Below, piece by piece: positions 1 to 64,000 of a stretch of 64,000 nucleotides of DNA. Positions within the stretch are counted from its first letter, which is position 1. Every line of letters begins with the position of its first letter. A program made the translations under genes and the position numbers. The DNA is from Rhodoblastus sp. 17X3 (GTDB taxonomy: Bacteria; Pseudomonadota; Alphaproteobacteria; Rhizobiales; Beijerinckiaceae), in contig NZ_JASHHX010000001.1 of assembly GCF_030056575.1 (NCBI RefSeq), positions 310,001-374,000 of the forward strand, in the 5' to 3' direction. The notes under the pieces are model-generated. The model saw nothing but the letters and a program-made list of their open reading frames with translations. It did no database searches and had not been told where the DNA came from.

Positions 1-1
1 C

Positions 2-460
2 CAACAATTGTCGGACACTGGCGTCGACCGGGAACAGTCACCTCAACTTCCGAGGACCTGGGCGGACTTTGAAGAGTGGTGCGATCGGGCTCTTGTGGGT
101 CGCGTGACTTTGACGAGTGCAGCACGGCGCGGATGCAAAAAGGCTTTGTTCGACGATGTGGAGCAAGCGGCCCGTTGTCTGCTTTGGTTGGCGACGACCT
201 GCCGCGATCGCTGGCTAATGGGTGGCGGGTCATTGCGCGATGAAACGGTTGAGGAGGGTATCCGCAATTCCCCGTGCGGCAGTGATGAATTTTTCTTCCA
301 TTGGCAAGCGCGCCGACTGAACGCGGAATGGCATATCAAGACCGGCGGCAATACGCGCGCACCCGAGAGCTGTTTGCGCATCTACTATGGGTGGGATGAC
401 CAAGCACAGCAGATTATCGTCGCAGACATGCCGGCGCATCGACGAACGGGCGCAAGCTGA
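2..460 (+). CDS. Hypothetical protein, 5' partial
   Basis: The frame is open to the left edge of the window (codons CAA CAA precede the first TTG at 8), so this is probably the C-terminal part of a longer protein whose start lies outside. The visible part is about 150 residues. Its last 60 residues contain the block WHIKTGGNTRAPESCLRIYY followed by acidic residues and MPAHRRT near the end, a compact tail that I remember from hypothetical proteins of mobile elements but cannot assign a function. No membrane segment or catalytic motif is evident. It sits upstream of the DUF932 gene on the same strand, about 200 bp away. Assignment of function would be guesswork. Confidence 0.55.
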   Translation, partial: QQLSDTGVDREQSPQLPRTWADFEEWCDRALVGRVTLTSAARRGCKKALFDDVEQAARCLLWLATTCRDRWLMGGGSLRDETVEEGIRNSPCGSDEFFFHWQARRLNAEWHIKTGGNTRAPESCLRIYYGWDDQAQQIIVADMPAHRRTGAS

Positions 461-658
461 ATGTTGGAGCGCCAACCGTACCAATCCAGTTGCCGCACGC
501 GGCGCGAAGTTGGCGCATATTCGCCAGAATGTCTCGCAGGGGGTCTTTGTGCTTCCGTTTCACGAACGCAATTCTGCGAATTGTTTACTTTAAGGCGACC
601 GCTTTTGTAATCCGTTACGGTATCGGCGCGAATGCCAGAAAATGATTGAGAGCATCAG

Positions 659-1666
659 ATGTCAGCTTTGAACCTTTTGCCCGACCAGCCCTCATGGCGC
701 TCGCGCGTCGTCAGCTATTACTCCGGCGACTGGAACGCGATCCTCAGCGTCATACCGACATTTGAACTTGAACCGTTTCGGGACGGACCTGACGAGCCGC
801 AGAACCCATTCTTGCAAACTGTCGTGAGAAAGCCTCGGTCGCCGGTTGAGCGGCGAATGCCGATCGGCGTGGTATCAACGAGCTACGCGCTTGCACGCCA
901 CGACGAAGTGGCGATGCTCTGTCCTGGCGCACTCAAGAGCGCAGGCGTGAACGTCGAAGAATTGCGCTAAGAAATCGGGCTCTCTGAGCTTGGCGAGTGG
1001 ATGAACTTGCGCATCTATTTTCCAGATCGTGACGCCATCACAGACCGATATGGCCGGAAGCTCGGGTTGCGTCTGGAGTGCTTCAATTCGGTGGACGGTT
1101 CATCGCGTCTCGTCGTGCTGTTCGGCTGGCTCAGGTTCGTGTGCAGCAACGGACTGGTGATCGGAGAAACCAAGGTCGAAATCAGGGAACGCCACGGCCA
1201 GAGCCTGGATTTGTCCGAAATTTCCGACCGGATACATTCAGCAATTACAGCGGTTAAGGCTGACCGCGAGAGAATGAAAAATTGGCAGGAGCAGCCTGTC
1301 GCCATTAGCGACGTCGCCGATTGGGTGAACAAACACCTTTCGGCGCGATGGGGCAAGAAAGCTGCCGCGCGAGTTTACCACATTTGCGACGCCGGCAAGG
1401 ATGTCGAATTGACCGAGCCGTTTGCCAAAAGCGAGGCGACCGAGAAACCAGTGAAGTTCCTCGATCCGGTGCCCGGTCAGCCGGTGAAAGCTCAAACGAA
1501 ATACGACGTGGTTCAGGCTATGTCATTCGTGGCGAGCAGGCGCAACAATGCCGAAGAGCGGACCGAATGGCAGGCTTCGATCTCATTGCTCGCTGATGCG
1601 CTTCGAGTATGCAAGACGCGCCCGCGCATCCCCGCAATTGACGAGCGCGCTCCCACACTGTTCTGA
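659..1666 (+). pseudogene. DUF932 family gene interrupted by an in-frame TAA
   Basis: Two open stretches, 659-970 and 1001-1666, lie in the same reading frame and are separated only by a TAA at 968-970; the frame is otherwise open between them (EIGLSELGEW precedes the ATG at 1001). The first part gives 103 residues with PIGVVSTSYALARHDEV, the second 221 residues with LRLECFNSVDGSSRLVVLF and VCSNGLVIGE. Joined they match the layout I know for DUF932 (phage/plasmid-related) proteins of about 330 residues. The function of the family is not established; it is typical of plasmids and integrative elements. A single base change would restore a sense codon. The options are a nonsense-mutated gene, readthrough, translation restart at 1001, or a sequencing error. 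Confidence 0.75.
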
Positions 1667-1690
1667 CCGGGACGCGCGGCAAACATCGAC

Positions 1691-1881
1691 GTCCGATCGA
1701 GATCAAAGTTGATCGGTCGATCCTGCGATGCGCAATATGCTTCCTTGAATTTGCTGGGTAACCAACTCCAGCGGGTTCTCGCGCTCACCAGCGAGCGTCA
1801 ATTTGTCGTTGAACATACCAAGATGGCGCGCAACCTTTTCCAGCGCAGCCATTTGATCGTGCAATTCGACCTCGATACCAT
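1691..1881. repeat. Direct repeat, left copy (terS 3' end)
   Basis: This stretch is collinear without indels to 7374-7564. The first 33 bases (1691-1723) are identical to 7374-7406; the rest is clearly homologous but diverged, mostly at third codon positions of the minus-strand reading frame. The two copies are in the same orientation and bracket about 5.5 kb of cargo. Confidence 0.85.
1703..1881 (-). pseudogene. Terminase small subunit, C-terminal remnant
   Basis: On the minus strand the frame reads GIEVELHDQMAALEKVARHL and ends GSTDQL before a TGA at 1705-1703. This aligns residue for residue with the last 59 or so residues of the intact TerS at 7386-8012 (GVEVEFHDQLAALEKVARHL ... GSTDQL). 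Homology stops abruptly near 1881, and nothing resembling the TerS N-terminus or zinc ribbon lies between there and the 3' end of the TPR gene at 1930. The changes between copies are largely conservative or silent, so this is a diverged paralogue cut off by recombination rather than a recent copy. It has no start codon of its own that would make sense. Confidence 0.85.
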
Positions 1882-1929
1882 TCAGGATTACCCCGGGCGA
1901 AGAAGGCCTCCGCTGCCCGCTGAGTTTCT

Positions 1930-3948
1930 TCAGGTCGAGCCCTTACACGAATTGGCGACAGAGCGGGCCTCCACCGCCTTCATGCCCCATTTGCCGCCCT
2001 TCTTGTCGTAGCTGAGGATTGCGGTTCCCTCGACCAAATCTCCCGAAGCAATGCCAGCAGCCGCGACGAGATGCTGCGGTATGAAGATGTCGTCCTGTGT
2101 GAAGCCAAATCCCCTGTTGCTGACCTCCGTCGACTCAAGAAACGTGCGGCAGATGGTCGGCGACGGGCTTTGCTCCGAAGTTGTCATCGACAGGATGTGC
2201 GTGCGCTCGCCACTTCGGCCGTGAGATCTGGCCATACGGACAGCGACGGCAACCCCGACCTTCGGATCGCCCGGATAGGCCGAGATCGGGCAAACGCCGT
2301 CTACGCCTCGCGCGACAATCACATGGATCAACGACCTTTCCCAATTGACGTGGTCGATCACCCCGATCCGTTCGGGAACGGCGTCCATAGCGCTCCCGTC
2401 CGGACGTGGCCTGACGCGGTGGATCGTCGTCCGCCATGGCTCGGCCCTGGACGTCTCATATTGCACGAGCAAAGGGGTTCCTGCGGCCAATCCTCGGACA
2501 TCGGCGTGCGTGTCCGGCAGATTCAGTTCGAGGGCCGTCGAGTGCTCTCGAACATAGATGCGGCGCCGCCGCCTCGGCTTCTGCCCGTCCTTGCCGTCTA
2601 CCGTGAAGATATCGCCCAGCGAGGCGTCCGTCCAGGGCAGATGCGAAAACAGCAGCGCATCGGCCTCTTCGGTGAAGCGGGCGTAGAAATCCCGATCCGT
2701 CGACTTGGGGCTCGCGGCGGCGAACCAAGCGCTTTCCGACATCGCCTTTGCGTCGCGCGGAATGCGATAGCCCGAATGCGCCCGGTGCGAGAGAACGCGC
2801 TCGACCTCGAAGCGCGCCTCGGCAGGATGCTGATCGGCGACGAGCGCGGCGAGTTTCAGGCGCACCTTTCCGACGAAATCGTCGTCCTGGGAACAAATCA
2901 GCGCCTTCGCAAAACAGGAAAGCTGCAAAGCGGCATCGCCGGGCGACAAATCCGCGATCAAATCCCACACCCAGTATTCGGTCGCCTTCTCCCGTGCAAA
3001 TTCGATCGCGAGCGCGCGCGCCTCGCCGGTTTTGCGCAAACCCCGAAGCAGTTTGACAAGATGGAGTTTCAGCCAGATGTGCTCGGGGAAGCGCTTCAGC
3101 GCGGCTTCGACATGGGGCAGGATGAAGCGAAGATCGTCCGGGCGATCGCCTTCGATCGCTTCGGCGGCCGCCGCCTGAAGGGCGCGTTCGGCGAGCGAGA
3201 CATAGGTCTTTCCGTCGCTGCCCGTCTGGCTGGCGAAATCCTCCTCGGTGAGACGGTCCGGATTCCACAGGCGCAGGAAGGGCAGCGCCTTGAGATGATT
3301 TCCCTTGGTCAGACGGAGGGCCAGGGTCAGCATCACGCTGTGCAGATTGACTGACGCCGGCTTCGCCTGGAAGATGCCCCGACCCGAGGTCGGGTTGCGC
3401 GGCTCTGGCTCCATCGAGCACCGAGTTAGATAAGTGTTCAGGCAGCGTTTCACGCGTTGAACGATGGCGGGCGGGATTTCGTCGCCATCGGTTTTGCTCA
3501 GTTCGGCCTTGCGCAGGTCTTCCCTAGCGATGTGGTAAAGGTCCCACCCCCAGGACTTGCAGTCTTCGGGGCGCAATGCGCCTTGCGTGTGAAGTCTGGC
3601 GTAAATGTCCGCAGCCTCTTCATGCCGCTTCTGCTTACTCAGGGCTTGCGCCTTCATCGCTTCGCGCCGGTCGGCCCGTCCCAGCGCCAGGGCTCTTTCC
3701 TTGCCGCTGGCTAAAATGTCGTTTTCGGCCGGCGGCTCGAACGCCTCGAGACGGCGCAGCCATTCCGCCAACGCCGTCTGGTTGCCCTCGGCTGCGCAAC
3801 GTTTGACGAGGTCGATGAGGCACCAGCCATGGGCGGCGCGGTCCCAGTCGTCGGCCTCCGGCGCGGCAATCAGGTCGAGCGAAGCCGCGTAGGCCTCGTT
3901 GAGGCTTCCGGCCCTCCGCATTGCCGTCACTTCCTTCGACGTGATCAA
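1930..3948 (-). CDS. TPR-repeat protein with C-terminal S1/cold-shock-like OB folds
   Basis: 672 residues. The first two thirds are alanine- and leucine-rich helical repeats of TPR character (for example EEAADIYARLHTQGALRPED and TKGNHLKALPFLRLWNPDRL). The last 240 or so residues are beta-rich: RRRRIYVREHSTALELNLPD, then a stretch ending NRGFGFTQDDIFIPQHLV and GKWGMKAVEA, which looks like a cold-shock/S1 OB fold. From memory, TPR proteins with S1/CSD-like tails are partners of SF1 helicases in predicted nucleic-acid conflict systems (called TOTE); a profile search is needed to confirm membership. The TTG start at 3948 overlaps the helicase stop (TTGA), so the two are translationally coupled. 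An ATG at codon 10 is an alternative start. Confidence 0.75.
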   Translation of the reverse strand: MITSKEVTAMRRAGSLNEAYAASLDLIAAPEADDWDRAAHGWCLIDLVKRCAAEGNQTALAEWLRRLEAFEPPAENDILASGKERALALGRADRREAMKAQALSKQKRHEEAADIYARLHTQGALRPEDCKSWGWDLYHIAREDLRKAELSKTDGDEIPPAIVQRVKRCLNTYLTRCSMEPEPRNPTSGRGIFQAKPASVNLHSVMLTLALRLTKGNHLKALPFLRLWNPDRLTEEDFASQTGSDGKTYVSLAERALQAAAAEAIEGDRPDDLRFILPHVEAALKRFPEHIWLKLHLVKLLRGLRKTGEARALAIEFAREKATEYWVWDLIADLSPGDAALQLSCFAKALICSQDDDFVGKVRLKLAALVADQHPAEARFEVERVLSHRAHSGYRIPRDAKAMSESAWFAAASPKSTDRDFYARFTEEADALLFSHLPWTDASLGDIFTVDGKDGQKPRRRRRIYVREHSTALELNLPDTHADVRGLAAGTPLLVQYETSRAEPWRTTIHRVRPRPDGSAMDAVPERIGVIDHVNWERSLIHVIVARGVDGVCPISAYPGDPKVGVAVAVRMARSHGRSGERTHILSMTTSEQSPSPTICRTFLESTEVSNRGFGFTQDDIFIPQHLVAAAGIASGDLVEGTAILSYDKKGGKWGMKAVEARSVANSCKGST

Positions 3949-6635
3949 GGGCTGACCTCCGCCAGCACCGCCCGTACATCGTTTTGCAACGCCACCAGCG
4001 TCGGCCCCGGATTGGGCGCCGGGTTGACGGGCCTGAAATTAGTGATCTGATCGCGGCCATTATAAAAGATATTGACGTCCACGGTGTCCGAACCGCGCGC
4101 AAGCCTGTAGCGCAGCGCGAAGTCCTGCTCCCTGAGTTCCGCCACGCTGACACTGCGACGGGCCAGCGCCGCCACCAGGCGAACATGGTATTTCCTCAGG
4201 AAGGGAAGCCTCGGCTCGGATACGGCGCCCGCCCGGGGGGGCAAGCCGGTCGGCCTTAGCCCGACGATCGGGACGATCCGCTCGACCACGCTCTCGGCGA
4301 ACGCGGATGGGCGTGGGCTGGAGACGCACGAAACCTTCCAGTCCCCCTTGTAGGTGATGTCGATCCGGGCGGTCTCCGCATCGCGTTTGACAAAATAAGC
4401 CTCACGATAGGGATAATGGGCGATGTCCTCGATCTCGACGCCGGTTCCGGACAGGCGCGCGCCAATTTCGGATTCAAGCCATTGACGGCACATCGCTTGC
4501 GGCGAAAGCGTCGCCAGCGCCTCGGCCTCCTTTACGGGCGCAGGCGCAGGCGCGGGGTTTTGCGCGACTTGCGCCGCCGTTTCGTCCGGCGTTACCCAGT
4601 CGCCTGCGGGGTCGGACGGAGGCTTGGTCTTGATGTCGGGCGGATCGACCAGGTAAAGCTTGGCGCTGGTTCGAGTCATGGCAGTATAGAGCCAGCGGAA
4701 ATAGTCCGCCGAGCGCGGGTTCCGGTTGGTCGCGCAACTAGCGATGACGTGGCTCCATTCGCCGCCCTGCGCCTTGTGGCAGGTGACGGCATAGCCGAAC
4801 CGCAGCCTGAGCGCGGTGAAATAAGGATCGGACCGCATGGCGAGCCGGAACTCATCACGGTCCCTCTTGCGATCGATGTGCTTATGGCGCCGCACAAAAT
4901 CGACATAGAGGGCGCGCTGCTGGAGAGGATCGAGGCCCGCGCCGTCGCCGTGCAGGACGTCATCGAGGATTTTCGTCGAAAGCATGAGATCTTCGCCGTC
5001 TGGTTGGGGCATGGCGACGATCACGTCGCGAAACCGCATGACGACATTGACGATTTCAACGACCTTGGTGTCGCCGAGCTTCTGTTTCAGTTGGACCGAG
5101 CGGCTCTCCACCACGGGTTCGACGGATTCGATACGAAGAATCTCGCCATTGGCGATGTAATGCGTCGCGCAAAAGCCGTTCGCGATGACAATCACCGTAT
5201 CGCCGGCGGCCACATAATTGCGTCCCGGAAACAGCCGGGCGCGAATGGCGCGGCTGAACTCGGCCGCCTCCGCATTCGAGTGGGTGACGATGATCGGTGC
5301 CTGAGGACCGCGCCCCTCGCGGATCCTCATGTAGAGATCGGTCACGCGGTCCCTATCCAGGCGGATCACGTCGTCGTCATAGGTGAAGGCGAGGCTGCTG
5401 AAGCTGCCCGCCGCCAGGCATTCGCGCAGAGGCATGACGTTTCGCAGCACCGCGCTACCGGCTTTCTGGCGGACGATTTCCGTCAATTCGTAGCTCGCCG
5501 AGACAAGGCCGAAAGTCTGGAGCAGATAGTCGCCATCGAGCGCCGGGGAATAGGGCATGTTCACCGGAGGCAACTGCGCTGGATCGCCGATAAAGATGAT
5601 CTTGCGGGCATTGCCCGAATGGGCTGATCCGACATAGGCGATCAGGTCTTGCAGAAGAAACCCGCTGCCCGAGCGGAAAAACTCGCTCTCCGCCTCGATG
5701 TTGGAGATCAGCGACGCCTCGTCGACGATGTAGACCGCGTTGATTGGATGGTCATTTTGAGCGACCTTGGCGATCATCTTGAATGTCGAGGCTTCATCGG
5801 CTTCATCATCGGCATGCTCGGTCATGTCGCTGTAAGTGTAGATGAGGCTGTGGAGCGTACGGGCGGGTTGTCCGGTCTTCGACCCAATGGCCTTGGCCGC
5901 GCGGCCCGTGGGCGCGGCCAGCGAGAAATCCCGCCCTTGGGTGAGCAGGTATTCGGTCAATCCGGCGGCGAGAAAGGTCTTGCCCGTCCCGGCATAGCCC
6001 TTGAGCAGGAAAATCCGGCCCCTGTCGTCGGCGAGAAACGCCTCAAGGGCCTCGATGCACCGCTCCTGGTCCTCCGTGAGGTCCGCCTCGAAGGCTTCGC
6101 GCAGCCTAATCCGTGTACGTGGTGAGCAGACGCTGGGCTCCGTCGCGGTGACATCGTCCTGAATGCGCACGTTGCGCAGGTTCGGAGAACGCGAGACCGT
6201 CGCAACTGTCCCGGCATCTGCGATCGTCCACGCGACGTCCGGCCGCATGCGGCGGCAAAACCAGGATGCGAGCGACCATGCGTCCTCGATCAGGTTTTCG
6301 GCCTGCGCGGCTGAAACTGAGCCGTTGTGCGCGGCCACGTTTCCCAACTTGCGTATTGTATGAAACTTGGCCAGGAGTTGCGCATCAAGACGTGCTTCGC
6401 GCCGAAGTATTCCTAACCTGTCGTATAGCTTGTCCTGCGCGTCCAGCATCAAACCCATGTGCTGGAGAAGGTGATCGACCATGATCTCGACGAAACCACG
6501 CAATCGGACCGCAGCGAAGGTGGGAAGGATTGCTGCGCTCCGTTCGGCCTCGACGGCAAGCGCGTACAAATCCGGCCAAAAGGATTGCAAAAAATTAAAT
6601 CGTTCTGATTGTTGTGCAATTCCGACAGCGCTCAT
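3945..6635 (-). CDS. DUF4145-like plus superfamily 1 (RecD/AAA_30-type) helicase
   Basis: 896 residues. The N-terminus (about 40-130) resembles DUF4145: RLRGFVEIMVDHLL and RKLGNVAAHNG. A helicase core follows: Walker A GYAGTGKT at about 213-220, APTGRAAKAI at about 241-250, Walker B VDEAS at about 304, motif III GDPAQLPPV at about 350, and the late UvrD-like motifs TCHKAQGGEW and YTAMTRTSAKLYLV near 630-680. About 200 further residues form a tail with no motif I recognise, containing two similar-looking beta-rich segments. The likely activity is ATP-driven translocation or unwinding of nucleic acid. It starts the cargo operon and overlaps the TPR gene by 4 bp. DUF4145 is common next to or within restriction and defence proteins, which with the setting suggests an anti-phage role; that is inference. 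Confidence 0.8.
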   Translation of the reverse strand: MSAVGIAQQSERFNFLQSFWPDLYALAVEAERSAAILPTFAAVRLRGFVEIMVDHLLQHMGLMLDAQDKLYDRLGILRREARLDAQLLAKFHTIRKLGNVAAHNGSVSAAQAENLIEDAWSLASWFCRRMRPDVAWTIADAGTVATVSRSPNLRNVRIQDDVTATEPSVCSPRTRIRLREAFEADLTEDQERCIEALEAFLADDRGRIFLLKGYAGTGKTFLAAGLTEYLLTQGRDFSLAAPTGRAAKAIGSKTGQPARTLHSLIYTYSDMTEHADDEADEASTFKMIAKVAQNDHPINAVYIVDEASLISNIEAESEFFRSGSGFLLQDLIAYVGSAHSGNARKIIFIGDPAQLPPVNMPYSPALDGDYLLQTFGLVSASYELTEIVRQKAGSAVLRNVMPLRECLAAGSFSSLAFTYDDDVIRLDRDRVTDLYMRIREGRGPQAPIIVTHSNAEAAEFSRAIRARLFPGRNYVAAGDTVIVIANGFCATHYIANGEILRIESVEPVVESRSVQLKQKLGDTKVVEIVNVVMRFRDVIVAMPQPDGEDLMLSTKILDDVLHGDGAGLDPLQQRALYVDFVRRHKHIDRKRDRDEFRLAMRSDPYFTALRLRFGYAVTCHKAQGGEWSHVIASCATNRNPRSADYFRWLYTAMTRTSAKLYLVDPPDIKTKPPSDPAGDWVTPDETAAQVAQNPAPAPAPVKEAEALATLSPQAMCRQWLESEIGARLSGTGVEIEDIAHYPYREAYFVKRDAETARIDITYKGDWKVSCVSSPRPSAFAESVVERIVPIVGLRPTGLPPRAGAVSEPRLPFLRKYHVRLVAALARRSVSVAELREQDFALRYRLARGSDTVDVNIFYNGRDQITNFRPVNPAPNPGPTLVALQNDVRAVLAEVSP

Positions 6636-6979
6636 TTCAATCTAGTTCCGTCTGCAGCTATCTTTCTCAGCGCGCCCCGCACCTAAGCGGCTAACACCTT
6701 GAAATTTTTTGAAAAAAGCAACTTCATTTGGAAGTCTGCGTCGCGTTGCAGGACTACGAGGAACGTTGAAGGCGGCTCTCATCTGGCGGTCAACGAACGA
6801 CCGATTTGAAGGCCGTAAAGTAGACGCGTGACAGTCCGTTGTCTATCAGCGGGGCGATATGAGGCGGCCACAGGCGATGCCTGAAAGTTATTCCTCGAAC
6901 CGGGGGCCCTTAAACGATGAGCGATCCGAAGTTACCTTTGACCTGAGGATTCGAGGCACAACGGGAGCAGCAATTCTCC
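6636..6979. other. Intergenic region upstream of the helicase operon
   Basis: 344 bp without a convincing gene. It presumably holds the promoter of the minus-strand helicase/TPR operon. The segment nearest the helicase start is AT-richer (runs of T and A near 6695-6725), but I see no clear -35/-10 pair or operator. No HsdR-like coding continues here in any frame I read. Confidence 0.5.
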
Positions 6980-7255
6980 TCAACCGCCGGCGCGGGCCAC
7001 AATGGCTTCATGTACGATGACCGGTCCGGGCGCCAGCGTCACTTCCCGCCTAATTTGCGCCAGTGGGTCCCAGTTCGCAGCTCTAATTTCCGGGGTAATG
7101 AAATGATCGCAAATATCTGACGCGCTCAGAAGCAATTTGTCTTTATTCTCCAAATCTGCGCTCCCAATCGGACCAGCATGGCGATGGACAGGTTTATGAT
7201 TCCATCCTTTAACTGCTCCGAGCATCGCCGTCGCCAAGAAAAAGTATGGCATCAA
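6980..7255 (-). pseudogene. Type I restriction HsdR N-terminal relic
   Basis: A 91-codon minus-strand frame. The second half, SASDICDHFITPEIRAANWD followed by QIRREVTLAPGPVIV, matches the very N-terminus of type I restriction endonuclease R subunits (EcoEI-type), where the motif continues into the nuclease and helicase domains over 700 or more residues. Here it stops after about 50 homologous residues with TGA at 6980. The first 40 residues do not look like HsdR. No methylase or specificity gene is nearby. It is best read as a decayed or recombined end of a lost restriction system, possibly still translated as a short peptide. Confidence 0.6.
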
Positions 7256-7373
7256 TTATGCCAAACAATCGCCTTCTGTGGCTTTTCGTAAATCCCGCTC
7301 TGACCAGAGCGGCTAGGCTGGTGGCCAACTGGTTTGCGCGCCCAATAGCCCCTCGCGATGGCCAGACTGCCGA

Positions 7374-7564
7374 GTCCGATCGAGATCAAAGTTGATCGGT
7401 CGATCCGACGACGCGTAATGTGCTCCCTTGAACTTGCTGGATAAGCAATTGCAGCGGGTTTTCCGGTTCGCCCTTCAATGTCAGCTTATCATTGAACATG
7501 CCAAGGTGGCGTGCAACCTTTTCCAGCGCCGCCAATTGATCATGAAACTCGACTTCGACGCCAT
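7374..7564. repeat. Direct repeat, right copy (terS 3' end)
   Basis: Right-hand partner of 1691-1881. It comprises the last 59 codons and stop of the intact terS plus a short downstream stretch. Identity is perfect over 7374-7406 and extends 12 nt beyond the stop codon, so the shared block is not limited to coding sequence. Confidence 0.85.
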
Positions 7565-8012
7565 ATTTCGTCTGCTTTACACGAGCCAATAATGCGCGAG
7601 CTTGGGGGCTGATGGTGTCCAGGTCGACGATTACAACCTGCGACTTTCCTTTGCCGCAGCAGTGACGACAGTCCGGGTTCGGCGCATCGCGATAAGGGGC
7701 GTCTTGCCAGCAATTTGGGCAAGGAACGGCAGCGACGCTGACGATTTCGCGCGGGTCGGCGGTTGCAATGTCCCAAAGGCGCCGCAGGACGTCTTCCGCT
7801 CGAATGTTCAAGTGCTGAGCCCGAGATTGCATTTCACGTTCGATTTCGGCGGCAACCTGAGCGTTTCTGAGCAACCTGGCGGCGTTGACCTCCGCGGAAT
7901 TGCCTTGAGCGGCATAGCCGGCGCGCCGATAGGCGGCGGCGGCGTTGAGGTCCCTCAAATAATGCCGGACGAACTCCTGCTGCTTCCGGGGCAATGTATT
8001 TTTTGGCGGCAT
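7386..8012 (-). CDS. terS: Phage terminase small subunit (Terminase_2 type) with zinc ribbon
   Basis: About 208 residues from the ATG at 8012 (MPPKNTLPRKQQEFVRHYL), chosen because GGAG lies about 10 nt upstream and a TATAAT-like box lies just beyond; a longer frame begins at 8060 but that would precede the likely transcript start. The N-terminus has the Terminase_2 helix-turn-helix signature (NAAAAYRRAGY and ARLLRNAQVAAEIEREM). The middle carries a four-cysteine pair, CPNC and CRHC, which fits a zinc ribbon. TerS recognises packaging sites on DNA and recruits the large terminase. No large terminase is in view, which fits a satellite that redirects a helper phage's motor. A truncated paralogue lies at 1703-1881. 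Confidence 0.8.
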   Translation of the reverse strand: MPPKNTLPRKQQEFVRHYLRDLNAAAAYRRAGYAAQGNSAEVNAARLLRNAQVAAEIEREMQSRAQHLNIRAEDVLRRLWDIATADPREIVSVAAVPCPNCWQDAPYRDAPNPDCRHCCGKGKSQVVIVDLDTISPQARALLARVKQTKYGVEVEFHDQLAALEKVARHLGMFNDKLTLKGEPENPLQLLIQQVQGSTLRVVGSTDQL

Positions 8013-8046
8013 CGTTGCGACTCCGTATTCTTCTGTAGAAGGCTGG

Positions 8047-8080
8047 AAAATTATACACAAAAATATGTAACTACGATACC
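8047..8080 (-). promoter_or_regulatory. Candidate terS promoter
   Basis: The 130-bp gap between the primase-helicase stop and terS is strongly AT-rich. On the minus strand a TATAAT box occupies 8055-8050, about 40 nt before the terS ATG at 8012. No good -35 box is visible at the right spacing, so an activator or a phage-type promoter is possible. Confidence 0.4.
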
Positions 8081-8143
8081 AGTTTAAATGTTATATATCT
8101 TATATAAGAGGTATTATTTCGATATATATTGATAGCCTGAGGT

Positions 8144-11100
8144 TTATGTGGCGATCTTGCCTGCAGCTTTATCTTGTACCGTCTCTTCAATTGGGGGGCG
8201 CGGCTGAGTGCCCGACATCTCGTCGGGCTCATATAGAGAACGAAAATCCTCGAACGTCGCGTCGCTGGTCGAGACGATCGGTAACGGACGGGTAGCCGAT
8301 GCCGTCGCCGGGCCATTGGGCTGAATGAGCCGAACGAACTTTTCGTCGTCGATCTCAACAATTTCGACCGGTCCGGCAGCCCTGACTTTTGCCTCGCCGC
8401 GCTGAAAAGCCTTCTTGCATGCATCGACCGCCCTTCGGTCGGCGTTGTCGATGCCGCGCTGACGCTTAAACTCAGCCCGCACGATTTCGCGATTTACGGC
8501 AAACATTTCTGTCAGGTTCGATCCGGTGGCGCGGATGACCTGGCCCTTTTGACCCAGCGCTTCACACAGCGCCATCAGATAGGTCTCGGCGTCGTGAGAA
8601 TGCTTTTTGGGCTTTTCGGGGCGGTCGTGGCTACAGGATTCGGGACCAATCATCTCGAACTCGGCAAGCGGTCCGATCGAGGTCTCCAGTGCCGAGCGGG
8701 GATCAGTGACGATGCGTGGGTCATAAATGGCCAATTGCTCGCGCTCGCCCACCCCCCACCTTCGGAATCTCACAAGGGGACACAACGACCGAACATCGCG
8801 ACATTTACCTATAGAAGCTTCCTTATAGGCATTTGTCGCATTGAAAGGGTTGGTGTCCCCCATTTCGCTGAGGGCGCGCTCGATAGCCCGTTGCGCCGCT
8901 GCACTCGTCCCCCAAAGGCTCGGATAAGCTTCCGCCGCGCTGCGGCCGCTTCTGAAAGCGAAGTCGCCCTCCGCCAACATGAGATCCAAAGGACCGACCT
9001 TCATGGCGTCGTCGGGCAGAAATTCATCAACGGGCAACGGTAGCGGGACGTCTGTCAAAACGACAACATCCAGGGGCGTCGCTTCCGTGCGATTCACGCC
9101 ACGCCCGCGGCCGATGGCCTGGACGATTTCGCCAACGCAAATCCGCTCGCGGAAACTTTCGCAAAAGGCGTCGGGATGCAGGTCGGCAGAGGAAAGCGTG
9201 CACGTGATGCCGGAGTCCTCACGGTGGTAACGAAAGGCGTCGCCCTTTTTGTACCAACTGTCAGCCGGCCCGACGTCGAACTTGCCGATGTTTCGGCCCT
9301 TACCAAGTTCCTGAACGGCCCGGCCGGTAAGCGCGCTGGCCATCCATTCGACATCGGCGGGATTCGGCTGCGGCCGGCCGACGATCACGATGAGCCTAAC
9401 GTCTTTCCAATTGTCTCTCCCGGCAACTGCGCCGAACCATGCAACCTCGATATGGTCCGGGAAGTCCATCGCCTGAATGACAGCTTTGTTACCGACGACG
9501 AGGGTTTTTCCGCCCGTTTCTCGATCCAGTCGGAGAATCAGGGCGCGAAGCCTCCGGCGATTCCCCGCACGCGTTTTTTTACTCTCGTCGTTTCCGCGCA
9601 GGTTCGGGGACAAATGACTGAGGGAGTAGCTCTTGCCTGTCGCTTGCCTGACCCGTTGGAAAGGCGCGGCGATGCGAATGTGGCCCATATCTTGGACCAA
9701 GGGCCAAAACGGATTAATCAATTCGGGATCGTGCAAGGCGTCGATCAATAATGTTGGCGCGTCCCAGTCGGCATGTATTTCCGAACGCCCGGTGACAGAT
9801 AGAAGCCTCACGCCTCGTTTATCTCGCTCGATTTTCAATCGCCCTGATACTTCTGGGCCGTCGTCGGCGAGAAGTTCAACGATCGCACCCCAGATAGCGG
9901 CCATCGGGCGGACGCTGCGATTTCCTTCGCGTTCACGCCATTTAGGAACTTGCCGCTTTTTGATCTTGCGTTGCCATTCGAGCTGCTTCGCCCGCTTCGC
10001 GAGGTTGGACCTGATGTTGAAGTCGGGTGCATTGGTAACCGCTGCACGCCGCACATAGCCGTCGGGCTCGTCAAAGAGAGCCTGGGCCAGCAGATGACGG
10101 GCGTACATAAGATCGAGGCGGTCATTTTCCTTCTTGGGCAACGGCAAGTAATTGTCTATGGCGTCAAGCGGGATTTCCAATGGTGGTTGGAGGCCAGCCT
10201 GAAAAGGTCCTTCGTCGACGACAATGGCCACGATGCCCCGATCTCGGATGGGCGTGGGCGCGCTGTTGAACAGGAGATTGTGGGCGCCGATCCAAATATC
10301 GACGTTGATGACGCCCTTCTGGAGCCGATATTGGCAGCCATCGAAGAACTGGCACGCTTTTTTGCAACAAACCTCTGTGCCCAACTCAGCGAGAATCTCG
10401 ATCGCCTCGTTCACCGTCTCGTGAGCCTGGCACATTCGTTCGTCGGAGTCGGGGCGCACTCGCGCAGCGCGACCGCGCCAGACCATCGAGACCAAATTCG
10501 AGCCGGCAGCCTTGAGTTTTTCTTCCACTCGCCGCTCAATATCGGCTGCCAAGGAATGTCCTGGCGTCAAAATCACGACAACGCGGTTGTCGCCAACTTT
10601 GCGGAGATCGATCAGAAGGCGAATGGCGTCATCGATGGCGGCTTCGGTCTTGCCGCCGCCGACTTCGAGCCCGATGGCGTGAACACGCGTCAAAATGGCG
10701 CGGAGGCTGACGGACTCCCTTTCATTCGGCCAATTTCTTGCTGTCTGGAAGAAAACGCCTACCAACTCTCTGACGCGAAGGCGCGCTTCGTCCAGGCGGA
10801 GATATTCCGGAATCGGCTGCGCCATATCGGAGGCGGCAAGCGCGATCCGTTCTCGGACCGCATCGAGCCCGCGCTCCTGGGTCAAATCATTGAAGTCGCT
10901 TTTGTCTCCCCGACGGATCGGATGCGGCCAAGCCTCGCGCACATCGAAGCCGTTGGCGCGCAGACTGCGAACAGCTTTATTTGCCGTTTTCGCTGCTGAT
11001 GAGCCGAATTTGTCGTCGTCACGGCAAATGATGACCTTGCGCCCAGCCTGAGCCAAGTCGGCCGCACGGCCCATTCCGCCGAGAAGCACGATGGTCTCGA

Positions 11101-11956
11101 AGCCAGTTGCCGCCCAAACGCTCAGGCCGGTTTCCAGCCCCTCGCAAATGCAGAGCGGGCCGGTGGTTTCGCCAGGCAAGCGCACTGCGCCAGAGCCGAT
11201 CGGACCCAGCGACTTTTTGGCCCCGCCCTTGCCGAGCCAGCGGATGTTGTCCTTCGTTCCATCTCGCGTGACGGCGATCTTCTGGATTGCGACGACTTGT
11301 CCGGTGTCGTCCATTACGGCGCAAACGATCGCGCGCTCTCTAACGCTCCAGCGGATCGATGCAGGAAAACGATCGACGCCGATTTTGCGTGTATCGCGGA
11401 GATATTTCTCGCCGAGCGTGCCCTCGATCCGACCAGATTCGTTCCAGATTTTTTGCGCATGAGCACGGCTTCGCGCTGCCGCGGCGGCCTCTTGGGCCGC
11501 TTCCTGGGCCTCTTTCTGGGCACGCGCGCGGTCTTGCTTTTCTTGTCTGGAGGTTTCCTCTGCGCGGGGCTCGTATTCGCCAGAAAACCCTACCCAGCCG
11601 GCGGCCCATTCGACAGCCTCGGAAAAGCTGAGGCCCAGTTGACGCATGATAAACTTGAAGAGGTCGCCTCCTTCGCCGGCCTCGAAATCGTAATAGCAGC
11701 CTCGGTAGCGACCTGAGAGCTTCAGCACAAAGGAGCCGTGGCACCCCCAACGAATCTCGCCGTTGCGGGCGCCTCCGGTCGGCTTGTCGCCTCGAAAATG
11801 CATTATGAGATCTGCAGCGCGAAAATTCAGCGCCTCGCGAACACTCGCAATGCGATATTTCCGGCGCCCGCGCCGATCAGATTCGTGCTGGCGGGACGAC
11901 GACTTCCGGCCTTTGACAGAGCCGTTCTTATCGTCGTCCGAGGAATCGGCGGACAT
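8144..11956 (-). CDS. TOPRIM primase fused to SF2-type helicase, replication protein
   Basis: 1270 residues. The N-terminal 120 residues include a CHC2/DUF7146-like zinc or DNA-binding segment (WGCHGSFVLKL ... CYYDFEAGEGGDLFKFI). After a charged coiled stretch (about 130-165, alternating Gln, Glu, Ala and Arg) comes a TOPRIM domain: LCICEGLETGLS at about 268, IICRDDDKFG at about 309 and KSDFNDL at about 352. A helicase follows: Walker A VGGGKTEAA at about 432, VVDEGPF in the middle, and QAIGRGRGVNR (motif VI-like) in the last third. This fits initiation and unwinding for element replication. It lies 30 bp downstream of the HTH gene and is probably co-transcribed with it. A length above 1200 residues in one chain is large for satellite primases. 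Confidence 0.8.
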   Translation of the reverse strand: MSADSSDDDKNGSVKGRKSSSRQHESDRRGRRKYRIASVREALNFRAADLIMHFRGDKPTGGARNGEIRWGCHGSFVLKLSGRYRGCYYDFEAGEGGDLFKFIMRQLGLSFSEAVEWAAGWVGFSGEYEPRAEETSRQEKQDRARAQKEAQEAAQEAAAAARSRAHAQKIWNESGRIEGTLGEKYLRDTRKIGVDRFPASIRWSVRERAIVCAVMDDTGQVVAIQKIAVTRDGTKDNIRWLGKGGAKKSLGPIGSGAVRLPGETTGPLCICEGLETGLSVWAATGFETIVLLGGMGRAADLAQAGRKVIICRDDDKFGSSAAKTANKAVRSLRANGFDVREAWPHPIRRGDKSDFNDLTQERGLDAVRERIALAASDMAQPIPEYLRLDEARLRVRELVGVFFQTARNWPNERESVSLRAILTRVHAIGLEVGGGKTEAAIDDAIRLLIDLRKVGDNRVVVILTPGHSLAADIERRVEEKLKAAGSNLVSMVWRGRAARVRPDSDERMCQAHETVNEAIEILAELGTEVCCKKACQFFDGCQYRLQKGVINVDIWIGAHNLLFNSAPTPIRDRGIVAIVVDEGPFQAGLQPPLEIPLDAIDNYLPLPKKENDRLDLMYARHLLAQALFDEPDGYVRRAAVTNAPDFNIRSNLAKRAKQLEWQRKIKKRQVPKWREREGNRSVRPMAAIWGAIVELLADDGPEVSGRLKIERDKRGVRLLSVTGRSEIHADWDAPTLLIDALHDPELINPFWPLVQDMGHIRIAAPFQRVRQATGKSYSLSHLSPNLRGNDESKKTRAGNRRRLRALILRLDRETGGKTLVVGNKAVIQAMDFPDHIEVAWFGAVAGRDNWKDVRLIVIVGRPQPNPADVEWMASALTGRAVQELGKGRNIGKFDVGPADSWYKKGDAFRYHREDSGITCTLSSADLHPDAFCESFRERICVGEIVQAIGRGRGVNRTEATPLDVVVLTDVPLPLPVDEFLPDDAMKVGPLDLMLAEGDFAFRSGRSAAEAYPSLWGTSAAAQRAIERALSEMGDTNPFNATNAYKEASIGKCRDVRSLCPLVRFRRWGVGEREQLAIYDPRIVTDPRSALETSIGPLAEFEMIGPESCSHDRPEKPKKHSHDAETYLMALCEALGQKGQVIRATGSNLTEMFAVNREIVRAEFKRQRGIDNADRRAVDACKKAFQRGEAKVRAAGPVEIVEIDDEKFVRLIQPNGPATASATRPLPIVSTSDATFEDFRSLYEPDEMSGTQPRPPIEETVQDKAAGKIAT

Positions 11957-11986
11957 GGCCGACTTCTCTTGACGCGAGAAGCGCCG

Positions 11987-12259
11987 CTATATGTCCGAGG
12001 TCGATTTGCGCGCCGCGCCGATCTTCGCGAGCGCCCACTTATCCAGTGCTTCGCGCGTATACAAGACGATGCGGCCGGCCTTGTGAAATTCAGGGCTGTC
12101 GCCGGTAACGGCGCCTTTCGCAAGCGTGCGCGCGGCGCCGAAACCGTATTTTTCGGTGAGATAGGCGCCGGCTTGCTTGCGGCGCAGGAAGCGTGGCGAC
12201 GGGGTGACCAAGTCGGCGAGCGGCTGAAAGGGAACAGCGTTCGGGGTCGGAGCAGGCAC
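11987..12259 (-). CDS. AlpA/excisionase-like helix-turn-helix protein
   Basis: 90 residues, GTG start at 12259 preceded by a perfect GGAGG at 5-7 nt. The central part PRFLRRKQAGAYLTEKYGFG and the end RIVLYTREALDKWALAKIG are the HTH_17 (MerR/excisionase-like) pattern used by AlpA regulators of satellites and integrative elements. It probably binds DNA near the att site or activates the downstream replication genes. It is the first gene of a probable unit with the primase-helicase. Its ribosome-binding site lies in one arm of an inverted repeat (12265-12286), so translation or transcription may be controlled there. Confidence 0.7.
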   Translation of the reverse strand: MPAPTPNAVPFQPLADLVTPSPRFLRRKQAGAYLTEKYGFGAARTLAKGAVTGDSPEFHKAGRIVLYTREALDKWALAKIGAARKSTSDI

Positions 12260-12264
12260 GGAAG

Positions 12265-12286
12265 AACCTCCAGAATGTTGGAGGTT
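12265..12286 (-). promoter_or_regulatory. Inverted repeat enclosing the HTH gene's ribosome-binding site
   Basis: Arms AACCTCCA (12265-12272) and TGGAGGTT (12279-12286) are perfect complements with a 6-nt spacer. In the minus-strand RNA the 3' arm contains the GGAGG that ends 5-6 nt before the GTG start, so the folded hairpin would hide the Shine-Dalgarno. It could equally be a dimeric operator for autoregulation. Confidence 0.55.
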
Positions 12287-12322
12287 TCCAATTATTCCGG
12301 GTCGTTCAGGAACTGAGGGATG

Positions 12323-13258
12323 TTAACTGGCCGATTTTGGCGGCGCTTCAACCTCCGGAGGCAATCCGAGGCGTCTGTGGCTGCGAATTGCTAAATATTT
12401 GAATACCTTGTTCAGCCGAACTTCCCTCGTGAGAGTTTTGTATTCACGTCCCTCGTTTCGCGCTTTCTCCGCCTTCGCTTGTTCGCGGAAGGCGTTTTTC
12501 CCCAATCGGCTATTTTTGTAAGCGCGCCAGGCGGCGCTCGCCGCCGCCGCCATGGTTTCGTCGGCCGCTTCATTGTCCCGCCCGATGTGCCGGCGATATT
12601 CCTCCGGGAATCGGTCCTGCAACTCATGGAGCAGCTTAACAGCCGGCGACGGGCCCTTATTCGTGCCGCGCTTATTGACTGTGTAAGGCAGTCGATAAGA
12701 TTGAAGCGCTATCATCAGGCGCACAACCATCTTGGCCCATACAACCGGCCCCTTTTTGCTCGAGGTCACGTCAATGTTCTTAAGGTCGTTGACAAAGTCT
12801 CGTGCGGCCAACCTGATTTCGTCTGGTGTGGTCACAAAATTCGCAGCGCTGGTCTCATCAGACGTTGATGTTTCGTCAAATAGATAATTTTCTAGGAAGA
12901 CATCTCGCGCAGCTTTTTGTGCCGCATTGTGTGGAAGCTTGGCCAAAGATTTCGGGGGGAATGAAGACCCCGCTATTTTTTCGATATAGGCGATCGCCTC
13001 ATCAGCGTAGGGCTTGTGTTTGCTGCAATCAAAGAACCACAAATAGTCGTCGACAATGTTTTCGATCTCAGAGCGCAAAGCGTCAGGCAGCTCATTGCCA
13101 TAGGCGCACTCTATATCCTCCCAATCCGCACTTGATGGCTGGAAGATCGGCGCATCCTCTGGTTCCTGATAAAAATTCGAGCGCGGCTTGCGGCCCTCGC
13201 GGGTCAGTTTGACCCAGCTATCCACACCGCCGAAGTTTGGCGGACTTATCTTTTTCAT
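12323..13258 (-). CDS. Hypothetical element protein, 311 aa
   Basis: I do not recognise a family. The protein is mostly helical and charged, with no signal peptide or membrane span. The N-terminal 100 residues are acidic, with DDYLWFFDCSKHKPYADEA; the middle contains WAKMVVRLMIALQSYRLPYT; the C-terminus is basic with repeated Lys/Arg/Ala (NAFREQAKAEKARNEG). Its ATG at 13258 overlaps the stop of the preceding 55-aa gene (ATGA), and that gene overlaps the integrase in the same way, so the three are made from one message starting at the integrase. Its place between integrase and HTH regulator is where satellites keep accessory or interference genes; its role is unknown. Confidence 0.6.
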   Translation of the reverse strand: MKKISPPNFGGVDSWVKLTREGRKPRSNFYQEPEDAPIFQPSSADWEDIECAYGNELPDALRSEIENIVDDYLWFFDCSKHKPYADEAIAYIEKIAGSSFPPKSLAKLPHNAAQKAARDVFLENYLFDETSTSDETSAANFVTTPDEIRLAARDFVNDLKNIDVTSSKKGPVVWAKMVVRLMIALQSYRLPYTVNKRGTNKGPSPAVKLLHELQDRFPEEYRRHIGRDNEAADETMAAAASAAWRAYKNSRLGKNAFREQAKAEKARNEGREYKTLTREVRLNKVFKYLAIRSHRRLGLPPEVEAPPKSAS

Positions 13259-13422
13259 TCGGCGCCGCCCGATTTCTTGATCGGGACGACCTCACCGCCT
13301 TTGTTTCGCTGCATCGCCGCAGCGATAGCCGCTCCGGCCATGTCGACCGGGCGGGGCAATGGGTCGGCGTCATCCATCCGCCAATAGCGGTGCGCCAGCA
13401 CGGCTTGGCTAACCTCAATCAC
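13255..13422 (-). CDS. Small protein between integrase and 311-aa gene, 55 aa
   Basis: GTG at 13422 overlaps the integrase stop (GTGA), and the TGA at 13257-13255 overlaps the next ATG (ATGA). The product reads VIEVSQAVLAHRYWRMDDAD and continues PLPRPVDMAGAAIAAAMQRN, ending PIKKSGGAE. The double 4-bp overlap is strong evidence that it is translated, though it is below usual length cut-offs. No family is recognised; the short aromatic/acidic N-terminus and Ala-rich middle suggest a small helical protein. Confidence 0.65.
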   Translation of the reverse strand: MIEVSQAVLAHRYWRMDDADPLPRPVDMAGAAIAAAMQRNKGGEVVPIKKSGGAE

Positions 13423-14765
13423 AAGCCGCGTCCACGGGATTGTGCCGCGTGAAAATCAACAATATCAGCCCGGCGCTCGTCCAATGCGTGCGCAATTCGC
13501 TTGGAAACCCGATCAGCGGCTGCAATTAATGCCTCATCGGCGCGGCGGACATAGTGCCTCTCTGTCACGCCTCGCTTAGCATGGCCTAGCAATTCACCAA
13601 TTGTCGCGTCGCCATAGCCCTCGTCGGCGGCGACGCTGCCGAACGTGCGTCGCAAATCATGCGCGCGGGCGTCAGACAGGCCCGCAGCGTTGAACAAAGC
13701 GGCAATTGCCTTTTTCATGTCGGCGCTGTTGTCGCCGCGCTGGTTTGGGAACAGCCAGGCGCTATCATTCTTTGATAGGCCTGCTAGCAAATCGAATGCC
13801 GATTTGCCTATTGGCCGCATAGACCGGCCCGTCTTGGTTTGCTCAAGGCGCAGACAGAAGGATGCTCGGTCGATTTCGCACCACTTGAGCCCGCACGCCT
13901 CCTCACGGCGCATGCCTGTTAGGGCAATTAGCCGCAGGGCTGCTACGGCAGCAGGATATTGTGCTTCCCGCTCACGTAACACTTGCCCGAGCTTTGCAAG
14001 CTCATCGGCCGATAAAACCCGATCTTTGGCGTCGCCTTTTATCTTCTGGACGCCATGAGCTGGGTTGATGCCAGTAGCCAAGCCTCGGCGCTCTGCCCAC
14101 GTCCATATACCGCCAAGCAACTCAACCACGCGGGCCGCCGTGCCCGTTCCGCCTGTAATGACGGCCTTGCCGCGGGCCTTCGTCTTGAAGGTGCCAGCGG
14201 TCTTTCCAACAGAAATGTCGTCGACCATCCGTTGAACGGCCGCCCTGTTCAATTTATCGATAACGGTCGAACCGATCAGCGGCTTGATGTGGCGCGAGAT
14301 ACGCCCTTCGTCGATGGCAACAGTTGAAGCCTTCTTCGGCTTGTTGAACCGCGTCGTAACAAGTCCTTCCCGAGCAGCTTCAAGATACCTGTCGCAGAGC
14401 TGGGAAATGGTTAGGGCTGTGCGAGCAGCGACGCGTTCAGCAGCCGGGTCCGCGCCTTCCGCCGCTTGAGCTAACAGTTTTCGAGCTTTCTCTCGCGCCT
14501 CATCCGGAGTGACGACGCCCATTTTAGCGAAGGTGTGCCTTCTGTCCTTCCGTGGGCCGTGCAGGATGAAATACGAGGCTTTGCCTGACGACTGCATCCG
14601 CAGACCGTAATAGCCCAATTCGGTGTCGAACACTGATAGGTCACCGCTTTCCGGGGGCTTGAGCCCGTCGATGAAGCGTTTTGTAAGTTTGGCGTGAAGG
14701 GTTGCCATATCGAATGCGGTCTCGCTTTCGGCAGTGCAGCGGCAGTAGCCGGCGTGAATCACCAT
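13419..14765 (-). CDS. int: Tyrosine recombinase / phage integrase
   Basis: 448 residues from ATG 14765; a second ATG at 14708 (MATLHAKLTKRFIDGLKPPE) fits the usual start of the family better. The N-terminus is the DUF4102 arm-binding domain (LGYYGLRMQSSGKASYFILH). The catalytic domain shows the first Arg in LTGMRREEACGLKW, the HxxR box in AHDLRRTFGS and LLGHAKRGVTERHYV with the second His and the nucleophilic Tyr. It catalyses site-specific integration and excision. It lies 116 bp from the tRNA-Val att core and heads an overlapping run of three genes, an arrangement that ties accessory expression to integrase transcription. Confidence 0.95.
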   Translation of the reverse strand: MVIHAGYCRCTAESETAFDMATLHAKLTKRFIDGLKPPESGDLSVFDTELGYYGLRMQSSGKASYFILHGPRKDRRHTFAKMGVVTPDEAREKARKLLAQAAEGADPAAERVAARTALTISQLCDRYLEAAREGLVTTRFNKPKKASTVAIDEGRISRHIKPLIGSTVIDKLNRAAVQRMVDDISVGKTAGTFKTKARGKAVITGGTGTAARVVELLGGIWTWAERRGLATGINPAHGVQKIKGDAKDRVLSADELAKLGQVLREREAQYPAAVAALRLIALTGMRREEACGLKWCEIDRASFCLRLEQTKTGRSMRPIGKSAFDLLAGLSKNDSAWLFPNQRGDNSADMKKAIAALFNAAGLSDARAHDLRRTFGSVAADEGYGDATIGELLGHAKRGVTERHYVRRADEALIAAADRVSKRIAHALDERRADIVDFHAAQSRGRGL

Positions 14766-14880
14766 CTCACTTGAGAATGCTCAGGTAAAGGGGGAAGGTC
14801 TAGAAATGCCCGCAGCACAGGGTATTTTTGGTCTGGCGACGATATTTCGGCAGTCAGGATAGAGCCAGAAAACATAAAAC

Positions 14881-14932
<52 letters not shown>

Positions 14933-14937
14933 TTTCG

Positions 14938-14985
14938 AAAGCCCTGAGATTGCTAGAAAAACTAGCCCTCAGGGCTTTCGCTTTT
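14938..14985 (+). terminator. Rho-independent terminator after tRNA-Val att
   Basis: AAAGCCCTGAG and CTCAGGGCTTT are perfect complements enclosing a second short stem (CTAG/CTAG) with an A5 loop, followed by CGCTTTT. It is presumably the original chromosomal terminator of tRNA-Val. Confidence 0.75.
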
Positions 14986-15024
14986 CTGGCGCCAGATTTC
15001 GCCGGGGAAGCATGGGGGAAGCAG

Positions 15025-15060
15025 TTGGCGGGAATTCGGGGAAGCGTCGGGTAAATTCGC
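15025..15060 (+). repeat. Short dispersed repeat, copy 1
   Basis: AATTCGGGGAAGCGTCGGG followed by TAAATTCGC resembles 17994-18020 (AATTCGGAGAAACGTCGGG then TGAATTTGC) with 4 differences in 28 positions. Both copies lie in non-coding or poorly coding sequence, so this may be a family of short intergenic repeats. Confidence 0.45.
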
Positions 15061-15099
15061 AAAGGCGTCGAGCACCGCATTTCGGACGGAATTGATCTC

Positions 15100-15366
15100 G
15101 TGATGCCCGACCGCCCCTACAACCCCATGACGATTGAGAACGCCGTCGAGCTCGGGCTGACTGGCGTGATCTTGTATTGCCGGAAATGTCATCGCGAGCG
15201 CACGGTCAGCTTTGATGTCCTGGCGTTGCTGCAAGAGACGCCGGTGCTGGCGATCGCCCCCGCTCGGCGGTTTGTCTGCTCAGGCTGCGGAGGGCGCTCC
15301 GTGGCGTCGCCGCCAGATTGGACGGCTTATAAGGCGCCAGCCGCTGGCGGCATGTCGCGCAGATGA
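15100..15366 (+). CDS. Small zinc-ribbon protein, function unknown
   Basis: 88 residues, with alternative ATGs at 15100 and 15103. Two cysteine pairs, CRKC and CSGC, about 30 residues apart fit a four-Cys zinc ribbon: GVILYCRKCHRERTVSFDV in the N-terminal half, RRFVCSGCGGRS in the C-terminal half. Similar short zinc-finger proteins are common in Hyphomicrobiales, with no known role. It is the first chromosomal gene beyond the element. There is no signal peptide and no close neighbour on the same strand. Coding is supported by the spaced cysteines and GC-rich third positions. Confidence 0.55.
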   Translation: MMPDRPYNPMTIENAVELGLTGVILYCRKCHRERTVSFDVLALLQETPVLAIAPARRFVCSGCGGRSVASPPDWTAYKAPAAGGMSRR

Positions 15367-15479
15367 AAACGCCGGCCACGGGCGCCTTCGCATTCGGAAG
15401 CTGGTCCTAACCCACGTTCGCCGCCAGCCTCGATCGGAGCGGTTACGGCGCGCCAACGCTCCGCTTCCGCCCAGCAAAA

Positions 15480-15716
15480 TCATTCGGTGGCGAAGACGAG
15501 TCTCGGCCCGCGTAGGCCGGAAGAGGGAGAGCCCTCGACCTTGGCCGAGCATTCGCGGTCGCACATGGCGTGAATGTTTTTGATGCAGCGGCCGCATTGG
15601 GGCAGGCAGCCTTTGCTGCGGAAGACGTCGCGCGCCCGGTCAGCGCGGCGGCCGCAGGGCTTGACGCTGGCCTTTACGTCCCGGTCGGTGATCATATTGC
15701 AGGAGCAAAGGATCAT
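15480..15716 (-). CDS. Bfd-like (2Fe-2S) ferredoxin
   Basis: 78 residues. The N-terminus MILCSCNMITDRDVKA with C4 and C6, then CLPQCGRCIKNIHA with C37, C41 and C44, is the fer2_BFD pattern of bacterioferritin-associated ferredoxins, which reduce ferric iron stored in bacterioferritin for release. The family needs four ligands, and the extra Cys here (also C19-region and C52/C56) should be checked. The tail after residue 55 is not conserved as far as I know. Its ATG overlaps the stop of the upstream SRAP gene by 4 bp (ATGA), so the two are one operon, an unusual pairing of iron handling with DNA-damage response. No bacterioferritin gene is adjacent. Confidence 0.75.
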   Translation of the reverse strand: MILCSCNMITDRDVKASVKPCGRRADRARDVFRSKGCLPQCGRCIKNIHAMCDRECSAKVEGSPSSGLRGPRLVFATE

Positions 15717-16366
15717 GGCGCGTCCGTCCTCTCGCCCTTCGACACCACCTTGAGCAGGCCATTCGCCAGCGGCCTTTGTAGTTCCATTGCCACTGGCGTC
15801 GGGGCGTTAAGCCAGACGTCGACCTCACCTTCGTCGGCCAGGATCACCGGCATGGCCTTCGGATGGGTCGGAGCGACCTCCGCATTCGCCTCTGTGGTCA
15901 AGAACGCGAATAGGTCGCAAGTGACCTCGCCTTCCTTGGCTTTGCGAACCGAAGTCCAGGTCGTCCAAATGCCAGCGAAGCAGGCTAACGGCCGATCCTC
16001 GCCGAGGGCGAACCAGATCGGCGATTTCTTGCCATCCTGGCCGGTCTCGTATTCCGAAAATGACGTGAACGGCACGATGCAGCGGTTTGCCGGGCCGAGC
16101 CAGCGGCGCCAATGCGGCGAAGCTGTGTTGCGGACATTCGTGATGCCTGGATCGGTCGTGCGGCCCTTGAGGGCGAAGGCTGGCGACGGCATGCCCCAGC
16201 GCGCAGTCGTGAGTTCCCGCTCGCCCTCGAATATCCTGACGATCGGCGCGGGATAGTCGGGAAAGACTCCCGGCATGGGCGGCAGATTGCCCGTTAGGTC
16301 CTTGGTGACGCGGAACAGCGCCCGCATGGCGTGCTGGGTCCGGGTCAGGGAATAGAGGTTGCACAT
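15713..16366 (-). CDS. SOS response-associated peptidase (SRAP / YedK-HMCES family)
   Basis: 217 residues, starting MCNLYSLTRTQ: after Met removal Cys2 becomes the catalytic N-terminal nucleophile that forms a thiazolidine crosslink with abasic sites in single-stranded DNA. Other family marks are PIVRIFEGERELTTARWGMP, NVRNTASPHWRRWL, the acidic residue in FTSFSEYETG and the His in TTEANAEVAPTHPKAMPVIL. Length and motif order are normal for YedK. It protects abasic sites during replication. It overlaps the Bfd-like gene downstream. No LexA box is obvious in the upstream 90 bp, which is also the shared flank with the L,D-transpeptidase gene. Confidence 0.9.
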   Translation of the reverse strand: MCNLYSLTRTQHAMRALFRVTKDLTGNLPPMPGVFPDYPAPIVRIFEGERELTTARWGMPSPAFALKGRTTDPGITNVRNTASPHWRRWLGPANRCIVPFTSFSEYETGQDGKKSPIWFALGEDRPLACFAGIWTTWTSVRKAKEGEVTCDLFAFLTTEANAEVAPTHPKAMPVILADEGEVDVWLNAPTPVAMELQRPLANGLLKVVSKGERTDAP

Positions 16367-16457
16367 GGCCTTGCTATGCGCGGCGTGGCGCGGACTAGAC
16401 GCCCTTATTCTGGAGGGCCTATCCTAAAATCATCTTAGGGGGTCGTGAACCGCGGCC

Positions 16458-17027
16458 TTAGTCGAGCACGACGACCTTGGTTCCCACTTTGACGCGATTA
16501 TAGAGATCAACGACATCGCGGTTTGTCATGCGGATACAACCCGAGGACACCGCCGTGCCGATCGTGTCCTGCTCGTTCGATCCATGGATGCGATATTCGC
16601 TCGATCCGAGATAAAGCGCGCGAGCGCCAAGCGGATTGTCGACGCCACCGACCATATGGTGCGGAATGTCAGGTCTCCGTTTCATCATGGCGGTCGGCGG
16701 CGTCCAGTCAGGCCATTCGCGTTTACGTGTGACCGTTTTAACGCCCGACCACGTGAAGCCGGTTCGACCGACCCCGACGCCATATTCGATCGCCTGTCCG
16801 CGGCCGAGAACGTAATAAAGCCGGCGGTGGGTCGTCGAGACTACGACATCGCCCCTCTTGTACTGGGGATGGCGCCAGATCACGACCTGCGGCGGTATTG
16901 CTTCGGCGCCGATGACATTGAAAATCTCAGCAATTTTGTTGGCGGCCTGAGATGCGTTGGCCTCGACCGGCGACCCCAACATCATTCCCGTCAACGCCGT
17001 CGCCAAAATTCCCAACCGTAGCCGCAT
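16458..17027 (-). CDS. L,D-transpeptidase (YkuD domain), secreted
   Basis: 189 residues. A signal peptide occupies the first 25 or so (RLGILATALTGMMLGSPVEA, then NAS). The YkuD domain follows: VVVSTTHRRLYYVLGRGQAI at the beginning and the catalytic box YRIHGSNEQDTIG ... SSGCIRM with the active-site Cys. These periplasmic enzymes crosslink peptidoglycan through meso-DAP residues or attach proteins to it; they are numerous in Hyphomicrobiales. It appears monocistronic. The length is typical of the short alphaproteobacterial class without a LysM domain. Confidence 0.9.
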   Translation of the reverse strand: MRLRLGILATALTGMMLGSPVEANASQAANKIAEIFNVIGAEAIPPQVVIWRHPQYKRGDVVVSTTHRRLYYVLGRGQAIEYGVGVGRTGFTWSGVKTVTRKREWPDWTPPTAMMKRRPDIPHHMVGGVDNPLGARALYLGSSEYRIHGSNEQDTIGTAVSSGCIRMTNRDVVDLYNRVKVGTKVVVLD

Positions 17028-17299
17028 GCTGTCGCTCCCGCCTCTAACAGACGGCGAGCTATGTCCAACAGGAATGCGGCTGAATTCGGGTTTGGCCGGG
17101 CTTTCACCCGATGCAGGAACCTATTTGCATCGCACAACTAAACCGTTGGGTGCGTTGCCGAAATGTTGCTATTTTTGCACCATGCCAGCGAGAAAATAGA
17201 GTTGTCCACAGAGTCGCACAGGTTTCTATTCGTAATATGTTCTTGGTTTTTGATTGTGCGTCGCAAGTAAGGATCGGTCGCATTCGTCCATTAACGGCA

Positions 17300-17335
17300 A
17301 ACAAAAAACGCCCGCCAGTGCATCCGTGGCGGGCG
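17300..17335 (-). terminator. Terminator downstream of the 93-aa acidic gene
   Basis: The stem CGCCCGCCA / TGGCGGGCG (17309-17317 and 17327-17335) with a 9-nt loop is followed on the minus strand by a T6 run (17308-17303), so it terminates leftward transcription from the gene ending at 17403. A shorter T run on the other side (17341-17344) could give weak bidirectional function. Confidence 0.8.
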
Positions 17336-17402
17336 TCTCATTTTCCTCGGCCCTCGGGAAGATGCCGAATTAATCTCAGGATGGGCGCGGTCGATGAAGA
17401 TT

Positions 17403-17684
17403 TCAAGGCCGGCAGTCGCCATTGCCGCCCGGAAGGTGAATCGGCTGCTCGTTCGCTTCCACACGGCAGAAATACTCGGCTACGGCGTCGCCATCTGCGA
17501 TTCCGTCGTCTGCAGGATCGTGTTCACGCTCGTCGATATCCTCTTGGTCTAAGTTTTCCTCCAGATCGGCGTCGCCGTCGATCTCGTCCAGGAGCAGGAT
17601 CAGCGCCTCGATGGCATCCTCGATCAGCACCTGCACCGCGGGCGTGAATTCGAGGATATGGGTGAAGCCGTCAGACTTGCGCAT
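17403..17684 (-). CDS. Small acidic protein, 93 aa
   Basis: The sequence begins MRKSDGFTHILEFTPAVQVL and has a helical segment IEALILLLDEIDGDADLEEN followed by a run of Asp and Glu. Similar short acidic proteins (motif LLD-ID-D-DLEEN) recur as hypothetical genes in Hyphomicrobiales, with no known role. It lies 27 bp downstream of another small minus-strand gene and is followed by a strong terminator, so the pair forms a small operon. There is no signal peptide. Coding is supported by the neighbour, the terminator and codon usage; the function is unknown. Confidence 0.6.
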   Translation of the reverse strand: MRKSDGFTHILEFTPAVQVLIEDAIEALILLLDEIDGDADLEENLDQEDIDEREHDPADDGIADGDAVAEYFCRVEANEQPIHLPGGNGDCRP

Positions 17685-17711
17685 CGCCTTTGCTTTTCAT
17701 CGCTTCATCGA

Positions 17712-17945
17712 TCAGACGAGAAAGGAGTCGATCAGCGCAGCAATTTCGCACTCGTCGAGGGTAAGCATTTCGATATGCTCTTTGATATAGACGGTCTTGG
17801 CCCGCGCATCGGCCATGGCTTTGACCGGATGAGCGAAGACCTTCATCATCGCGTCGTATTCCGCCCGCGTCAGATCGCGGTTATTACCATCGTCTTGTTC
17901 GATGGCGGCGACCGTTTCGCGGTGGCGCGCAATTGCATCGGCCAG
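17712..17945 (-). CDS. Small hypothetical protein, start uncertain or degraded
   Basis: The minus-strand frame ending with TGA at 17714-17712 reads ARHRETVAAIEQDDGNNRDL then TRAEYDAMMKVFAHPVK and ends LDECEIAALIDSFLV. This is clearly protein-like and codon-typical, but no ATG, GTG or TTG occurs in frame until the Met pair at 17849, which would give only 45 residues. The frame stays open far upstream without stops. Either a non-standard start (CTG at 17945 gives 78 residues) is used, or the 5' end has been replaced, perhaps by the repeat-like sequence at 17994-18020. It shares a probable operon with the acidic gene downstream. Confidence 0.45.
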   Translation of the reverse strand: MADAIARHRETVAAIEQDDGNNRDLTRAEYDAMMKVFAHPVKAMADARAKTVYIKEHIEMLTLDECEIAALIDSFLV

Positions 17946-17993
17946 AGATGGCGTCGCGACAGCAGCAGTCGGGCGGCAGTGGCCGGAAGAAAT

Positions 17994-18021
17994 TCGGAGA
18001 AACGTCGGGTGAATTTGCGGT
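17994..18021 (+). repeat. Short dispersed repeat, copy 2
   Basis: Partner of the repeat at 15025-15060. It lies just upstream of the small gene with the missing start, so an insertion or rearrangement at this repeat may have removed that gene's 5' end. Confidence 0.45.
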
Positions 18022-18171
18022 CGTTTGGTCGACAGGGTTGCATCCGACCTGCAAAGGGGTAACCTTTTCTCGAGACATTTGGCCGCTTGCCGCTTGGGGG
18101 CAAGATTCCGGAGATCAGCGGTGTCGGCTGGCGGTTTTCGCCACCAAAAACCTTAAAATGGGGAGGTTGTC

Positions 18172-18732
18172 ATGGCGGCCAGTCCCTCCAATATCGTCTT
18201 TGACCTCCTTGCGCCGGATTTTAATCTGCCCGGCGTCGATGGCCGCACTTATCGTTTTGCCGACGTGGCCGGCGAAAAGGGCGCGGTCATTGTCTTCATC
18301 TGCAATCATTGCCCCTATGTGCTCGCCGTCATTGATCGTCTTGCGGCCGACGCGCGGACGATGATGGTCGAGGGAATTGGGTTCGCGGCTATTTGCTCCA
18401 ATGACGCCGCGGCCTATCCCGACGATTCCTTCCCCAAAATGCAATTGTTCGCCAAGCAGCACAAATTGCCCTTCCCTTATCTTCACGACGAAACGCAGGA
18501 CATCGCGCGGGCCTATGGGGCTGTCTGCACTCCGGATTTTTTTGGCTATGGCGCCGACGGCAAGCTGAAATATCGGGGCCGTCTTGACGAGGGGCGCACG
18601 AGTCCGCCTCCGCCAGGAGCGCGGCGCGAACTGCTCGAAGCAATGCGCGCCGTAGCCACGGACAATAAAATTCCGCAGGAACAGATTCCCTCGATCGGCT
18701 GCTCGATCAAATGGAAACCGGGAGGCGCGTAA
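18172..18732 (+). CDS. Thioredoxin-like / peroxiredoxin-like protein (AhpC-TSA fold)
   Basis: 186 residues. The motif VIVFICNHCPYVLAV at about residue 40 gives a CxxC-like NHCPY centre with only one Cys, typical of the PRX-like-1 group of thioredoxin-fold proteins. DFNLPGVDGRTYRFADVAGE precedes it and AVCTPDFFGYGADGKLKYRG follows, including the cis-Pro loop TPDFF. The C-terminus PSIGCSIKWKPGGA carries a conserved Cys in this group that may resolve the active-site Cys. The likely role is thiol redox or peroxide reduction in the cytoplasm. A GGGGAGG stretch lies shortly before the ATG. There is no operon partner. Confidence 0.85.
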   Translation: MAASPSNIVFDLLAPDFNLPGVDGRTYRFADVAGEKGAVIVFICNHCPYVLAVIDRLAADARTMMVEGIGFAAICSNDAAAYPDDSFPKMQLFAKQHKLPFPYLHDETQDIARAYGAVCTPDFFGYGADGKLKYRGRLDEGRTSPPPPGARRELLEAMRAVATDNKIPQEQIPSIGCSIKWKPGGA

Positions 18733-19187
18733 CACGTGGATTGATTTGGACGAGATGAGATCGTGATCTTGAAGGCTGATCCAGTTCTGATCGGATTTGA
18801 GCACCTTAAATATGCGCATGACTCTCGGAATTGCTCATCTCCAGCCAATCGCTTCTTTGGCGGCTGGCGCTCAGATCGCCATCGTAAAAGCAGAAGTCAT
18901 TCTGGAGCTAAACGCCCGCAGGGGGAAGAAGCGCGGCCGTGGGCCCTTTCACGCCGAATAGTTAAATGCCCTATCCGTCTTCCGCCGCCCCAGCGGGACC
19001 AGCGTCACGTTCATTTGTCGTCCGCGGACCGAGGTCGATATTCAGATTCAAGCTTTCCAAACTTCAAATCGTCTGAGCTGACCGGCCTGAGCTGATCTGA
19101 GTGAAACAGCAGCCCACGTCGCACGATGTCGCCATCGAGAGTCGCGTAGCGCATCGACATTCGGATCGCGCCGGTCCGTGCGCCGTC
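18733..19187. other. Intergenic region, possible 49-aa ORF
   Basis: 455 bp between convergent genes. An ATG at 18812 opens 49 codons ending at 18961 whose beginning, LGIAHLQPIASLAAGAQIAI, faintly resembles the start of DUF3096 membrane proteins, but the expected transmembrane second half is absent. It may be a decayed remnant. I see no RNA gene or terminator here. Confidence 0.3.
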
Positions 19188-20219
19188 TTACCTCGCGACG
19201 GCGGCTGGGAAAGTCCAGGAGCCATTCAGGATTTCCTGATGGGGTCGATAGAGCCGGATCATGTAGTTCCAGCCGGCCGTGACCGGCAGGCAGTTGGGGA
19301 TCTTGCCGTCGCAGTCGCCGAACTGAATGTTGACGCCGCCGTCGGCGCTCTTCTGCGCGGTGATGTTGTTGAGCGAATAGGCGTCGTAGGCATTCGGCGT
19401 GAAGAATCCTTCAGCGTTGTAAACTGTGACGGACCAGAAACCATCGACCGGCACGCTCGCCGGCACTTTCAGGCCATATACGACCTTGCCGTCATTCTTC
19501 TCGGGGACGACATTGAGATAAATGGCTTCCTTGTCGGGATTGCCGCCCCAGGCCGAGGCCGCTCCGAGCAGAAAGCGGACCGGATCAACCTCTGCGCGTG
19601 TGCCGAACATCCGGTTCTTGTCGGGCAGAGTATCGGCGAGAGCGATCAGCAGGTCGCGGACCTTCTTCTGACTGGCCTGATCCCAGGCCGGCGCCTCGAA
19701 CTTGCCCGGCCCGCCCGGTTGCTCGACCTTGATCGCGTCCTGCACGGCATGGGCCTGCTCCATGTCCTGTTTGTTTGCTGGGTCGGCCAGCGTGCGGAAC
19801 GCCACGGCGACATAGCGCGTGCCTATGGCGTCGCGCGTCAGAGTGTAGGCGCCTGGCCCGTGAGCAACCTGATGAGTGTACTGATCCTCGTCGAACACCT
19901 GCATCGAGATGAAGCGCTGGCCGGCATCGGGGATCGTGATCGTGACCGGCCCGGCGTCGAGGTCGAACACTGCTGAAGAGTAAAGGGTGTCGCGGTTGAG
20001 GCGGATGACGGTCTGCCTGTCGAGCGGCGCGGGCTCCCGAGTGTGGTCGAGCTTGCCGAAGCCGCCGTTCTTGACGATGCCGGCGAAATAAAGGTCCGAC
20101 TCGGCACGTGCGAAATTCTCGACATTAACGGGCGTCGCCTTGGGCTGGGGATCCTGCGCCTCGGCGGACCAGCCCGTGGAAATGGCGGCGGCAGCCACCA
20201 GTGCGAACGTCTTTCTCAT
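19188..20219 (-). CDS. DUF1254/DUF1214 secreted protein
   Basis: 343 residues from ATG 20219, chosen over an ATG 11 codons upstream because GGAAGTGA precedes it and the signal peptide (MRKTFALVAAAAISTGWSAE then AQ) then begins at the Met. The N-terminal half is DUF1254 (VIRLNRDTLYSSAVFDLDAG, FISMQVFDEDQYTHQV) and the C-terminal half DUF1214 (VDGFWSVTVYNAEGFFTPNA, NYMIRLYRPHQEILNGSW). The family is periplasmic and of unknown activity. It lies 16 bp downstream of a second DUF1254 gene, with which it forms an operon. Paired DUF1254 genes are common and may reflect gene duplication. Confidence 0.85.
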   Translation of the reverse strand: MRKTFALVAAAAISTGWSAEAQDPQPKATPVNVENFARAESDLYFAGIVKNGGFGKLDHTREPAPLDRQTVIRLNRDTLYSSAVFDLDAGPVTITIPDAGQRFISMQVFDEDQYTHQVAHGPGAYTLTRDAIGTRYVAVAFRTLADPANKQDMEQAHAVQDAIKVEQPGGPGKFEAPAWDQASQKKVRDLLIALADTLPDKNRMFGTRAEVDPVRFLLGAASAWGGNPDKEAIYLNVVPEKNDGKVVYGLKVPASVPVDGFWSVTVYNAEGFFTPNAYDAYSLNNITAQKSADGGVNIQFGDCDGKIPNCLPVTAGWNYMIRLYRPHQEILNGSWTFPAAVAR

Positions 20220-20235
20220 GTTCACTTCCTTTCTG

Positions 20236-21672
20236 TCAGGCGGTACGAACAAGCGGCGGTTGCTTCCAATGAGGGTCCAGCGCCTCGGGCTTGGGCCAGT
20301 AGAGGCGCAGCGTCGTCCAGAACGGTCCGGCGGGCGCCGGCAGCCAGTTCGCCTCGCGGTCCGACCCCGGGGATTCGTGCTGGAGATAGAGCGTCACCAG
20401 CCCGTCCGGATCGCGCTTCAGCGACGATAGCATCGGCGAGTTGATGAGGTAGCGGTTGATCGCGTTCGCCGACAGCAGGCTCTGCGGCAGCTCATATACG
20501 GTTAGCGACCAGAAGGCCTCGACCGGGAACGAATTCTTCGGATCGAACCGCAGCGTATAACGTCCGTCCTTGCCGTTCAGCGGCTTGCCAGCGGAATCGC
20601 TGTAGTAGAAGGGGTAGAGCGCTTCTTCCTTCGAATTGCCGTAGATTCCCAGCGCTGCCGAGGCCATGCGGATCACGTAATCGTTCTTCAGGAAGGTCCG
20701 CGTTCCGAAGCCCTCTGCCGCGGTGCGCTTGCCGGTGTCGAGGTCGCTGGCCTTGAAAGCGGCGAAGGCCTTCCAGGCATCCGCCATGCCGTCCTCAAGC
20801 GCCTTGCGCCGCTCGGGCGCGAGCTTGGCGACATCCAGAGCCTTGCCTGGTTCGACGCCGATGCGTGCGAAGCGCCAACGCAGGCCCCGCTCGGAGGCGT
20901 GCGTCGGGCAGAATTGCAAGATGAAGTTCAGGATTTGAAAGAACTCGACCGAGTTGCGCTGCTGCTCGGGCAAGAGAGGGCGGGGAAAGTCGATGACGGG
21001 CGCGGCGGCCGGCGCCGGCTTGCCCAGGAATTGCGAGAGCGGCTGCACCTTGTAGCCGGCCTGGATCGCCTTGACCTTCTCAAATTCGGCCGGCTCGAAG
21101 AGTTGGGTCCGGTAGAGCACGAAGGCGAAATCGGTTTCGCAGCGGATTACGCTCTTCACCCCCGGGGGCTTGAGCCCCTTCCAGCGCGGACCGGCCAGCA
21201 GGAAGCTGCCGGCCTCATTGCCGGTGGCGCGGCTGCCGACATAGGCGAAGTTGAAGGTGTACTGATCGATGAATTGCAGCGAGTAGTAGCGCCCAGCCTC
21301 CACGGACGGGACGGAGATCACCAGCGGCTCGGCACGCAGGTCGGCGCCAATATAGGAATAGGGCGTGTCCGAGTTCGGCGTCTGGATCGCCTTGTCTTCG
21401 GGTGTGTAGACGCGCGCCGTGTTGGCGATCGTGTTCCAGGGCGCCTTGAACTCGGGGCCGCCACGATCAACGAAGTAGGAATATTGGATTCGGTAATTGT
21501 CGACGAGCGGGAAGCCCCAGATCGTCGCCTCCTTTGCGATCGAGCGCAGCGTATCGACTTCGGCCGCCTCGGCGGCAGAAGGGCTCGCGGTCGATCCAAG
21601 CAAGGCTCCCGCACCAATATTCGCGACCGACGAGAGGAGGGCCCGTCTGTTGATGTCAATAGAGCTTGCCAT
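20236..21672 (-). CDS. DUF1254/DUF1214 protein with Tat-like signal
   Basis: 478 residues. The N-terminus MASSIDINRRALLSSVANIG, with RR in front of a hydrophobic and Ala-rich stretch ending SAAEA, looks like a twin-arginine signal, implying export of a folded, perhaps cofactor-bearing protein. DUF1254 follows (IQTPNSDTPYSYIGADLRAE, YYSLQFIDQYTFNFAYVG) and DUF1214 is C-terminal (VEAFWSLTVYELPQSLLSAN, LRLYWPKPEALDPHW). The biochemical role is unknown. It is the first gene of the two-gene unit and is divergent from the Crp/Fnr regulator, which suggests control by it. Confidence 0.85.
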   Translation of the reverse strand: MASSIDINRRALLSSVANIGAGALLGSTASPSAAEAAEVDTLRSIAKEATIWGFPLVDNYRIQYSYFVDRGGPEFKAPWNTIANTARVYTPEDKAIQTPNSDTPYSYIGADLRAEPLVISVPSVEAGRYYSLQFIDQYTFNFAYVGSRATGNEAGSFLLAGPRWKGLKPPGVKSVIRCETDFAFVLYRTQLFEPAEFEKVKAIQAGYKVQPLSQFLGKPAPAAAPVIDFPRPLLPEQQRNSVEFFQILNFILQFCPTHASERGLRWRFARIGVEPGKALDVAKLAPERRKALEDGMADAWKAFAAFKASDLDTGKRTAAEGFGTRTFLKNDYVIRMASAALGIYGNSKEEALYPFYYSDSAGKPLNGKDGRYTLRFDPKNSFPVEAFWSLTVYELPQSLLSANAINRYLINSPMLSSLKRDPDGLVTLYLQHESPGSDREANWLPAPAGPFWTTLRLYWPKPEALDPHWKQPPLVRTA

Positions 21673-22080
21673 GATGTTATCTCCCGGCGGAGGCTTGTAC
21701 GGCTCAGAATCGGTTGACGGAGCTGAGGATCGGGATCTGCCGAAGGAACACGCGGCGGATCAGATGAACGGGCTTGGCCCTGATCGGTGAAGATCGCGGC
21801 GTCGCCTGCGAGATGGGCGTCGGCGAAAGCCGCATGATCGAGTTTGACACGCACGACGACCGGCGCAGCCATGACGGCACGGGGCGCGACGGCGTTTCCG
21901 GCGCGATCATGCCTTCATCGTGGCGCGCCCCATGTCTCCTCCGAAAGCCTCGACCCAGTTCACCGCTCCGGACGCCGTCTGGTCGCGCGGCAGTTGTCGA
22001 ACGCCATTCGCCTTGGTTAAACTCGAGAACAACGAGACTGCGGCGCAACGGCAGCCACTATAAACGTCTCGAACATCGTA
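21673..22080. other. Long intergenic region between DUF1254 operon and Crp/Fnr gene
   Basis: About 410 bp with several open frames but none with convincing codon bias or start. A minus-strand frame beginning near 21872 (MAAPVVVRVKLDHAAFADAH) looks briefly protein-like but runs into the DUF1254 gene in another frame, so it may be a decayed gene. The region must contain both divergent promoters. Confidence 0.4.
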
Positions 22081-22100
22081 TTTGTCCGAAATCGGACAAA
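22081..22100. promoter_or_regulatory. Perfect palindrome, probable Crp/Fnr-family operator
   Basis: TTTGTCCGA and TCGGACAAA are perfect 9-bp inverted arms around a central AA. It ends 13 nt before the ATG of the Crp/Fnr gene and just ahead of its GGGAGG ribosome-binding site, a position suited to autorepression. It could also serve the divergent DUF1254 operon, although that lies more than 400 bp away. Confidence 0.65.
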
Positions 22101-22113
22101 GCGGGAGGCCTTT

Positions 22114-22803
22114 ATGAGGGCAGTCAGCAAGGCTCGCGCCGAGCAGATCATGAGCGAACGCGGCTGGCTGCCGTTGGTGCCCGAGGCGTTCCGGACGGAA
22201 GTGCTGCGGCGCTCGGTTTTGATGCGCTTTGCTCCGGGCGACACGGTGTTTCGCCTCGGCGATCCTGCGGGCGGAATTTACGGGCTTGTAACGGGCACTG
22301 TTAGCATCAGCTTTGCTCAGACCGGCGCTACGCCACGGTTGATCCTTCTCGGGATCCCGGGGCACTGGACCGGCGAAGGCTGCTTTCTCACGCGAAAGCC
22401 GCGGCGAGCTGAAATCAGGGCTGTCGTCAAAACGACGATGCTGTATCTTCCCCTCGACTCGATGGATCAAATGGCGGCGCGCGATCCGACGGTGGTGCAT
22501 CATGTCGCGCTCTTGCTGATGATGACGGTCGAGATCCTGTTCCGCGTGATAGACGATCTCCAAAGACCCGACGTGGACAGGCGGATCGCCTCGGTGCTTC
22601 AGCGCACCACCTGGATCGGAGAGGCGCCGATTCCGTTGACCCAGAGCGAGGTCGGCGTCATGGCGAACGCCTCGCGCAAGCAGGTCAACGCCGCGCTCAA
22701 GCGCTTCTCCGAGGCGGGATGGTTAACCAACACCTACCGCTCCATCCACATCACCGATCCGGAAGCGCTCCGCCGTTTTGCCGGGGGAGACGGCGCCGAT
22801 TGA
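22114..22803 (+). CDS. Crp/Fnr family transcriptional regulator
   Basis: 229 residues. The cyclic-nucleotide-binding-like domain spans about 20-130 (SVLMRFAPGDTVFRLGDPAG, IYGLVTGTVSISFAQTG). The C-terminal winged HTH has LTQSEVGVMANASRKQVNAA then LKRFSEAGWL. It has no N-terminal cysteine cluster, so it is not a classical oxygen-sensing FNR; the glycine-rich PGHWTGEGCF stretch in place of the cAMP phosphate cassette makes cAMP binding doubtful. The signal is unknown. It is divergent from the DUF1254 genes and has a perfect palindrome at its start that suggests autoregulation. The GGGAGG site is well spaced. Confidence 0.85.
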   Translation: MRAVSKARAEQIMSERGWLPLVPEAFRTEVLRRSVLMRFAPGDTVFRLGDPAGGIYGLVTGTVSISFAQTGATPRLILLGIPGHWTGEGCFLTRKPRRAEIRAVVKTTMLYLPLDSMDQMAARDPTVVHHVALLLMMTVEILFRVIDDLQRPDVDRRIASVLQRTTWIGEAPIPLTQSEVGVMANASRKQVNAALKRFSEAGWLTNTYRSIHITDPEALRRFAGGDGAD

Positions 22804-23015
22804 CAGGGCGCTCGGTGAAAACACGACCATCGTTTTGCCCTCCTTGAAAATATTGACTTGGAGCGCTTTGTCCGGCGCCCGTTCGGTTCGAACGGCAGAT
22901 GAAAACCGCTACTGAAGGTGTCTGGAAAACTCGGGGCTATTGCCGCCATAATGATGCGTCATCCGAACCGTTCGTTTTTGCGATATGAATGGTGATCGTC
23001 GGAGGAGGCGTTGCC

Positions 23016-23762
23016 GTGAAGCGTTTGGCGCCGGCAGTCCTGTTGATCGCTGTTCTGCAAGGCGGGGCTCGCGCAGAGCCCTGCGTCATCAATAACCCTT
23101 TTAACAGTCTGACGAACGTCAGGGCTGGCCCGCGCGGCGCCTCAATCCTGAAGAGGCTCAAGAACGGCGATCCAGTCCAATTCATCGCTTCGAGAAAAGA
23201 TCAAACAGGCGGCGATTGGGGCCATGTCACATTCTCGGAAGCCGGCGCCACGGGCTGGGTGTTGCGCCAATATTTGGACTGCGCCCCACGGGAATCCGCC
23301 AAAATGGCTAATCATCCGACGTCGTTGTCAGAGCCGGCGGCGCCCGGTCCAGAGACGACTGCGACAGCGACAAGGCTTGTGAAACTGAAATGTGATCTCC
23401 ACGGAGAATGTTCGGGATTAAGGCGTGGAATTTATAGCGACGATCATTCATGTCCGAGCGCGCTTGGCGTTTCAGATGGCGCTTACAAAATCATTCTTGA
23501 TTATAGAGACGATGTCATAACGCTTATACACCCAGATAAGATGCAAACAATATTAGATATGGCGTGTGATGCTGATGATTGTCAAGGTATAAGCCGTGGA
23601 AAACATAAAACGACAAAATGGACACATGATTTATTATTGACGGAATCCAAAACAATTATTGACTATACGTATGAAGTCGCATCCGATTTTGGTGATGGCA
23701 TTTCGTTCATGGTCACGCATATTTATCATGGAAGCTGTGCCCGTGAGCCGTCAGGCCGATAG
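23016..23762 (+). CDS. Secreted SH3-domain protein with AT-rich C-terminal half
   Basis: 248 residues from a GTG at 23016, preferred to the ATG at 22989 because GGAGGAGG lies just before it and the signal peptide (VKRLAPAVLLIAVLQGGARA) then starts correctly. An SH3_3 domain covers about 22-85: NSLTNVRAGPRGASILKRLK and WVLRQYLDCAP. The second half, from about residue 125, is Asp- and Lys-rich with several Cys (CDLHGECSGLRRGIY, ACDADDCQGIS) and has markedly lower GC and different codons from the first half. I do not recognise that half. The composition break suggests a chimera of a native export/SH3 part with foreign sequence. Bacterial SH3 domains usually bind cell-wall peptide. Confidence 0.65.
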   Translation: MKRLAPAVLLIAVLQGGARAEPCVINNPFNSLTNVRAGPRGASILKRLKNGDPVQFIASRKDQTGGDWGHVTFSEAGATGWVLRQYLDCAPRESAKMANHPTSLSEPAAPGPETTATATRLVKLKCDLHGECSGLRRGIYSDDHSCPSALGVSDGAYKIILDYRDDVITLIHPDKMQTILDMACDADDCQGISRGKHKTTKWTHDLLLTESKTIIDYTYEVASDFGDGISFMVTHIYHGSCAREPSGR

Positions 23763-23911
23763 TCGCCAGCTGACGACAGCGGCAATGTGGATGGACATTT
23801 TTTCAACGGGCGGCTCCTGAAGGAAGCGTCTCCATTTACGGAGGCGCGTCACGCGACTTCCATCAGGGGGCGATTTTTTCGAGATCGTCTCTTCCGACCG
23901 AGGCCGCGCGA

Positions 23912-24844
23912 TCACAATTTCCGGGTCCAGAACCGGATGGCGAAGGCAAGGTCGTCCGCGAAGGTGGAGGGCTTGCCGACCTCAACCGTGGCGGTCATCC
24001 CCGCCGCAAGCGTGATGTCGGGCGGGACGCTGTCGATGGCGATCCGCACCGGGATTCGTTGCGCGAGGCGGACCCAGGTGAAGACCGGATTCACATTCGA
24101 CAATTCGGCCATGGACCCGGCGGCGTTCTGGTCGGCGATCCCTCGGCTGACGCTGTCGACGCGTCCGGTCAGGATTTGATCGGGATAGCCCATCAAGGTG
24201 AAGCGCGCGCTGTCGCCGGGATGGACGCTGGCGAGCTGGGTCTCCTCGAAATAGCCGGCGACCCAGAAGGAATCGCTGTCCACGACCGCCAGAGCCGGCT
24301 GTCCGGCGGTGACATAATCGCCCTCGCGCAGCCGCAGATTCACGACATAGCCGTTGACGGGCGAGCGCACCACGGCGCGTTCGAGATCGATCCGCGCGCG
24401 TTCGAGCTGGGCGCGCGCGGCTTCCGTGGCTGCGGCGGCGACATTGGCGGCGCTTTCATAGCTTTCGCGGTCTTCGCGCGACACCGACAGTTCGGACAGC
24501 CGCGCGCGTCCATCGGCCTTGATCCGGGCGATGCGCAGGGAGTGGCTCTGGCCGTCCAGCGCCGCCTGCGCCTGGTCCCGCGCGATTCGGTAATTGCTGG
24601 GGTCGATTACGAACAGCACGTCGCCCTTGCGCACCGCCTGGTTGTCCTTGACCTTGAGCTCGATCAGTTTTCCGCTGACTTCCGGCGCGACCGTGACCGT
24701 CTCGACCCGCACGCGGCCGTCGCGGGTCCAGGGCGAGATCATGTAATGGCGCCAGAGGGCCGTCGCGCCGAGGACGGCGGCGATCAGCGCGCAGGCGGTC
24801 AGGCCGAAGCGAAGGAGGGAGCGAAGGCGGGAGAAGGGTTTCAT
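23912..24844 (-). CDS. HlyD/EmrA-type membrane fusion protein
   Basis: 310 residues from ATG 24844, which overlaps the DUF1656 stop (ATGA). One N-terminal membrane helix (LLRFGLTACALIAAVLGATA) is followed by the biotinyl-lipoyl half-domain (VAPEVSGKLIELKVKDNQAV, GDVLFVIDPSNY), a coiled-coil hairpin (about 95-160) and the second half VVRSPVNGYVVNLRLREGDY. It is the periplasmic adaptor of the export system made with the FUSC permease and DUF1656 protein, as in AaeA of aromatic acid efflux. Last gene of the operon; a weak hairpin lies beyond its end near 23828-23850. Confidence 0.9.
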   Translation of the reverse strand: MKPFSRLRSLLRFGLTACALIAAVLGATALWRHYMISPWTRDGRVRVETVTVAPEVSGKLIELKVKDNQAVRKGDVLFVIDPSNYRIARDQAQAALDGQSHSLRIARIKADGRARLSELSVSREDRESYESAANVAAAATEAARAQLERARIDLERAVVRSPVNGYVVNLRLREGDYVTAGQPALAVVDSDSFWVAGYFEETQLASVHPGDSARFTLMGYPDQILTGRVDSVSRGIADQNAAGSMAELSNVNPVFTWVRLAQRIPVRIAIDSVPPDITLAAGMTATVEVGKPSTFADDLAFAIRFWTRKL

Positions 24845-25035
24845 GGCAGATACACGGTTGCTGAGAGAACGAAGACGAACAGGCAAAGCTCGAACAGGGC
24901 GGGGTGCCAGACCCGGGTGGACAGGCGCGCGCGCGCCAGCAGGCCGCGCAAGATGAAGAAAATAACCGCGGCGAATAAGAGGTCGCCGACGAAGGGCGCG
25001 ACATAGACGCCGAAAAGGTTCAGCTCGTGGTTCAT
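24841..25035 (-). CDS. DUF1656 small inner-membrane protein
   Basis: 64 residues with two hydrophobic helices (FVGDLLFAAVIFFILRGLL and FELCLFVFVLSATVY). DUF1656 (AaeX/YdhI-like) proteins sit between FUSC permeases and HlyD adaptors in efflux operons, with a role in the complex that is not settled. It overlaps both neighbours by 4 bp, consistent with fixed stoichiometry. Confidence 0.85.
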   Translation of the reverse strand: MNHELNLFGVYVAPFVGDLLFAAVIFFILRGLLARARLSTRVWHPALFELCLFVFVLSATVYLP

Positions 25036-27164
25036 GCGCTTGCCGCCTGCTGAAAGAAGCGCGCGCGGCGCGCATAAAGTGTGGCGATGGACGATAGGGC
25101 GGCTTCAATCCGTATGGCGCGGGCCGCTTCTTCCGGCCGCTCGGATCGCCGGATTTCAAACCAGGCCCGCGCGGCGGCGAGCGCATCGAGCGCGTCGGAG
25201 CGGGACCGGCCCTCGGCGACGGGCCGGAGGCCGCTTTTGGCGACCGCCGCCGCCTCGGCGTCGGAGGCCAGCAGCATGCGCAGACGAAAAACCTCGCGGC
25301 CAAGGCGCAGGGCGTCGAAGGCGGCGCGCATGGCGGGATGGGCTTCGATATCGGCCGCCCGCAGGCGCGCGCTCAGCAGGCGCATGCGGTCATGCATCCG
25401 GCTCTCCCATTGGCGCGGGTCGATCGGCGCTTTGGAACGCAGCACGGCGAACAAGTCGCGCTGCAATTCGCGCAGCAAATGGCGCTTCAGGCGGCGGGCG
25501 TCCACCGGCAGCACGATCCGGTAGACCAGCGCCGTGACGATGCAGCCCAGAGTGATCGCGAAGGCGTTGTTGAGAAAGGCGATTGGATCGAAGACCATCG
25601 GATTGGAGGGCGCGAGCAGCGTGATCAGGAAGACCGTGAAGCCCTGCGCGAAAAAGGCCGCCGCCGGCGATGTCGCCGCAGCGGCGCCGAACGCCAGCGG
25701 CGGCGCGAGCCACATGGCGAGAAGGGCGAAGCTGTCGATCTGCGGCAGCACCCAAAGCAGATAGAACAGGCCGAGCAGCGCCGCCGCGGCCGTGCCCCAG
25801 GCGAATTGCACGAGATCCGAGGACGGGCGTTCGCGCAGGGCGAACAGGCCGATGGTCGGGACGACGCCCAGCATCATCATGGGGCCTTGCGGCCAGGCGA
25901 GGCCGATCCAGAGGGTTCCGGCGACGAGGACCGCGATGGCGGCGCGCGCCGCATTCAACCGGGCCCAGGCCCAATCCAGATGCGTCGCATTGCGGAGGAC
26001 GCCGCCATCGCCGCGACCCGTTTCAAGCCGGATCAAACCCGCAAATCCCCGCGCCAGCACGTCGAGAAAATCGCCAAGCTTGTCTGCGGCGATCAGCGTC
26101 GCCTCGGTCAAGTCGCGCGCGTCATCCGCGCGTCCGGTGAAAAGAGCGTCCAGTTCATCGGAGAGGCGGCGCAATTCCGCCGCCACCTGTTCGAGCGCGC
26201 CCGGATCGCGGCGGGCCAAGGCGGCGTCGGCCCTGGCGAGAAGCGCATCCGCTTCGCGCGCCCAACCCGCCGCCTGCGTTTCCGAACAGGCCGGTTGAGC
26301 GAGAAAGTCGCGCAGTCCGGGCGCCGCGCCCAGGGCGCCATGCAACGCGGCGGCGGCGGCGCGCAGGGACGGCGCCGCCCCGGCGACCTCCGGCGTCTCC
26401 GCGACCGCGAAGCGGATCGCGTCATCGAGGCCGCCGAGCCGCATCCCGAGCTTGTGCAGGCGCGACGCAAGCGCGCCGCCCGGCCCGGCCTGAAGCGCGG
26501 CGCGGCCGACCGCGACAAGATCGGCCAGCAGATCCCACAGCAGGGCGTCAAGACGGCGTTGCGCCGTATGTCCCGTCAGAAGCGCGCCGACCAGGCCGGA
26601 AACAATGACGCCGAGCCCAACGGCGCCAAGACGCGCCATGGCGACGTAGAAAATGCTCTCCGGCGCATCCGCGGCGGGCAGCGCGATCAAGGCGACCGTA
26701 TAGCCCGCCAGCACCGCGCCATAGGACCGATGGCCGCGCAACAGGGTGGACGCGGCCGTGCAGAGCGCCATCCAGACCGCGAGCCCGAGCAGAAACAGTT
26801 CGGGCGCCTGCGCGAAAAAGGCCATCAGCGTCAAAGCCGCGAGGCCGCCGAGGAGAGTTCCGCCGAGCCGGAAAAGGCTCTTTTCGAGGATCATGCCCTG
26901 CACCGGATTGGCCACCAGCATTACGGTGGTCAAGGCCGAATAAGGCGTGTCCAGCTGAAACAGGAAGGCGACCAACAGGGCGGTCAAGCCCGCGACCACC
27001 GTGCGCGCCGCATGCAGCGCCGCGGCGGGCGTGACAAGATGCGCGGCGAGCGCGCGCAAGCGGGCGATGGGCGCAATCAGCAGGGCCGCGACCGCCAGAT
27101 GCGGCCAGTCTCGCGCTGAACTGGCGTCGCGATCGGCCGCGACGGGCGATGCAGCCAGCGTCAT
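25032..27164 (-). CDS. FUSC family efflux permease (aromatic-acid exporter type)
   Basis: 710 residues with two clusters of transmembrane helices (about 40-190 and 395-540) and cytoplasmic parts between and after, the layout of AaeB-like FUSC transporters. Recognisable stretches are LDTPYSALTTVMLVANPVQG in the first cluster and WPQGPMMMLGVVPTIGLFAL in the second. It probably exports aromatic carboxylates or related toxic acids with the DUF1656 and HlyD partners. It overlaps the marR gene upstream by 4 bp, so it is translationally coupled to its own regulator. The substrate cannot be read from sequence. Confidence 0.85.
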   Translation of the reverse strand: MTLAASPVAADRDASSARDWPHLAVAALLIAPIARLRALAAHLVTPAAALHAARTVVAGLTALLVAFLFQLDTPYSALTTVMLVANPVQGMILEKSLFRLGGTLLGGLAALTLMAFFAQAPELFLLGLAVWMALCTAASTLLRGHRSYGAVLAGYTVALIALPAADAPESIFYVAMARLGAVGLGVIVSGLVGALLTGHTAQRRLDALLWDLLADLVAVGRAALQAGPGGALASRLHKLGMRLGGLDDAIRFAVAETPEVAGAAPSLRAAAAALHGALGAAPGLRDFLAQPACSETQAAGWAREADALLARADAALARRDPGALEQVAAELRRLSDELDALFTGRADDARDLTEATLIAADKLGDFLDVLARGFAGLIRLETGRGDGGVLRNATHLDWAWARLNAARAAIAVLVAGTLWIGLAWPQGPMMMLGVVPTIGLFALRERPSSDLVQFAWGTAAAALLGLFYLLWVLPQIDSFALLAMWLAPPLAFGAAAATSPAAAFFAQGFTVFLITLLAPSNPMVFDPIAFLNNAFAITLGCIVTALVYRIVLPVDARRLKRHLLRELQRDLFAVLRSKAPIDPRQWESRMHDRMRLLSARLRAADIEAHPAMRAAFDALRLGREVFRLRMLLASDAEAAAVAKSGLRPVAEGRSRSDALDALAAARAWFEIRRSERPEEAARAIRIEAALSSIATLYARRARFFQQAASA

Positions 27165-27619
27165 GCGCTATCCTTGAGGCTCTGCGCCAGATCCTGCAGC
27201 CGCTGCGCATTGTCGAAGATCTGGTCGAAAACCCGCATGCAGGTGGCGAGATCGCTTTCCGCGACCCCGGAAAGCAGCTCCCGGCGCACCCGTTTCGCGA
27301 CATCCGCAGTCAATTGGTAGATTTCCCGGCCGGCGGGCGTCATGTGCAGGGTCTTGCCGCGGCGGTCGTGTGGATCGGTCCGGCGGGTGACGAAGCCCTG
27401 CTGCTCCAGGCGGTCGACGAGCTGGCCCAGCGAGGGGCGCTCCATTTCCAGCGTCTCCGCCAGATCCTTGGGGCGGACGCCATCGCCAAGCTCGCCGAGA
27501 TAGAACAGGGGGCGACAGGTCGCGGAGGTCAGCCCGAAACGGGAGAGTTCAGCGTCCATGATCGCCCGCCAGCGGCGGGTGAGCAGGATCGCGCTATTGA
27601 CGAATGCCTCGGGGGTCAT
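27161..27619 (-). CDS. MarR family transcriptional regulator of the efflux operon
   Basis: 152 residues. The winged helix is visible as RPLFYLGELGDGVRPKDLAE then TLEMERPSLGQLVDRLEQQG and FVTRRTDPHDRRGKTLHMTP, the last being the DRR wing motif of the family. MarR proteins repress by binding palindromes and release on binding phenolic ligands. It is first in the operon and overlaps the FUSC gene. An inverted repeat at 27630-27653 lies directly upstream, so autorepression of the whole operon is likely. Confidence 0.9.
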   Translation of the reverse strand: MTPEAFVNSAILLTRRWRAIMDAELSRFGLTSATCRPLFYLGELGDGVRPKDLAETLEMERPSLGQLVDRLEQQGFVTRRTDPHDRRGKTLHMTPAGREIYQLTADVAKRVRRELLSGVAESDLATCMRVFDQIFDNAQRLQDLAQSLKDSA

Positions 27620-27629
27620 GGAATGAGCC

Positions 27630-27658
27630 TAATGATAAGTGTCAATATCATTAGCTAA
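27630..27658 (-). promoter_or_regulatory. Inverted repeat, probable MarR operator
   Basis: TAATGATA (27630-27637) and TATCATTA (27646-27653) are perfect inverted arms with 8 nt between; a second small palindrome TTAGCTAA overlaps at 27651-27658. It lies 10-40 bp before the marR start, inside the promoter region, and includes TTGACA-like sequence on the minus strand. Confidence 0.65.
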
Positions 27659-27799
27659 CTAACTATATATTCGGGTCGGCCTTGTCAAGCCGTCATCAAG
27701 CGATCGCCTTCGCGGTTTTTTTCGATTAGGGAGCAAGGACCGGAGTGCGGCGAGGACCGGGCGCGCCTATCTTGCCGAGAGATTGGAAAGGCCGTCACG

Positions 27800-28890
27800 A
27801 TGATCCGGACGATGGAAAATGCGCCGCCGTTTATAGAGGCCGCCCTGGACGACAACTTGTGCTGAGCCGCCGTGGCGGCGCGCGACGGCTCATTCGACGG
27901 CAGGTTCTATTATTCCGTGGCGACGACCGGGGTCTATTGCCGCCCTTCTTGCCCGTCGCGGCAGGCGAGGCGTGAGAATGTCCGTTTCCATGCGACGCGC
28001 GGCGCGGCGGAAGCGGCGGGCTTTCGCCCCTGCAAACGCTGCAAGCCGGACCTGGCGTCGTTGCGGGAGCGCCATGCGCGGTCAGTGGCGCAGGCCTGCC
28101 GCTTGATCGAGACCGCCGAGGAGCCGCCCGCGCTGGAGCGTCTCGCCGGGGCCGTCGGCCTCAGCCCTTATCACTTTCATCGCGTCTTCAAAGCTGTCGC
28201 CGGCGTGACGCCCAAGGCTTACGCGGCTGCCGATCGGCATAAGCGCGTCCGCGCCAATCTCAAGACAAGCGAGAGCGTGACCGGCGCTATTCACGACTCC
28301 GGCTTCAATTCGAGCGGCCGTTTCTACGCCAGATCGTCGGAAGCGCTCGGCATGACTCCGACGGATTTCCGCGACGGCGGCAGGGGCGTCGAAATGTGTT
28401 TCGCGATCGGGGAATGTTCGCTCGGTTCGATTCTGGTCGCGGCCACCGGCAAAGGCGTGGCGGCCATTTCGCTGGGCGACGATCCCGAAGCGCTGCTTCG
28501 CGAGCTGGAGGACAGCTTTCCAAAAGCGAAGCTGATCGGCGGCGACGCCGCGTTCGAGCGGATCGTCGCCGCGGTGGTCGGACTGGTCGAGCGGCCGGCG
28601 GGCGGCTTCGAGCTCCCGCTCGACGTGCAGGGAACCGCCTTCCAACACCGCGTCTGACAGGCTCTGCGCGACATCCCGGCCGGCGCGACGGCGACCTATG
28701 CGCAAATCGCCGAACGGATCGGCGCGCCGACGGCGGTCCGCGCCGTCGTCGGGGCTTGCGCGGCCAACAAGCTCGCTGTGGCCATTCCCTGTCATCGCGT
28801 CATCCGCAATGACGGTTCGCTGTCAGGCTATCGCTGGGGGTGGAGCGGAAACGCGCCTTGCTCGCAAAAGAGTCGGGTGAGTCGGAATGA
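27800..28890 (+). pseudogene. ada: ada pseudogene: two in-frame TGA codons and a 1-bp deletion
   Basis: From ATG 27800 the frame encodes the start of a full-length Ada (methylphosphotriester sensor, AraC-type HTH and O6-methylguanine methyltransferase). TGA at 27863-27865 falls where Ada proteins have Trp in W-x-x-V-x-x-R-D; TGA at 28655-28657 falls on the Trp of FQ-x-x-VW-QAL. After GYRWG one G is missing from a G run, and reading one frame over restores VERKRALLAKESGESE and TGA at 28888. The Zn ligands (CRPSC, CKRC), the HTH (LSPYHFHRVFKAVAGVTPKA) and the catalytic PCHRV are intact. The gene looks recently inactivated, unless the lesions are sequence errors. Without readthrough the longest product lacks the methyltransferase end. 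Confidence 0.8.
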
Positions 28891-28903
28891 CGGCGGGCGC
28901 AGT

Positions 28904-29560
28904 CTAGGCTTTGCCCTGCGCCAGCAGCTCCACATAGGCCTCCATCGAAAGCTCCCCGCCTGCGCCCGCGACCTGCGCCCGATCCTGCGCGGGGATCGCC
29001 TCCTGCACAATGTCCAATCGCTTCCAGCCGGGCAGGGGCGCCTCGCGGTCCGGCTGGGGGACATATTTGGACTGCGCGAGTTTCTGGTGCGGATGGATGT
29101 AGCGGGGGCAATTGACCCAGATCGCCTCGACCGCGACGCCGACCAGGAATTCCGCGCCGGGGTAATTCTCCAGGAGCGGGTGATCGAACAGGATCTCGGC
29201 GTCGCCCTGCACGCGCAGACGGTTGGGCGTCTGGAAATCGATGAACAGCAGCCCGACTTGCGGAACGTTCATCAGGTTTCCGGCTGAATAATACATCCCG
29301 TTGCCGTCATACCAGGGGAAGACCAGCGTGGACGGGCCTGTGATTGTCACGAATCCGGGCGCCCCGCCCTTGTAGGAGACGGTTGGCCGGCCCGCCGTGT
29401 CGATTGTCGTGAGGAAGAACATGTCGAGCGACTGGATATAGGCGCTCTCTTCCTCCGAGAACGCATCATGGACGATGGCGTTTTCCATCAGGTCCGCCAT
29501 CCGGCGCGAGTCGAACTTGTCCTGCAATTCCCGATGCTGGTCGGTGTAAAACTTCGACAT
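28904..29560 (-). CDS. Pyridoxamine 5'-phosphate oxidase-like flavin protein
   Basis: 218 residues from ATG 29560 (MSKFYTDQHRELQDKFDSRR); a longer frame begins at 29695 but the upstream residues look unrelated, and a GGGG lies before the inner ATG. Domain marks are FFLTTIDTAGRPTVSYKGG, TLVFPWYDGNGMYYSAGNLM and VGLLFIDFQTPNRLRVQGDA, the split-barrel FMN fold. These stand-alone PNPOx-like proteins often reduce F420- or FMN-dependent substrates or bind haem; the exact reaction is unknown. It converges with the ada pseudogene, 13 bp away. Confidence 0.8.
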   Translation of the reverse strand: MSKFYTDQHRELQDKFDSRRMADLMENAIVHDAFSEEESAYIQSLDMFFLTTIDTAGRPTVSYKGGAPGFVTITGPSTLVFPWYDGNGMYYSAGNLMNVPQVGLLFIDFQTPNRLRVQGDAEILFDHPLLENYPGAEFLVGVAVEAIWVNCPRYIHPHQKLAQSKYVPQPDREAPLPGWKRLDIVQEAIPAQDRAQVAGAGGELSMEAYVELLAQGKA

Positions 29561-29895
29561 CGCAAGTCGCCCCTGATCGATGCTGGCGGAACCCGGGTTC
29601 GCGCAATATGCGAGGATCCCATCGTCGGAAAAGAATTGGCAAGAGGCCGCTCCCGAAAGCAGCCGGGAAAGCGCAGGCTTTTTCATGGAAATCATTTAGG
29701 TTCATTGGACCTGTTGTCGGGCGCAGTAGCGCTCGATGCGATCACTTCATGCGATCACTTCGCCCTGACGCCCCCGGATTCCGCTCTCCGCTCGAATTAA
29801 GGAGAACGAACCGCCTCGCCGAATTGATCCTCCGCATTGTCAGAACCCTCGATTGCGAGGATCATATTCGCAATATCGAAGCGGATATCGCGATC
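29561..29895. other. Divergent intergenic region
   Basis: 335 bp between the PNPOx-like gene and the tandem-repeat gene. A frame open on the plus strand from 29608 joins the repeat gene but its codons look non-coding before 29896. A plausible SD (AAGGAG at about 29800) has no good start at the right distance in that frame. No RNA gene is seen. Confidence 0.45.
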
Positions 29896-30903
29896 ATGAC
29901 TTATCAGGTCGGCTATAATCCGGACGGGTCTTATCTGGCATTGGTCACCGGCGCCGACGCGCAGCCCTACAATTGGTATAATGCTTATTTCTCTGCGAGC
30001 GGACAGATAACTGGTTATTGGTTGGCAAATTCTGATGGAAGCTACACGTATGATGAAATAGACTATGATAATTCAAAGCCATATTCCTTGCTTCAGGTCG
30101 AAATCAACTCCAGCGGACAGGCCACGAGCGAGTTCACCAACAATCACGATGGAACGCACACCTCCGTGGTGTTCGATACGACTGATACACAGAGCTACGC
30201 CGCTTATTACGCGACGTTGAGCGCCTCCGGCCAGACGGAGAGCGTTTTTTTCCAGAACCACGACGGCACGGCTGGATCCGTCGCCTATGACTATGACAAT
30301 AGCCAGACGTGGACGACTTTCACGGCCGATTACGTTGCCGGAGGCGCGCTCAGAGACGTCGCGTACAAGGACGACGGCGGAAGCGGCGTCTACGTCCAAT
30401 ACGACTATGACAATACGCAGAGCTGGAGCGCATATCAGAGCGTTTACGACGTGAACGGCGCTGTCATCCGGGAATATTTCGCCAATCGCGATGGCACGGC
30501 GCTATCGGTCGTGCACGATATTTACGATTCCGGGTTCAATTATGTTTTCGAAAACATAGCCACGCTGACCAATGCCCTGGGCGTCGTCCTCGACAAGGCG
30601 TGGAACGAGGCGAACGGGGCTCAATATAACGAAGAAAATGTCATGATTGGCGATCAAATCGATCCCGCCGCCGCGCCGAGAGTCACGATTTACGCTCCGG
30701 GGCATATCCTTGCGAAGGAATCATTCGGGACGCGTTTTTATTCTGCAACATACTATGATTGGAGCAACACGGAATACTGGTCGCAGGTTGTCGAGAATAA
30801 TGGCGGGGAAACCATCCTTGACGACGACGGGTCGACAAGCCACTTTTATCGCGGCCAGCCAGGCTACATTAACTTCAGCCTGTATTACGGATTTCCGTTC
30901 TGA
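29896..30903 (+). CDS. Protein with five tandem 38-residue YD-like repeats
   Basis: 335 residues from ATG 29896 (MTYQVGYNPDGSYLALV), although the frame is open further upstream. Residues 17-206 are five repeats of exactly 38 residues (29944-30513, period 114 nt). Each starts near a YDYDN-like turn, has aromatic residues, then a Gly at position 20 and an Asp-Gly at about 31-32, for example YDYDNSQTWTTFTADYVAGG and YDYDNTQSWSAYQSVYDVNG. Asp/Asn-Gly turns with alternating aromatic residues resemble secreted calcium-binding or adhesin repeats. There is no signal peptide; RTX-like C-terminal secretion is possible but no GGxGxD nonapeptide is seen. The last 130 residues are not repetitive. Function unknown. 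Confidence 0.6.
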   Translation: MTYQVGYNPDGSYLALVTGADAQPYNWYNAYFSASGQITGYWLANSDGSYTYDEIDYDNSKPYSLLQVEINSSGQATSEFTNNHDGTHTSVVFDTTDTQSYAAYYATLSASGQTESVFFQNHDGTAGSVAYDYDNSQTWTTFTADYVAGGALRDVAYKDDGGSGVYVQYDYDNTQSWSAYQSVYDVNGAVIREYFANRDGTALSVVHDIYDSGFNYVFENIATLTNALGVVLDKAWNEANGAQYNEENVMIGDQIDPAAAPRVTIYAPGHILAKESFGTRFYSATYYDWSNTEYWSQVVENNGGETILDDDGSTSHFYRGQPGYINFSLYYGFPF

Positions 30904-31034
30904 GATATCATGGCGATACGAATTCATTGTCGCATCACCATTTTGAAAACCTCGGCGGTGTAGGGCGCGCCCCGAGCCGATAGCCGACAATGGCGTCATT
31001 TGCTCGAAGGATCGCGCTGGCGCCGTCAGGGACT

Positions 31035-31829
31035 TCACATTTTCGTCTTCGAGCGAAAATTGACCGGCAGGTCGAAGGTCAGCTCATTGTCCGCGATTTC
31101 CGGCGGCGGCGGCGGGGTGGGATCGGCGCGCTTCATCATGGCGATCGCCGCCGTTTCGAAAATGGCGTCGCGTTCGCCCGGCGCGGCTTCCGCCTTGAGC
31201 AGATGGCCCATGCGGTCGATCCGAAAGCGCACGACGACGGTCGCGCTGCGTCCGCCGCCCTCGGCGGGATAGCGCTTGGCGCGGTCGAGATGGGCGACCA
31301 GCTTCTTTTGCCAGGTCATGCGCGCGAGCCGCGCCTGTTCGCCGAGGCCCGGCGCCGGGGCGCGCGCCTGCGTGGACTCGCGCGCCGCGAGCGAGCTTGG
31401 GGCGGCGGCGGCTTCGGACGCTTGCGCGGCTTCCGAAGCGGCGGTCGCGTTCTGCGTGACCTTGGGCTTGTCCTCGGTCGGCTTGTTGCGGGCCGGCGCG
31501 GCTTGCTGCTCCGCCTCTTCGGTGTCCAGCGCCTTGGCCTCGGGCAGGTCGCTTTCCTCGATCTTCTTCTCCTGCGCGAGCGCGGCGGCGGCGGCGGTCG
31601 AGCTGTCTGCCTCGGGGCCGGGCGGCAGGAAGGAAGGTTCACGATGCGGCGCCTCGAATTCCAGCGCGACCTCGGTCGCGTTCGCGCCCAACTCGCTGTC
31701 CTCGTCGGCGTCGGCGAGGCAAAAGGCGCCCAGCGCGACCGCGCCGCCATGCAGGAAGACGGCGGCTGTCGCGGCGATAAGCCAGGGCCAGGCGAGTCGG
31801 CGCTGCGGCTCGGCTGAGAAAATCTTCAT
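31035..31829 (-). CDS. tonB: TonB energy transducer
   Basis: 264 residues. One N-terminal membrane helix (AWPWLIAATAAVFLHGGAVA) is followed by a long Ala-, Glu- and Pro-rich periplasmic linker and a C-terminal TonB domain: WQKKLVAHLDRAKRYPAEGG then VVVRFRIDRMGHLLKAEAAP. It couples proton motive force harvested by ExbBD to the outer-membrane receptor. It is the last gene of the iron operon and overlaps exbD by 4 bp. Confidence 0.9.
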   Translation of the reverse strand: MKIFSAEPQRRLAWPWLIAATAAVFLHGGAVALGAFCLADADEDSELGANATEVALEFEAPHREPSFLPPGPEADSSTAAAAALAQEKKIEESDLPEAKALDTEEAEQQAAPARNKPTEDKPKVTQNATAASEAAQASEAAAAPSSLAARESTQARAPAPGLGEQARLARMTWQKKLVAHLDRAKRYPAEGGGRSATVVVRFRIDRMGHLLKAEAAPGERDAIFETAAIAMMKRADPTPPPPPEIADNELTFDLPVNFRSKTKM

Positions 31830-32278
31830 GGCTGTCCTCCTGTCGCGGCCTGCCCTTTCCCCGCCTCCAGCGCCACCAGTGCGATCTTGGAATAGCCGGC
31901 GCCCTTGATCAGTTCGAGCACGGCCATCAGCTCGCCATAGGCCGCCGTCTTGTCTGCGCGCAGATAGATGCGGCGATCCTTCGCCTCGCCCGCTTCCTCT
32001 CCGATCCGGCGGACCAGATCCGCGCGGGCGACCTGCGCCTCGCCCACCGCCAGCGAGAGGTCTGCCTTGATGCTCACATAGATCGGCTTGTCCGGCTTTT
32101 TCTGGGGCGTGGCGCTGGCGGTCGGCAGGTCGATCGGCAGGTCGACCGTCGAGATCGGCGCCGCCACCATGAAGATGATCAGCAGGACGAGAATGACGTC
32201 GATGAAGGGCGTGACATTGATGTCATGCGCTTCGGCGAAATCGTCGTCGCCTTCGCTGGAAGGAATAGACGCGGCCAT
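31826..32278 (-). CDS. exbD: ExbD, TonB-system proton channel subunit
   Basis: 150 residues. The N-terminus HDINVTPFIDVILVLLIIFM is the ExbD/TolR signature, with the channel Asp in the single membrane helix. The periplasmic part carries KPIYVSIKADLSLAVGEAQV and IYLRADKTAAYGELMAVLEL. It pairs with ExbB 3 bp upstream and overlaps tonB. Confidence 0.92.
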   Translation of the reverse strand: MAASIPSSEGDDDFAEAHDINVTPFIDVILVLLIIFMVAAPISTVDLPIDLPTASATPQKKPDKPIYVSIKADLSLAVGEAQVARADLVRRIGEEAGEAKDRRIYLRADKTAAYGELMAVLELIKGAGYSKIALVALEAGKGQAATGGQP

Positions 32279-32281
32279 GGC

Positions 32282-32980
32282 TCAGGCCTTTTCCACGGCC
32301 AAGGGCATCGCCGAGGGCGCGTCGAGGCGGTCGAGATCGCGCGACAGCAGCCGTCCAGCCGCGCCCGCGGCGCGCTGGACCAGTTCGAGATAGGCTTTGG
32401 ACGCGCGGGCGACCGAATTGTAGAAAACCACCGCCGGAATCGCCGCGACCAGTCCGATCGCTGTCGCCAGCAGAGCCTCGGCGATGCCCGGCGCGACCAC
32501 GGCGAGATTGGTGGTCTGGGCCTCGGAAATGCCGATGAAGCTGTTCATGATCCCCCAGACGGTGCCCAGCAATCCGACGAAGGGCGCCGTGGCGCCGATC
32601 GTGGCGAGAGCGCCGGCTCCGCGCCGTGTCGCAGCGGACTCCTCCCGGGCGATTTCCGAAAAGCGCGACGCCGCCCGTTCCTTGAGGCCGCTTTCGCGGG
32701 GCGCCCCAGCGGAAAGGCTGCATTCGCGCGCGGCGGCGTGCAGCAGGCGCGACAGGACATTGCTCTCGGCGCTCAGTTCCGCGCGGGCCTCGGCCAGGCT
32801 GCCGGCGCCGTCGATGCGCTGGAGCGCCTCGGTGAGGCGCCGCCGCGCGCGCCCGACCTCGGTCATTTTGGCGATGAACACCGTCCATGCGACGAGGGAG
32901 GCGCCGGCGAGAATCCCCATGACGGCTTTGACGAAGAGAGTGGCGTTGAGGAACATGATCCAGGGCGACAATTCATGCAC
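32282..32980 (-). CDS. exbB: ExbB, TonB-system proton channel subunit
   Basis: 232 residues from GTG 32980, chosen because GGAG lies exactly 8 nt upstream; an ATG at 33025 would overlap the end of the dioxygenase gene and has no ribosome-binding site. The membrane helices follow MotA/TolQ/ExbB layout: [20 protein letters not shown] near the start, [20 protein letters not shown] and [20 protein letters not shown] later. It forms the pentameric stator around ExbD. Fourth gene in the iron operon. Confidence 0.9.
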
Positions 32981-33011
32981 GTCGGCGGCTCCGGGGCGTG
33001 AGAAAAAGCAT

Positions 33012-33695
33012 TCAGGCTTCCGCATGGGCGCGGATGAGATTGTGATAGACGTGGCTGAGTTTCAGGGTTTCCGGCGCGTCGATTCCGAGCTTGCCGGCGA
33101 CGCCCTGGATCGCCTGGTCGAGATCGAAGATCATCGCGCGGGCCTGCGGCTCGCGGATCATGCTCTGGATCCAGAAGAAGGAGGAGACCCGCGCGCCCCG
33201 CGTGACCGGCCGCACCAGATGAAGGCTGGACGCCGGATAGAGCACGAGATCGCCCGCGGGCAGTTTCACCTCATGCGCGCCGAACGCATCCTCGATCGCC
33301 AGTTCGCCGCCGTCGTAATCCTCGGGCTCGGAGAGGAAGAGTGTGGCCGAGAGATCGGTGCGAATGCGCAGGCCGGTCAGCGCGTCGCCGCGAATGGAAT
33401 TGTCGACATGCAGGCCGAAGGAGGCGCCGGCGCCATAGCGATTGAACAAAGGCGGAAAAATATGGCGCGGCACGGCCGCCGCGATGAAGAGCGGATGGCC
33501 CGTCAGCGCGGAGACGATTTTTTCGCCCAGCCGGCGCGCCAGCGCGGAATCGGGGGGCAATTGCTCGTTGTTCTTGACGGTGGCGGACTGGGCGCCGGCG
33601 GTGTGGCGGCCGTCCTCCCATGCGGCAGCGTCCATGAGGCCGCGAAATTCCGCGACCTCATGTTTGGCGATGACTTCGGGAAAGCAGACCAGCAC
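33012..33695 (-). CDS. piuC: Fe(II)/2-oxoglutarate dioxygenase, PiuC/PKHD-type
   Basis: 227 residues. The iron ligands are visible as HVDN (H..D) at about 96 and the distal His in [18 protein letters not shown], with Arg of the 2-oxoglutarate site downstream; [11 protein letters not shown] and [10 protein letters not shown] are typical of the PiuC/YbiX group. These cytoplasmic enzymes are co-transcribed with catecholate siderophore receptors and are thought to act on siderophore or a related metabolite; the substrate is not known. Here it lies 13 bp downstream of such a receptor. Confidence 0.9.
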
Positions 33696-33708
33696 TTCGT
33701 CCCCTCCC

Positions 33709-36174
33709 TCAGAAGCGCGCGTTCAGCGTGAGAAGGGCGGTGCGGCCCGGCGCGACCATCACGAAGGGCGAGGTGCTGCGATAGAGCGAGTCGTAATAGA
33801 GTTCGTTGGTGATGTTGTTGACGGAGACCTTGGCGGTGAGCTCCTTCGCAACCTTCATTTCGACGAAGGCGTCGAAGCGCCAGTGCGCGGGCAGCACGGC
33901 GCCGGTATTCGCCGCCAGCGTCCCGCCGTAAATCTGGGACATGTAAGTCGCCTGGCCGCCGATCTCATAGGTCTTGTTGATCTCGTATTTGGTCAGGAGG
34001 TTGAAGGATTGATGGGCGATATTGGCCAAAGGCAAGCCGACATTGGTCAGATAGAGCGTTGTGTTCGCCGGCGCCGTATTGGAGGCGGTCACCTCCGATT
34101 GCATGAGGACGACGCCGCCGTTGACGCTCCATTCGGGCGTCAGCTTGCCGGCGATTTCCAGATCGACGCCCTGCACGCGATAGGCGGCGCCGGCGACGAC
34201 GGTTTGTCCCACGGTCTCGCGCGCGTTGGTCTTGTCGGTACGGAACAGGGCGGCGGTGGCAAGCAGGTTGCGGTCAAACAATTCCCATTTGGCTCCGACC
34301 TCCATCGCGCGGTTGATTTCCGGCCCATAGACAAGATTGGTCGCGGTCGGGGACAGGCCGCCATAGGCGGAGCCGGTCGCGTCAAGTTCGGCGCCGACGG
34401 GATTGGAGGAGGTCGCGTAAGCCGCATAGAGGCTGACCGTCGGAATCGGCTTCAGGACCATGCCGCCATTGTAATTGAACAGGGTCGAATGGACCGAGTT
34501 CGCGCCCAGCGTGTTCGATGCGGTGATATGGTAATCGTCGAGACGGATGCCGCCGTTCAGCAGCAGCACGTCGTTATAATTGGCCGTGTCGATGAGATAG
34601 ACGCTGCCGGTCGTGACGGGAACCGTCGTGGGGTTGCTGCCGAGCGTCCGGTCGAAATTCGGAAAGCCGATGAAGGCGGTCTGCGGGTAGAAGATATTGA
34701 CGCCGCTCAGGGACCCGGAACTGGTAAAGCCGCTGCCGAAACCTTCCGAGGCCAGGCCGGTATAATTGTTGATCTTGACCGTTTCCTGCGCGATTTCCGC
34801 GCCGACGACGGCGGCGTGCCGGAAATCGGCGGTGTTGAAGCGGATGACCGCCTCGGTCTGGTCGGCGATGACGTCGGTGGTTTGAGAGCGGCTCTGCGGG
34901 TTGGCGGTTACCGTCCACTTCAAGGGATTGGGATCAGTGGCGACAGGGCGTTCGGCGAGGGTTCCGATATAGTCGAGCCTGGATTCCGCGATCCGCAGCT
35001 TGTTGCTGATCGTGACGGAATCATTGAGCTTATAGATGGAGTTGAGCGTTCCGATGTCCTGTTGGGCTTGTTGGAAATCGCGGGTGATGAAGCCATAGAA
35101 ATTATTGCGGGACACGCCATATTCGGTGACGGGACCGCCGACGACTCCAAGATTCGCCCGGTAATAGGGCACGCCGAAATCGGGAATGCCGCTGAGATCG
35201 GTGTGGATGTAATTGCCGGTAAGGATGAAGGAGTCGGCCGGCGTCCACTTGAAGGCCGCGAAAGCGCCGTTGCGATTGTCCGTCGTGTAGTCGCGCCCCG
35301 AAACCTCGGCGCCTTGCAGCAGGCCGCCGGCCCGGACGGACAGGGTCGGGTTGATGACCTGGTTGACGTCGATCGTTACACGCTTGGTCATGTCGGTCCC
35401 ATAAGTGGCTTCGACCGAGCGGAAATTGGTGTCGCCCGCCGCCTTGGGGACGATATTGATGGCGCCGCCGGCGGTGCCGCGCCCCGCATAGGATGAGCCG
35501 GGGCCGCGCAGGATCTCGACCTGTTCGGTGAAGAAGTTCTCGCGGATGCTGACGCCCGGGTCGCGCACGCCATCGATGAAAATGTCGTTGCGCGCGTCGA
35601 AGCCGCGAATGAAGAAGCGGTCGCCGAAGGCGTTGCCGCCTTCTCCCGCGCCCAGGGTGAGGCCGGCGGTGGTGCGAGCGACATCCCTTAGGCTGGTCGC
35701 ATTCTTGTCGGCCAGAACTTCCTTGGAGAGAATGGTGATCGTCCGGGGCGTGTTGGCGACCGGTTCGGTGAATTTCTGCGAGGCGACGCGATCGGACAGG
35801 TAAGGCGCGCCCGGATGGGTGTAGGGGCTCGGACCCGGAAGATACTGGAGTGGATCGGTCGTCGCCGACGACTGGGAAGACGACGCGGGCGCGGCGGCCT
35901 GGGGCTTCTGCTGGCGGGCGACGTTGCGCAGGGCGGCGCGAGCGCGTTGTTGCGCGGCGCTGGGTTTGGCCGGAGTGGAGTGGCGGCGCGCGGCGGGGGC
36001 GTCGACAGTGAGGACCGGCAGCGACGAGGCCCGCTCCTCGGCCTCCGCTGCATCGGTCCATGCGGCGCCAGCAAGACAGGCCAGCGCCACCTGCACGCCG
36101 GGCTGCACGGCGGCAGCGAAGGGCCCGCGCAGGGAAAGCGGCGTCCGGATTGCTGAATTGACGGATAGCGTCAT
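33709..36174 (-). CDS. TonB-dependent siderophore receptor (Fiu-like)
   Basis: 821 residues, ATG 36174 with AAGGAG 6 nt upstream. A long N-terminal region with a signal ([18 protein letters not shown]) and an Ala-rich linker is followed by the plug ([60 protein letters not shown]) and the beta-barrel, ending in an aromatic residue (LTLNARF), as outer-membrane proteins do. The family imports ferric catecholate siderophores or their breakdown products. No Tat or FecA-type signalling domain is obvious. It heads the import genes, with the dioxygenase and the ExbB-ExbD-TonB set. Confidence 0.92.
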
Positions 36175-36211
36175 TGCGGGCTCCTTGAAATTTCGATGGC
36201 TGTGGCGCGGG

Positions 36212-36451
36212 TCAATCGGCGCTTGGCGCCTTCATCAGCGAGAACATTTCATCCACGGCCTTCAGGGCCTGCAGGCGGATCGGTTCGGAATCCTGATGTC
36301 CGGCGATGCGCACGCCCTGGATGACCGCTTGAATTTCGTCGCGGAAGTCGCTCAGGAAGCCGATCGGGTCGCGCGTCTCATTGGCGACGCGGGCGATCAG
36401 GCCGGTGAGCAGAATCTGGCAGGCGACCATCCGGCCATTGAGTTCGTTCAT
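36212..36451 (-). CDS. Small helical protein at the head of the iron operon
   Basis: 79 residues, MNELNGRMVACQILLTGLIA and then helices with IGFLSDFRDEIQAVIQGVRI. It has no recognised family, signal peptide or metal motif. It lies 37 bp upstream of the receptor on the same strand and may be first in the operon; the AAGGAG for the receptor lies in the gap. Small genes of this kind before TonB receptors are often annotated hypothetical. Confidence 0.65.
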   Translation of the reverse strand: MNELNGRMVACQILLTGLIARVANETRDPIGFLSDFRDEIQAVIQGVRIAGHQDSEPIRLQALKAVDEMFSLMKAPSAD

Positions 36452-36768
36452 GTCGTGCGCTCGCCGCGTTTCCGTGGCGAGCGCCCCGCGGAGGCCGGGC
36501 GGGCGTGAATCATCGTTTTCGGGTGGCTAGGCGCCACGCGAATGAAAGGGGTCATTCGGCTTGTTCCGTTCGCGGATCGAGACGATCCCGATGAATTTCT
36601 GATTGACGGATTTCAGCCGCAATCTGGAAGCGCGGCAACAAAAAGGGCAAAGATTAGAAATATTCTAAATACAGGACGCGCCGACGCGCCGGCGCTGCGG
36701 CTATCCGGGCCTCGGAATTTCTCGTTTGGACTTCAATGGGCTTTCGACAAAGGTCCAGATCGGCGGCG
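36452..36768. promoter_or_regulatory. Upstream region of the iron operon
   Basis: 317 bp between the small gene (leftward) and the 3' end of the K+ channel gene (leftward). It contains an Irr-like box at 36654-36668 and presumably the iron operon promoter. No gene is visible. Confidence 0.5.
36654..36668. promoter_or_regulatory. Irr-type iron control element
   Basis: TTAGAA (36654-36659) and TTCTAA (36663-36668) are perfect inverted arms around ATA, matching the core of the iron control element bound by Irr in alphaproteobacteria. It lies about 200 bp before the small gene of the TonB operon, far for a simple promoter operator but consistent with a long leader. Confidence 0.65.
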
Positions 36769-37836
36769 TCAGGAGACTTCGCGCTCCCCCAGAGCCGCGG
36801 CCATGAACAGCTCTATGATTCGCTGCGCCTTTTCCGGGCGGCGCACCAGGGCGAGGCCGTCGCCTTCGCGGACCGCGATTTCGGAATCGGGCTGAAGAAT
36901 CGACTCGCCATCCTGCCGCTCCAGCGCGACGACAAGGAAGGCGCCGGCGCCGAGCTCCTCGATCCTGCCGATGGTCAGGCCCGCGCAGGGGCTGCCCGAT
37001 TCGGCGGTGACGACCTCGATGTCGAGGCCAAGGCTTTGAAGGTCGAGTGCGAGGCGGTCGAGATTGCCGCCGCGCGCCCGGGCGATCAGCCGGGTCATGT
37101 CGCGGTGGAGCAGCAGTTCGGCGACGCGCTCGGCGCCGATTCGGGCGGGCAGCACAACGCGATTGGCGCCGGCCTGGATCAGCTTGCGTTCGGTCGAGGG
37201 CAATTCGCCGCGCGCGATGATCGTCAGGTCGCGCTTGAGGCTGCGGGCGCTGAGCGTGATGAACACATTGGCGGCGTCCTCGGGTAGGACGGTGGCCAGC
37301 GCCCGGGCGCGGGTGACGCCAGCCTGCCGCATGATCTCCTCGTCGGTGGCGTCGCCATGGATGACATGATAGCCAGCCTTGCCGGCGGCGGCGATGCGCT
37401 CGTCGGAATGGTCGATCACCACGAAGGCGCCGCGGGCGGCCTTGAGTTCGTGGCAGAGCATCTGGCCGATCCGGCCGAAGCCGCAAACGATCACATGGCT
37501 GGAGAGCTTGTCGATGTCCTTTTGCATGCGTCGGCTTCCGAAAACCTGTTGGAGCTGGCTCGCCGTGATCAACTGAAACAGGCTGCCGGTGAAAAAGATC
37601 ATGCCGGTGCAGCCCGCGACAATCAAAGCGATCGTGATTGCGCGGAGGCCGGGCGTATCGACGGGCGCCACCTCGCCATAGCCCACCGAATAGACGGTGA
37701 GAATCACCATATAGACCGCGTCGTTCAGGCTCCATCCCGAGGCGACATAGGCCGTCGTGGCCGTGGCTCCCACGACCAGCATGAAACCGACGCCCGCAAC
37801 GAGATTGCGGAGCGGTGAGGCGAGAAACTGAACCAT
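36769..37836 (-). CDS. Two-pore-helix potassium channel with RCK (TrkA_N/TrkA_C) domains
   Basis: 355 residues. Two membrane helices flank a pore with the selectivity filter SVGYGEVAP (residues about 49-57, ILTVYSVGYGEVAPVDTPGL). The cytoplasmic RCK domain has the Rossmann motif VIVCGFGRIGQMLCHELKAA and IHGDATDEEIMRQAG; a TrkA_C domain follows (GLTIGRIEELGAGAFLVVAL). It gates K+ flux, probably by nucleotide or ligand binding. Single gene, 190 bp from the divergent GT-C membrane protein gene. Confidence 0.9.
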   Translation of the reverse strand: MVQFLASPLRNLVAGVGFMLVVGATATTAYVASGWSLNDAVYMVILTVYSVGYGEVAPVDTPGLRAITIALIVAGCTGMIFFTGSLFQLITASQLQQVFGSRRMQKDIDKLSSHVIVCGFGRIGQMLCHELKAARGAFVVIDHSDERIAAAGKAGYHVIHGDATDEEIMRQAGVTRARALATVLPEDAANVFITLSARSLKRDLTIIARGELPSTERKLIQAGANRVVLPARIGAERVAELLLHRDMTRLIARARGGNLDRLALDLQSLGLDIEVVTAESGSPCAGLTIGRIEELGAGAFLVVALERQDGESILQPDSEIAVREGDGLALVRRPEKAQRIIELFMAAALGEREVS

Positions 37837-38028
37837 CGGGGTCCCAAATCCGGCGGGGGAAGCCTAGCGCGATCCATCCTGCCCGCTGAATGATCCATCG
37901 CAAGGCCCGCGGTCAAATGATTTTCGCCCGGACGCGCATGACCATCTTGCAAACGCCGGGTTAAGCGGGCGGCAACCAGGCTCGGCTAGGCTTCCGGCGC
38001 GGTTCCGGCCCCTCAGGCGAAAGCGGTC

Positions 38029-39495
38029 ATGAAATACAGATGGAGTCTAGGCCTGCTGATCGCGATTGGCCTCGTCCTGCGCGCGCTTGCCGCGCGCGGC
38101 GATCTCTGGGTCGATGAAATCTGGACGCTCGCGCTGGTCACCCCGCTTAAGAATGGTTTCGAGGTGTTCTGGAACATCTCGCATGACAACAACCATTTCC
38201 TCAATTCGCTGTGGATGTTTCAATGGGGGCAGGACGCCAGCTCCCTGCTTTACCGCCTGCCGTCGATTCTCTGCGGCGCGGCGTCCGTCGCCGTCGCGGC
38301 CAGGATCGGGTCGCGCGACTCGCCGGCGGCGGGGCTGATCGCGGCTTTTCTCGTCGCTGTCGCCTTTCCCTTCGTCAACTACGGGTCGGAGGCGCGCGGC
38401 TATGGCGCGCTCATTCTCGCCATGCTGGTCGCGCTTGACGCCTTCGAGCGCGCCGCGCCGCTGCTGGGGGGCATCGACGCTCAAACAGAGCCGGGACGCT
38501 CGGAACTGCGGCGCCAGAGCTGGATCATGGGGCTGGCCGTGGGCCTCGGCGCGCTCGCCCATCTCGAAATGCTGATCGGCGCCGCGACCCTGGGCCTGAC
38601 CGCGCTCGTCCGCGCCCTCGCCGAGCCGCCGCGCGACGAAGCGCCGCGCCGCCTCCGGGCGACGGTGAAATTTTTCCTGCCCGCGCTGGTCCTGACCCTT
38701 CCCGCGATCGCGGCGGTGGCGTCCGGCATTGTGATGCACGGCGTGACCATTGGCAGCCTTTCGCGCGAAACGGGCGCTTTCGCCGAGGGCTATGGCGGAT
38801 TGCTGGCCGCGCTGGCTGGGCTGCCGGCGACATTTCCTGGATGGCTCGCGCTGCTCATTACCGCGCTTGGCTTCGCCGCGGCGGCGCTCGCGGGCTGGCT
38901 CCCTTTTTCACGCGCCTTGCTCGTCCTGTGCGGCCTCATCGTCGCGCCTGCGGCGATCTTCCTCGTCAATCCGCCGAATTTGCAGTTTCCGCGCTATTTC
39001 CTCGTTTTCGGCGTGATCTTCGTGGTGGCGCTGGCCGCGCTGGCGGCGCGCCTGTGGGAGACGCCTCGGGGCAGGGCTTTCGTCTGCCCCGCCGCCCTGC
39101 TGTTTTGCATCGGACAGGCGATCCTGCTTCAGCCGCTCCTGCGCGGCGGACGGGGCGAAGCCTCGGCCATGATCGCGATCATGGCCGAGCAGCCGCATGC
39201 GACCTATGCGTCGCAGATCAGGCGCGCGTCGGAATATGTGCTTGATTATTACAGCCGTCGCGCCGGACTGGACCTGCGGCGCGTTCCCCCGCCTGCGACC
39301 TGCGCCGGGCGGCCTGACTTTTATATCATCGGGGTTCCGATTGACCTTCCGATCGCGGAGGAAAAAGTGACGCTCGGGCCGGAGGCCTGTCCTACCCTCT
39401 TCGTTCAGGCGCTCGATGCGCCGGGGTCGTCCTTTTCCGGCATGCATTGGCGGCTGTTTCGTCCGGCCCTGCGGTCGGCGGCGGATGTCCGCTGA
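38029..39495 (+). CDS. Polytopic membrane protein, GT-C (family 39-like)
   Basis: 488 residues with about ten hydrophobic helices. The first loop has the acidic pair GDLWVDEIWTLALVTPL expected for the catalytic DE of GT-C glycosyltransferases, and the second has NISHDNNHFLNSLWMFQWGQ, another typical position. The last 110 residues form a periplasmic tail with a CAGRPDFYIIG stretch. Such enzymes transfer sugars from lipid-linked donors to protein, lipid or LPS. The acceptor is not evident. No adjacent glycan genes. Confidence 0.65.
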   Translation: MKYRWSLGLLIAIGLVLRALAARGDLWVDEIWTLALVTPLKNGFEVFWNISHDNNHFLNSLWMFQWGQDASSLLYRLPSILCGAASVAVAARIGSRDSPAAGLIAAFLVAVAFPFVNYGSEARGYGALILAMLVALDAFERAAPLLGGIDAQTEPGRSELRRQSWIMGLAVGLGALAHLEMLIGAATLGLTALVRALAEPPRDEAPRRLRATVKFFLPALVLTLPAIAAVASGIVMHGVTIGSLSRETGAFAEGYGGLLAALAGLPATFPGWLALLITALGFAAAALAGWLPFSRALLVLCGLIVAPAAIFLVNPPNLQFPRYFLVFGVIFVVALAALAARLWETPRGRAFVCPAALLFCIGQAILLQPLLRGGRGEASAMIAIMAEQPHATYASQIRRASEYVLDYYSRRAGLDLRRVPPPATCAGRPDFYIIGVPIDLPIAEEKVTLGPEACPTLFVQALDAPGSSFSGMHWRLFRPALRSAADVR

Positions 39496-39504
39496 GCGGT
39501 CCCG

Positions 39505-39843
39505 CTACTTCAGCAGGATGATGAAGCTCTGGCTGCCGTCAGGGCGCTGCGCCTCCAGACGGCGCATGCCGAGATAGCGGGCGATGCGCAGCTGGTCGCC
39601 TGTCTTGAACCGGGCGCATTGCCCGGTGGCGGCCTGCTCGGACAGAAAGCGCTCCGCCGCTTCTCGGCTTTCCTCGATAGAGAGGTCGATCCAGCGCTTG
39701 ATCAGGTTCGGGTCCTTGCAGCCGAACTGCGGGCCCTGGAGGACGCAGACGTCGCCGACCTTGCAATCGGGCTGGGCCAAAGCGGGCGCCGCCGTCGCGG
39801 CGATCAGGACGAACAAGGCTCGCGAGAACGACATATATGACAT
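39505..39843 (-). CDS. Small secreted protein
   Basis: 112 residues from ATG 39843, which gives the signal peptide SFSRALFVLIAATAAPALAQ; the frame is open further upstream but that part is non-coding in character. The mature part has three Cys (PDCKVGDVCVLQGPQFGCKD) and a helical segment with ESREAAERFLSEQAATGQCA. No family is recognised. It is probably periplasmic and disulfide-bonded. It converges with the GT-C gene, 9 bp apart. Confidence 0.6.
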   Translation of the reverse strand: MSYMSFSRALFVLIAATAAPALAQPDCKVGDVCVLQGPQFGCKDPNLIKRWIDLSIEESREAAERFLSEQAATGQCARFKTGDQLRIARYLGMRRLEAQRPDGSQSFIILLK

Positions 39844-40120
39844 GGGGCGAGGGTTCTGGTTCCGGGATTTCCACTTTCTCGCCCCGCAGGCTTGCGCGAA
39901 GCCTGCGGCGCCGGTTTGCTTTTCCTCGCCGGATCGGGTATGAGACGAGCGCTGCATTGCAGCATGAAGAGGCGCCGGCGCATAGGACGGTAACGCGTCG
40001 CCCGGCCCCAATCCGCCTCTATGGCCGACAGCCCAATCTATGCGGGGCCGTCTTCGACAACGCCGCATCCAGCGTCGCGCTTTCCCGCGCGCCGTCGCGG
40101 CCCGAAATGTAAGATCCCAA

Positions 40121-41485
40121 GTGACCACATTTTCTGAGCTCGGCCTTGCCGAGAACGTTTTGCGCGCCCTCACCAGCGAGGGCTATGTCCATCCCACCCC
40201 AATCCAGGAGCAGGCGATCCCGCCGCTGCTCCAGGGCCATGACCTGCTCGGCATCGCCCAGACCGGCACCGGCAAGACCTGCGCCTTCGCCACGCCGCTG
40301 CTGACCCGGCTGCAGCAATTCCCGCAGGCCGTGCGGCCCAAGCAGACGCGGGTGCTGGTGCTCGCCCCGACCCGCGAACTCGCCGCCCAGATCGGCGAAA
40401 GCTTCCGCGCCTATGGCCGCCACGCCAATATGCGCGTCGCGGTGATCTTCGGCGGCGTCGGCTTCGGCCCGCAGCTCAAGGCGCTGCAAGGCGGGCTCGA
40501 CGTGCTCGTCGCCACGCCCGGCCGTCTGCTCGACCATCTGGCGCAGGGCAATCTGCGGCTCGACAACACCACCGCCGTGGTGCTGGACGAAGCCGACCAC
40601 ATGCTCGATCTCGGCTTCCTGGTTCCGATCCGGAAGATCTTCGCCAAGCTGCCCAAGACCCGGCAGACCCTGTTCTTCTCCGCGACCATGCCGAGCGAAA
40701 TCGCCACGCTGGCCGGCGAAATGCTGCACAATCCGGTCAAGGTCTCGGTGGCGCCGGTCGCCAAGACCGCCGACCGCGTGGCGCAGCGCGTGATTCTGGT
40801 CGAGGGCTCGGGCAAGCGCGACGCGCTGATCCAGTTGATGAAGAATCCGGATTTCAGCCGCTCGATCGTGTTCACGCGCACCAAGCGCGGGGCCGACCGC
40901 GTCGCGGGCTTTCTCAACGACGCTGGCTTTTCCGCCGACGCCATCCACGGCAACAAGAGCCAGAACCAGCGCATCCGCGCGCTTGACGGCTTCAAGAGCG
41001 GCCAGGTCGGCGTGCTGGTGGCGACCGATATCGCCGCGCGCGGCATCGACGTCGACCAGGTCAGCCATGTCGTGAATTTCGAGCTGCCGGAAGTGCCGGA
41101 AAGCTACGTCCACCGCATCGGCCGCACGGCGCGCGCCGGCGCGGAAGGCGAAGCCATTTCGCTCTGCGACAACAGCGAGCGCGCCTATCTGCGCGCCATC
41201 GAGAAGCTCACCAAGCAGAGCATCCCCGTCACCGACCTGCGGCTGAACCCGCATGCGCCGGAAGAGGCGCCCCCGGCGCGCGGAAAGCCGCAGGGCCGTC
41301 CGGCGCATCGCCCCGACGACCGTCGCGGTCCGGCGCCGACGCGTCACGGCGACTCCCGTCGCGAGCACGGCCGCCAGCACGAAGCCAATCGCCCGGAGAG
41401 CCGCAGCGAGCGTCCGCGTCCCGCGGGCGGCGGCCAGCGCCCGGCGCGCAGTGGCGGCGCTTCGCGCAATGGCCCGCGCGGATGA
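40121..41485 (+). CDS. DEAD-box RNA helicase (RhlE-like)
   Basis: 454 residues from GTG 40121 (VTTFSELGLAENVLRALTSE), preferred over the upstream ATG because the family begins here. Motifs in order: Q motif HPTPIQEQAIPPLL, motif I AQTGTGKT, Ia APTRELAAQI, TPGRLLD, II DEAD, III SATM, and VI HRIGRTARAG. After about residue 375 comes a basic, Pro-, Arg- and Gly-rich tail typical of RhlE/CsdA relatives that binds RNA. Likely role in ribosome assembly or RNA decay. Followed by a strong terminator. Confidence 0.93.
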   Translation: MTTFSELGLAENVLRALTSEGYVHPTPIQEQAIPPLLQGHDLLGIAQTGTGKTCAFATPLLTRLQQFPQAVRPKQTRVLVLAPTRELAAQIGESFRAYGRHANMRVAVIFGGVGFGPQLKALQGGLDVLVATPGRLLDHLAQGNLRLDNTTAVVLDEADHMLDLGFLVPIRKIFAKLPKTRQTLFFSATMPSEIATLAGEMLHNPVKVSVAPVAKTADRVAQRVILVEGSGKRDALIQLMKNPDFSRSIVFTRTKRGADRVAGFLNDAGFSADAIHGNKSQNQRIRALDGFKSGQVGVLVATDIAARGIDVDQVSHVVNFELPEVPESYVHRIGRTARAGAEGEAISLCDNSERAYLRAIEKLTKQSIPVTDLRLNPHAPEEAPPARGKPQGRPAHRPDDRRGPAPTRHGDSRREHGRQHEANRPESRSERPRPAGGGQRPARSGGASRNGPRG

Positions 41486-41493
41486 GGATACAG

Positions 41494-41519
41494 AAAGGCC
41501 GGGGAAAACCCCGGCCTTT
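41494..41519 (+). terminator. Terminator after the DEAD-box helicase
   Basis: AAAGGCCGGGG and CCCCGGCCTTT form a perfect 11-bp stem around AAAA, followed by CCTCTTTT. The flanking A and T runs allow it to serve the convergent apt gene as well. Confidence 0.85.
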
Positions 41520-41560
41520 CCTCTTTTGTGACGCTTGAACCAGGAAAGCCGGCGACTTTT

Positions 41561-42100
41561 CTAGTGCCCTTCAAACGCCACCAGCGAGCGCACCGGCACG
41601 CCGAGGTCGCGGATTTTCTGGGCGCCGCCGAGTTCCGGCAGGTCAATCACGAAACAGGCCGCGATGACATCCGCGCCCATCTGGCGCAGCAGTTTCACCG
41701 CGCCTTCGGCGGTGCCGCCGGTGGCGATGAGATCATCGACCAGCAAAACCTTTTCGCCCGGCTTTACCGCGTCGCGGTGCATCTCCATCTCGTCCACGCC
41801 ATATTCGAGGCTATAGGCCACCGAAACCGTGACATGGGGCAGCTTGCCCTTCTTGCGGATCGGGATAAAGCCGGCGGAAAGCTGATGCGCCACCGCGCCG
41901 CCAAGGATGAAGCCGCGCGCCTCCATGCCCGCGATCTGGTCGATCTTCCGGCCGGCGAAAGGCTGCACCAGCTCGTCTACGGCGCGGCGGAAGCTGCGCG
42001 CGTCGCCCAGCAGCGTAGTGATGTCGCGGAACATGATGCCCGGCTTGGGATAGTCGGGAATGGTGCGGATGATGGCCTTCAAATCAGTCTCGAACGTCAT
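41561..42100 (-). CDS. apt: Adenine phosphoribosyltransferase
   Basis: 179 residues. It starts [20 protein letters not shown] then [14 protein letters not shown], the conserved family opening, and contains the PRPP-binding loop [20 protein letters not shown]. It salvages adenine to AMP. It lies 51 bp downstream of prs on the same strand, so PRPP synthesis and its use are co-located. Confidence 0.93.
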
Positions 42101-42151
42101 GGCGGCGTCGGCTCACTTTTGCGGGAATGGCGACAGCGCGGAAACACGCCG

Positions 42152-43096
42152 TCAGTCGAACAGGCTGGAGACGCTTTCTTCCTTGGCGGTGCGGGCGATG
42201 GCCTCGCCGATCAAGGGCGCGATGGTGATGACGCGGATATTGCTCGCCACGCGCACGGCCTCGGTCGGCAGGATGGTGTCCGTGATGACCAGCTCCTTCA
42301 GCCGCGACGACGAAATGCGCGCCACGGCGCCGCCCGAGAGCACGCCATGGGTGATATAGGCGCGAACGTCCTTGGCCCCCGCCTGCAGCAGGGCGTCGGC
42401 GGCGTTGCACAGGGTTCCGCCGGAATCGACGATGTCGTCGACGAGGATGCAGTTCTTGCCATGGACGTCGCCGATGATGTTCATCACTTCCGATTCGCCG
42501 GCGCGTTCGCGGCGCTTGTCGACGATGGCCAGCGGCGCATTGATGCGCTTGGCGAGCGCGCGGGCGCGCACGACGCCGCCGACATCCGGCGACACCACCA
42601 TGACATTGGTAAGATCGAGCTTGTCCTGAATGTCCCGAACGAGAACCGGCGCGCCATAAAGGTTGTCGGTCGGAATGTCGAAAAAGCCCTGGATCTGGCC
42701 GGCGTGGAGATCGACCGTCAGCACGCGGTCGGCGCCGGCGCGGGTGATCAGATTTGCCACCAGCTTGGCGGAAATGGGCGTGCGCGGGCCGGGCTTGCGG
42801 TCCTGCCGGGCGTAGCCGAAATAGGGGATGACCGCCGTGATGCGCCGCGCTGAGGCGCGCCGCAGGGCGTCGGTCATGATCAACGCCTCCATCAGATGGT
42901 CATTGGTCGGCGCCGAGGTGGACTGCACGATGAAAGCGTCTTGCCCGCGCACGTTTTCCTGGATTTCGACGAAGATTTCCATGTCGGCGAAGCGACGCAC
43001 CTGACATTTGGTCAGCGGCACGCCAAGATAGGCTGCGATCGCTTCGGTCAGGGGGCGATTGGAATTGCCCGCCAGAATTTTCATTGCACCAGCCAT
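42152..43096 (-). CDS. prs: Ribose-phosphate pyrophosphokinase
   Basis: 314 residues; ATG at 43084 ([20 protein letters not shown]) is a shorter alternative. Class I PRPP synthase motifs are all present: [20 protein letters not shown], the flexible loop [20 protein letters not shown] and the PRPP-binding site [19 protein letters not shown]. It makes PRPP for purine, pyrimidine, His and Trp synthesis. Upstream of apt in the same direction. Confidence 0.95.
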
Positions 43097-43204
43097 GACG
43101 CTGCCTTTGCCTTGCCCGACTTGGGGCGCGTCTTAGCAGGGGGTTGAACAATGAACAATACGACTGGGGGACGCTGTCGTGATTTTGTTAAGAATCACGC
43201 GCGA

Positions 43205-43828
43205 TCAACGGGCCGGCGCATAGGAAAGGGCCTGCGGGCGCGGCGCGTCGGGGGAGGCCGGAGCGACGGCGTTTTTGACCGCGTCATTGGCGTTTCTGGC
43301 CGTCGCGGCGAGGGCTTCCGGCGTATTGGAGAGATAGGCGGCCAGTTCGCTGGCGCTGCGCTGGGCGAGCGCAGAGAGCGCGGCGGAATCCACCAGCGTC
43401 CACGGATCGGGCGCGGCGCCCCTGAGCGCGATTTCGTCATTCAGTCTTTGCGCGCGATGATTGGTCCTGTCGTAAATGTCCCAGACGCAGGTGAGTCGCG
43501 CGCCGCCGTCGACAGGAAAGGCGGAGATATAGCCGCGGACGAGATAGCGCGCGGCGGCCGAATCGGTCAGCGCGACATCCTGCTGCCCAGCGGCGGCGTT
43601 GAAATAAGCCATGAACTGGCTTTGCAGCGGCGCCGGCGCGCCTTCCATCTGGGTGATGGCGATGGCGGCGGGACGGGGGCTGTAGCCCGACGCGACAATC
43701 TGCGCGCCTGGCGCGGGAGAGGTGGAGGCGGCGGGGCTGACATGTTCGTTGCAGCCCGACAGCGCCAAAGCCGCGATGGCGGCGGAAAAGGGGATGAACC
43801 CGCGAAAAAGCGCTGACAAAGCCGCCAT
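43205..43828 (-). CDS. Putative lipoprotein
   Basis: 207 residues with a type II signal: hydrophobic IPFSAAIAALALSGC, lipobox LSGC, so the mature protein begins at Cys26 and is tethered to a membrane. The mature part is Ala-rich with AITQMEGAPAPLQSQFMAYF and RYLVRGYISAFPVDGGARLT CVW, which looks like a CsgG/LptE-type lipoprotein fold without certainty. Function unknown. It is upstream of uvrC on the opposite strand. Confidence 0.6.
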   Translation of the reverse strand: MAALSALFRGFIPFSAAIAALALSGCNEHVSPAASTSPAPGAQIVASGYSPRPAAIAITQMEGAPAPLQSQFMAYFNAAAGQQDVALTDSAAARYLVRGYISAFPVDGGARLTCVWDIYDRTNHRAQRLNDEIALRGAAPDPWTLVDSAALSALAQRSASELAAYLSNTPEALAATARNANDAVKNAVAPASPDAPRPQALSYAPAR

Positions 43829-43966
43829 GAAATTTCGCCCCTGACGAATTATTGACTATTCGTTAATAAAATAGCTAGCCGCAATTGTGACGAACGTCCA
43901 GCCTCGGTTGCGCTTTTGCTTAAGGGGGCCATTTCAAGGCGCCCTCGAGACCCTTAAATAAGCGCC

Positions 43967-46042
43967 ATGAGCCGCACCAAGAACCCCATCGACCTGCCGC
44001 CGCCGGAGCCTTTCGAGGCCCAAGACCTCGAGGCCCAAGACCTCGAGGCGGAAGACCTCGCGGCGGAAGACCTCGCGGAAGACGCCGAAGACGTCCTGAT
44101 CGACGAATCGGACGCCGAGGAAAGCTCGGGGGTCGAGCTCGACCTGGAGGGGGAGGCCGGCGCCGCCTCGCTCAAGCGCGGCCTGCGCGCGATTCAGGAC
44201 CATTGGCGACATGCGCCGATGAGCCCGGGCGTCTATCGCATGCTCGGCGAAGACGGCGCGGTGCTTTATGTCGGCAAGGCGAAAAGCCTGCGCAAGCGCG
44301 TCGCCTCCTATACGCGGTTCGCCGGCCATACCAACCGCATCGCGCGGATGATCGCGCTGACCGCGTCGATGGTCTTCGTCTCGACCCGCACCGAGGTCGA
44401 GGCGTTGCTGCTCGAATCCAATCTCATCAAGCAGCTCAAGCCGCGCTTCAACGTGCTGATGCGCGACGACAAGAGCTTTCCCTATATCCTGCTGACCCGC
44501 GACGAGCGCGGCGCGCGGCTGACCAAGCACCGCGGCGCGCGCAACCTCAAGGGCGATTATTTCGGCCCCTTCGCCAATGTCGGGGCAGTCAACCGCACGC
44601 TCAACGTGCTGCAGCGGGCCTTTCTGCTGCGCTCCTGCGAAAATTCCTTTTACGACAATCGCTCGCGGCCCTGCCTGCTGTTCCAGATCAAGCGTTGCGC
44701 CGGCCCCTGCACGGGAGAAGTCTCGCAGGAGCAATATGCCGAACTGACGCGCGAGGCGCGCGACTTCCTGGCCGGCAAATCGCGGGCGGTGCGCGAGCGG
44801 TTGGCGGGCGAGATGAACGAAGCGGCGGAAAAGCTGGAGTTCGAGCGCGCGGCGCGGCTGCGCGACCGCATTTCCGCGCTCGCGGCCATTCAGGGCCAGC
44901 AGGGCGTCAACCCGCGCGGCGTCCCGGAGGCCGATGTTTTCGCGGTGCATGAGGAGGCGGGGCAATTCTGCGTCGAGGCGGTGTTTTATCGCGCCTGTCA
45001 AAACTGGGGCAATCGCGCCTATTTCCCGCGCGCCGACCGCAGTTTGTCGCCCGGCGAAGTGCTTGGGCCCTTCATCGCGCAATTCTATGCCGAGCGGCCG
45101 CCGCCTGGGCTGGTCCTGCTCTCGCATGCGGTCGAGGAGGCCGCCTGGCTGTCCGAGGCCTTGTCGCAGCAATACGGGCACAAGGTCGAAATTCACGCGC
45201 CGCAGCGCGGCGAGAAGCGCGAGATGGTGGTCGACGCCCGGAACAACGCCCGCGAGGCCTTGGGACGCCGTCTGGCCGACAACGCCAGCCAGATGAAGCT
45301 GCTGGAGTCGCTCGGGGCGGCTTTCGGCATGGAGAAGGCGCCGCGGCGCGTCGAGGTCTATGACAATTCCCACATCATGGGGAGCTCGGCCATTGGCGGG
45401 ATGATCGTCGCCGGGCCGCAGGGCTTCGTGAAGAATCAGTACCGCACCTTCAACATCAAGAGCGAACTCACGCCCGGCGACGACTACGCCATGATGCGCG
45501 AGGTTCTATCGCGCCGCTTTTCGCGTTTGCTGAAGGAGGCGCAGGAGGAGAGCCAAGCGCCCCAGCCGATCGACCCGGAGGCCTTTCCTCAGGCGCCGGA
45601 CCTGATCCTGATCGACGGCGGGCGCGGCCAGTTCGAAGCGGTCCGCACCGTGATCGACGAACTGGGCGTGACCGGCGTGACGCTGGCCTCCATCGCCAAG
45701 GGCGCCGATCGCAATGCCGGCCGCGAGACCTTTTTTGTCGCGGGGCGTGAGCCGTTCAAGCTGGCGCCGCGCGATCCGGCGCTTTATTTCGTCCAGCGGC
45801 TGCGCGACGAGGCCCATCGCTTCGCCATCGGCACGCACCGGGCGCGGCGCAAGAAGGAATTTGCGAAAAACCCGCTGGATGAGATCGCCGGGATCGGCCC
45901 CGCGCGCAAAAGGGCCTTGCTGCAGGCCTTCGGAACCGCCAAATCCGTGGCCGCGGCGGCGCTGGCCGATCTCGAAAAGACGCCCGGCTTTTCCGCCGCG
46001 ACGGCCAAGCTGGTATTCGATCATTTCCATGAAAAAGGGTGA
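43967..46042 (+). CDS. uvrC: UvrABC system protein C with acidic N-terminal extension
   Basis: 691 residues. The first 60 or so are strongly acidic with repeats of the type [15 protein letters not shown] and [12 protein letters not shown]; canonical UvrC begins with the GIY-YIG domain at about residue 85 ([20 protein letters not shown]). A Cys cluster [13 protein letters not shown], a UVR motif, the RNase H-like nuclease ([20 protein letters not shown]) and two C-terminal HhH motifs follow. It makes both incisions in nucleotide excision repair. The acidic tail is about 60 residues longer than in E. coli. Confidence 0.95.
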
Positions 46043-46113
46043 GGAACGAGGCGCGGCCCTTTCCGCAGGAAAAAGCCGTTGACGCGGCGGCGTGAAAAAG
46101 CTTCCCTCCGGCG

Positions 46114-46710
46114 ATGTTGTTCCGCCCCGTCCGCTCCGGCGCCAGCCGCACTTTCAACCTGCCGAACATTCTGACGTTCGGCCGGGTGGTGATCGTGCCG
46201 GCGGTGGTGGCCTGCCTGTTCTGGCCGGACGAATACGCCTTGCGCTGGACGGCGCTCGGCCTCTTCATCGTCGCGGCGATCACCGATTTCTTCGATGGCT
46301 ATCTCGCCCGCGCCTGGGGACAGCAATCGGCGCTCGGCCGCATGCTCGACCCGATCGCCGACAAATTGCTGGTCTCGGCGGTGCTCCTCATTCTCGTCGC
46401 CGACGGCACCATCAGGAGCTGGTCGCTCTGGGCGGCCATTGTCATCCTCTGCCGCGAAATCCTTGTGTCCGGCCTGCGCGAATTTCTGGCCGAGCTGAAG
46501 GTTTCTGTGCCGGTCAGCAAGGTCGCCAAATGGAAGACGACCATGCAGATGATCGCGCTGGGCTTCCTCATCGCGGGCCGCGCGGGCGAGCTTGTCCTGC
46601 CAGGGACCACGCGGATCGGCCTCTTCCTGCTCTGGATTTCCGCGATCCTCACGCTTTACACCGGCTGGGACTATATGAAGGCCGGGATCAAACATGTGGT
46701 CGAGGAATGA
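46114..46710 (+). CDS. pgsA: CDP-diacylglycerol-glycerol-3-phosphate 3-phosphatidyltransferase
   Basis: 198 residues. NLPNILTFGRVVIVPAVVAC opens the first helix and TDFFDGYLARAWGQQSALGR then MLDPIADKLLV carries the CDP-alcohol phosphotransferase motif D-x2-DG-x2-AR-x8-G-x3-D-x3-D intact. It makes phosphatidylglycerophosphate for PG and cardiolipin in the inner membrane. The stop overlaps moaD by ATGA. Three consecutive genes pgsA-moaD-moaE are a conserved order in alphaproteobacteria. Confidence 0.95.
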   Translation: MLFRPVRSGASRTFNLPNILTFGRVVIVPAVVACLFWPDEYALRWTALGLFIVAAITDFFDGYLARAWGQQSALGRMLDPIADKLLVSAVLLILVADGTIRSWSLWAAIVILCREILVSGLREFLAELKVSVPVSKVAKWKTTMQMIALGFLIAGRAGELVLPGTTRIGLFLLWISAILTLYTGWDYMKAGIKHVVEE

Positions 46711-46955
46711 GGCTGGTCTATTTCGCATCGCTGCGTGAGCACATCGGCAAGTCCGAGGAAGAGCTGGACCTGCCCGACTCCTTGCGCACCATCGCCGAGC
46801 TGATCGACTGGCTTGCCTCGCGCGATGAATTCTACGCCGCCGCCTTCGCCAAGGGCATTACCCGCGCCGCCATCGACAAGAAGCACGCCAAGCCCGAGGC
46901 GCTCATCGTCGGCGCGCGCGAAATCGCCTTCTTCCCACCGATGACAGGGGGCTGA
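46707..46955 (+). CDS. moaD: Molybdopterin synthase sulfur carrier subunit
   Basis: 82 residues from ATG 46707 (overlap with pgsA stop). It begins MRLVYFASLREHIGKSEEEL and ends FFPPMTGG: the C-terminal Gly-Gly is the thiocarboxylate carrier of the ubiquitin-like MoaD fold. It works with MoaE, whose gene begins 2 bp after its stop. Confidence 0.92.
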   Translation: MRLVYFASLREHIGKSEEELDLPDSLRTIAELIDWLASRDEFYAAAFAKGITRAAIDKKHAKPEALIVGAREIAFFPPMTGG

Positions 46956-46957
46956 AG

Positions 46958-47425
46958 ATGATTCCGCGAAAGATCCGCGTCCAGAGCGAAAATTTCGACG
47001 CCGCCGCCGAGAGCGCGGCTTTGACGGATGGACGGCGCGACATCGGCGCCATCGCCTCCTTCATCGGCCTGTGCCGTGACGAGTCCGGGACGCTCGAAGC
47101 CCTTGAGCTTGAGCATTATCCCGGGATGGCGGAGGAGGAGATCGCCCGAATCGCGGACGAGGCCGGGCGCCGCTGGCCGCTGCTTGGCGTCACCGTCATC
47201 CACCGCCATGGCAGGATCAGGCCCGGCGAGCAGATCGTGCTCGTGCTTTGCGCCAGCGCCCATCGCGCGGCGGCTTTTTCCGCCGCCGAATTCCTGATGG
47301 ATTTTCTCAAATCCCGCGCGCCCTTCTGGAAGAAGGAGCATCGCGCCGACGGAACACAGGGCGAATGGGTCGCCGCCAAGGACGCCGACGAAGCGGCGCT
47401 GGAGCGGTGGAGCCGCGACGCCTGA
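46958..47425 (+). CDS. moaE: Molybdopterin synthase catalytic subunit
   Basis: 155 residues. Family marks are IGAIASFIGLCRDESG, LELEHYPGMAEEEIARIADE, VIHRHGRIRPGEQIVLVLCA and the catalytic Lys in APFWKKEHRADGTQGEWVAA. It converts precursor Z to molybdopterin with MoaD. It follows moaD by 2 bp. Confidence 0.93.
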   Translation: MIPRKIRVQSENFDAAAESAALTDGRRDIGAIASFIGLCRDESGTLEALELEHYPGMAEEEIARIADEAGRRWPLLGVTVIHRHGRIRPGEQIVLVLCASAHRAAAFSAAEFLMDFLKSRAPFWKKEHRADGTQGEWVAAKDADEAALERWSRDA

Positions 47426-47462
47426 AACGGCGGGCGCAAGCCCCGCCGCGCCCGGACTCCGC

Positions 47463-48110
47463 TCAGAGCCGTTCGATCTTGCGCGCCGCCTCGTCGATCA
47501 GATCGGCGATCTCGAACAGGATTTTCTTGTCGGGTTCGCTCGAAAGGCGCTGACCCAGAGCGGTCTTCAGATTTTGCATCGCGCGGGCGACAGGGCCGGC
47601 TTCCATAGGCCGGGCGCGTTCGCCGACGGCGTCGAGCCGCGCCAGCGCCGCATTGGCCTCCCCGCGATGTTCGCCCAGAAAACTCTTGCCGGCTTCGGCG
47701 AGCGTAAACTGTCTCCTGGCGCCTTCCGAGGCCTGGGCTTCGATATGGCCGATTTCCTCCAGAAGAGTGAGGGTCGGGTAAATGATGCCCGGGCTCGGCG
47801 CATAGGCGCCGCCGGTGCGCGTTTCGATCTCGCGGATGAGGTCATAGCCGTGACGCGGCTCCGTTTCCATCAGCGCGAGCAGGACGAGTTTCAGCTCGCC
47901 GCCGTCGAACATGCGGCGCTTTTCGCCGCGGCCGAAACCGTGCCGGCCGAAGAACGGGCCTTCGCCGGCCTCGAACATGCGGCGGCCGCGACGGGAAGAG
48001 CGGTCAAAGGGGCCGTCAGCCATGGAAGCGTCCTTGTCGTGGAAAAACGGCCGATGGCCGTGTCGATCGGAATGGGGGCCGCGCCCGTGTCCGCTGAATT
48101 GTTCAAACAT
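47463..48110 (-). CDS. PadR family transcriptional regulator
   Basis: 215 residues. The N-terminal 55 are His-, Asp- and Arg-rich (MFEQFSGHGRGPHSDRHGHR), a tail often seen in these long PadR proteins and possibly metal-related. The winged helix begins GGELKLVLLALMETEPRHGY and continues IIYPTLTLLEEIGHIEAQAS; a C-terminal helical domain dimerises. Two identical palindromes GATATATC flank its promoter region. Regulated genes are not evident; autoregulation is likely. Confidence 0.85.
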   Translation of the reverse strand: MFEQFSGHGRGPHSDRHGHRPFFHDKDASMADGPFDRSSRRGRRMFEAGEGPFFGRHGFGRGEKRRMFDGGELKLVLLALMETEPRHGYDLIREIETRTGGAYAPSPGIIYPTLTLLEEIGHIEAQASEGARRQFTLAEAGKSFLGEHRGEANAALARLDAVGERARPMEAGPVARAMQNLKTALGQRLSSEPDKKILFEIADLIDEAARKIERL

Positions 48111-48121
48111 GTGTTATCTCC

Positions 48122-48244
48122 GATATATCTTTTTACAGGTTGTGAAAAGTCTCCGAACCTTCCGCATTCGTCATTTTCGGGGGATTCAAAGGCAGAGCGT
48201 AACGTTTAGCTCGCTCTTGATCGATACAGATATATCTTAGATAT
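48122..48244. promoter_or_regulatory. Palindrome pair upstream of the PadR gene
   Basis: GATATATC occurs at 48122-48129 (12 bp before the PadR start) and again at 48229-48236, where it is part of a longer AT-rich inverted repeat ATATCT-T-AGATAT (48232-48244). Paired ATAT palindromes of this sort suit PadR dimers. The intervening 100 bp is AT-rich and holds the promoter. Confidence 0.55.
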
Positions 48245-48344
48245 GGAAATGTCAACGGCCGGGAACATCGCGCAACAAAAAAGCGCCGGGCCGAGAAATG
48301 GACTTGGCCGCAAATGCGGCTTGATCCCTACAGAGGCTTGATCT

Positions 48345-49250
48345 TCAGAGAGAAATGTCCGCGGAAACGGCGTCCTCGGTCGGCTCGACTTCCCTCGTAT
48401 AGGCTTCGATCAGCGTGCGGGAAATCGCGCCGGGGGTGAAGCGATAGGGCCCGATCTCGGAAACCGGCGTGACCTCGGCGCCGGTGCCGCAGATGAAGCA
48501 TTCGTCGAAGCCTTCCAACTCCTCCGGCATGATGCGGCGTTCGTTGACCTTGATCCCGTTCGCCTTGGCGAGGCCGATCACGGTCTGGCGGGTGATGCCG
48601 TTCAGGAAGCAATCGGCGATCGGCGTATGGATTTCGCCATCCTTGACGAACAGGATGTTCGCGCCAGTGCATTCGGCGACACGGCCCTGCCAGTCGAGCA
48701 TCATGGCGTCGGCATAGCCGCGCCGTTCCGCGCGATGTTTCGAGATCGTGCAGATCATGTAAAGGCCGGCGGCCTTGGAGGCGCAGGGCGCGCAGGCCGG
48801 ATCGGGGCGGCGATATTCGGCGATGTCGAGGCGGATGCCCTTCATCTTGGTCGCGATGTCGAACATCGAGGGCCAGTCCCACACCGCTATGGCGACATTG
48901 ATCGTGGCGTGCTGCGCGGAAATGGCCATCATTTCCGAGCCGCGCCAGGCGACCGGGCGCACATAGCAGTTGGTCAGGCCGTTCTTGGCGACGACGAGGT
49001 CCTTGGCGGCGTCAAGCTCCTCGACCGTGTAGGGAATTTCGAAATCGAGCAGTTCCGCCGATTTCTTGAGGCGCTCGGAATGTTCGCGCGATTTGAAGAT
49101 CCTGCCGCCATAGGCGCGCTCGCCCTCGAACACGCAGGAGCCGTAATGCAGGCCGTGCGAGAGGACGTGCAGCTTGGCGTCTTTCCACTCTACGAGGGCG
49201 CCGTTCATCCAGATGAAACCGTCGCGCTGGTCGAAAGGCAGAACAGACAT
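48345..49250 (-). CDS. ilvE: Branched-chain amino acid aminotransferase
   Basis: 301 residues, class IV aminotransferase. IWMNGALVEWKDAKLHVLSH GLHYGSCVFEGERAYGG is the opening, the PLP Lys lies in the middle SKAAGLYMICTISKHRAERR, and EELEGFDECFICGTGAEVTP with PYRFTPGAISRTL follows. It transaminates Leu, Ile and Val with 2-oxoglutarate. The first bases of its promoter share a 23-bp inverted repeat with the divergent marR gene. Confidence 0.9.
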   Translation of the reverse strand: MSVLPFDQRDGFIWMNGALVEWKDAKLHVLSHGLHYGSCVFEGERAYGGRIFKSREHSERLKKSAELLDFEIPYTVEELDAAKDLVVAKNGLTNCYVRPVAWRGSEMMAISAQHATINVAIAVWDWPSMFDIATKMKGIRLDIAEYRRPDPACAPCASKAAGLYMICTISKHRAERRGYADAMMLDWQGRVAECTGANILFVKDGEIHTPIADCFLNGITRQTVIGLAKANGIKVNERRIMPEELEGFDECFICGTGAEVTPVSEIGPYRFTPGAISRTLIEAYTREVEPTEDAVSADISL

Positions 49251-49309
49251 GGCATGATCCTCGTAAAACGTCCCTGTGGGGAGGCTTGACTGCTAGCAAT
49301 CGACCTGAG

Positions 49310-49332
49310 ATATGTCAATAGAGCTGACATAT
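49310..49332. promoter_or_regulatory. Inverted repeat in the ilvE/marR divergent promoter
   Basis: ATATGTCA (49310-49317) and TGACATAT (49325-49332) are perfect inverted arms separated by 7 nt, 30 bp before marR and 60 bp before ilvE. It is a fitting dimeric MarR site that could control both genes. Confidence 0.65.
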
Positions 49333-49361
49333 TTTTCAGGACTCCGGGAGGAGCTGGCCGC

Positions 49362-49940
49362 ATGGCAGACGCTTTGCCGCAGAAAAGCGCGCCGCACGGA
49401 AAGAGGGCGGACCGCACGCCGCCGCACGAGCCGATGGACCAGGCTCCGCCCGAGCCGATGTTCGATTTGATCGAGTTGTTCTTCTTCGCCTATCGCGATT
49501 TCGTCGGCGACGCCGACCGCCTGCTGACACGTTATAATTTCGGCCGCGCCCATCATCGCGTGCTTTATTTCGTGGACCGCAGGCCGGGCCTTTCCGTGGC
49601 GGAACTGCTGGACCTGCTGAAAATCACCAAGCAAAGCCTGTCGCGCGTGTTGAAGGATCTGCTCGATCAGAATTACATCGAGCAGCGGCCGGGCCTGCTC
49701 GATCGCCGCCAGCGCCTGATGTTCCCGACCGAAAAGGGCGAGGCTCTGGCGCTGGAGTTGGCGGAGCTGCAGTCGCGCCGTTTCGCTCGCGCGCTCGAAA
49801 TCCTGCCCGAGGGCGCGCGCGCCCAGGGCGCGGCCTTTCTTGCGGCCATGTGCGACCCGGCGACGAGCGACCCGGCGACAAGCGGCCCGGGAAAGGGTGA
49901 TAGTGTGAAAGGCGATCCCGCGACCGGAGGCGCGACATGA
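49362..49940 (+). CDS. MarR family transcriptional regulator
   Basis: 192 residues. The winged helix: FGRAHHRVLYFVDRRPGLSV, AELLDLLKITKQSLSRVLKD, LLDQNYIEQRPGLLDRRQRL, the last with the DRR wing. The N-terminal 40 residues are Pro- and His-rich, and the C-terminal 20 are low-complexity (PATSDPATSGPG). The stop overlaps the response regulator start by ATGA, an unusual pairing of a MarR protein and a two-component system. It probably binds the palindrome between itself and ilvE. Confidence 0.88.
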   Translation: MADALPQKSAPHGKRADRTPPHEPMDQAPPEPMFDLIELFFFAYRDFVGDADRLLTRYNFGRAHHRVLYFVDRRPGLSVAELLDLLKITKQSLSRVLKDLLDQNYIEQRPGLLDRRQRLMFPTEKGEALALELAELQSRRFARALEILPEGARAQGAAFLAAMCDPATSDPATSGPGKGDSVKGDPATGGAT

Positions 49941-50671
49941 CCGAAGCCGATAACCTGCCGCCGGCCGATGACGCCTTGCATCTACTGGTCGTGGATGACG
50001 ACCGCCGCATCCGCAACCTGCTCAAGCGCTATCTGCAAGGCGAGGGCTATCGCGTGACGGCGGCGGAGAGCGCCGAGGACGCCTATGCCCATTTGCGCGG
50101 GCTGCATTTCGATCTCATCATTCTCGACGTGATGATGCCCGGCCAGAGCGGCTATGAATTCGCCGCCAAGATCCGCGCGGAGAACGCGCCGCTCGCGGAG
50201 GCGCCGATCCTGATGCTGACCGCCCGCTCCGAGACCGAGGACCGCGTGAAGGGGCTGGAAGCCGGCGCCGACGATTACATGGCCAAGCCGTTCGAGCCGC
50301 GCGAACTGGCCCTGCGCGTCGCCTCGATCCTGCGCCGCGCCGCGCCGCGCATGGCCGCGCAAAGCGCGCCGGGTCAGAACGCCGTGCGCTTCGGCGAATT
50401 CGCATTCGATCCGGATCGCGGCGAATTGCGTCAGGGCGACGAGGTGATCCGCATTACCGAGCGCGAGCGCGACATGCTGCGCCTGTTGCTGGAGACGCCC
50501 GGCGAGGCGGTGTCGCGCGAGGCTTTGGGCGGCGGCGGCGGCGCGGCCAACGAACGCACGGTGGACGTGCAGGTGAACCGGCTGCGCCGCAAGATCGAGA
50601 CGGATCCTGCCAATCCCCTGCATCTCCAGACGGTGCGCGGCTTCGGCTACAAGCTGGCGATCGACCGATGA
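49937..50671 (+). CDS. OmpR/PhoB-type response regulator
   Basis: 244 residues. The receiver has DD acidic pocket (LLVVDDDRRIRNLLKRYLQG), phospho-Asp in FDLIILDVMMPGQSGYEF, Thr/Ser in ILMLTARSETEDRVKGLEAG and Lys in ADDYMAKPFEPRELALRV. The Trans_Reg_C winged helix ends VDVQVNRLRRKIETDPANPL. It is translationally coupled on both sides (ATGA with marR and with the kinase gene). Confidence 0.93.
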   Translation: MTEADNLPPADDALHLLVVDDDRRIRNLLKRYLQGEGYRVTAAESAEDAYAHLRGLHFDLIILDVMMPGQSGYEFAAKIRAENAPLAEAPILMLTARSETEDRVKGLEAGADDYMAKPFEPRELALRVASILRRAAPRMAAQSAPGQNAVRFGEFAFDPDRGELRQGDEVIRITERERDMLRLLLETPGEAVSREALGGGGGAANERTVDVQVNRLRRKIETDPANPLHLQTVRGFGYKLAIDR

Positions 50672-52035
50672 ATGTCGTCGCGCAGGCGCTTGTCGAGGCT
50701 CGGCGGCTCTGGCGCACCTTCGCCCGGGGGCTGGCCGCCGTCATGCCAAAGGGGCTTTACGCCCGCGCGCTGCTCATCGTCATTTTGCCCATGGTCGTGC
50801 TGCAATCCGCCATCGCGCTGGTCTTCATGGAGCGCCATTGGCAGACGGTCACGTTCCGCCTGTCCAATGCGGTGACGCAGGATATCGCGGCGCTGATTGA
50901 CATCTATCGCGATTTCCACGGTCTCGATCCCGATAACAGCAAGCTGGAGGGGATCGCGCGCTACCGGCTCAATCTCGACGCGGAAGTTCTGCCGCCGGGG
51001 CCGCTGCCGCCGGCCCTGCCCAAGCCGTTCTTCTCTCTGGTGGACCGCGCCATGTCGAGCGAGATCGAGAGGCAGATCCGCCTGCCGTTCTGGATCGATA
51101 CGGTCGGGCGTTCAGACTTCATCGAAGTGCGCGTCGACATGGGCGAGGCCGTCCTGCGGGTCGTCGCGCGTCGCAGCCAGGCCTATGCCTCCAACACCCA
51201 TATTTTCATCATCTGGATGGTCGGCACCTCGGTGGTGCTGATTTCGGTCGCGATCTTGTTCCTGCGCAACCAGATCAAGCCCATTCTCGCGCTCGCCGAC
51301 GCGGCGGAGGAATTCGGCAAGGGCCGCGAGGTCGAGTTCCGCCCGCGCGGGGCGCGCGAGGTGCGGCGCGCGACCTACGCATTCCTCGAAATGAAGCGGC
51401 GCATCGAGCGGGCGATGGAGCAGCGCACGACGATGCTCAATGGCGTCAGCCACGATCTGCGCACCATTCTCACGCGGTTCAAATTGTCGCTGGCATTGCT
51501 GGGCGACGAGGCCGACGTACAGGATCTGTCGGGCGACGTTGATGAAATGCAGCGCATGCTCGAAGCCTATCTCGCCTTCGCGCGAGGGGACATCGGCGAG
51601 GCGGCCGCGCCGACCGACATTCCGGCCATGCTCGAAACCCTGCGCCAGGAATCCGAGCGGCTCGGCCATGACACGCAAGTGGTCTATGCCGGCGAGCCCA
51701 TCGCCACGGTGCGGCCGGACGCCTTCAAGCGCTGCCTCGCCAATCTGCTGAACAATGCGGCGCGGCACGGCGACAAAATCCGTCTTGAAGGCTCGTGCGA
51801 CGAAAAATTCCTGCAAATCCACGTCGACGACGACGGGCCGGGCATTCCCGTGGACGCGCGCGAAAAAGTGTTCCGGCCCTTCGTGCGGCTCGACGAGGCG
51901 CGCAATCAGGACGAGGGCGGCACTGGCCTCGGATTGGCGATCGCCCGCGACATCGCCCGCTCGCATGGCGGCGAAATTTTTCTCGGCGCCAGCCCGCTCG
52001 GCGGCCTGCGCGCCAGCGTGCGCGTGCCGGTCTAG
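50668..52035 (+). CDS. Membrane sensor histidine kinase
   Basis: 455 residues. Two transmembrane helices (ARALLIVILPMVVLQSAIAL and IFIIWMVGTSVVLISVAILF) flank a periplasmic domain of about 150 residues; HAMP follows. The H box is GVSHDLRTILTRFKLSLALL: the usual Pro after Thr is Ile. N box NLLNNAARHGDKI, G1 DDDGPGIPVD and G2 EGGTGLGLAIARDIARSHGG are intact. Forms a pair with the upstream regulator; the signal is unknown. Confidence 0.92.
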   Translation: MNVVAQALVEARRLWRTFARGLAAVMPKGLYARALLIVILPMVVLQSAIALVFMERHWQTVTFRLSNAVTQDIAALIDIYRDFHGLDPDNSKLEGIARYRLNLDAEVLPPGPLPPALPKPFFSLVDRAMSSEIERQIRLPFWIDTVGRSDFIEVRVDMGEAVLRVVARRSQAYASNTHIFIIWMVGTSVVLISVAILFLRNQIKPILALADAAEEFGKGREVEFRPRGAREVRRATYAFLEMKRRIERAMEQRTTMLNGVSHDLRTILTRFKLSLALLGDEADVQDLSGDVDEMQRMLEAYLAFARGDIGEAAAPTDIPAMLETLRQESERLGHDTQVVYAGEPIATVRPDAFKRCLANLLNNAARHGDKIRLEGSCDEKFLQIHVDDDGPGIPVDAREKVFRPFVRLDEARNQDEGGTGLGLAIARDIARSHGGEIFLGASPLGGLRASVRVPV

Positions 52036-52078
52036 AGCCCCGATCCGATGGAATCGGATCGGGGCTCTAGGTTTTTGT
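52032..52078 (+). terminator. Perfect hairpin terminator after the histidine kinase
   Basis: CTAGAGCCCCGATCCGAT (52032-52049) and its exact complement (52053-52070) enclose GGA and are followed by GTTTTTGTTTT. The 18-bp perfect stem is longer than needed; it forms the first half of a larger intergenic repeat. Confidence 0.8.
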
Positions 52079-52133
52079 TTTGACGCGTTTTCTTCACGCG
52101 AACCGGCATCCACTTCGCTCGAAAACGCTCTAA
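52032..52133. repeat. Intergenic repeat of rhizobial type
   Basis: After the hairpin comes TTTTGACGCGTTTTCTTCAC, then a GCGAACCGGCATCCACTTCG box and TCGAAAACGCTCTA. I remember very similar composite elements between genes in many Hyphomicrobiales genomes, so this is a dispersed repeat rather than a gene-specific site. A genome-wide count would confirm it. Confidence 0.6.
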
Positions 52134-52217
52134 ATCCCTTCCGTTCGCGCTTCGCCTGTGCGAAAGGCTAGGATGATGCGATGGCCGTTCCAGATGGCCG
52201 TTCAAGGAGCGCCCGCA

Positions 52218-53066
52218 ATGAATCTCGTCGATATGGCCCTGGCCGATCTCTCTGGCGCGGAGACATTTCCGCTCGATGCGCTCCTCACATTGCGCCAGAA
52301 ATGGCAGTCCGCGCGCGAGCCCTTGTTCGCGGCGCTGAACGCCTTCGCCTCGGGCGCGGACCGTTCGCCTGAAAACGCCGAAAAGGTGTTTTTCGGCCTG
52401 CATCTGATGGCGGAAAAGCGCGAGGCCGAGGCCTGGGCGCCGCTGCTTGCCGTGGCGATCGAAGGCGCGGCGCTTTACGATATGATCGGCGACGCCGCCT
52501 CGGAAACCCTGCCCGCCATTCTGCTCAGCCTTTATTCCGGCGATCTCGCCGGGCTCAAAAAGCTGATCGAGGCGCCCGCGGCGGACGAATGGGCGCGCGT
52601 GGCGGCGCTGGAAGCCTTCTGCGCGCTCGCGGCCAATGGCGAAATTCCGCTTGAGGAGGCGAAGGCCTATCTGGCGCAATGTTTCGACAGCCTGCAGCCG
52701 CGCGAAGCCCATCCGATCTGGTATGGCTGGCAGGGCTGCGTCGCCTTGCTCGGCCTGAGCGAACTGGAGCCTTCCGTCGCGCGGGCCTTCGGCCAGGGCT
52801 ATGTCGACAAGAATGTGCTGAATTTCGAGGATTTCCAGACCGAGCTGCGCGCCAATCGCGCCGCGCCCGACCGCCGCGAATTGTTCGAGGAGCGCGGCAT
52901 CAAGCCGATCGACGACGCGCTGGAAACCTTGTCCGTCTTCGAGGAAGAGGACGAGCCCGAGCCGGAGGCGCCGGCGGAAAACAAGTTCCGCGACGTGGGC
53001 CGCAATGACCCTTGCCCCTGCGGCAGCGGCAAGAAATTCAAGAAATGCTGCCTGGTTGGGGAGTGA
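52218..53066 (+). CDS. DUF1186-type protein with C-terminal SEC-C zinc motif
   Basis: 282 residues from ATG 52218 (AAGGAGCGCCCGCA upstream). The helical repeat-like body includes [20 protein letters not shown] and [20 protein letters not shown]; the tail ends [20 protein letters not shown], the SEC-C zinc-binding motif shared with SecA. DUF1186/SEC-C proteins are of unknown function, perhaps associated with protein targeting or helix-bundle binding. Single gene. Confidence 0.8.
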
Positions 53067-53084
53067 GGTCGCAGGCGGCGCAAT

Positions 53085-53753
53085 TTATCGGTTGACGAAA
53101 ATCCGCTCCGCCAGCCCGATCAGCGGCGCCGTGAATGGCGCGAGGCGGCGGCGGGCGTCCTCGACGCGCTCCACGAGATCCTCGCCGCGCGCCAGTTCCT
53201 TGTCGAGCGCGGCCATCGTCCTGGCGCCGTCCTCGCTGTCGTCGGCGAGCCAGACATGGAACACGCGGGTCCAGGACAAGGCGAGGCCCTGCAATTTCAA
53301 CGTTCCGAGCGGGCCTTCGCTGTTGAGCCCCGCCGCCTCCAGCATGAAGCGCAGCGAATTGAGCGCAAGCTGGTTGAGCGCGGGCAGGGCGAGCGGATCA
53401 TGCATCGCCCAGTCATTGATGTTTTTCAGCGCCGGTTTATAGGGCGTCATGGCGTCGAAGCGGCGCATCAGCACGTCGAACAGACGGTCCTTCGCACTCT
53501 CGCCGCCAAGCTTTTCACCTCCTTCGAGCACGATTTTGTCGATACGCCGTGAAAAGCCACCCAGAACAGCGCCCTTGGATGGGAAAGAATCGCGGAATTG
53601 CGCGAGGGTGAGTCCGGCGCGGTCGGCGACATCGGCGAGCGAAATCTCGTCCCAGCCGCGCTCGGCGGCGAGGCCCATCAGCGCGTCGATGATTTTCTCG
53701 CGCGGGTCGCTTTTGGCTTGTGGGCCTTTTTCTTCGTTCTTGCCCTTGGTCAT
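53085..53753 (-). CDS. TetR family regulator (COQ9-like C-terminus)
   Basis: 222 residues. The HTH lies at about 20-65: KIIDALMGLAAERGWDEISL then ADVADRAGLTLAQFRDSFPS KGAVLGGFSRR. The C-terminal ligand domain has LFDVLMRRFDAMTPYKPALK and WTRVFHVWLADDSEDGARTM, the pattern of the group also called COQ9-related TetR in alphaproteobacteria. It probably represses in response to a hydrophobic ligand. It is in line with proC, 80 bp upstream of that gene's end. Confidence 0.82.
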   Translation of the reverse strand: MTKGKNEEKGPQAKSDPREKIIDALMGLAAERGWDEISLADVADRAGLTLAQFRDSFPSKGAVLGGFSRRIDKIVLEGGEKLGGESAKDRLFDVLMRRFDAMTPYKPALKNINDWAMHDPLALPALNQLALNSLRFMLEAAGLNSEGPLGTLKLQGLALSWTRVFHVWLADDSEDGARTMAALDKELARGEDLVERVEDARRRLAPFTAPLIGLAERIFVNR

Positions 53754-53833
53754 CGGCGCGCTCCCGCTTCACTGGCCGTGAACATGGGGCAAAAGCCGCG
53801 CAGCGGCAAGGGCGCAGGGAAAAGCGCGGGCGC

Positions 53834-54640
53834 TCAGCCCGACAATTCGCCGGCGCGTTTCTCGGCGGCTGCGGTTGCCCGCGCCATCAGCGCCGCGAGG
53901 CCGTCCGAACCCATCAGCACGTCGAGCGCGGCCTGCGTCGTCCCGCCGGGCGAGGTGACGTTCTTGCGCAAGACATCCGCGCCGGTCTCGGGCGAGCGAT
54001 GCAGCAATTCGCCCGAACCCTCGACCGTCGCGCGCGCCAGCCGCAAGGCCAGATCGACCGGCAGGCCGAGCGCGGCGCCGGCTTGCGCCAGAGCCTCGAC
54101 CAGATGAAAGACATAAGCCGGGCCGGAGCCGGAAATGGCGGTGACCGCGTCGATCAGCTTTTCCTCGCCGACCCATTCCACGCCGCCGACTCCCGCCAGC
54201 AATTTTTGCGCGAAATCGTGCTGTTCGCTCGTCACATCGGCGCTGGCGAAAGCGCCGGTGATTCCGCGCCCGATGGCCGCGGGCGTATTGGGCATGGCGC
54301 GGACGATCGCCCTGGCCGGCAGGCGCGCCGCCAGATTGGCCACGGTCTTTCCCGCCAGAATGGAAATCAGCAGGCTGTCGCCGGTAAACAGCGGCGCAAG
54401 CGCGGGCGCGGCCGCTTCCAGCATTTGCGGCTTGATCGCCAGCACGACGGTTTGCGCGGCGGCGGGCGCGGGATTGACCGCGAAGCCTTTTTCCGCCGCA
54501 AGGCTGTTCAGGGCGTCGGACGGATGCGGCTCATGGACGGCGATAGCGTGTGGGGCGATGCCGGCGTCGAGCCAGCCGCCGAGCAGGGCGAGGCCCATCT
54601 TGCCGGCGCCAACCAGGGCGAGCGAGGTTCCGTCGTCCAT
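53834..54640 (-). CDS. proC: Pyrroline-5-carboxylate reductase
   Basis: 268 residues from ATG 54640 (MDDGTSLALVGAGKMGLALL), which overlaps the last base of the ybjN-like stop. The Rossmann GxGxxG is at the start, and LIDAVTAISGSGPAYVFHLV and TVEGSGELLHRSPETGADVL then KNVTSPGGTTQAALDVL carry the P5CR signature. It makes proline. A longer frame exists upstream but would overlap the whole of the ybjN-like gene. Confidence 0.93.
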   Translation of the reverse strand: MDDGTSLALVGAGKMGLALLGGWLDAGIAPHAIAVHEPHPSDALNSLAAEKGFAVNPAPAAAQTVVLAIKPQMLEAAAPALAPLFTGDSLLISILAGKTVANLAARLPARAIVRAMPNTPAAIGRGITGAFASADVTSEQHDFAQKLLAGVGGVEWVGEEKLIDAVTAISGSGPAYVFHLVEALAQAGAALGLPVDLALRLARATVEGSGELLHRSPETGADVLRKNVTSPGGTTQAALDVLMGSDGLAALMARATAAAEKRAGELSG

Positions 54641-55143
54641 CACGCCTCGCCGCGCGTGTCCATCAGCGCGCCTTCCAGCGCCTCGGCGGCGCTCTTGCCG
54701 GCCCAGACCACGAACTGGAACGCCTGGTAATAGCGTTCGCAGGCCTCGGTCGCGGCGGCGAGCGCCGCCTCGCATTGCGCGTCATTGGGCTCGGCGCCGC
54801 CGGCGAGCAGGATGGCGTGACGGAACATCACCACGCCGTCCTTGGACCAGACGTCGAAATGGCCGATCCACATATGTTCATTGATGCGCGCGACCAGATT
54901 GGCGGCCTCGGCGCGGCGGCGTTCCGGCACCTTGAGGTCGAAGGCGCAGGCGAGATGCAGCGCCTCGCATTGCGGCAGCCAGGTGAAGGCGACGTTGTAA
55001 TCCGCCCAGACGCCCTCGACGCAAATGGAGATTTCGTCGGGATCGTCGCGGTCGAAGGCCCAGTCCCTCAGGGTGGCGATCCGTTCGACGACGTCAACCG
55101 GGTGTTCGACCCTGTCGTTCAGTTCAATTCCAGAGAGCAGCAT
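54640..55143 (-). CDS. YbjN domain-containing protein
   Basis: 167 residues. YbjN fold marks: ISICVEGVWADYNVAFTWLP and LVARINEHMWIGHFDVWSKD then GVVMFRHAILL. The family resembles type III secretion chaperones but acts as a sensory or chaperone-like protein in the cytoplasm; the partner is unknown. Translational coupling with proC (1-bp overlap) is conserved in alphaproteobacteria. Confidence 0.85.
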   Translation of the reverse strand: MLLSGIELNDRVEHPVDVVERIATLRDWAFDRDDPDEISICVEGVWADYNVAFTWLPQCEALHLACAFDLKVPERRRAEAANLVARINEHMWIGHFDVWSKDGVVMFRHAILLAGGAEPNDAQCEAALAAATEACERYYQAFQFVVWAGKSAAEALEGALMDTRGEA

Positions 55144-55245
55144 CTACAGGTCCTGGGCGCGAGCGGCGCGGCAAAGTAAAGGAACGCGGCTGGTACTCGT
55201 GCAAACTCCGGACCCCGCGATCCGGCTGTTTCAGCAGCCGAATCA

Positions 55246-55278
55246 CCGGACAAGACCAATATAGTCAGATTTGTCCGG
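55246..55278. promoter_or_regulatory. Inverted repeat upstream of the ybjN-proC operon
   Basis: CCGGACAA (55246-55253) and TTGTCCGG (55271-55278) are perfect inverted arms with a 17-nt spacer, about 105 bp before the ybjN-like start and 94 bp after the ubiK stop. The half-site is very like that of the Crp/Fnr palindrome at 22081. It may be an operator or a weak hairpin between the operons. Confidence 0.4.
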
Positions 55279-55371
55279 CGACGGAATCCTGTCCGCGTCT
55301 CTGGTTAAGTTGCTGGATTCGCGTGGATTCGTCCACCGGACCTGAGGCGGCGTCCACAGCTAAACGCAAAA

Positions 55372-55638
55372 TCAGCTTCTCTTTTCGGTTTCCGCAAGCT
55401 TCGCCTCGAGTTCGGCAATGCGGCGCTCCAGCGCGTCATTGGCGTTGCGCGCGGCGACCGCCATGTCGCGCACGGCCTCGAATTCCTCGCGGTTGACGAT
55501 GTCCATGTTGGCGAGCAGGCGCTCGACCTGGGTCTTGATTGCGGCCTCCGCCTCGCGGCCGAGGCTGCGCGCGGCGCCGGCGGCGTCATTGAACAGGCGC
55601 GACATGTCGTCGAAGAAGCGATTGGGCGAGGCGCTCAT
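55372..55638 (-). CDS. ubiK: UbiK family ubiquinone biosynthesis accessory factor (BMFP)
   Basis: 88 residues from ATG 55638 (MSASPNRFFDDMSRLFNDAA); the frame is open further upstream, but the family begins here. An amphipathic N-terminal helix and a C-terminal coiled coil (NANDALERRIAELEAKLAET) are the membrane fusogenic protein pattern. It assists the Ubi complex. Separated by a divergent promoter from lgt. Confidence 0.85.
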   Translation of the reverse strand: MSASPNRFFDDMSRLFNDAAGAARSLGREAEAAIKTQVERLLANMDIVNREEFEAVRDMAVAARNANDALERRIAELEAKLAETEKRS

Positions 55639-55793
55639 GAACAGGCTCCATTGGTTCAAGCCGCAGACATGGGCGCCAATTCGCCCGAGTGCAAGAATTT
55701 TGTTGCCTGGCTTTTGCACAACCGGCCTATTCAGGCCCTTGATGGCCGGCGCGGGCCGCTTTACTTCGGCACTTCATCTCAAGGGACGCCGAC

Positions 55794-56639
55794 ATGCCGC
55801 TTTTCCTGATGAATTATCCGGTGATCGATCCGGTCATGGTCAATCTCGGGCCGCTGCCGGTGCGCTGGTACGCCATGGGCTATATCGTCTCGCTCCTGGC
55901 GGGCTGGTTCATCGCCACGCGGCTCGCGCGCAGCGAAGCGCTTTGGGGCGGCGTTCCGCGCCCGGCGCCAGAAAGGCTCGACGATCTGCTGGTCTATGTC
56001 GCCTTCGGCGCCGTGCTCGGCGGGCGTATCGGCTATGTGCTGTTCTACAACCTGCCCTTCTTTCTTGAGAATCCGCTGGAAATCCCCGCGGTCTGGAAGG
56101 GCGGCATGTCGTTCCACGGCGGGCTGGCAGGCGCGACGCTCGGCGCCTGGCTATTCGCCCGGCGCGAGAAGACGCCCTTCCTCAGCGTCGCCGATCTCGT
56201 TTGCGCGGTGGCGCCCATCGGCCTGTTCCTGGTGCGCATCGCCAATTTCATCAAGCCGGAGCTGTGGGGACGTCCTGCCGACGTCTCCTGGGCCATGGTT
56301 TTCCCCGGCGCGGGGCCGCTGCCGCGCCATCCGAGCCAGCTCTATGAAGCGGGTCTGGAAGGGCTCGCGCTCGGCCTTGTCATGCTCGTCGCCGTGCGCG
56401 CCGGCGCCTTCCGGCGGCCCGGCTTGACCTCGGGTCTTTTCATCGGGCTTTATGGCGTGGCGCGCATCTTTTGCGAATTTTTCCGCGAGCCGGACCCCCA
56501 GCTCGGCTTCCTGTTCGGCGGCGCGACCATGGGCATGCTGCTCTCGGCGCCGCTGGTCTTGTTTGGCGTTGTTCTGATTCTTTATTCCTTGCGCCGCGCC
56601 CGGCGCGCGGCAAATGATTTGGCGGCGGAGGAACCATGA
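55794..56639 (+). CDS. lgt: Prolipoprotein diacylglyceryl transferase
   Basis: 281 residues with seven membrane helices. Signature stretches: GGRIGYVLFYNLPFF, the catalytic-region SFHGGLAGATLGAWLFARRE, LFLVRIANFIKPELWGRPAD and GPLPRHPSQLYEAGLEGLAL. It transfers diacylglycerol from PG to the lipobox Cys of prolipoproteins. First of three coupled genes (4-bp overlaps). Confidence 0.95.
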   Translation: MPLFLMNYPVIDPVMVNLGPLPVRWYAMGYIVSLLAGWFIATRLARSEALWGGVPRPAPERLDDLLVYVAFGAVLGGRIGYVLFYNLPFFLENPLEIPAVWKGGMSFHGGLAGATLGAWLFARREKTPFLSVADLVCAVAPIGLFLVRIANFIKPELWGRPADVSWAMVFPGAGPLPRHPSQLYEAGLEGLALGLVMLVAVRAGAFRRPGLTSGLFIGLYGVARIFCEFFREPDPQLGFLFGGATMGMLLSAPLVLFGVVLILYSLRRARRAANDLAAEEP

Positions 56640-57757
56640 CGGAAACGCAGGAACGCGCGCTCCAGAAGCGCAGCCTCAAGGACGACATCCGCGAAATCGT
56701 CGCCGACGAAGGGCCGATCTCGATCGAGCGCTATATGGCGCTCGCCCTGACCCATCCGACCAAGGGCTATTACACCACCCGCAATCCTTTCGGCGTCGAA
56801 GGCGATTTCGTCACCGCGCCGGAAATCTCGCAGATGTTCGGCGAATTGATCGGCTTGTGGGCGGCGGAAATCTGGACACTGATCGGCGCGCCGGCGCGCA
56901 TCCGGCTGGTCGAGCTTGGGCCGGGGCGCGGCGCCCTTATGGCGGACGCCTTGCGCGCCGCCCGCGCGGCGCCCGATTTTTTCCAGGCGATCGACGTCCA
57001 TCTCGTGGAGGCCAGCGACCTGCTCGCCGAGAAGCAGCGGCAGGCGCTCGCCGACAGCGGCAAGCCGGCGACATGGCACAAAGGCCTCGACGAGGTCCCG
57101 CACGGCCCGGCGATCTTCATCGCCAATGAGTTTTTCGACGCTCTGCCGGTGCGCCATTATCTCAAGACGGCGAAGGGCTGGCGCGAGCGTCTGGTCGGGC
57201 TGGACCCCGAAGGCGAACTGGCGTTCGGGCTGAGCGAGGAGACCGAGCCTTACATCAAGGCCCAGGCGGCGGACGGCTCCATTCTCGAAATCGGCGCGGC
57301 CGCGCAGCGCCTCATGACCCAGATCGCCGCCCGCATCGTCAGCGAGAACGGCGCGGCTCTGGCGATTGATTACGGCTATGTCCGCACCGCCTTCGGCGAG
57401 ACCCTGCAAGCGGTGAAGGCGCATCAATTCGTTGATCCGCTGGCGGCGCCGGGTGAGGCCGATCTCACCACCCATGTCGATTTCTCCGCGCTCGCCCGCG
57501 CGGCTTCCGCCGCCAATTCCCGCGTCCACGGGCCGGTCGAGCAGGGCGCCTTTCTGCGCGAACTGGGAATCGTGCAGCGCGCGGACATGCTGAAGCGCAA
57601 TGCGACGCCGGAACAGGCGGCGCAGGTCGATTCCGCCCTGGCGCGACTGATTGGCGACGCGGCGGATGAAATGGGCGCCTTGTTCAAGGTGCTGGCCGTG
57701 ACCCGGCGCGCCGTGAAAGAGGCGCCGGGCTTTGCGCCGCTCGAGGCGCAATCGTGA
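56636..57757 (+). CDS. SAM-dependent methyltransferase, MidA/NDUFAF7 family
   Basis: 373 residues. RYMALALTHPTKGYYTTRNP and GDFVTAPEISQMFGELIGLW are followed by the SAM site LVELGPGRGALMADALRAAR and NEFFDALPVRHYLK. The mitochondrial relative methylates an Arg in NADH dehydrogenase assembly; the bacterial role is inferred to be similar. ATGA overlaps on both sides. Confidence 0.9.
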   Translation: MTETQERALQKRSLKDDIREIVADEGPISIERYMALALTHPTKGYYTTRNPFGVEGDFVTAPEISQMFGELIGLWAAEIWTLIGAPARIRLVELGPGRGALMADALRAARAAPDFFQAIDVHLVEASDLLAEKQRQALADSGKPATWHKGLDEVPHGPAIFIANEFFDALPVRHYLKTAKGWRERLVGLDPEGELAFGLSEETEPYIKAQAADGSILEIGAAAQRLMTQIAARIVSENGAALAIDYGYVRTAFGETLQAVKAHQFVDPLAAPGEADLTTHVDFSALARAASAANSRVHGPVEQGAFLRELGIVQRADMLKRNATPEQAAQVDSALARLIGDAADEMGALFKVLAVTRRAVKEAPGFAPLEAQS

Positions 57758-58536
57758 CGGAAAAGATTTTGCGCGCGGCCATTCGCGCGACGGTTCTCGA
57801 TGGCGTAACCCACGCCTTTTTCACCCGGCAGGGCGGAGTGTCAGAGGGCGTCTATGCGACGCTCAATGGCGGCGTCGGCTCCAGCGACGATCCCGCCGCC
57901 GTGGCGGAAAACCGCGCCCGCATGGCGCGCGCGCTCGGCGTCGCGCCTGAAAACTTCCTTGTGCCCTATCAGATCCATTCCGCCGACGCCCTGGCCGTTT
58001 CCGCGCCCTGGCCAGAGGGGGAAAGGCCGCGTTGCGACGGGCTGGTGACGGCGACTCCGGGTCTCGCTTTGGGCGTGACGGGGGCGGATTGCGGCGTGCT
58101 GCTCTTTGCGGACAAGCGCGCCGGCGTCATCGGCGCGGCCCATTCCGGCTGGAAGGGCGCGCTGACCGGCATGGTCGAAGCCCTCGTCGCGGCGATGGAG
58201 GCCTTGGGCGCGCGGCGGGGGAATATCGCCGCTGCTCTGGGGCCGACCATCGCGCAGCAAAGCTATGAAGTCGGACCGGAATTTTTTGCGCGCTTCGAGG
58301 CCGAGGACGCGGGCTTCGCGCGTTTCTTCGCGCCCTCCGCCAAGCCGGACCATTTCCTGTTCGACCTGCCGGGATTGATCGAAATGCGCGCGGAGCGCGC
58401 GCGGATCGGCGCGTTCGAAAATTTGCGCCTCGATACCTATTCGGATGAGGCGCGCTTCTATTCCTATCGCCGCAAGACCCATCGCGGCGAGCCTGATTAC
58501 GGCCGTCTGATCGCCGCGATCGCTTTGCCGGAATAG
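57754..58536 (+). CDS. pgeF: Peptidoglycan editing factor (laccase domain, DUF152)
   Basis: 260 residues. The zinc/copper ligands are visible as His in VPYQIHSADALAV, Cys in TGADCGVLLFADKRAG and His in GAAHSGWKGALTGMVEALVA. PgeF hydrolyses L-Ser misincorporated in UDP-MurNAc-peptides; members also act as purine nucleoside phosphorylases. Third gene of the lgt unit. Confidence 0.9.
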   Translation: MTEKILRAAIRATVLDGVTHAFFTRQGGVSEGVYATLNGGVGSSDDPAAVAENRARMARALGVAPENFLVPYQIHSADALAVSAPWPEGERPRCDGLVTATPGLALGVTGADCGVLLFADKRAGVIGAAHSGWKGALTGMVEALVAAMEALGARRGNIAAALGPTIAQQSYEVGPEFFARFEAEDAGFARFFAPSAKPDHFLFDLPGLIEMRAERARIGAFENLRLDTYSDEARFYSYRRKTHRGEPDYGRLIAAIALPE

Positions 58537-58544
58537 GCCGCGCA

Positions 58545-59984
58545 ATGCTCCGTATCGCCGCCGTCCTGATCGCGCTCATGTTCTCGCAGTCCGCCCGGGC
58601 GGCGGAGCCGCTCTGCGACGCGGCCGCCGGAAAAGTCGATCGATCCCTGCGCGCTTATGCGCCGAGAAATGATGCGCGCTATCCGGCGCAGCGCATTTCG
58701 ATCCGCAATGCGGTCTTGCAGCATCCGGCGGCGGGGCTGGATTTTGGCGCCAGGATCGATGCCGCGGAACTGGCGGCTTTTCCCCTGACGCAGGCGGATC
58801 GAGCCGCGTTCGACAACGCCCTGTCCTATGTCTATCGGGCGGGGGGCGAAAAGGGTCTGGTCATGCTCGACGCGGTCGCGGGCACGGCCCATTGCCACAA
58901 TCCCTTCCTTTTCTCGCGCCGGTCGGGGGCGTGGACTCAGGTGAAAGCTCCCGATGCGGAGCCGTTTTCGCTATGCGCCTCGGGCGGCGTCGCGCTGGGA
59001 ACCGTCGCGGACCAAGCATTCTATGTACAGACCAATGACGATTTTCTCGAATCCGACGAGCTGACGATTTTCCCCTTCGCGAAGGATGCTCTCAGAGAAG
59101 CCTGCGTCATCGCCGCGCATTACCAGATCCTTTTTGAGACGGCCGAGCGCTTTTGCAAGGAGCCGGTTCTTTGCCAGGATTATGCCGAGAAGGCCGCCGC
59201 CTGGGCGGAGCGGCTGCGAAGCTTCGGCAGCGTCGAGGCGCCAGAGTTGGCTCTGGCCAACCCCCCCGATTTGAAAAGCGAGCGGGATGAATTGCCGCTG
59301 TTCGGCGCAAAGGAAAGCGCGCTGGTTCCCGAGCCTTTCCGGTTCGACGGCTCCGAAGCATGGTTTGCGCTGAAGGACGACCCGCGCGCGGATTTTCTGC
59401 GGCTTGGGCCGGCGCATGACGGACCAAGGAACATGGCGAATTGGGACTCCTTCACCCTCGCGGCGCTTTACAAGGGCGGCCAACCGGTGGCGAGCTTCGT
59501 CGTCGAGAAGCGTCGCGGCGCCTTTCAGGACCTCGGCCTTTACGAAAGCCTTGACCCGCAAATGACGCCCTCGGCCGTGGTTGCGGCGATCTACCGGACA
59601 GCCGCAGGCGTAGGCGGCGATTATTCCCATTCGATCTCGGTCATCGCGGATCCGCGCAGCCGCGCCCATTATCTCTCGGAACGGCTGCAACGCGAACTCA
59701 AGGAGATGGACGCGCGCACGCCGGCCGGCGACGCGCCCGATCTCGATTTCGACCCTATAACCAGCAGCCAGGACCCCGACGTGCGCGGCCTCGGGATCGC
59801 GACGGAAGCGCAGGGCGCCCAAGCGGCGACCGTCCGCGCCGAATTTCATCGCGGCGGCGCGAAGGGCAGGCCGATCGTCCTGCTCTATTCTCTGACACGC
59901 GAGAGCGGCGGCTGGCGAGTTGACGATATCGCGGCGCAAGGCAAGGACGGCTGGCGCCCGAGCGCCATTCTCAAGCGGCGCTGA
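58545..59984 (+). CDS. Hypothetical periplasmic protein, 479 aa
   Basis: The signal peptide MLRIAAVLIALMFSQSARAA points to export. The mature part has four or more cysteines (HCHNPF, CASGG, FCKEPVLCQDYAEKAAAWA). The C-terminal segment DDIAAQGKDGWRPSAILKRR with VRAEFHRGGAKGRPIVLLYS resembles the end of DUF3828-type proteins, but I cannot assign a family with confidence. It follows pgeF by 8 bp and may be co-transcribed. Function unknown. Confidence 0.6.
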   Translation: MLRIAAVLIALMFSQSARAAEPLCDAAAGKVDRSLRAYAPRNDARYPAQRISIRNAVLQHPAAGLDFGARIDAAELAAFPLTQADRAAFDNALSYVYRAGGEKGLVMLDAVAGTAHCHNPFLFSRRSGAWTQVKAPDAEPFSLCASGGVALGTVADQAFYVQTNDDFLESDELTIFPFAKDALREACVIAAHYQILFETAERFCKEPVLCQDYAEKAAAWAERLRSFGSVEAPELALANPPDLKSERDELPLFGAKESALVPEPFRFDGSEAWFALKDDPRADFLRLGPAHDGPRNMANWDSFTLAALYKGGQPVASFVVEKRRGAFQDLGLYESLDPQMTPSAVVAAIYRTAAGVGGDYSHSISVIADPRSRAHYLSERLQRELKEMDARTPAGDAPDLDFDPITSSQDPDVRGLGIATEAQGAQAATVRAEFHRGGAKGRPIVLLYSLTRESGGWRVDDIAAQGKDGWRPSAILKRR

Positions 59985-59993
59985 GAGCGGCTC

Positions 59994-62543
59994 TCAGGTC
60001 CCCCGGGGCTTGGCGCGGGCGGTGGCGACTGCGGCGGCGGGGTCGTCGGGCCAGAGGTGGCGCGGATAGCGGCCTTTCATCTCGGCCTTCACCGCCGACC
60101 AGGACCCTTTCCAGAAGCCGGGCAGGTCGCGCGTGATCTGGATCGGGCGATGGGCCGGGGAGAGCAGGTGCAGCGTTAGCGGCGCACGGCCCCCGGCGAG
60201 GCTCGGATGGGTCGAGAGGCCGTAAAGCTCCTGCACCCGCACCGCCAGGACGGGACCTTCCGCCTCGCCATAGTCCAGCGCGATGGATGAGCCGGCGGGT
60301 GTTTGAAAATGGGTCGGCGCCTCGTCCTCCAGCCGCCGCGCGAGGTCCCAGGGGATCAGCGCGGCGAGCGCGGCGTCGAACTGCTGAGGTCCGATATCGT
60401 CAAGCTTCTGGAGGCCCAGAAGGTAAGGCGCGAGCCATTCCTCCGGCGCTTGCGCCAGCGCCGCCTCGCTGAGGTCCGGCCAGGGATTGTCCTCGCCCTC
60501 GCGTGCGTTCCGGGCGAAAGTCTCGCGCAGAAACGCCACCCTTTCACGAGTCTGCCGCTGCGCCTTGCTCCAGCCGAGCCGGTCGAGGCCATGCGCCGCC
60601 GCGCCGCGCGCGAGAATTTGCGCATTGTCCGGTGTGGCCTCGACGGGAAGGTTCTTTTCGGCAAGGACCAAAGCGCCGAAGCGCCGCGCCTCGCGCCGCC
60701 GCAAGGCGCCGCTGGCCGGATCGAAGCGGGTTTCATCGCGCATGGCGATCTCGGAGCCGAACAGGATCTCGAATTCAGCCTCGTCCAGTTCGGCGGCGGC
60801 CACGATGCGGCTGGCGCCCGCGCGGCCCGCCACCTCCGCGACCGCGAGCATGCTTGCGCGCGCCAGCGCGACATGCGGCTCCAGGCTTGCGGCGCGGCCA
60901 TTGGCCATCAGGAAATCGCCCGCCTTGCCGCGCGGGCGGGCGATGCGGTCGGGAAAAGCCAGGGCGACCAGCGCGCCGGCGGATAGCGCGCGTTTCCCGG
61001 CTGTTTCGCCAAGCTCGCGCGCCGCCGAGCGCAGCGAATGTTTCCAGCCGTGGGCGAGGCGTCGGCCGTCCTTGCTCCTTGGCGAATTATCGCGGATGAA
61101 ACGGTCCAGCCTGTCGCCGAGATCGGGCGAATCGCCGCCCAGTCCCCGTTCGGTCAGGACGACGGCGAGTTCGCAGGCTTCTTCGCCAACGCCCATCGCT
61201 TCCGCCTGCAACGCCATGCGGGCGAGGCGCGGCGGCAAAGGCAGGCGCCGCATGGCTTTTCCGCGCGGTGTGATGGCCCCTTCGGCGTCCAGCGCGCCCA
61301 GCTCCTGCAACAAGGCGCGGGCCTCGGCGCAGGCGGGCGCGGGCGGCGGATCTAGCCAGTTCAGCTCGCCTGGATCGCGCGCGCCCCAGGCGGCGAGATC
61401 CAGCAGCAGGCCGGAGAGATCGGCGGCGAGGATTTCCGGCTGGGCGAAAGCGGGCAGGGCGCCGGTCCCGGCTTCCTCCCACAGCCGGTAGCAAACGCCC
61501 GGCGCCGTGCGGCCGGCGCGGCCGCGCCGCTGGTCGGCGGCGGCGCGCGAGACGCGCAGGGTTTCGAGCCGCGTCAGACCAAGGTCCGGCTCGAAGCGCG
61601 GCGCGCGGACAAGGCCGCAATCGATCACCACGCGGACGCCGTCGATTGTAATCGAGGTCTCGGCGATGGAGGTCGCCAGCACGATCTTGCGGCGCCCTTC
61701 CGCGGCGGGGCGGATGGCGCGGTCCTGCGCCGCGCGCTCCATCGCGCCGTAAAGCGGGCAGATGTCGATGGCGGGATCGCGCGTTTTCTCTTCGAGCAAG
61801 GCGGCCAGGCGCAGGATCTCGCCCTGACCGGGCAGAAAGACGAGCAGGGAGCCCTGCTGCTCGGCCAAGGCGCGCCGCACCGCGCGGACGGCGGCGTCCT
61901 CGATGCGCTCGCGCGCGTCGCGGCCGAGATAGATCGTCTCGACCGGAAAGGCGCGGCCCTGCGATTCGACGATCGGCGCGTCCTGCATCAGGCTCGAGAC
62001 GCGCGCGCCGTCCAGCGTCGCCGACATGACCAGCAGGCGCAGATCGGGCCGCAGCGCCGCCTGCGCGTCGAGCGCCAAGGCGAGGCTGAGGTCGGCGTCG
62101 AGCGAACGCTCGTGGAATTCGTCGAACAGGACCGCAGCGACGCCCTCCAGCGAGGGATCGTCGAGGATCATGCGGGCGAAGACGCCCTCGGTGACGACTT
62201 CGATTCGGGTTTTAGGCCCGCTCAGCGATTGCAGGCGGACCTTGAGGCCGATGGTTTCCCCGAGCGTCTCGCCCAGCAGGCTCGCCATGCGCTCGGCGGC
62301 GGCGCGGGCGGCGAGGCGGCGCGGCTCCAGAACCACGATCCTGCCGTCGCCGCGCCAAGGAGCGTAGCAGGGGGCGTAGGAGGCCGATTCCAGCAGCGCC
62401 AGCGGAACGCGCGTGGTCTTGCCGGCGCCCGGCGGCGCGACCAGAACGACGCAGCGGGACGCGATCAGCGTCTCGCCGAGAACAGGCAGAACCTCTTCGA
62501 TCGGCAAGGCCGGGGCAGGATGCGGGGGCTGGACGCTGCGCAT
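59994..62543 (-). CDS. hrpB: ATP-dependent helicase HrpB
   Basis: 849 residues from ATG 62543 ([20 protein letters not shown]), or 6 codons longer from 62561. A much longer frame upstream is antisense to kup and not coding. Motifs: Walker [23 protein letters not shown] box [29 protein letters not shown], and motif [20 protein letters not shown]. The C-terminal part holds the HrpB-specific domain ending [15 protein letters not shown]-type RNA helicase of unknown substrate. Confidence 0.93.
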
Positions 62544-62684
62544 GCCGCCTCTTGCCAGCATTCGTCGCCCGGGGCAATCGCCCGTGCCAAAAGGCGAAGT
62601 TCTGCCCCCCTTCTCCCCCAACGCGGAAAGGTTTATAGCTCTGCCTTGGTCACGCCTCGTTTCGGCTGCCGCCAGGAAGTATTC

Positions 62685-64000
62685 ATGTCGCCAGACGCTG
62701 TCCCTACGCCTGCCGCCGTCACGCCCGCCCCCGAAGTCGTTCAGCAGCCGGCGGAAGCCCCCGAGCATCCGGAGGGCTTCTGGACCATGCTGCTTGGCTC
62801 GATGGGCGTGGTCTATGGCGATATCGGCACGAGCCCGCTCTATGCGTTGAAAGCCGCGCTCGATCACATGAAGGCCGACGGCGTGGTCGAATCCGAGGTG
62901 ATCGGGATCGTCTCGCTGCTGATCTGGGCGCTGGTCTTCGTCGTCACGCTCAAATATGTCTTCTTCCTGATGCGGGCGGACAACAAGGGGGAAGGCGGCA
63001 CGCTGTCGCTGATGGCCCTGGCGCAGAATGCGCTCGGCCGGCGCTCCAAGCTGATCTTCCTGCTGGGCGTGGCCGGCGCGGCGCTGTTTTCCGGCGACGC
63101 CATCATCACCCCGGCGATTTCCGTGCTTTCGGCGGTCGAGGGCCTCAATACGGCTTCGACCGCGTTCCAGCCCTATGTGCTCCCGATCGCCGTGGTCATT
63201 CTGGTCACGCTCTTCGTTGTGCAGAGCGGCGGCACGGCCAAGGTCGCGACCTATTTCGGCCCGATCATGGTGGTCTTCTTCGGCCTGATCGGCGCGTTGG
63301 GGCTTTATCATATCGCCGACGCGCCGCGCATCCTGCACGCCTTCAATCCGATCAACGGCCTGTCCTTCCTGTTCGGCCATGGCTCGGCCGGCTTCGTCAC
63401 CCTGGGCCTCGTCTTCCTGGCGGTGACCGGCGCCGAAGCGCTCTATGCCGACATGGGCCATTTCGGCCGGAAGCCGATCCAGATCGCCTGGCTCTGCTTC
63501 GTTCTTCCGTCGCTGGTCTGCAATTATCTCGGCCAGGGCGCGCTGGTCCTGAAAACGCCCGAGGCGGTCAGGGACCCCTTCTATCTCATGACGCCGAGCT
63601 GGGCTCTGATCCCTTTCGTCATTCTCGCCACAGTGGCGACCGTCATCGCCAGCCAGGCGGTCATCACGGGCGCCTTCTCCCTGTCGCGTCAGGCGATCCA
63701 GCTCGGCCTGCTGCCGCGCCTCGAAATCCAGCATAAATCGGCGACGACCGAAGGCCAGATCTTCGTCCCGCGCGTCAACCGCACCTTGCTGATCGGCGTG
63801 TTGCTGCTGGTTTTCCTGTTTCGCACCTCGGACAATCTGGCCAATGCCTATGGCATCGCCGTCACCGGAACCATGGTCGTGACGACGAGCCTCGCCTTTT
63901 TCGTGGTCTGGAAGCTCTGGCGTTGGCCGCTGTACTTCGCCATTCCGTTCATTGGTTTCTTCCTCGCCATCGACGGCGCCTTCCTGGCCGCCAATCTGGT
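62685..64000 (+). CDS. kup: Kup potassium uptake protein, 3' partial
   Basis: 438 residues are visible before the window ends. ATG 62685 with GGAAG 9 nt before. The signature [20 protein letters not shown] is at about 43, and [20 protein letters not shown] and [20 protein letters not shown] follow. Kup proteins are K+/H+ symporters of the inner membrane. The short Pro- and Ala-rich N-terminus (about 30 residues) is a normal extension. Divergent from hrpB with 140 bp between. Confidence 0.93.

Follow-up and report, generated by a model that had tools for sequence, protein, structure and literature searches.

Does the pair of adjoining genes that encodes a helicase and a TPR-OB protein in Rhodoblastus sp. 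17X3 serve immunity, and, if so, does it represent a new kind of system? The window, by which we mean the whole stretch of 64,000 nucleotides analysed (contig NZ_JASHHX010000001.1, positions 310,001 to 374,000), carries the pair close to its left end. An earlier note, made from the sequence alone, had described a two-gene operon with a 4-bp overlap, and both open reading frames are present at the place and on the strand it gave. The overlap, TTGA at 3945-3948, joins the TGA stop codon of the helicase gene to the TTG start codon of its partner. The two genes and their parts are these:

3945..6635, minus strand: helicase gene, 896 aa; HEPN (DUF4145), SF1B helicase and two TBP-like repeats, in that order; PADLOC PDC-M16A
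6285..6551, minus strand: DUF4145/HEPN domain, residues 29-117; by profile, with model pLDDT 64-90 in blocks over residues 11-130
4647..6083, minus strand: SF1B (RecD2/Dda-like) helicase core, residues about 185-663; by profiles and motifs, not confidently folded in the model
4266..4502, minus strand: TBP-like repeat 1, residues 712-790; by profile and model
3954..4205, minus strand: TBP-like repeat 2, residues 811-894; by profile and model
1930..3948, minus strand: TPR-OB partner gene, 672 aa; PADLOC PDC-M16B
2662..3078, minus strand: DUF7017 domain, residues 291-429 of the TPR protein; by profile
2407..2631, minus strand: five-strand unit that may be a third OB-like fold, residues 440-514; Pfam gives no match, and it is seen in the model only (pLDDT 56-78 in blocks)
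2197..2385, minus strand: S1CSD-TOTE-1, residues 522-584; profile E 2.5e-18, in a low-confidence stretch of the model
1969..2145, minus strand: S1CSD-TOTE-2, residues 602-660; profile E 1.1e-17, in a low-confidence stretch of the model

The second half of the question can be answered from family profiles. The helicase matches PADLOC model PDLC04472 (PDC-M16A) at 1047 bits, covering residues 161-892 in the better of two stretches, and its partner matches PDLC04488 (PDC-M16B) at 748 bits over residues 1-665; both scores lie far above those of every other PADLOC family, and the two genes are adjacent, as in PDC-M16. The connection to TOTE conflict systems, which the earlier note had proposed, holds as well, with three TOTE-named Pfam families spread across the two proteins of this defence candidate. 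(TOTE stands for TPR, OB, TBP, Effector in a 2025 preprint, PMC12458937, which in the part consulted cites Aravind, Iyer and Burroughs 2022 for it.) Since the two-gene form is already a standing PADLOC class, the suggestion of a "minimal or variant form" is superfluous: the pair adds one more member to a candidate immune system that already has a name, and is not a new kind of system. The PADLOC entry for PDC-M16 gives no mechanism, and a literature search covering TOTE conflict systems, PDC-M16, the Pfam and PADLOC names and the domain combinations returned neither a mechanism for PDC-M16 or TOTE nor phage-challenge data for the pair.

The motor of the helicase is identified by AAA_30 and UvrD_C_2 matches in a Pfam profile search, which define an SF1 core. 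Walker A, DEAS, GDxAQLPP and motif VI residues are kept in 17-18 of 18 aligned helicase rows, a count that excludes the frameshifted G926 protein and an HsdR control row. SF1B helicases of the RecD2/Dda type move at the expense of ATP, and from this family knowledge the same ATP-driven movement is likely here; RecD or RecD2 proper was rejected as the identity of the protein, the best NCBIfam score being 96 bits against a cut-off of 500. The C-terminal 200 residues, which had been said to match nothing, resolve in a profile search into two stretches of TBP-TOTE (PF22721, E 9.6e-28), supplying the TBP-like domain of TOTE systems, and DUF4145 and TBP-TOTE are both present in 12 of 12 aligned helicases. 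The structure model has a mean pLDDT of 46, with the HEPN blocks at 64-90, the TBP blocks at 49-82 and the core mostly below 50. With this model Foldseek returned no match at E 1e-3; the top matches are RnlA (4i8o, E 1.6e-3, prob 1.00), with unrelated folds interspersed among the matches, and a profile search with the HEPN part and with the TBP part retrieved no trustworthy solved structure.

For the partner protein, three Pfam profiles score above cut-off (PF22860, PF22708 and PF22707), with DUF7017 reaching E 8.8e-39 over residues 291-429. The earlier reading of its tail as S1/cold-shock OB folds is confirmed by the profile search, which names the two folds S1CSD-TOTE-1 and S1CSD-TOTE-2; in the model of this protein (pLDDT 70) both regions are poorly folded. 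Because generic TPR profiles stay under cut-off (TPR_19, E 0.034), its TPR character is taken from the helical-repeat model and from the TPR proteins among the Foldseek matches of that model. The pair thereby includes the TPR protein with S1/CSD (OB) domains that is expected of TOTE, and nucleic-acid binding by the S1/CSD folds is predicted as likely from what is known of these families.

The front end of the helicase bears on whether the operon contains a nuclease, which the earlier note had denied. DUF4145 (PF13643) is matched at residues 29-117 with E 2.7e-6 and 27.8 bits against a cut-off of 23.1, and HEPN proteins appear further down the Foldseek list (2hsb, TMt 0.77, E 0.055; 2q00, TMt 0.71, E 0.12), so that the family is that of HEPN and the helical fold HEPN-like. 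In its entries on this family, a 2013 survey (PMC3710099) places DUF4145 in the HEPN superfamily, treats motif-bearing members as predicted RNases, gives the Rx4-6H motif in DUF4145 as mostly conserved (80%), and reports the domain joined to REase/SF2 helicase and also to a "UvrD helicase (endoV alpha subunit)". Across 16 of 16 DUF4145 rows, comprising 15 pair proteins (the frameshifted G926 among them) and the HsdR of the same Rhodoblastus genome, R46, E50, R95, N99 and H103 are identical. The spacing is R95-x7-H103, outside the canonical Rx4-6H range, and position 98 is G in 15 of 16 rows and A in one. The claim that no nuclease lies in the operon is therefore too firm: a HEPN-superfamily domain is there, the canonical HEPN RNase motif is not, and the conserved residues may form a variant HEPN active site. 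A weak RnlA_toxin_N match in the G926 fragment (23.1 bits, cut-off 24) points in the same direction as the RnlA match from Foldseek.

The same domain also suggests a different role, in which DUF4145 would be a non-catalytic docking domain that the helicase has in common with HsdR, and the pair, not acting alone, would process DNA ends or forks made by restriction systems. Over helicase residues 10-137 there is a match to PRK11448, an NCBIfam model of a Type I endonuclease, at E 5.2e-21, below the model's cut-off; the HsdR of the same genome, a confirmed Type I R subunit, matches PDC-M16A positions 1-209 and shares the five invariant residues; a Shewanella pair has HsdS before it and HsdR after it; and the window locus itself holds an HsdR relic. 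Against these points, Type I genes lie near the pair in only 1 of 11 annotated helicase regions (the plasmid gene tables being incomplete), the neighbour of the pair in the window is BREX, and the intact HsdR lies on another contig, C11. We regard such an accessory role in restriction as unlikely, and return to immunity as the preferred reading.

Where the pair sits is informative in its own right. A 72-bp exact repeat occurs at C1:289945-290016, where it overlaps a tRNA-Val (GAC) gene, and at C1:324883-324954 (window 14883-14954), and the two copies delimit an element of 34.9 kb (C1:289945-324954) that extends beyond the window. From the left it carries BrxA, BrxC, PglX as two open reading frames (both of which match PADLOC PglX well in their own right), a GmrSD_N protein, PglZ, BrxL and HEC-07, followed by DUF932, the helicase/TPR pair, terS, the primase-like gene and the integrase; BrxB was not found among the element ORFs scanned. 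The features around the pair in the window are these:

2..460, plus strand: tail of a HEC-07 homologue, the last gene on the BREX side; assigned from 378 aa left of the window
1001..1666, plus strand: DUF932 gene, by profile; common to a related element in G965
1691..1881, minus strand: relic of a terS 3' end, left border of the cassette; 191-bp direct repeat, 80.6%
6992..7138, minus strand: HsdR N-terminal relic, 49 residues, inside ORF 6980-7255; PDLC03049 (Type I REase), E 6.8e-6
7374..7564, minus strand: 3' end of the intact terS, closing the cassette on the right; 191-bp direct repeat
7386..8060, minus strand: terminase small subunit gene (terS); PF03592, E 1e-32
8144..11956, minus strand: primase-like replication protein; Zn ribbon, Toprim and a DEAD-like stretch, by profiles
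13419..14765, minus strand: tyrosine integrase; PF00589, E 3.2e-21
14883..14954, plus strand: right 72-bp attachment repeat; the left copy overlaps tRNA-Val at C1:289945

An integrase, a replication gene, a tRNA attachment site and terS are the combination expected of a phage satellite, and no capsid or tail structural gene was found among the element proteins scanned, a subset of its ORFs. The earlier description of the pair as cargo of a satellite-like element beside an HsdR relic is thus well founded in the 72-bp repeats, the tRNA-Val gene and the terS-bounded cassette; the relic is present, but small, and its ORF has no Pfam match and no tblastn match to the HsdR of the same genome. Between the terS relic and the intact terS end lie the HsdR relic, the helicase and the TPR gene. 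A related stretch in G965, a genome of the same genus, encodes a primase 40%, a terS product 73% and a DUF932 protein 96% identical to those of the element, and there DUF932 and terS face each other directly, without a cassette. Neither the helicase nor the TPR protein was found in that stretch, nor the helicase in the G965 genome. The match between G965 DNA and the window spans 845 to 1879 and stops at the point where the relic of terS gives way to the cassette, and the relic is closer to the G965 terS end (84.0% identical) than to the element's own terS (80.6%). The cassette between terS ends, together with the empty site in G965, suggests that the pair entered as cargo at a terS-anchored exchange point. 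The ends of the G965 element were not found, a tRNA scan of the right part of that stretch gave none, and in window 1-15500 no Rfam family reached its gathering score. Defence arrays carried by satellite-like elements in tRNA genes are described in the part of the preprint consulted (PMC12458937); a word search of a 2026 BREX survey (PMC12839542) returned no TOTE, TPR, DUF932 or HEC-07.

Outside this genome the two genes keep each other's company. At 22 compared loci with a TPR homologue, most of them chosen through the helicase, the helicase is adjacent and on the same strand in 21; at the loci retrieved through the TPR protein (L037, L038 and L070-L073) it adjoins in five of six, the remaining one being Runella L038, which has no helicase in the stretch examined, lies near cas1/cas2 and shows an ORF without Pfam match before the TPR protein. 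An NTGA overlap is formed directly with the first start in 10 of the 21 loci and could be formed with a later in-frame start in six more (four of these six are annotated with that later start); it is absent from G351, MT835724, G375, G926 and Hymenobacter, where the TPR gene comes as two pieces. Seen from the helicase, all 21 loci have the TPR gene adjacent and on the same strand; these 21 loci include near copies, namely E. coli/Klebsiella/Senftenberg, G643/G756/G846 and Frigidibacter/Leisingera. Distance matrices of the two proteins correlate with r 0.954, a value reached by 0 of 2000 permutations, over 16 of the 21 loci (G375, G926, Hymenobacter, E. coli H15 and Senftenberg excluded) and with shared descent included, so that much of the correlation could come from descent alone. 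Ten of 73 plasmid records were examined, matches H57 and H58 were left out, and A. baumannii L014, which has the same helicase record as L040, was left out of the counts.

The pair is rare. In a phylum sample of 398 genomes the pair proper occurs in G000, G351, G390 and G465, with a distant form in G375, and DUF7017 occurs in four genomes, the same four that have a full-length helicase. The seven genomes with a PDC-M16A match were rejected as a count, because the matches in G566 and G305 and the second match in G000 cover model positions 1-210 only, an HsdR-like N-terminus; that second G000 match is HsdR. The pair is present in 1 of 11 genomes of its own genus and 1 of 249 of its own order, each time the genome studied here. 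TBP-TOTE occurs in 6 of 385 genomes of its own class, in 2 of 274 genomes of the class to which G390 belongs, G390 being one of the two, and in 1 of 119 of G351's family, the one being G351. An E. coli pair, whose helicase is about 37% identical to the window's over the core, was found in 53 of 5426 E. coli genomes (42 at 80% of the query or more), 29 times on the chromosome and 24 times on plasmids; every record reaches at least 99%, which suggests recent spread. Four IMG/VR contigs carry the pair. No relative came up when viral sequences were scanned with the window helicase or the Shewanella helicase singly; a scan with a 12-helicase alignment gave at least 20 at 23-50% identity, among the matches listed mostly of the helicase core only.

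One branch of the family behaves differently. The helicases of G643, G756 and G846 are without HEPN, and the pair is found in 3 of 3 genomes examined of this genus, and in all examined of its family, within about 19 kb of conserved chromosome (92-93% identity) and not far from a gene for acetyl-CoA synthetase; inspection of the ORFs by eye showed no obvious defence gene. Another HEPN-less pair lies on MT835724, filed as a phage, together with an RND efflux gene, by reason of which the contig is probably chromosomal. In an unrooted tree five HEPN-less rows group together with support 97/97; once the G375 row (end branch 6.4) is included, the HEPN label needs two changes. Such pairs lend themselves to the proposal that a RecD2/Dda-like helicase and binders of RNA or single-stranded DNA maintain the cell or element by clearing hybrids or restarting forks, and that the defence neighbourhood is a mere cargo hot spot: the synteny in 3 of 3 genomes and the chromosomal look of MT835724 favour it, while the rarity and mobility of HEPN-bearing pairs (1/11 in the genus, 1/249 in the order, 53/5426 in E. 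coli, 24 of 53 places on plasmids) and the element's possession of its own replication protein argue against it. For the window pair we hold this to be quite improbable. Part of the wider family may nevertheless work in maintenance, and, since a HEPN-less pair is fixed in one genus, immunity should not be assumed for every such pair.

The immune reading draws on the neighbours of the pair, which were scanned by choice and not at random. The own locus has BREX and HEC-07; Aliiruegeria has HmaB and HmaC; Acinetobacter has MkoA and a DUF262 protein matching the Orf5, HEC-06 and SspE models; G465 has DruE (2325 bits) and PDC-M09A; the plasmid-borne Hymenobacter pair adjoins a PDC-S02 nuclease; and in P. 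veronii PDC-M21A follows about 2.7 kb after the pair. We take MkoA to denote Mokosh, HmaB and HmaC Hma, and DruE Druantia. In G351 and Sulfurospirillum the neighbours gave partial or generic matches only. Among the neighbours scanned or read, no clear defence gene was seen in E. coli and Senftenberg (heat-resistance genes and IS transposases nearby), in Klebsiella (a Tn552-type invertase nearby), in G390, G926 and the genus of G643 (ORFs judged by eye; three G390 ORFs scanned, without PADLOC match), or in Frigidibacter and Leisingera, where the pair sits on related conjugative plasmids, flanked by relaxase and type IV secretion genes. The expected co-occurrence with defence genes is thus upheld in that it recurs, with BREX, Hma, MkoA, Type I restriction-modification, DruE and PDC-S02, and qualified by several loci that lack such a neighbour. 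The two conjugative plasmids might instead suggest counter-defence or a transfer aid that helps incoming DNA survive, as might the four IMG/VR contigs, one of which (L072) has head-tail-like ORFs by eye, the one tested giving no solved-structure match; the pair also stands beside restriction, Druantia, BREX and MkoA genes, and we consider this role highly improbable.

Our preferred reading, to which we assign a probability of about 0.6, is that the pair is a PDC-M16/TOTE-type module that serves immunity, directed at phages or at other nucleic acids that invade, and that it rides as exchangeable cargo on a tRNA-Val satellite-like defence island. Complex formation, the ligand, the role of HEPN and immunity itself we infer from the domains and their setting. 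With its S1/CSD folds the TPR-OB protein would sense or hold nucleic acid that is single-stranded or structured, and it would scaffold and gate the complex; the TBP-like doublet would target the helicase, which would move on invader DNA or on RNA/DNA intermediates; and ATP-driven engagement would present or activate the N-terminal HEPN domain, which would either cut RNA or dock the complex on another nuclease.

A more specific proposal, which we find doubtful, makes the helicase an RnlA-like sensor-effector rebuilt around a motor: the TBP doublet would recognise phage RNA/DNA hybrids or R-loops, the SF1B core would move, the variant R-x7-H HEPN would cut RNA and the TPR-OB protein would gate, the gain of HEPN having turned an older chromosomal pair into mobile immunity. 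On the matter of HEPN gain, the HEPN-less proteins form one supported group bar one very distant row, and the sole pair fixed genus-wide on the chromosome is HEPN-less; on the other side, the Hymenobacter pair, which lacks HEPN, is plasmid-borne and adjoins a PDC-S02 nuclease, and the tree is unrooted.

What is new here is the part list, the HEPN domain with its five invariant residues and the empty-site comparison, by which the pair is seen to be optional cargo. The relative in 53 of 5426 E. coli genomes makes a laboratory test easy. If the HEPN domain is catalytic, one sensing logic would be common to RNase LS and TOTE systems; if it is not, HsdR and such helicases would seem to have DUF4145 in common as a docking module.

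Among known systems, PDC-M16 is the nearest: both of its models are matched by two adjacent genes, and we see no essential difference. RnlA, the HEPN toxin of the anti-T4 system RNase LS, resembles the window helicase as the top Foldseek matches of its model. RnlA is built with its TBP-like domain first and its HEPN domain after it, whereas the window helicase has HEPN at the N-terminus, the SF1 helicase in the middle, the TBP-like repeats at the C-terminus and a non-canonical motif, and so departs from the RnlA order. The HEPN survey, where it deals with RnlA, describes a HEPN family sometimes accompanied by a TBP-like domain (PMC3710099). With TOTE the pair shares the S1/CSD and TBP-TOTE domains and the TPR-like protein, and it offers two effector candidates, the SF1 helicase with its conserved motifs and the HEPN domain with its non-canonical one; it differs in that TBP is fused to an SF1 helicase, and in that no RNase H domain appears among the matches of the pair, a domain described as frequent in TOTE in the relevant part of the preprint (PMC12458937). 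The same part gives TPR-CSD and TBP as common to TALON and TOTE; TALON, however, combines a YprA-family helicase with a NERD nuclease (PMC12458937), whereas the window pair is built on an SF1B helicase.

The cargo cassette, made up of the HsdR relic and the helicase/TPR-OB pair, is flanked on both sides by a 191-bp direct repeat, the arms of which are the 3' ends of two terS copies in the window:

1691-1881, terS 3' end, relic copy, one arm of the repeat
7374-7564, terS 3' end, intact copy, the other arm

The related element of a second genome of the same genus, G965, carries different cargo at its DUF932 side (L101, 1306-10479), where a SNF2-type helicase, a Type IIG-like methyltransferase and an AAA ATPase stand in a single row.

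Elsewhere, the pair is found in both plasmid and chromosomal settings. Those on E. coli and Senftenberg plasmids (L016, L041) lie near a clpK/hsp20 heat-resistance cluster and IS transposases. A pair in which the helicase is without the DUF4145/HEPN domain occupies one syntenic chromosomal site in all three genomes compared of one genus from the window's class (L046, L047, L048). In G926 the helicase is split over two frames, with the TPR partner intact (L045, 9131-11796). On a Runella plasmid, a TPR-S1CSD protein is present without the helicase in the stretch analysed (L038, 7740-9209), adjoining cas1/cas2 and a CRISPR-associated primase-polymerase.

To the left of the window, the PglX of the BREX locus is encoded by two overlapping ORFs (G000, C1:298459-302279), and the locus also contains the following, with pglX on one side and pglZ on the other:

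C1:302276-304129, GmrSD_N/DUF262 protein

Because each ORF matches its own PADLOC PglX model, the first a 640-position model and the second a 682-position one along almost its full length, the two-ORF arrangement may be a natural split rather than a frameshift.
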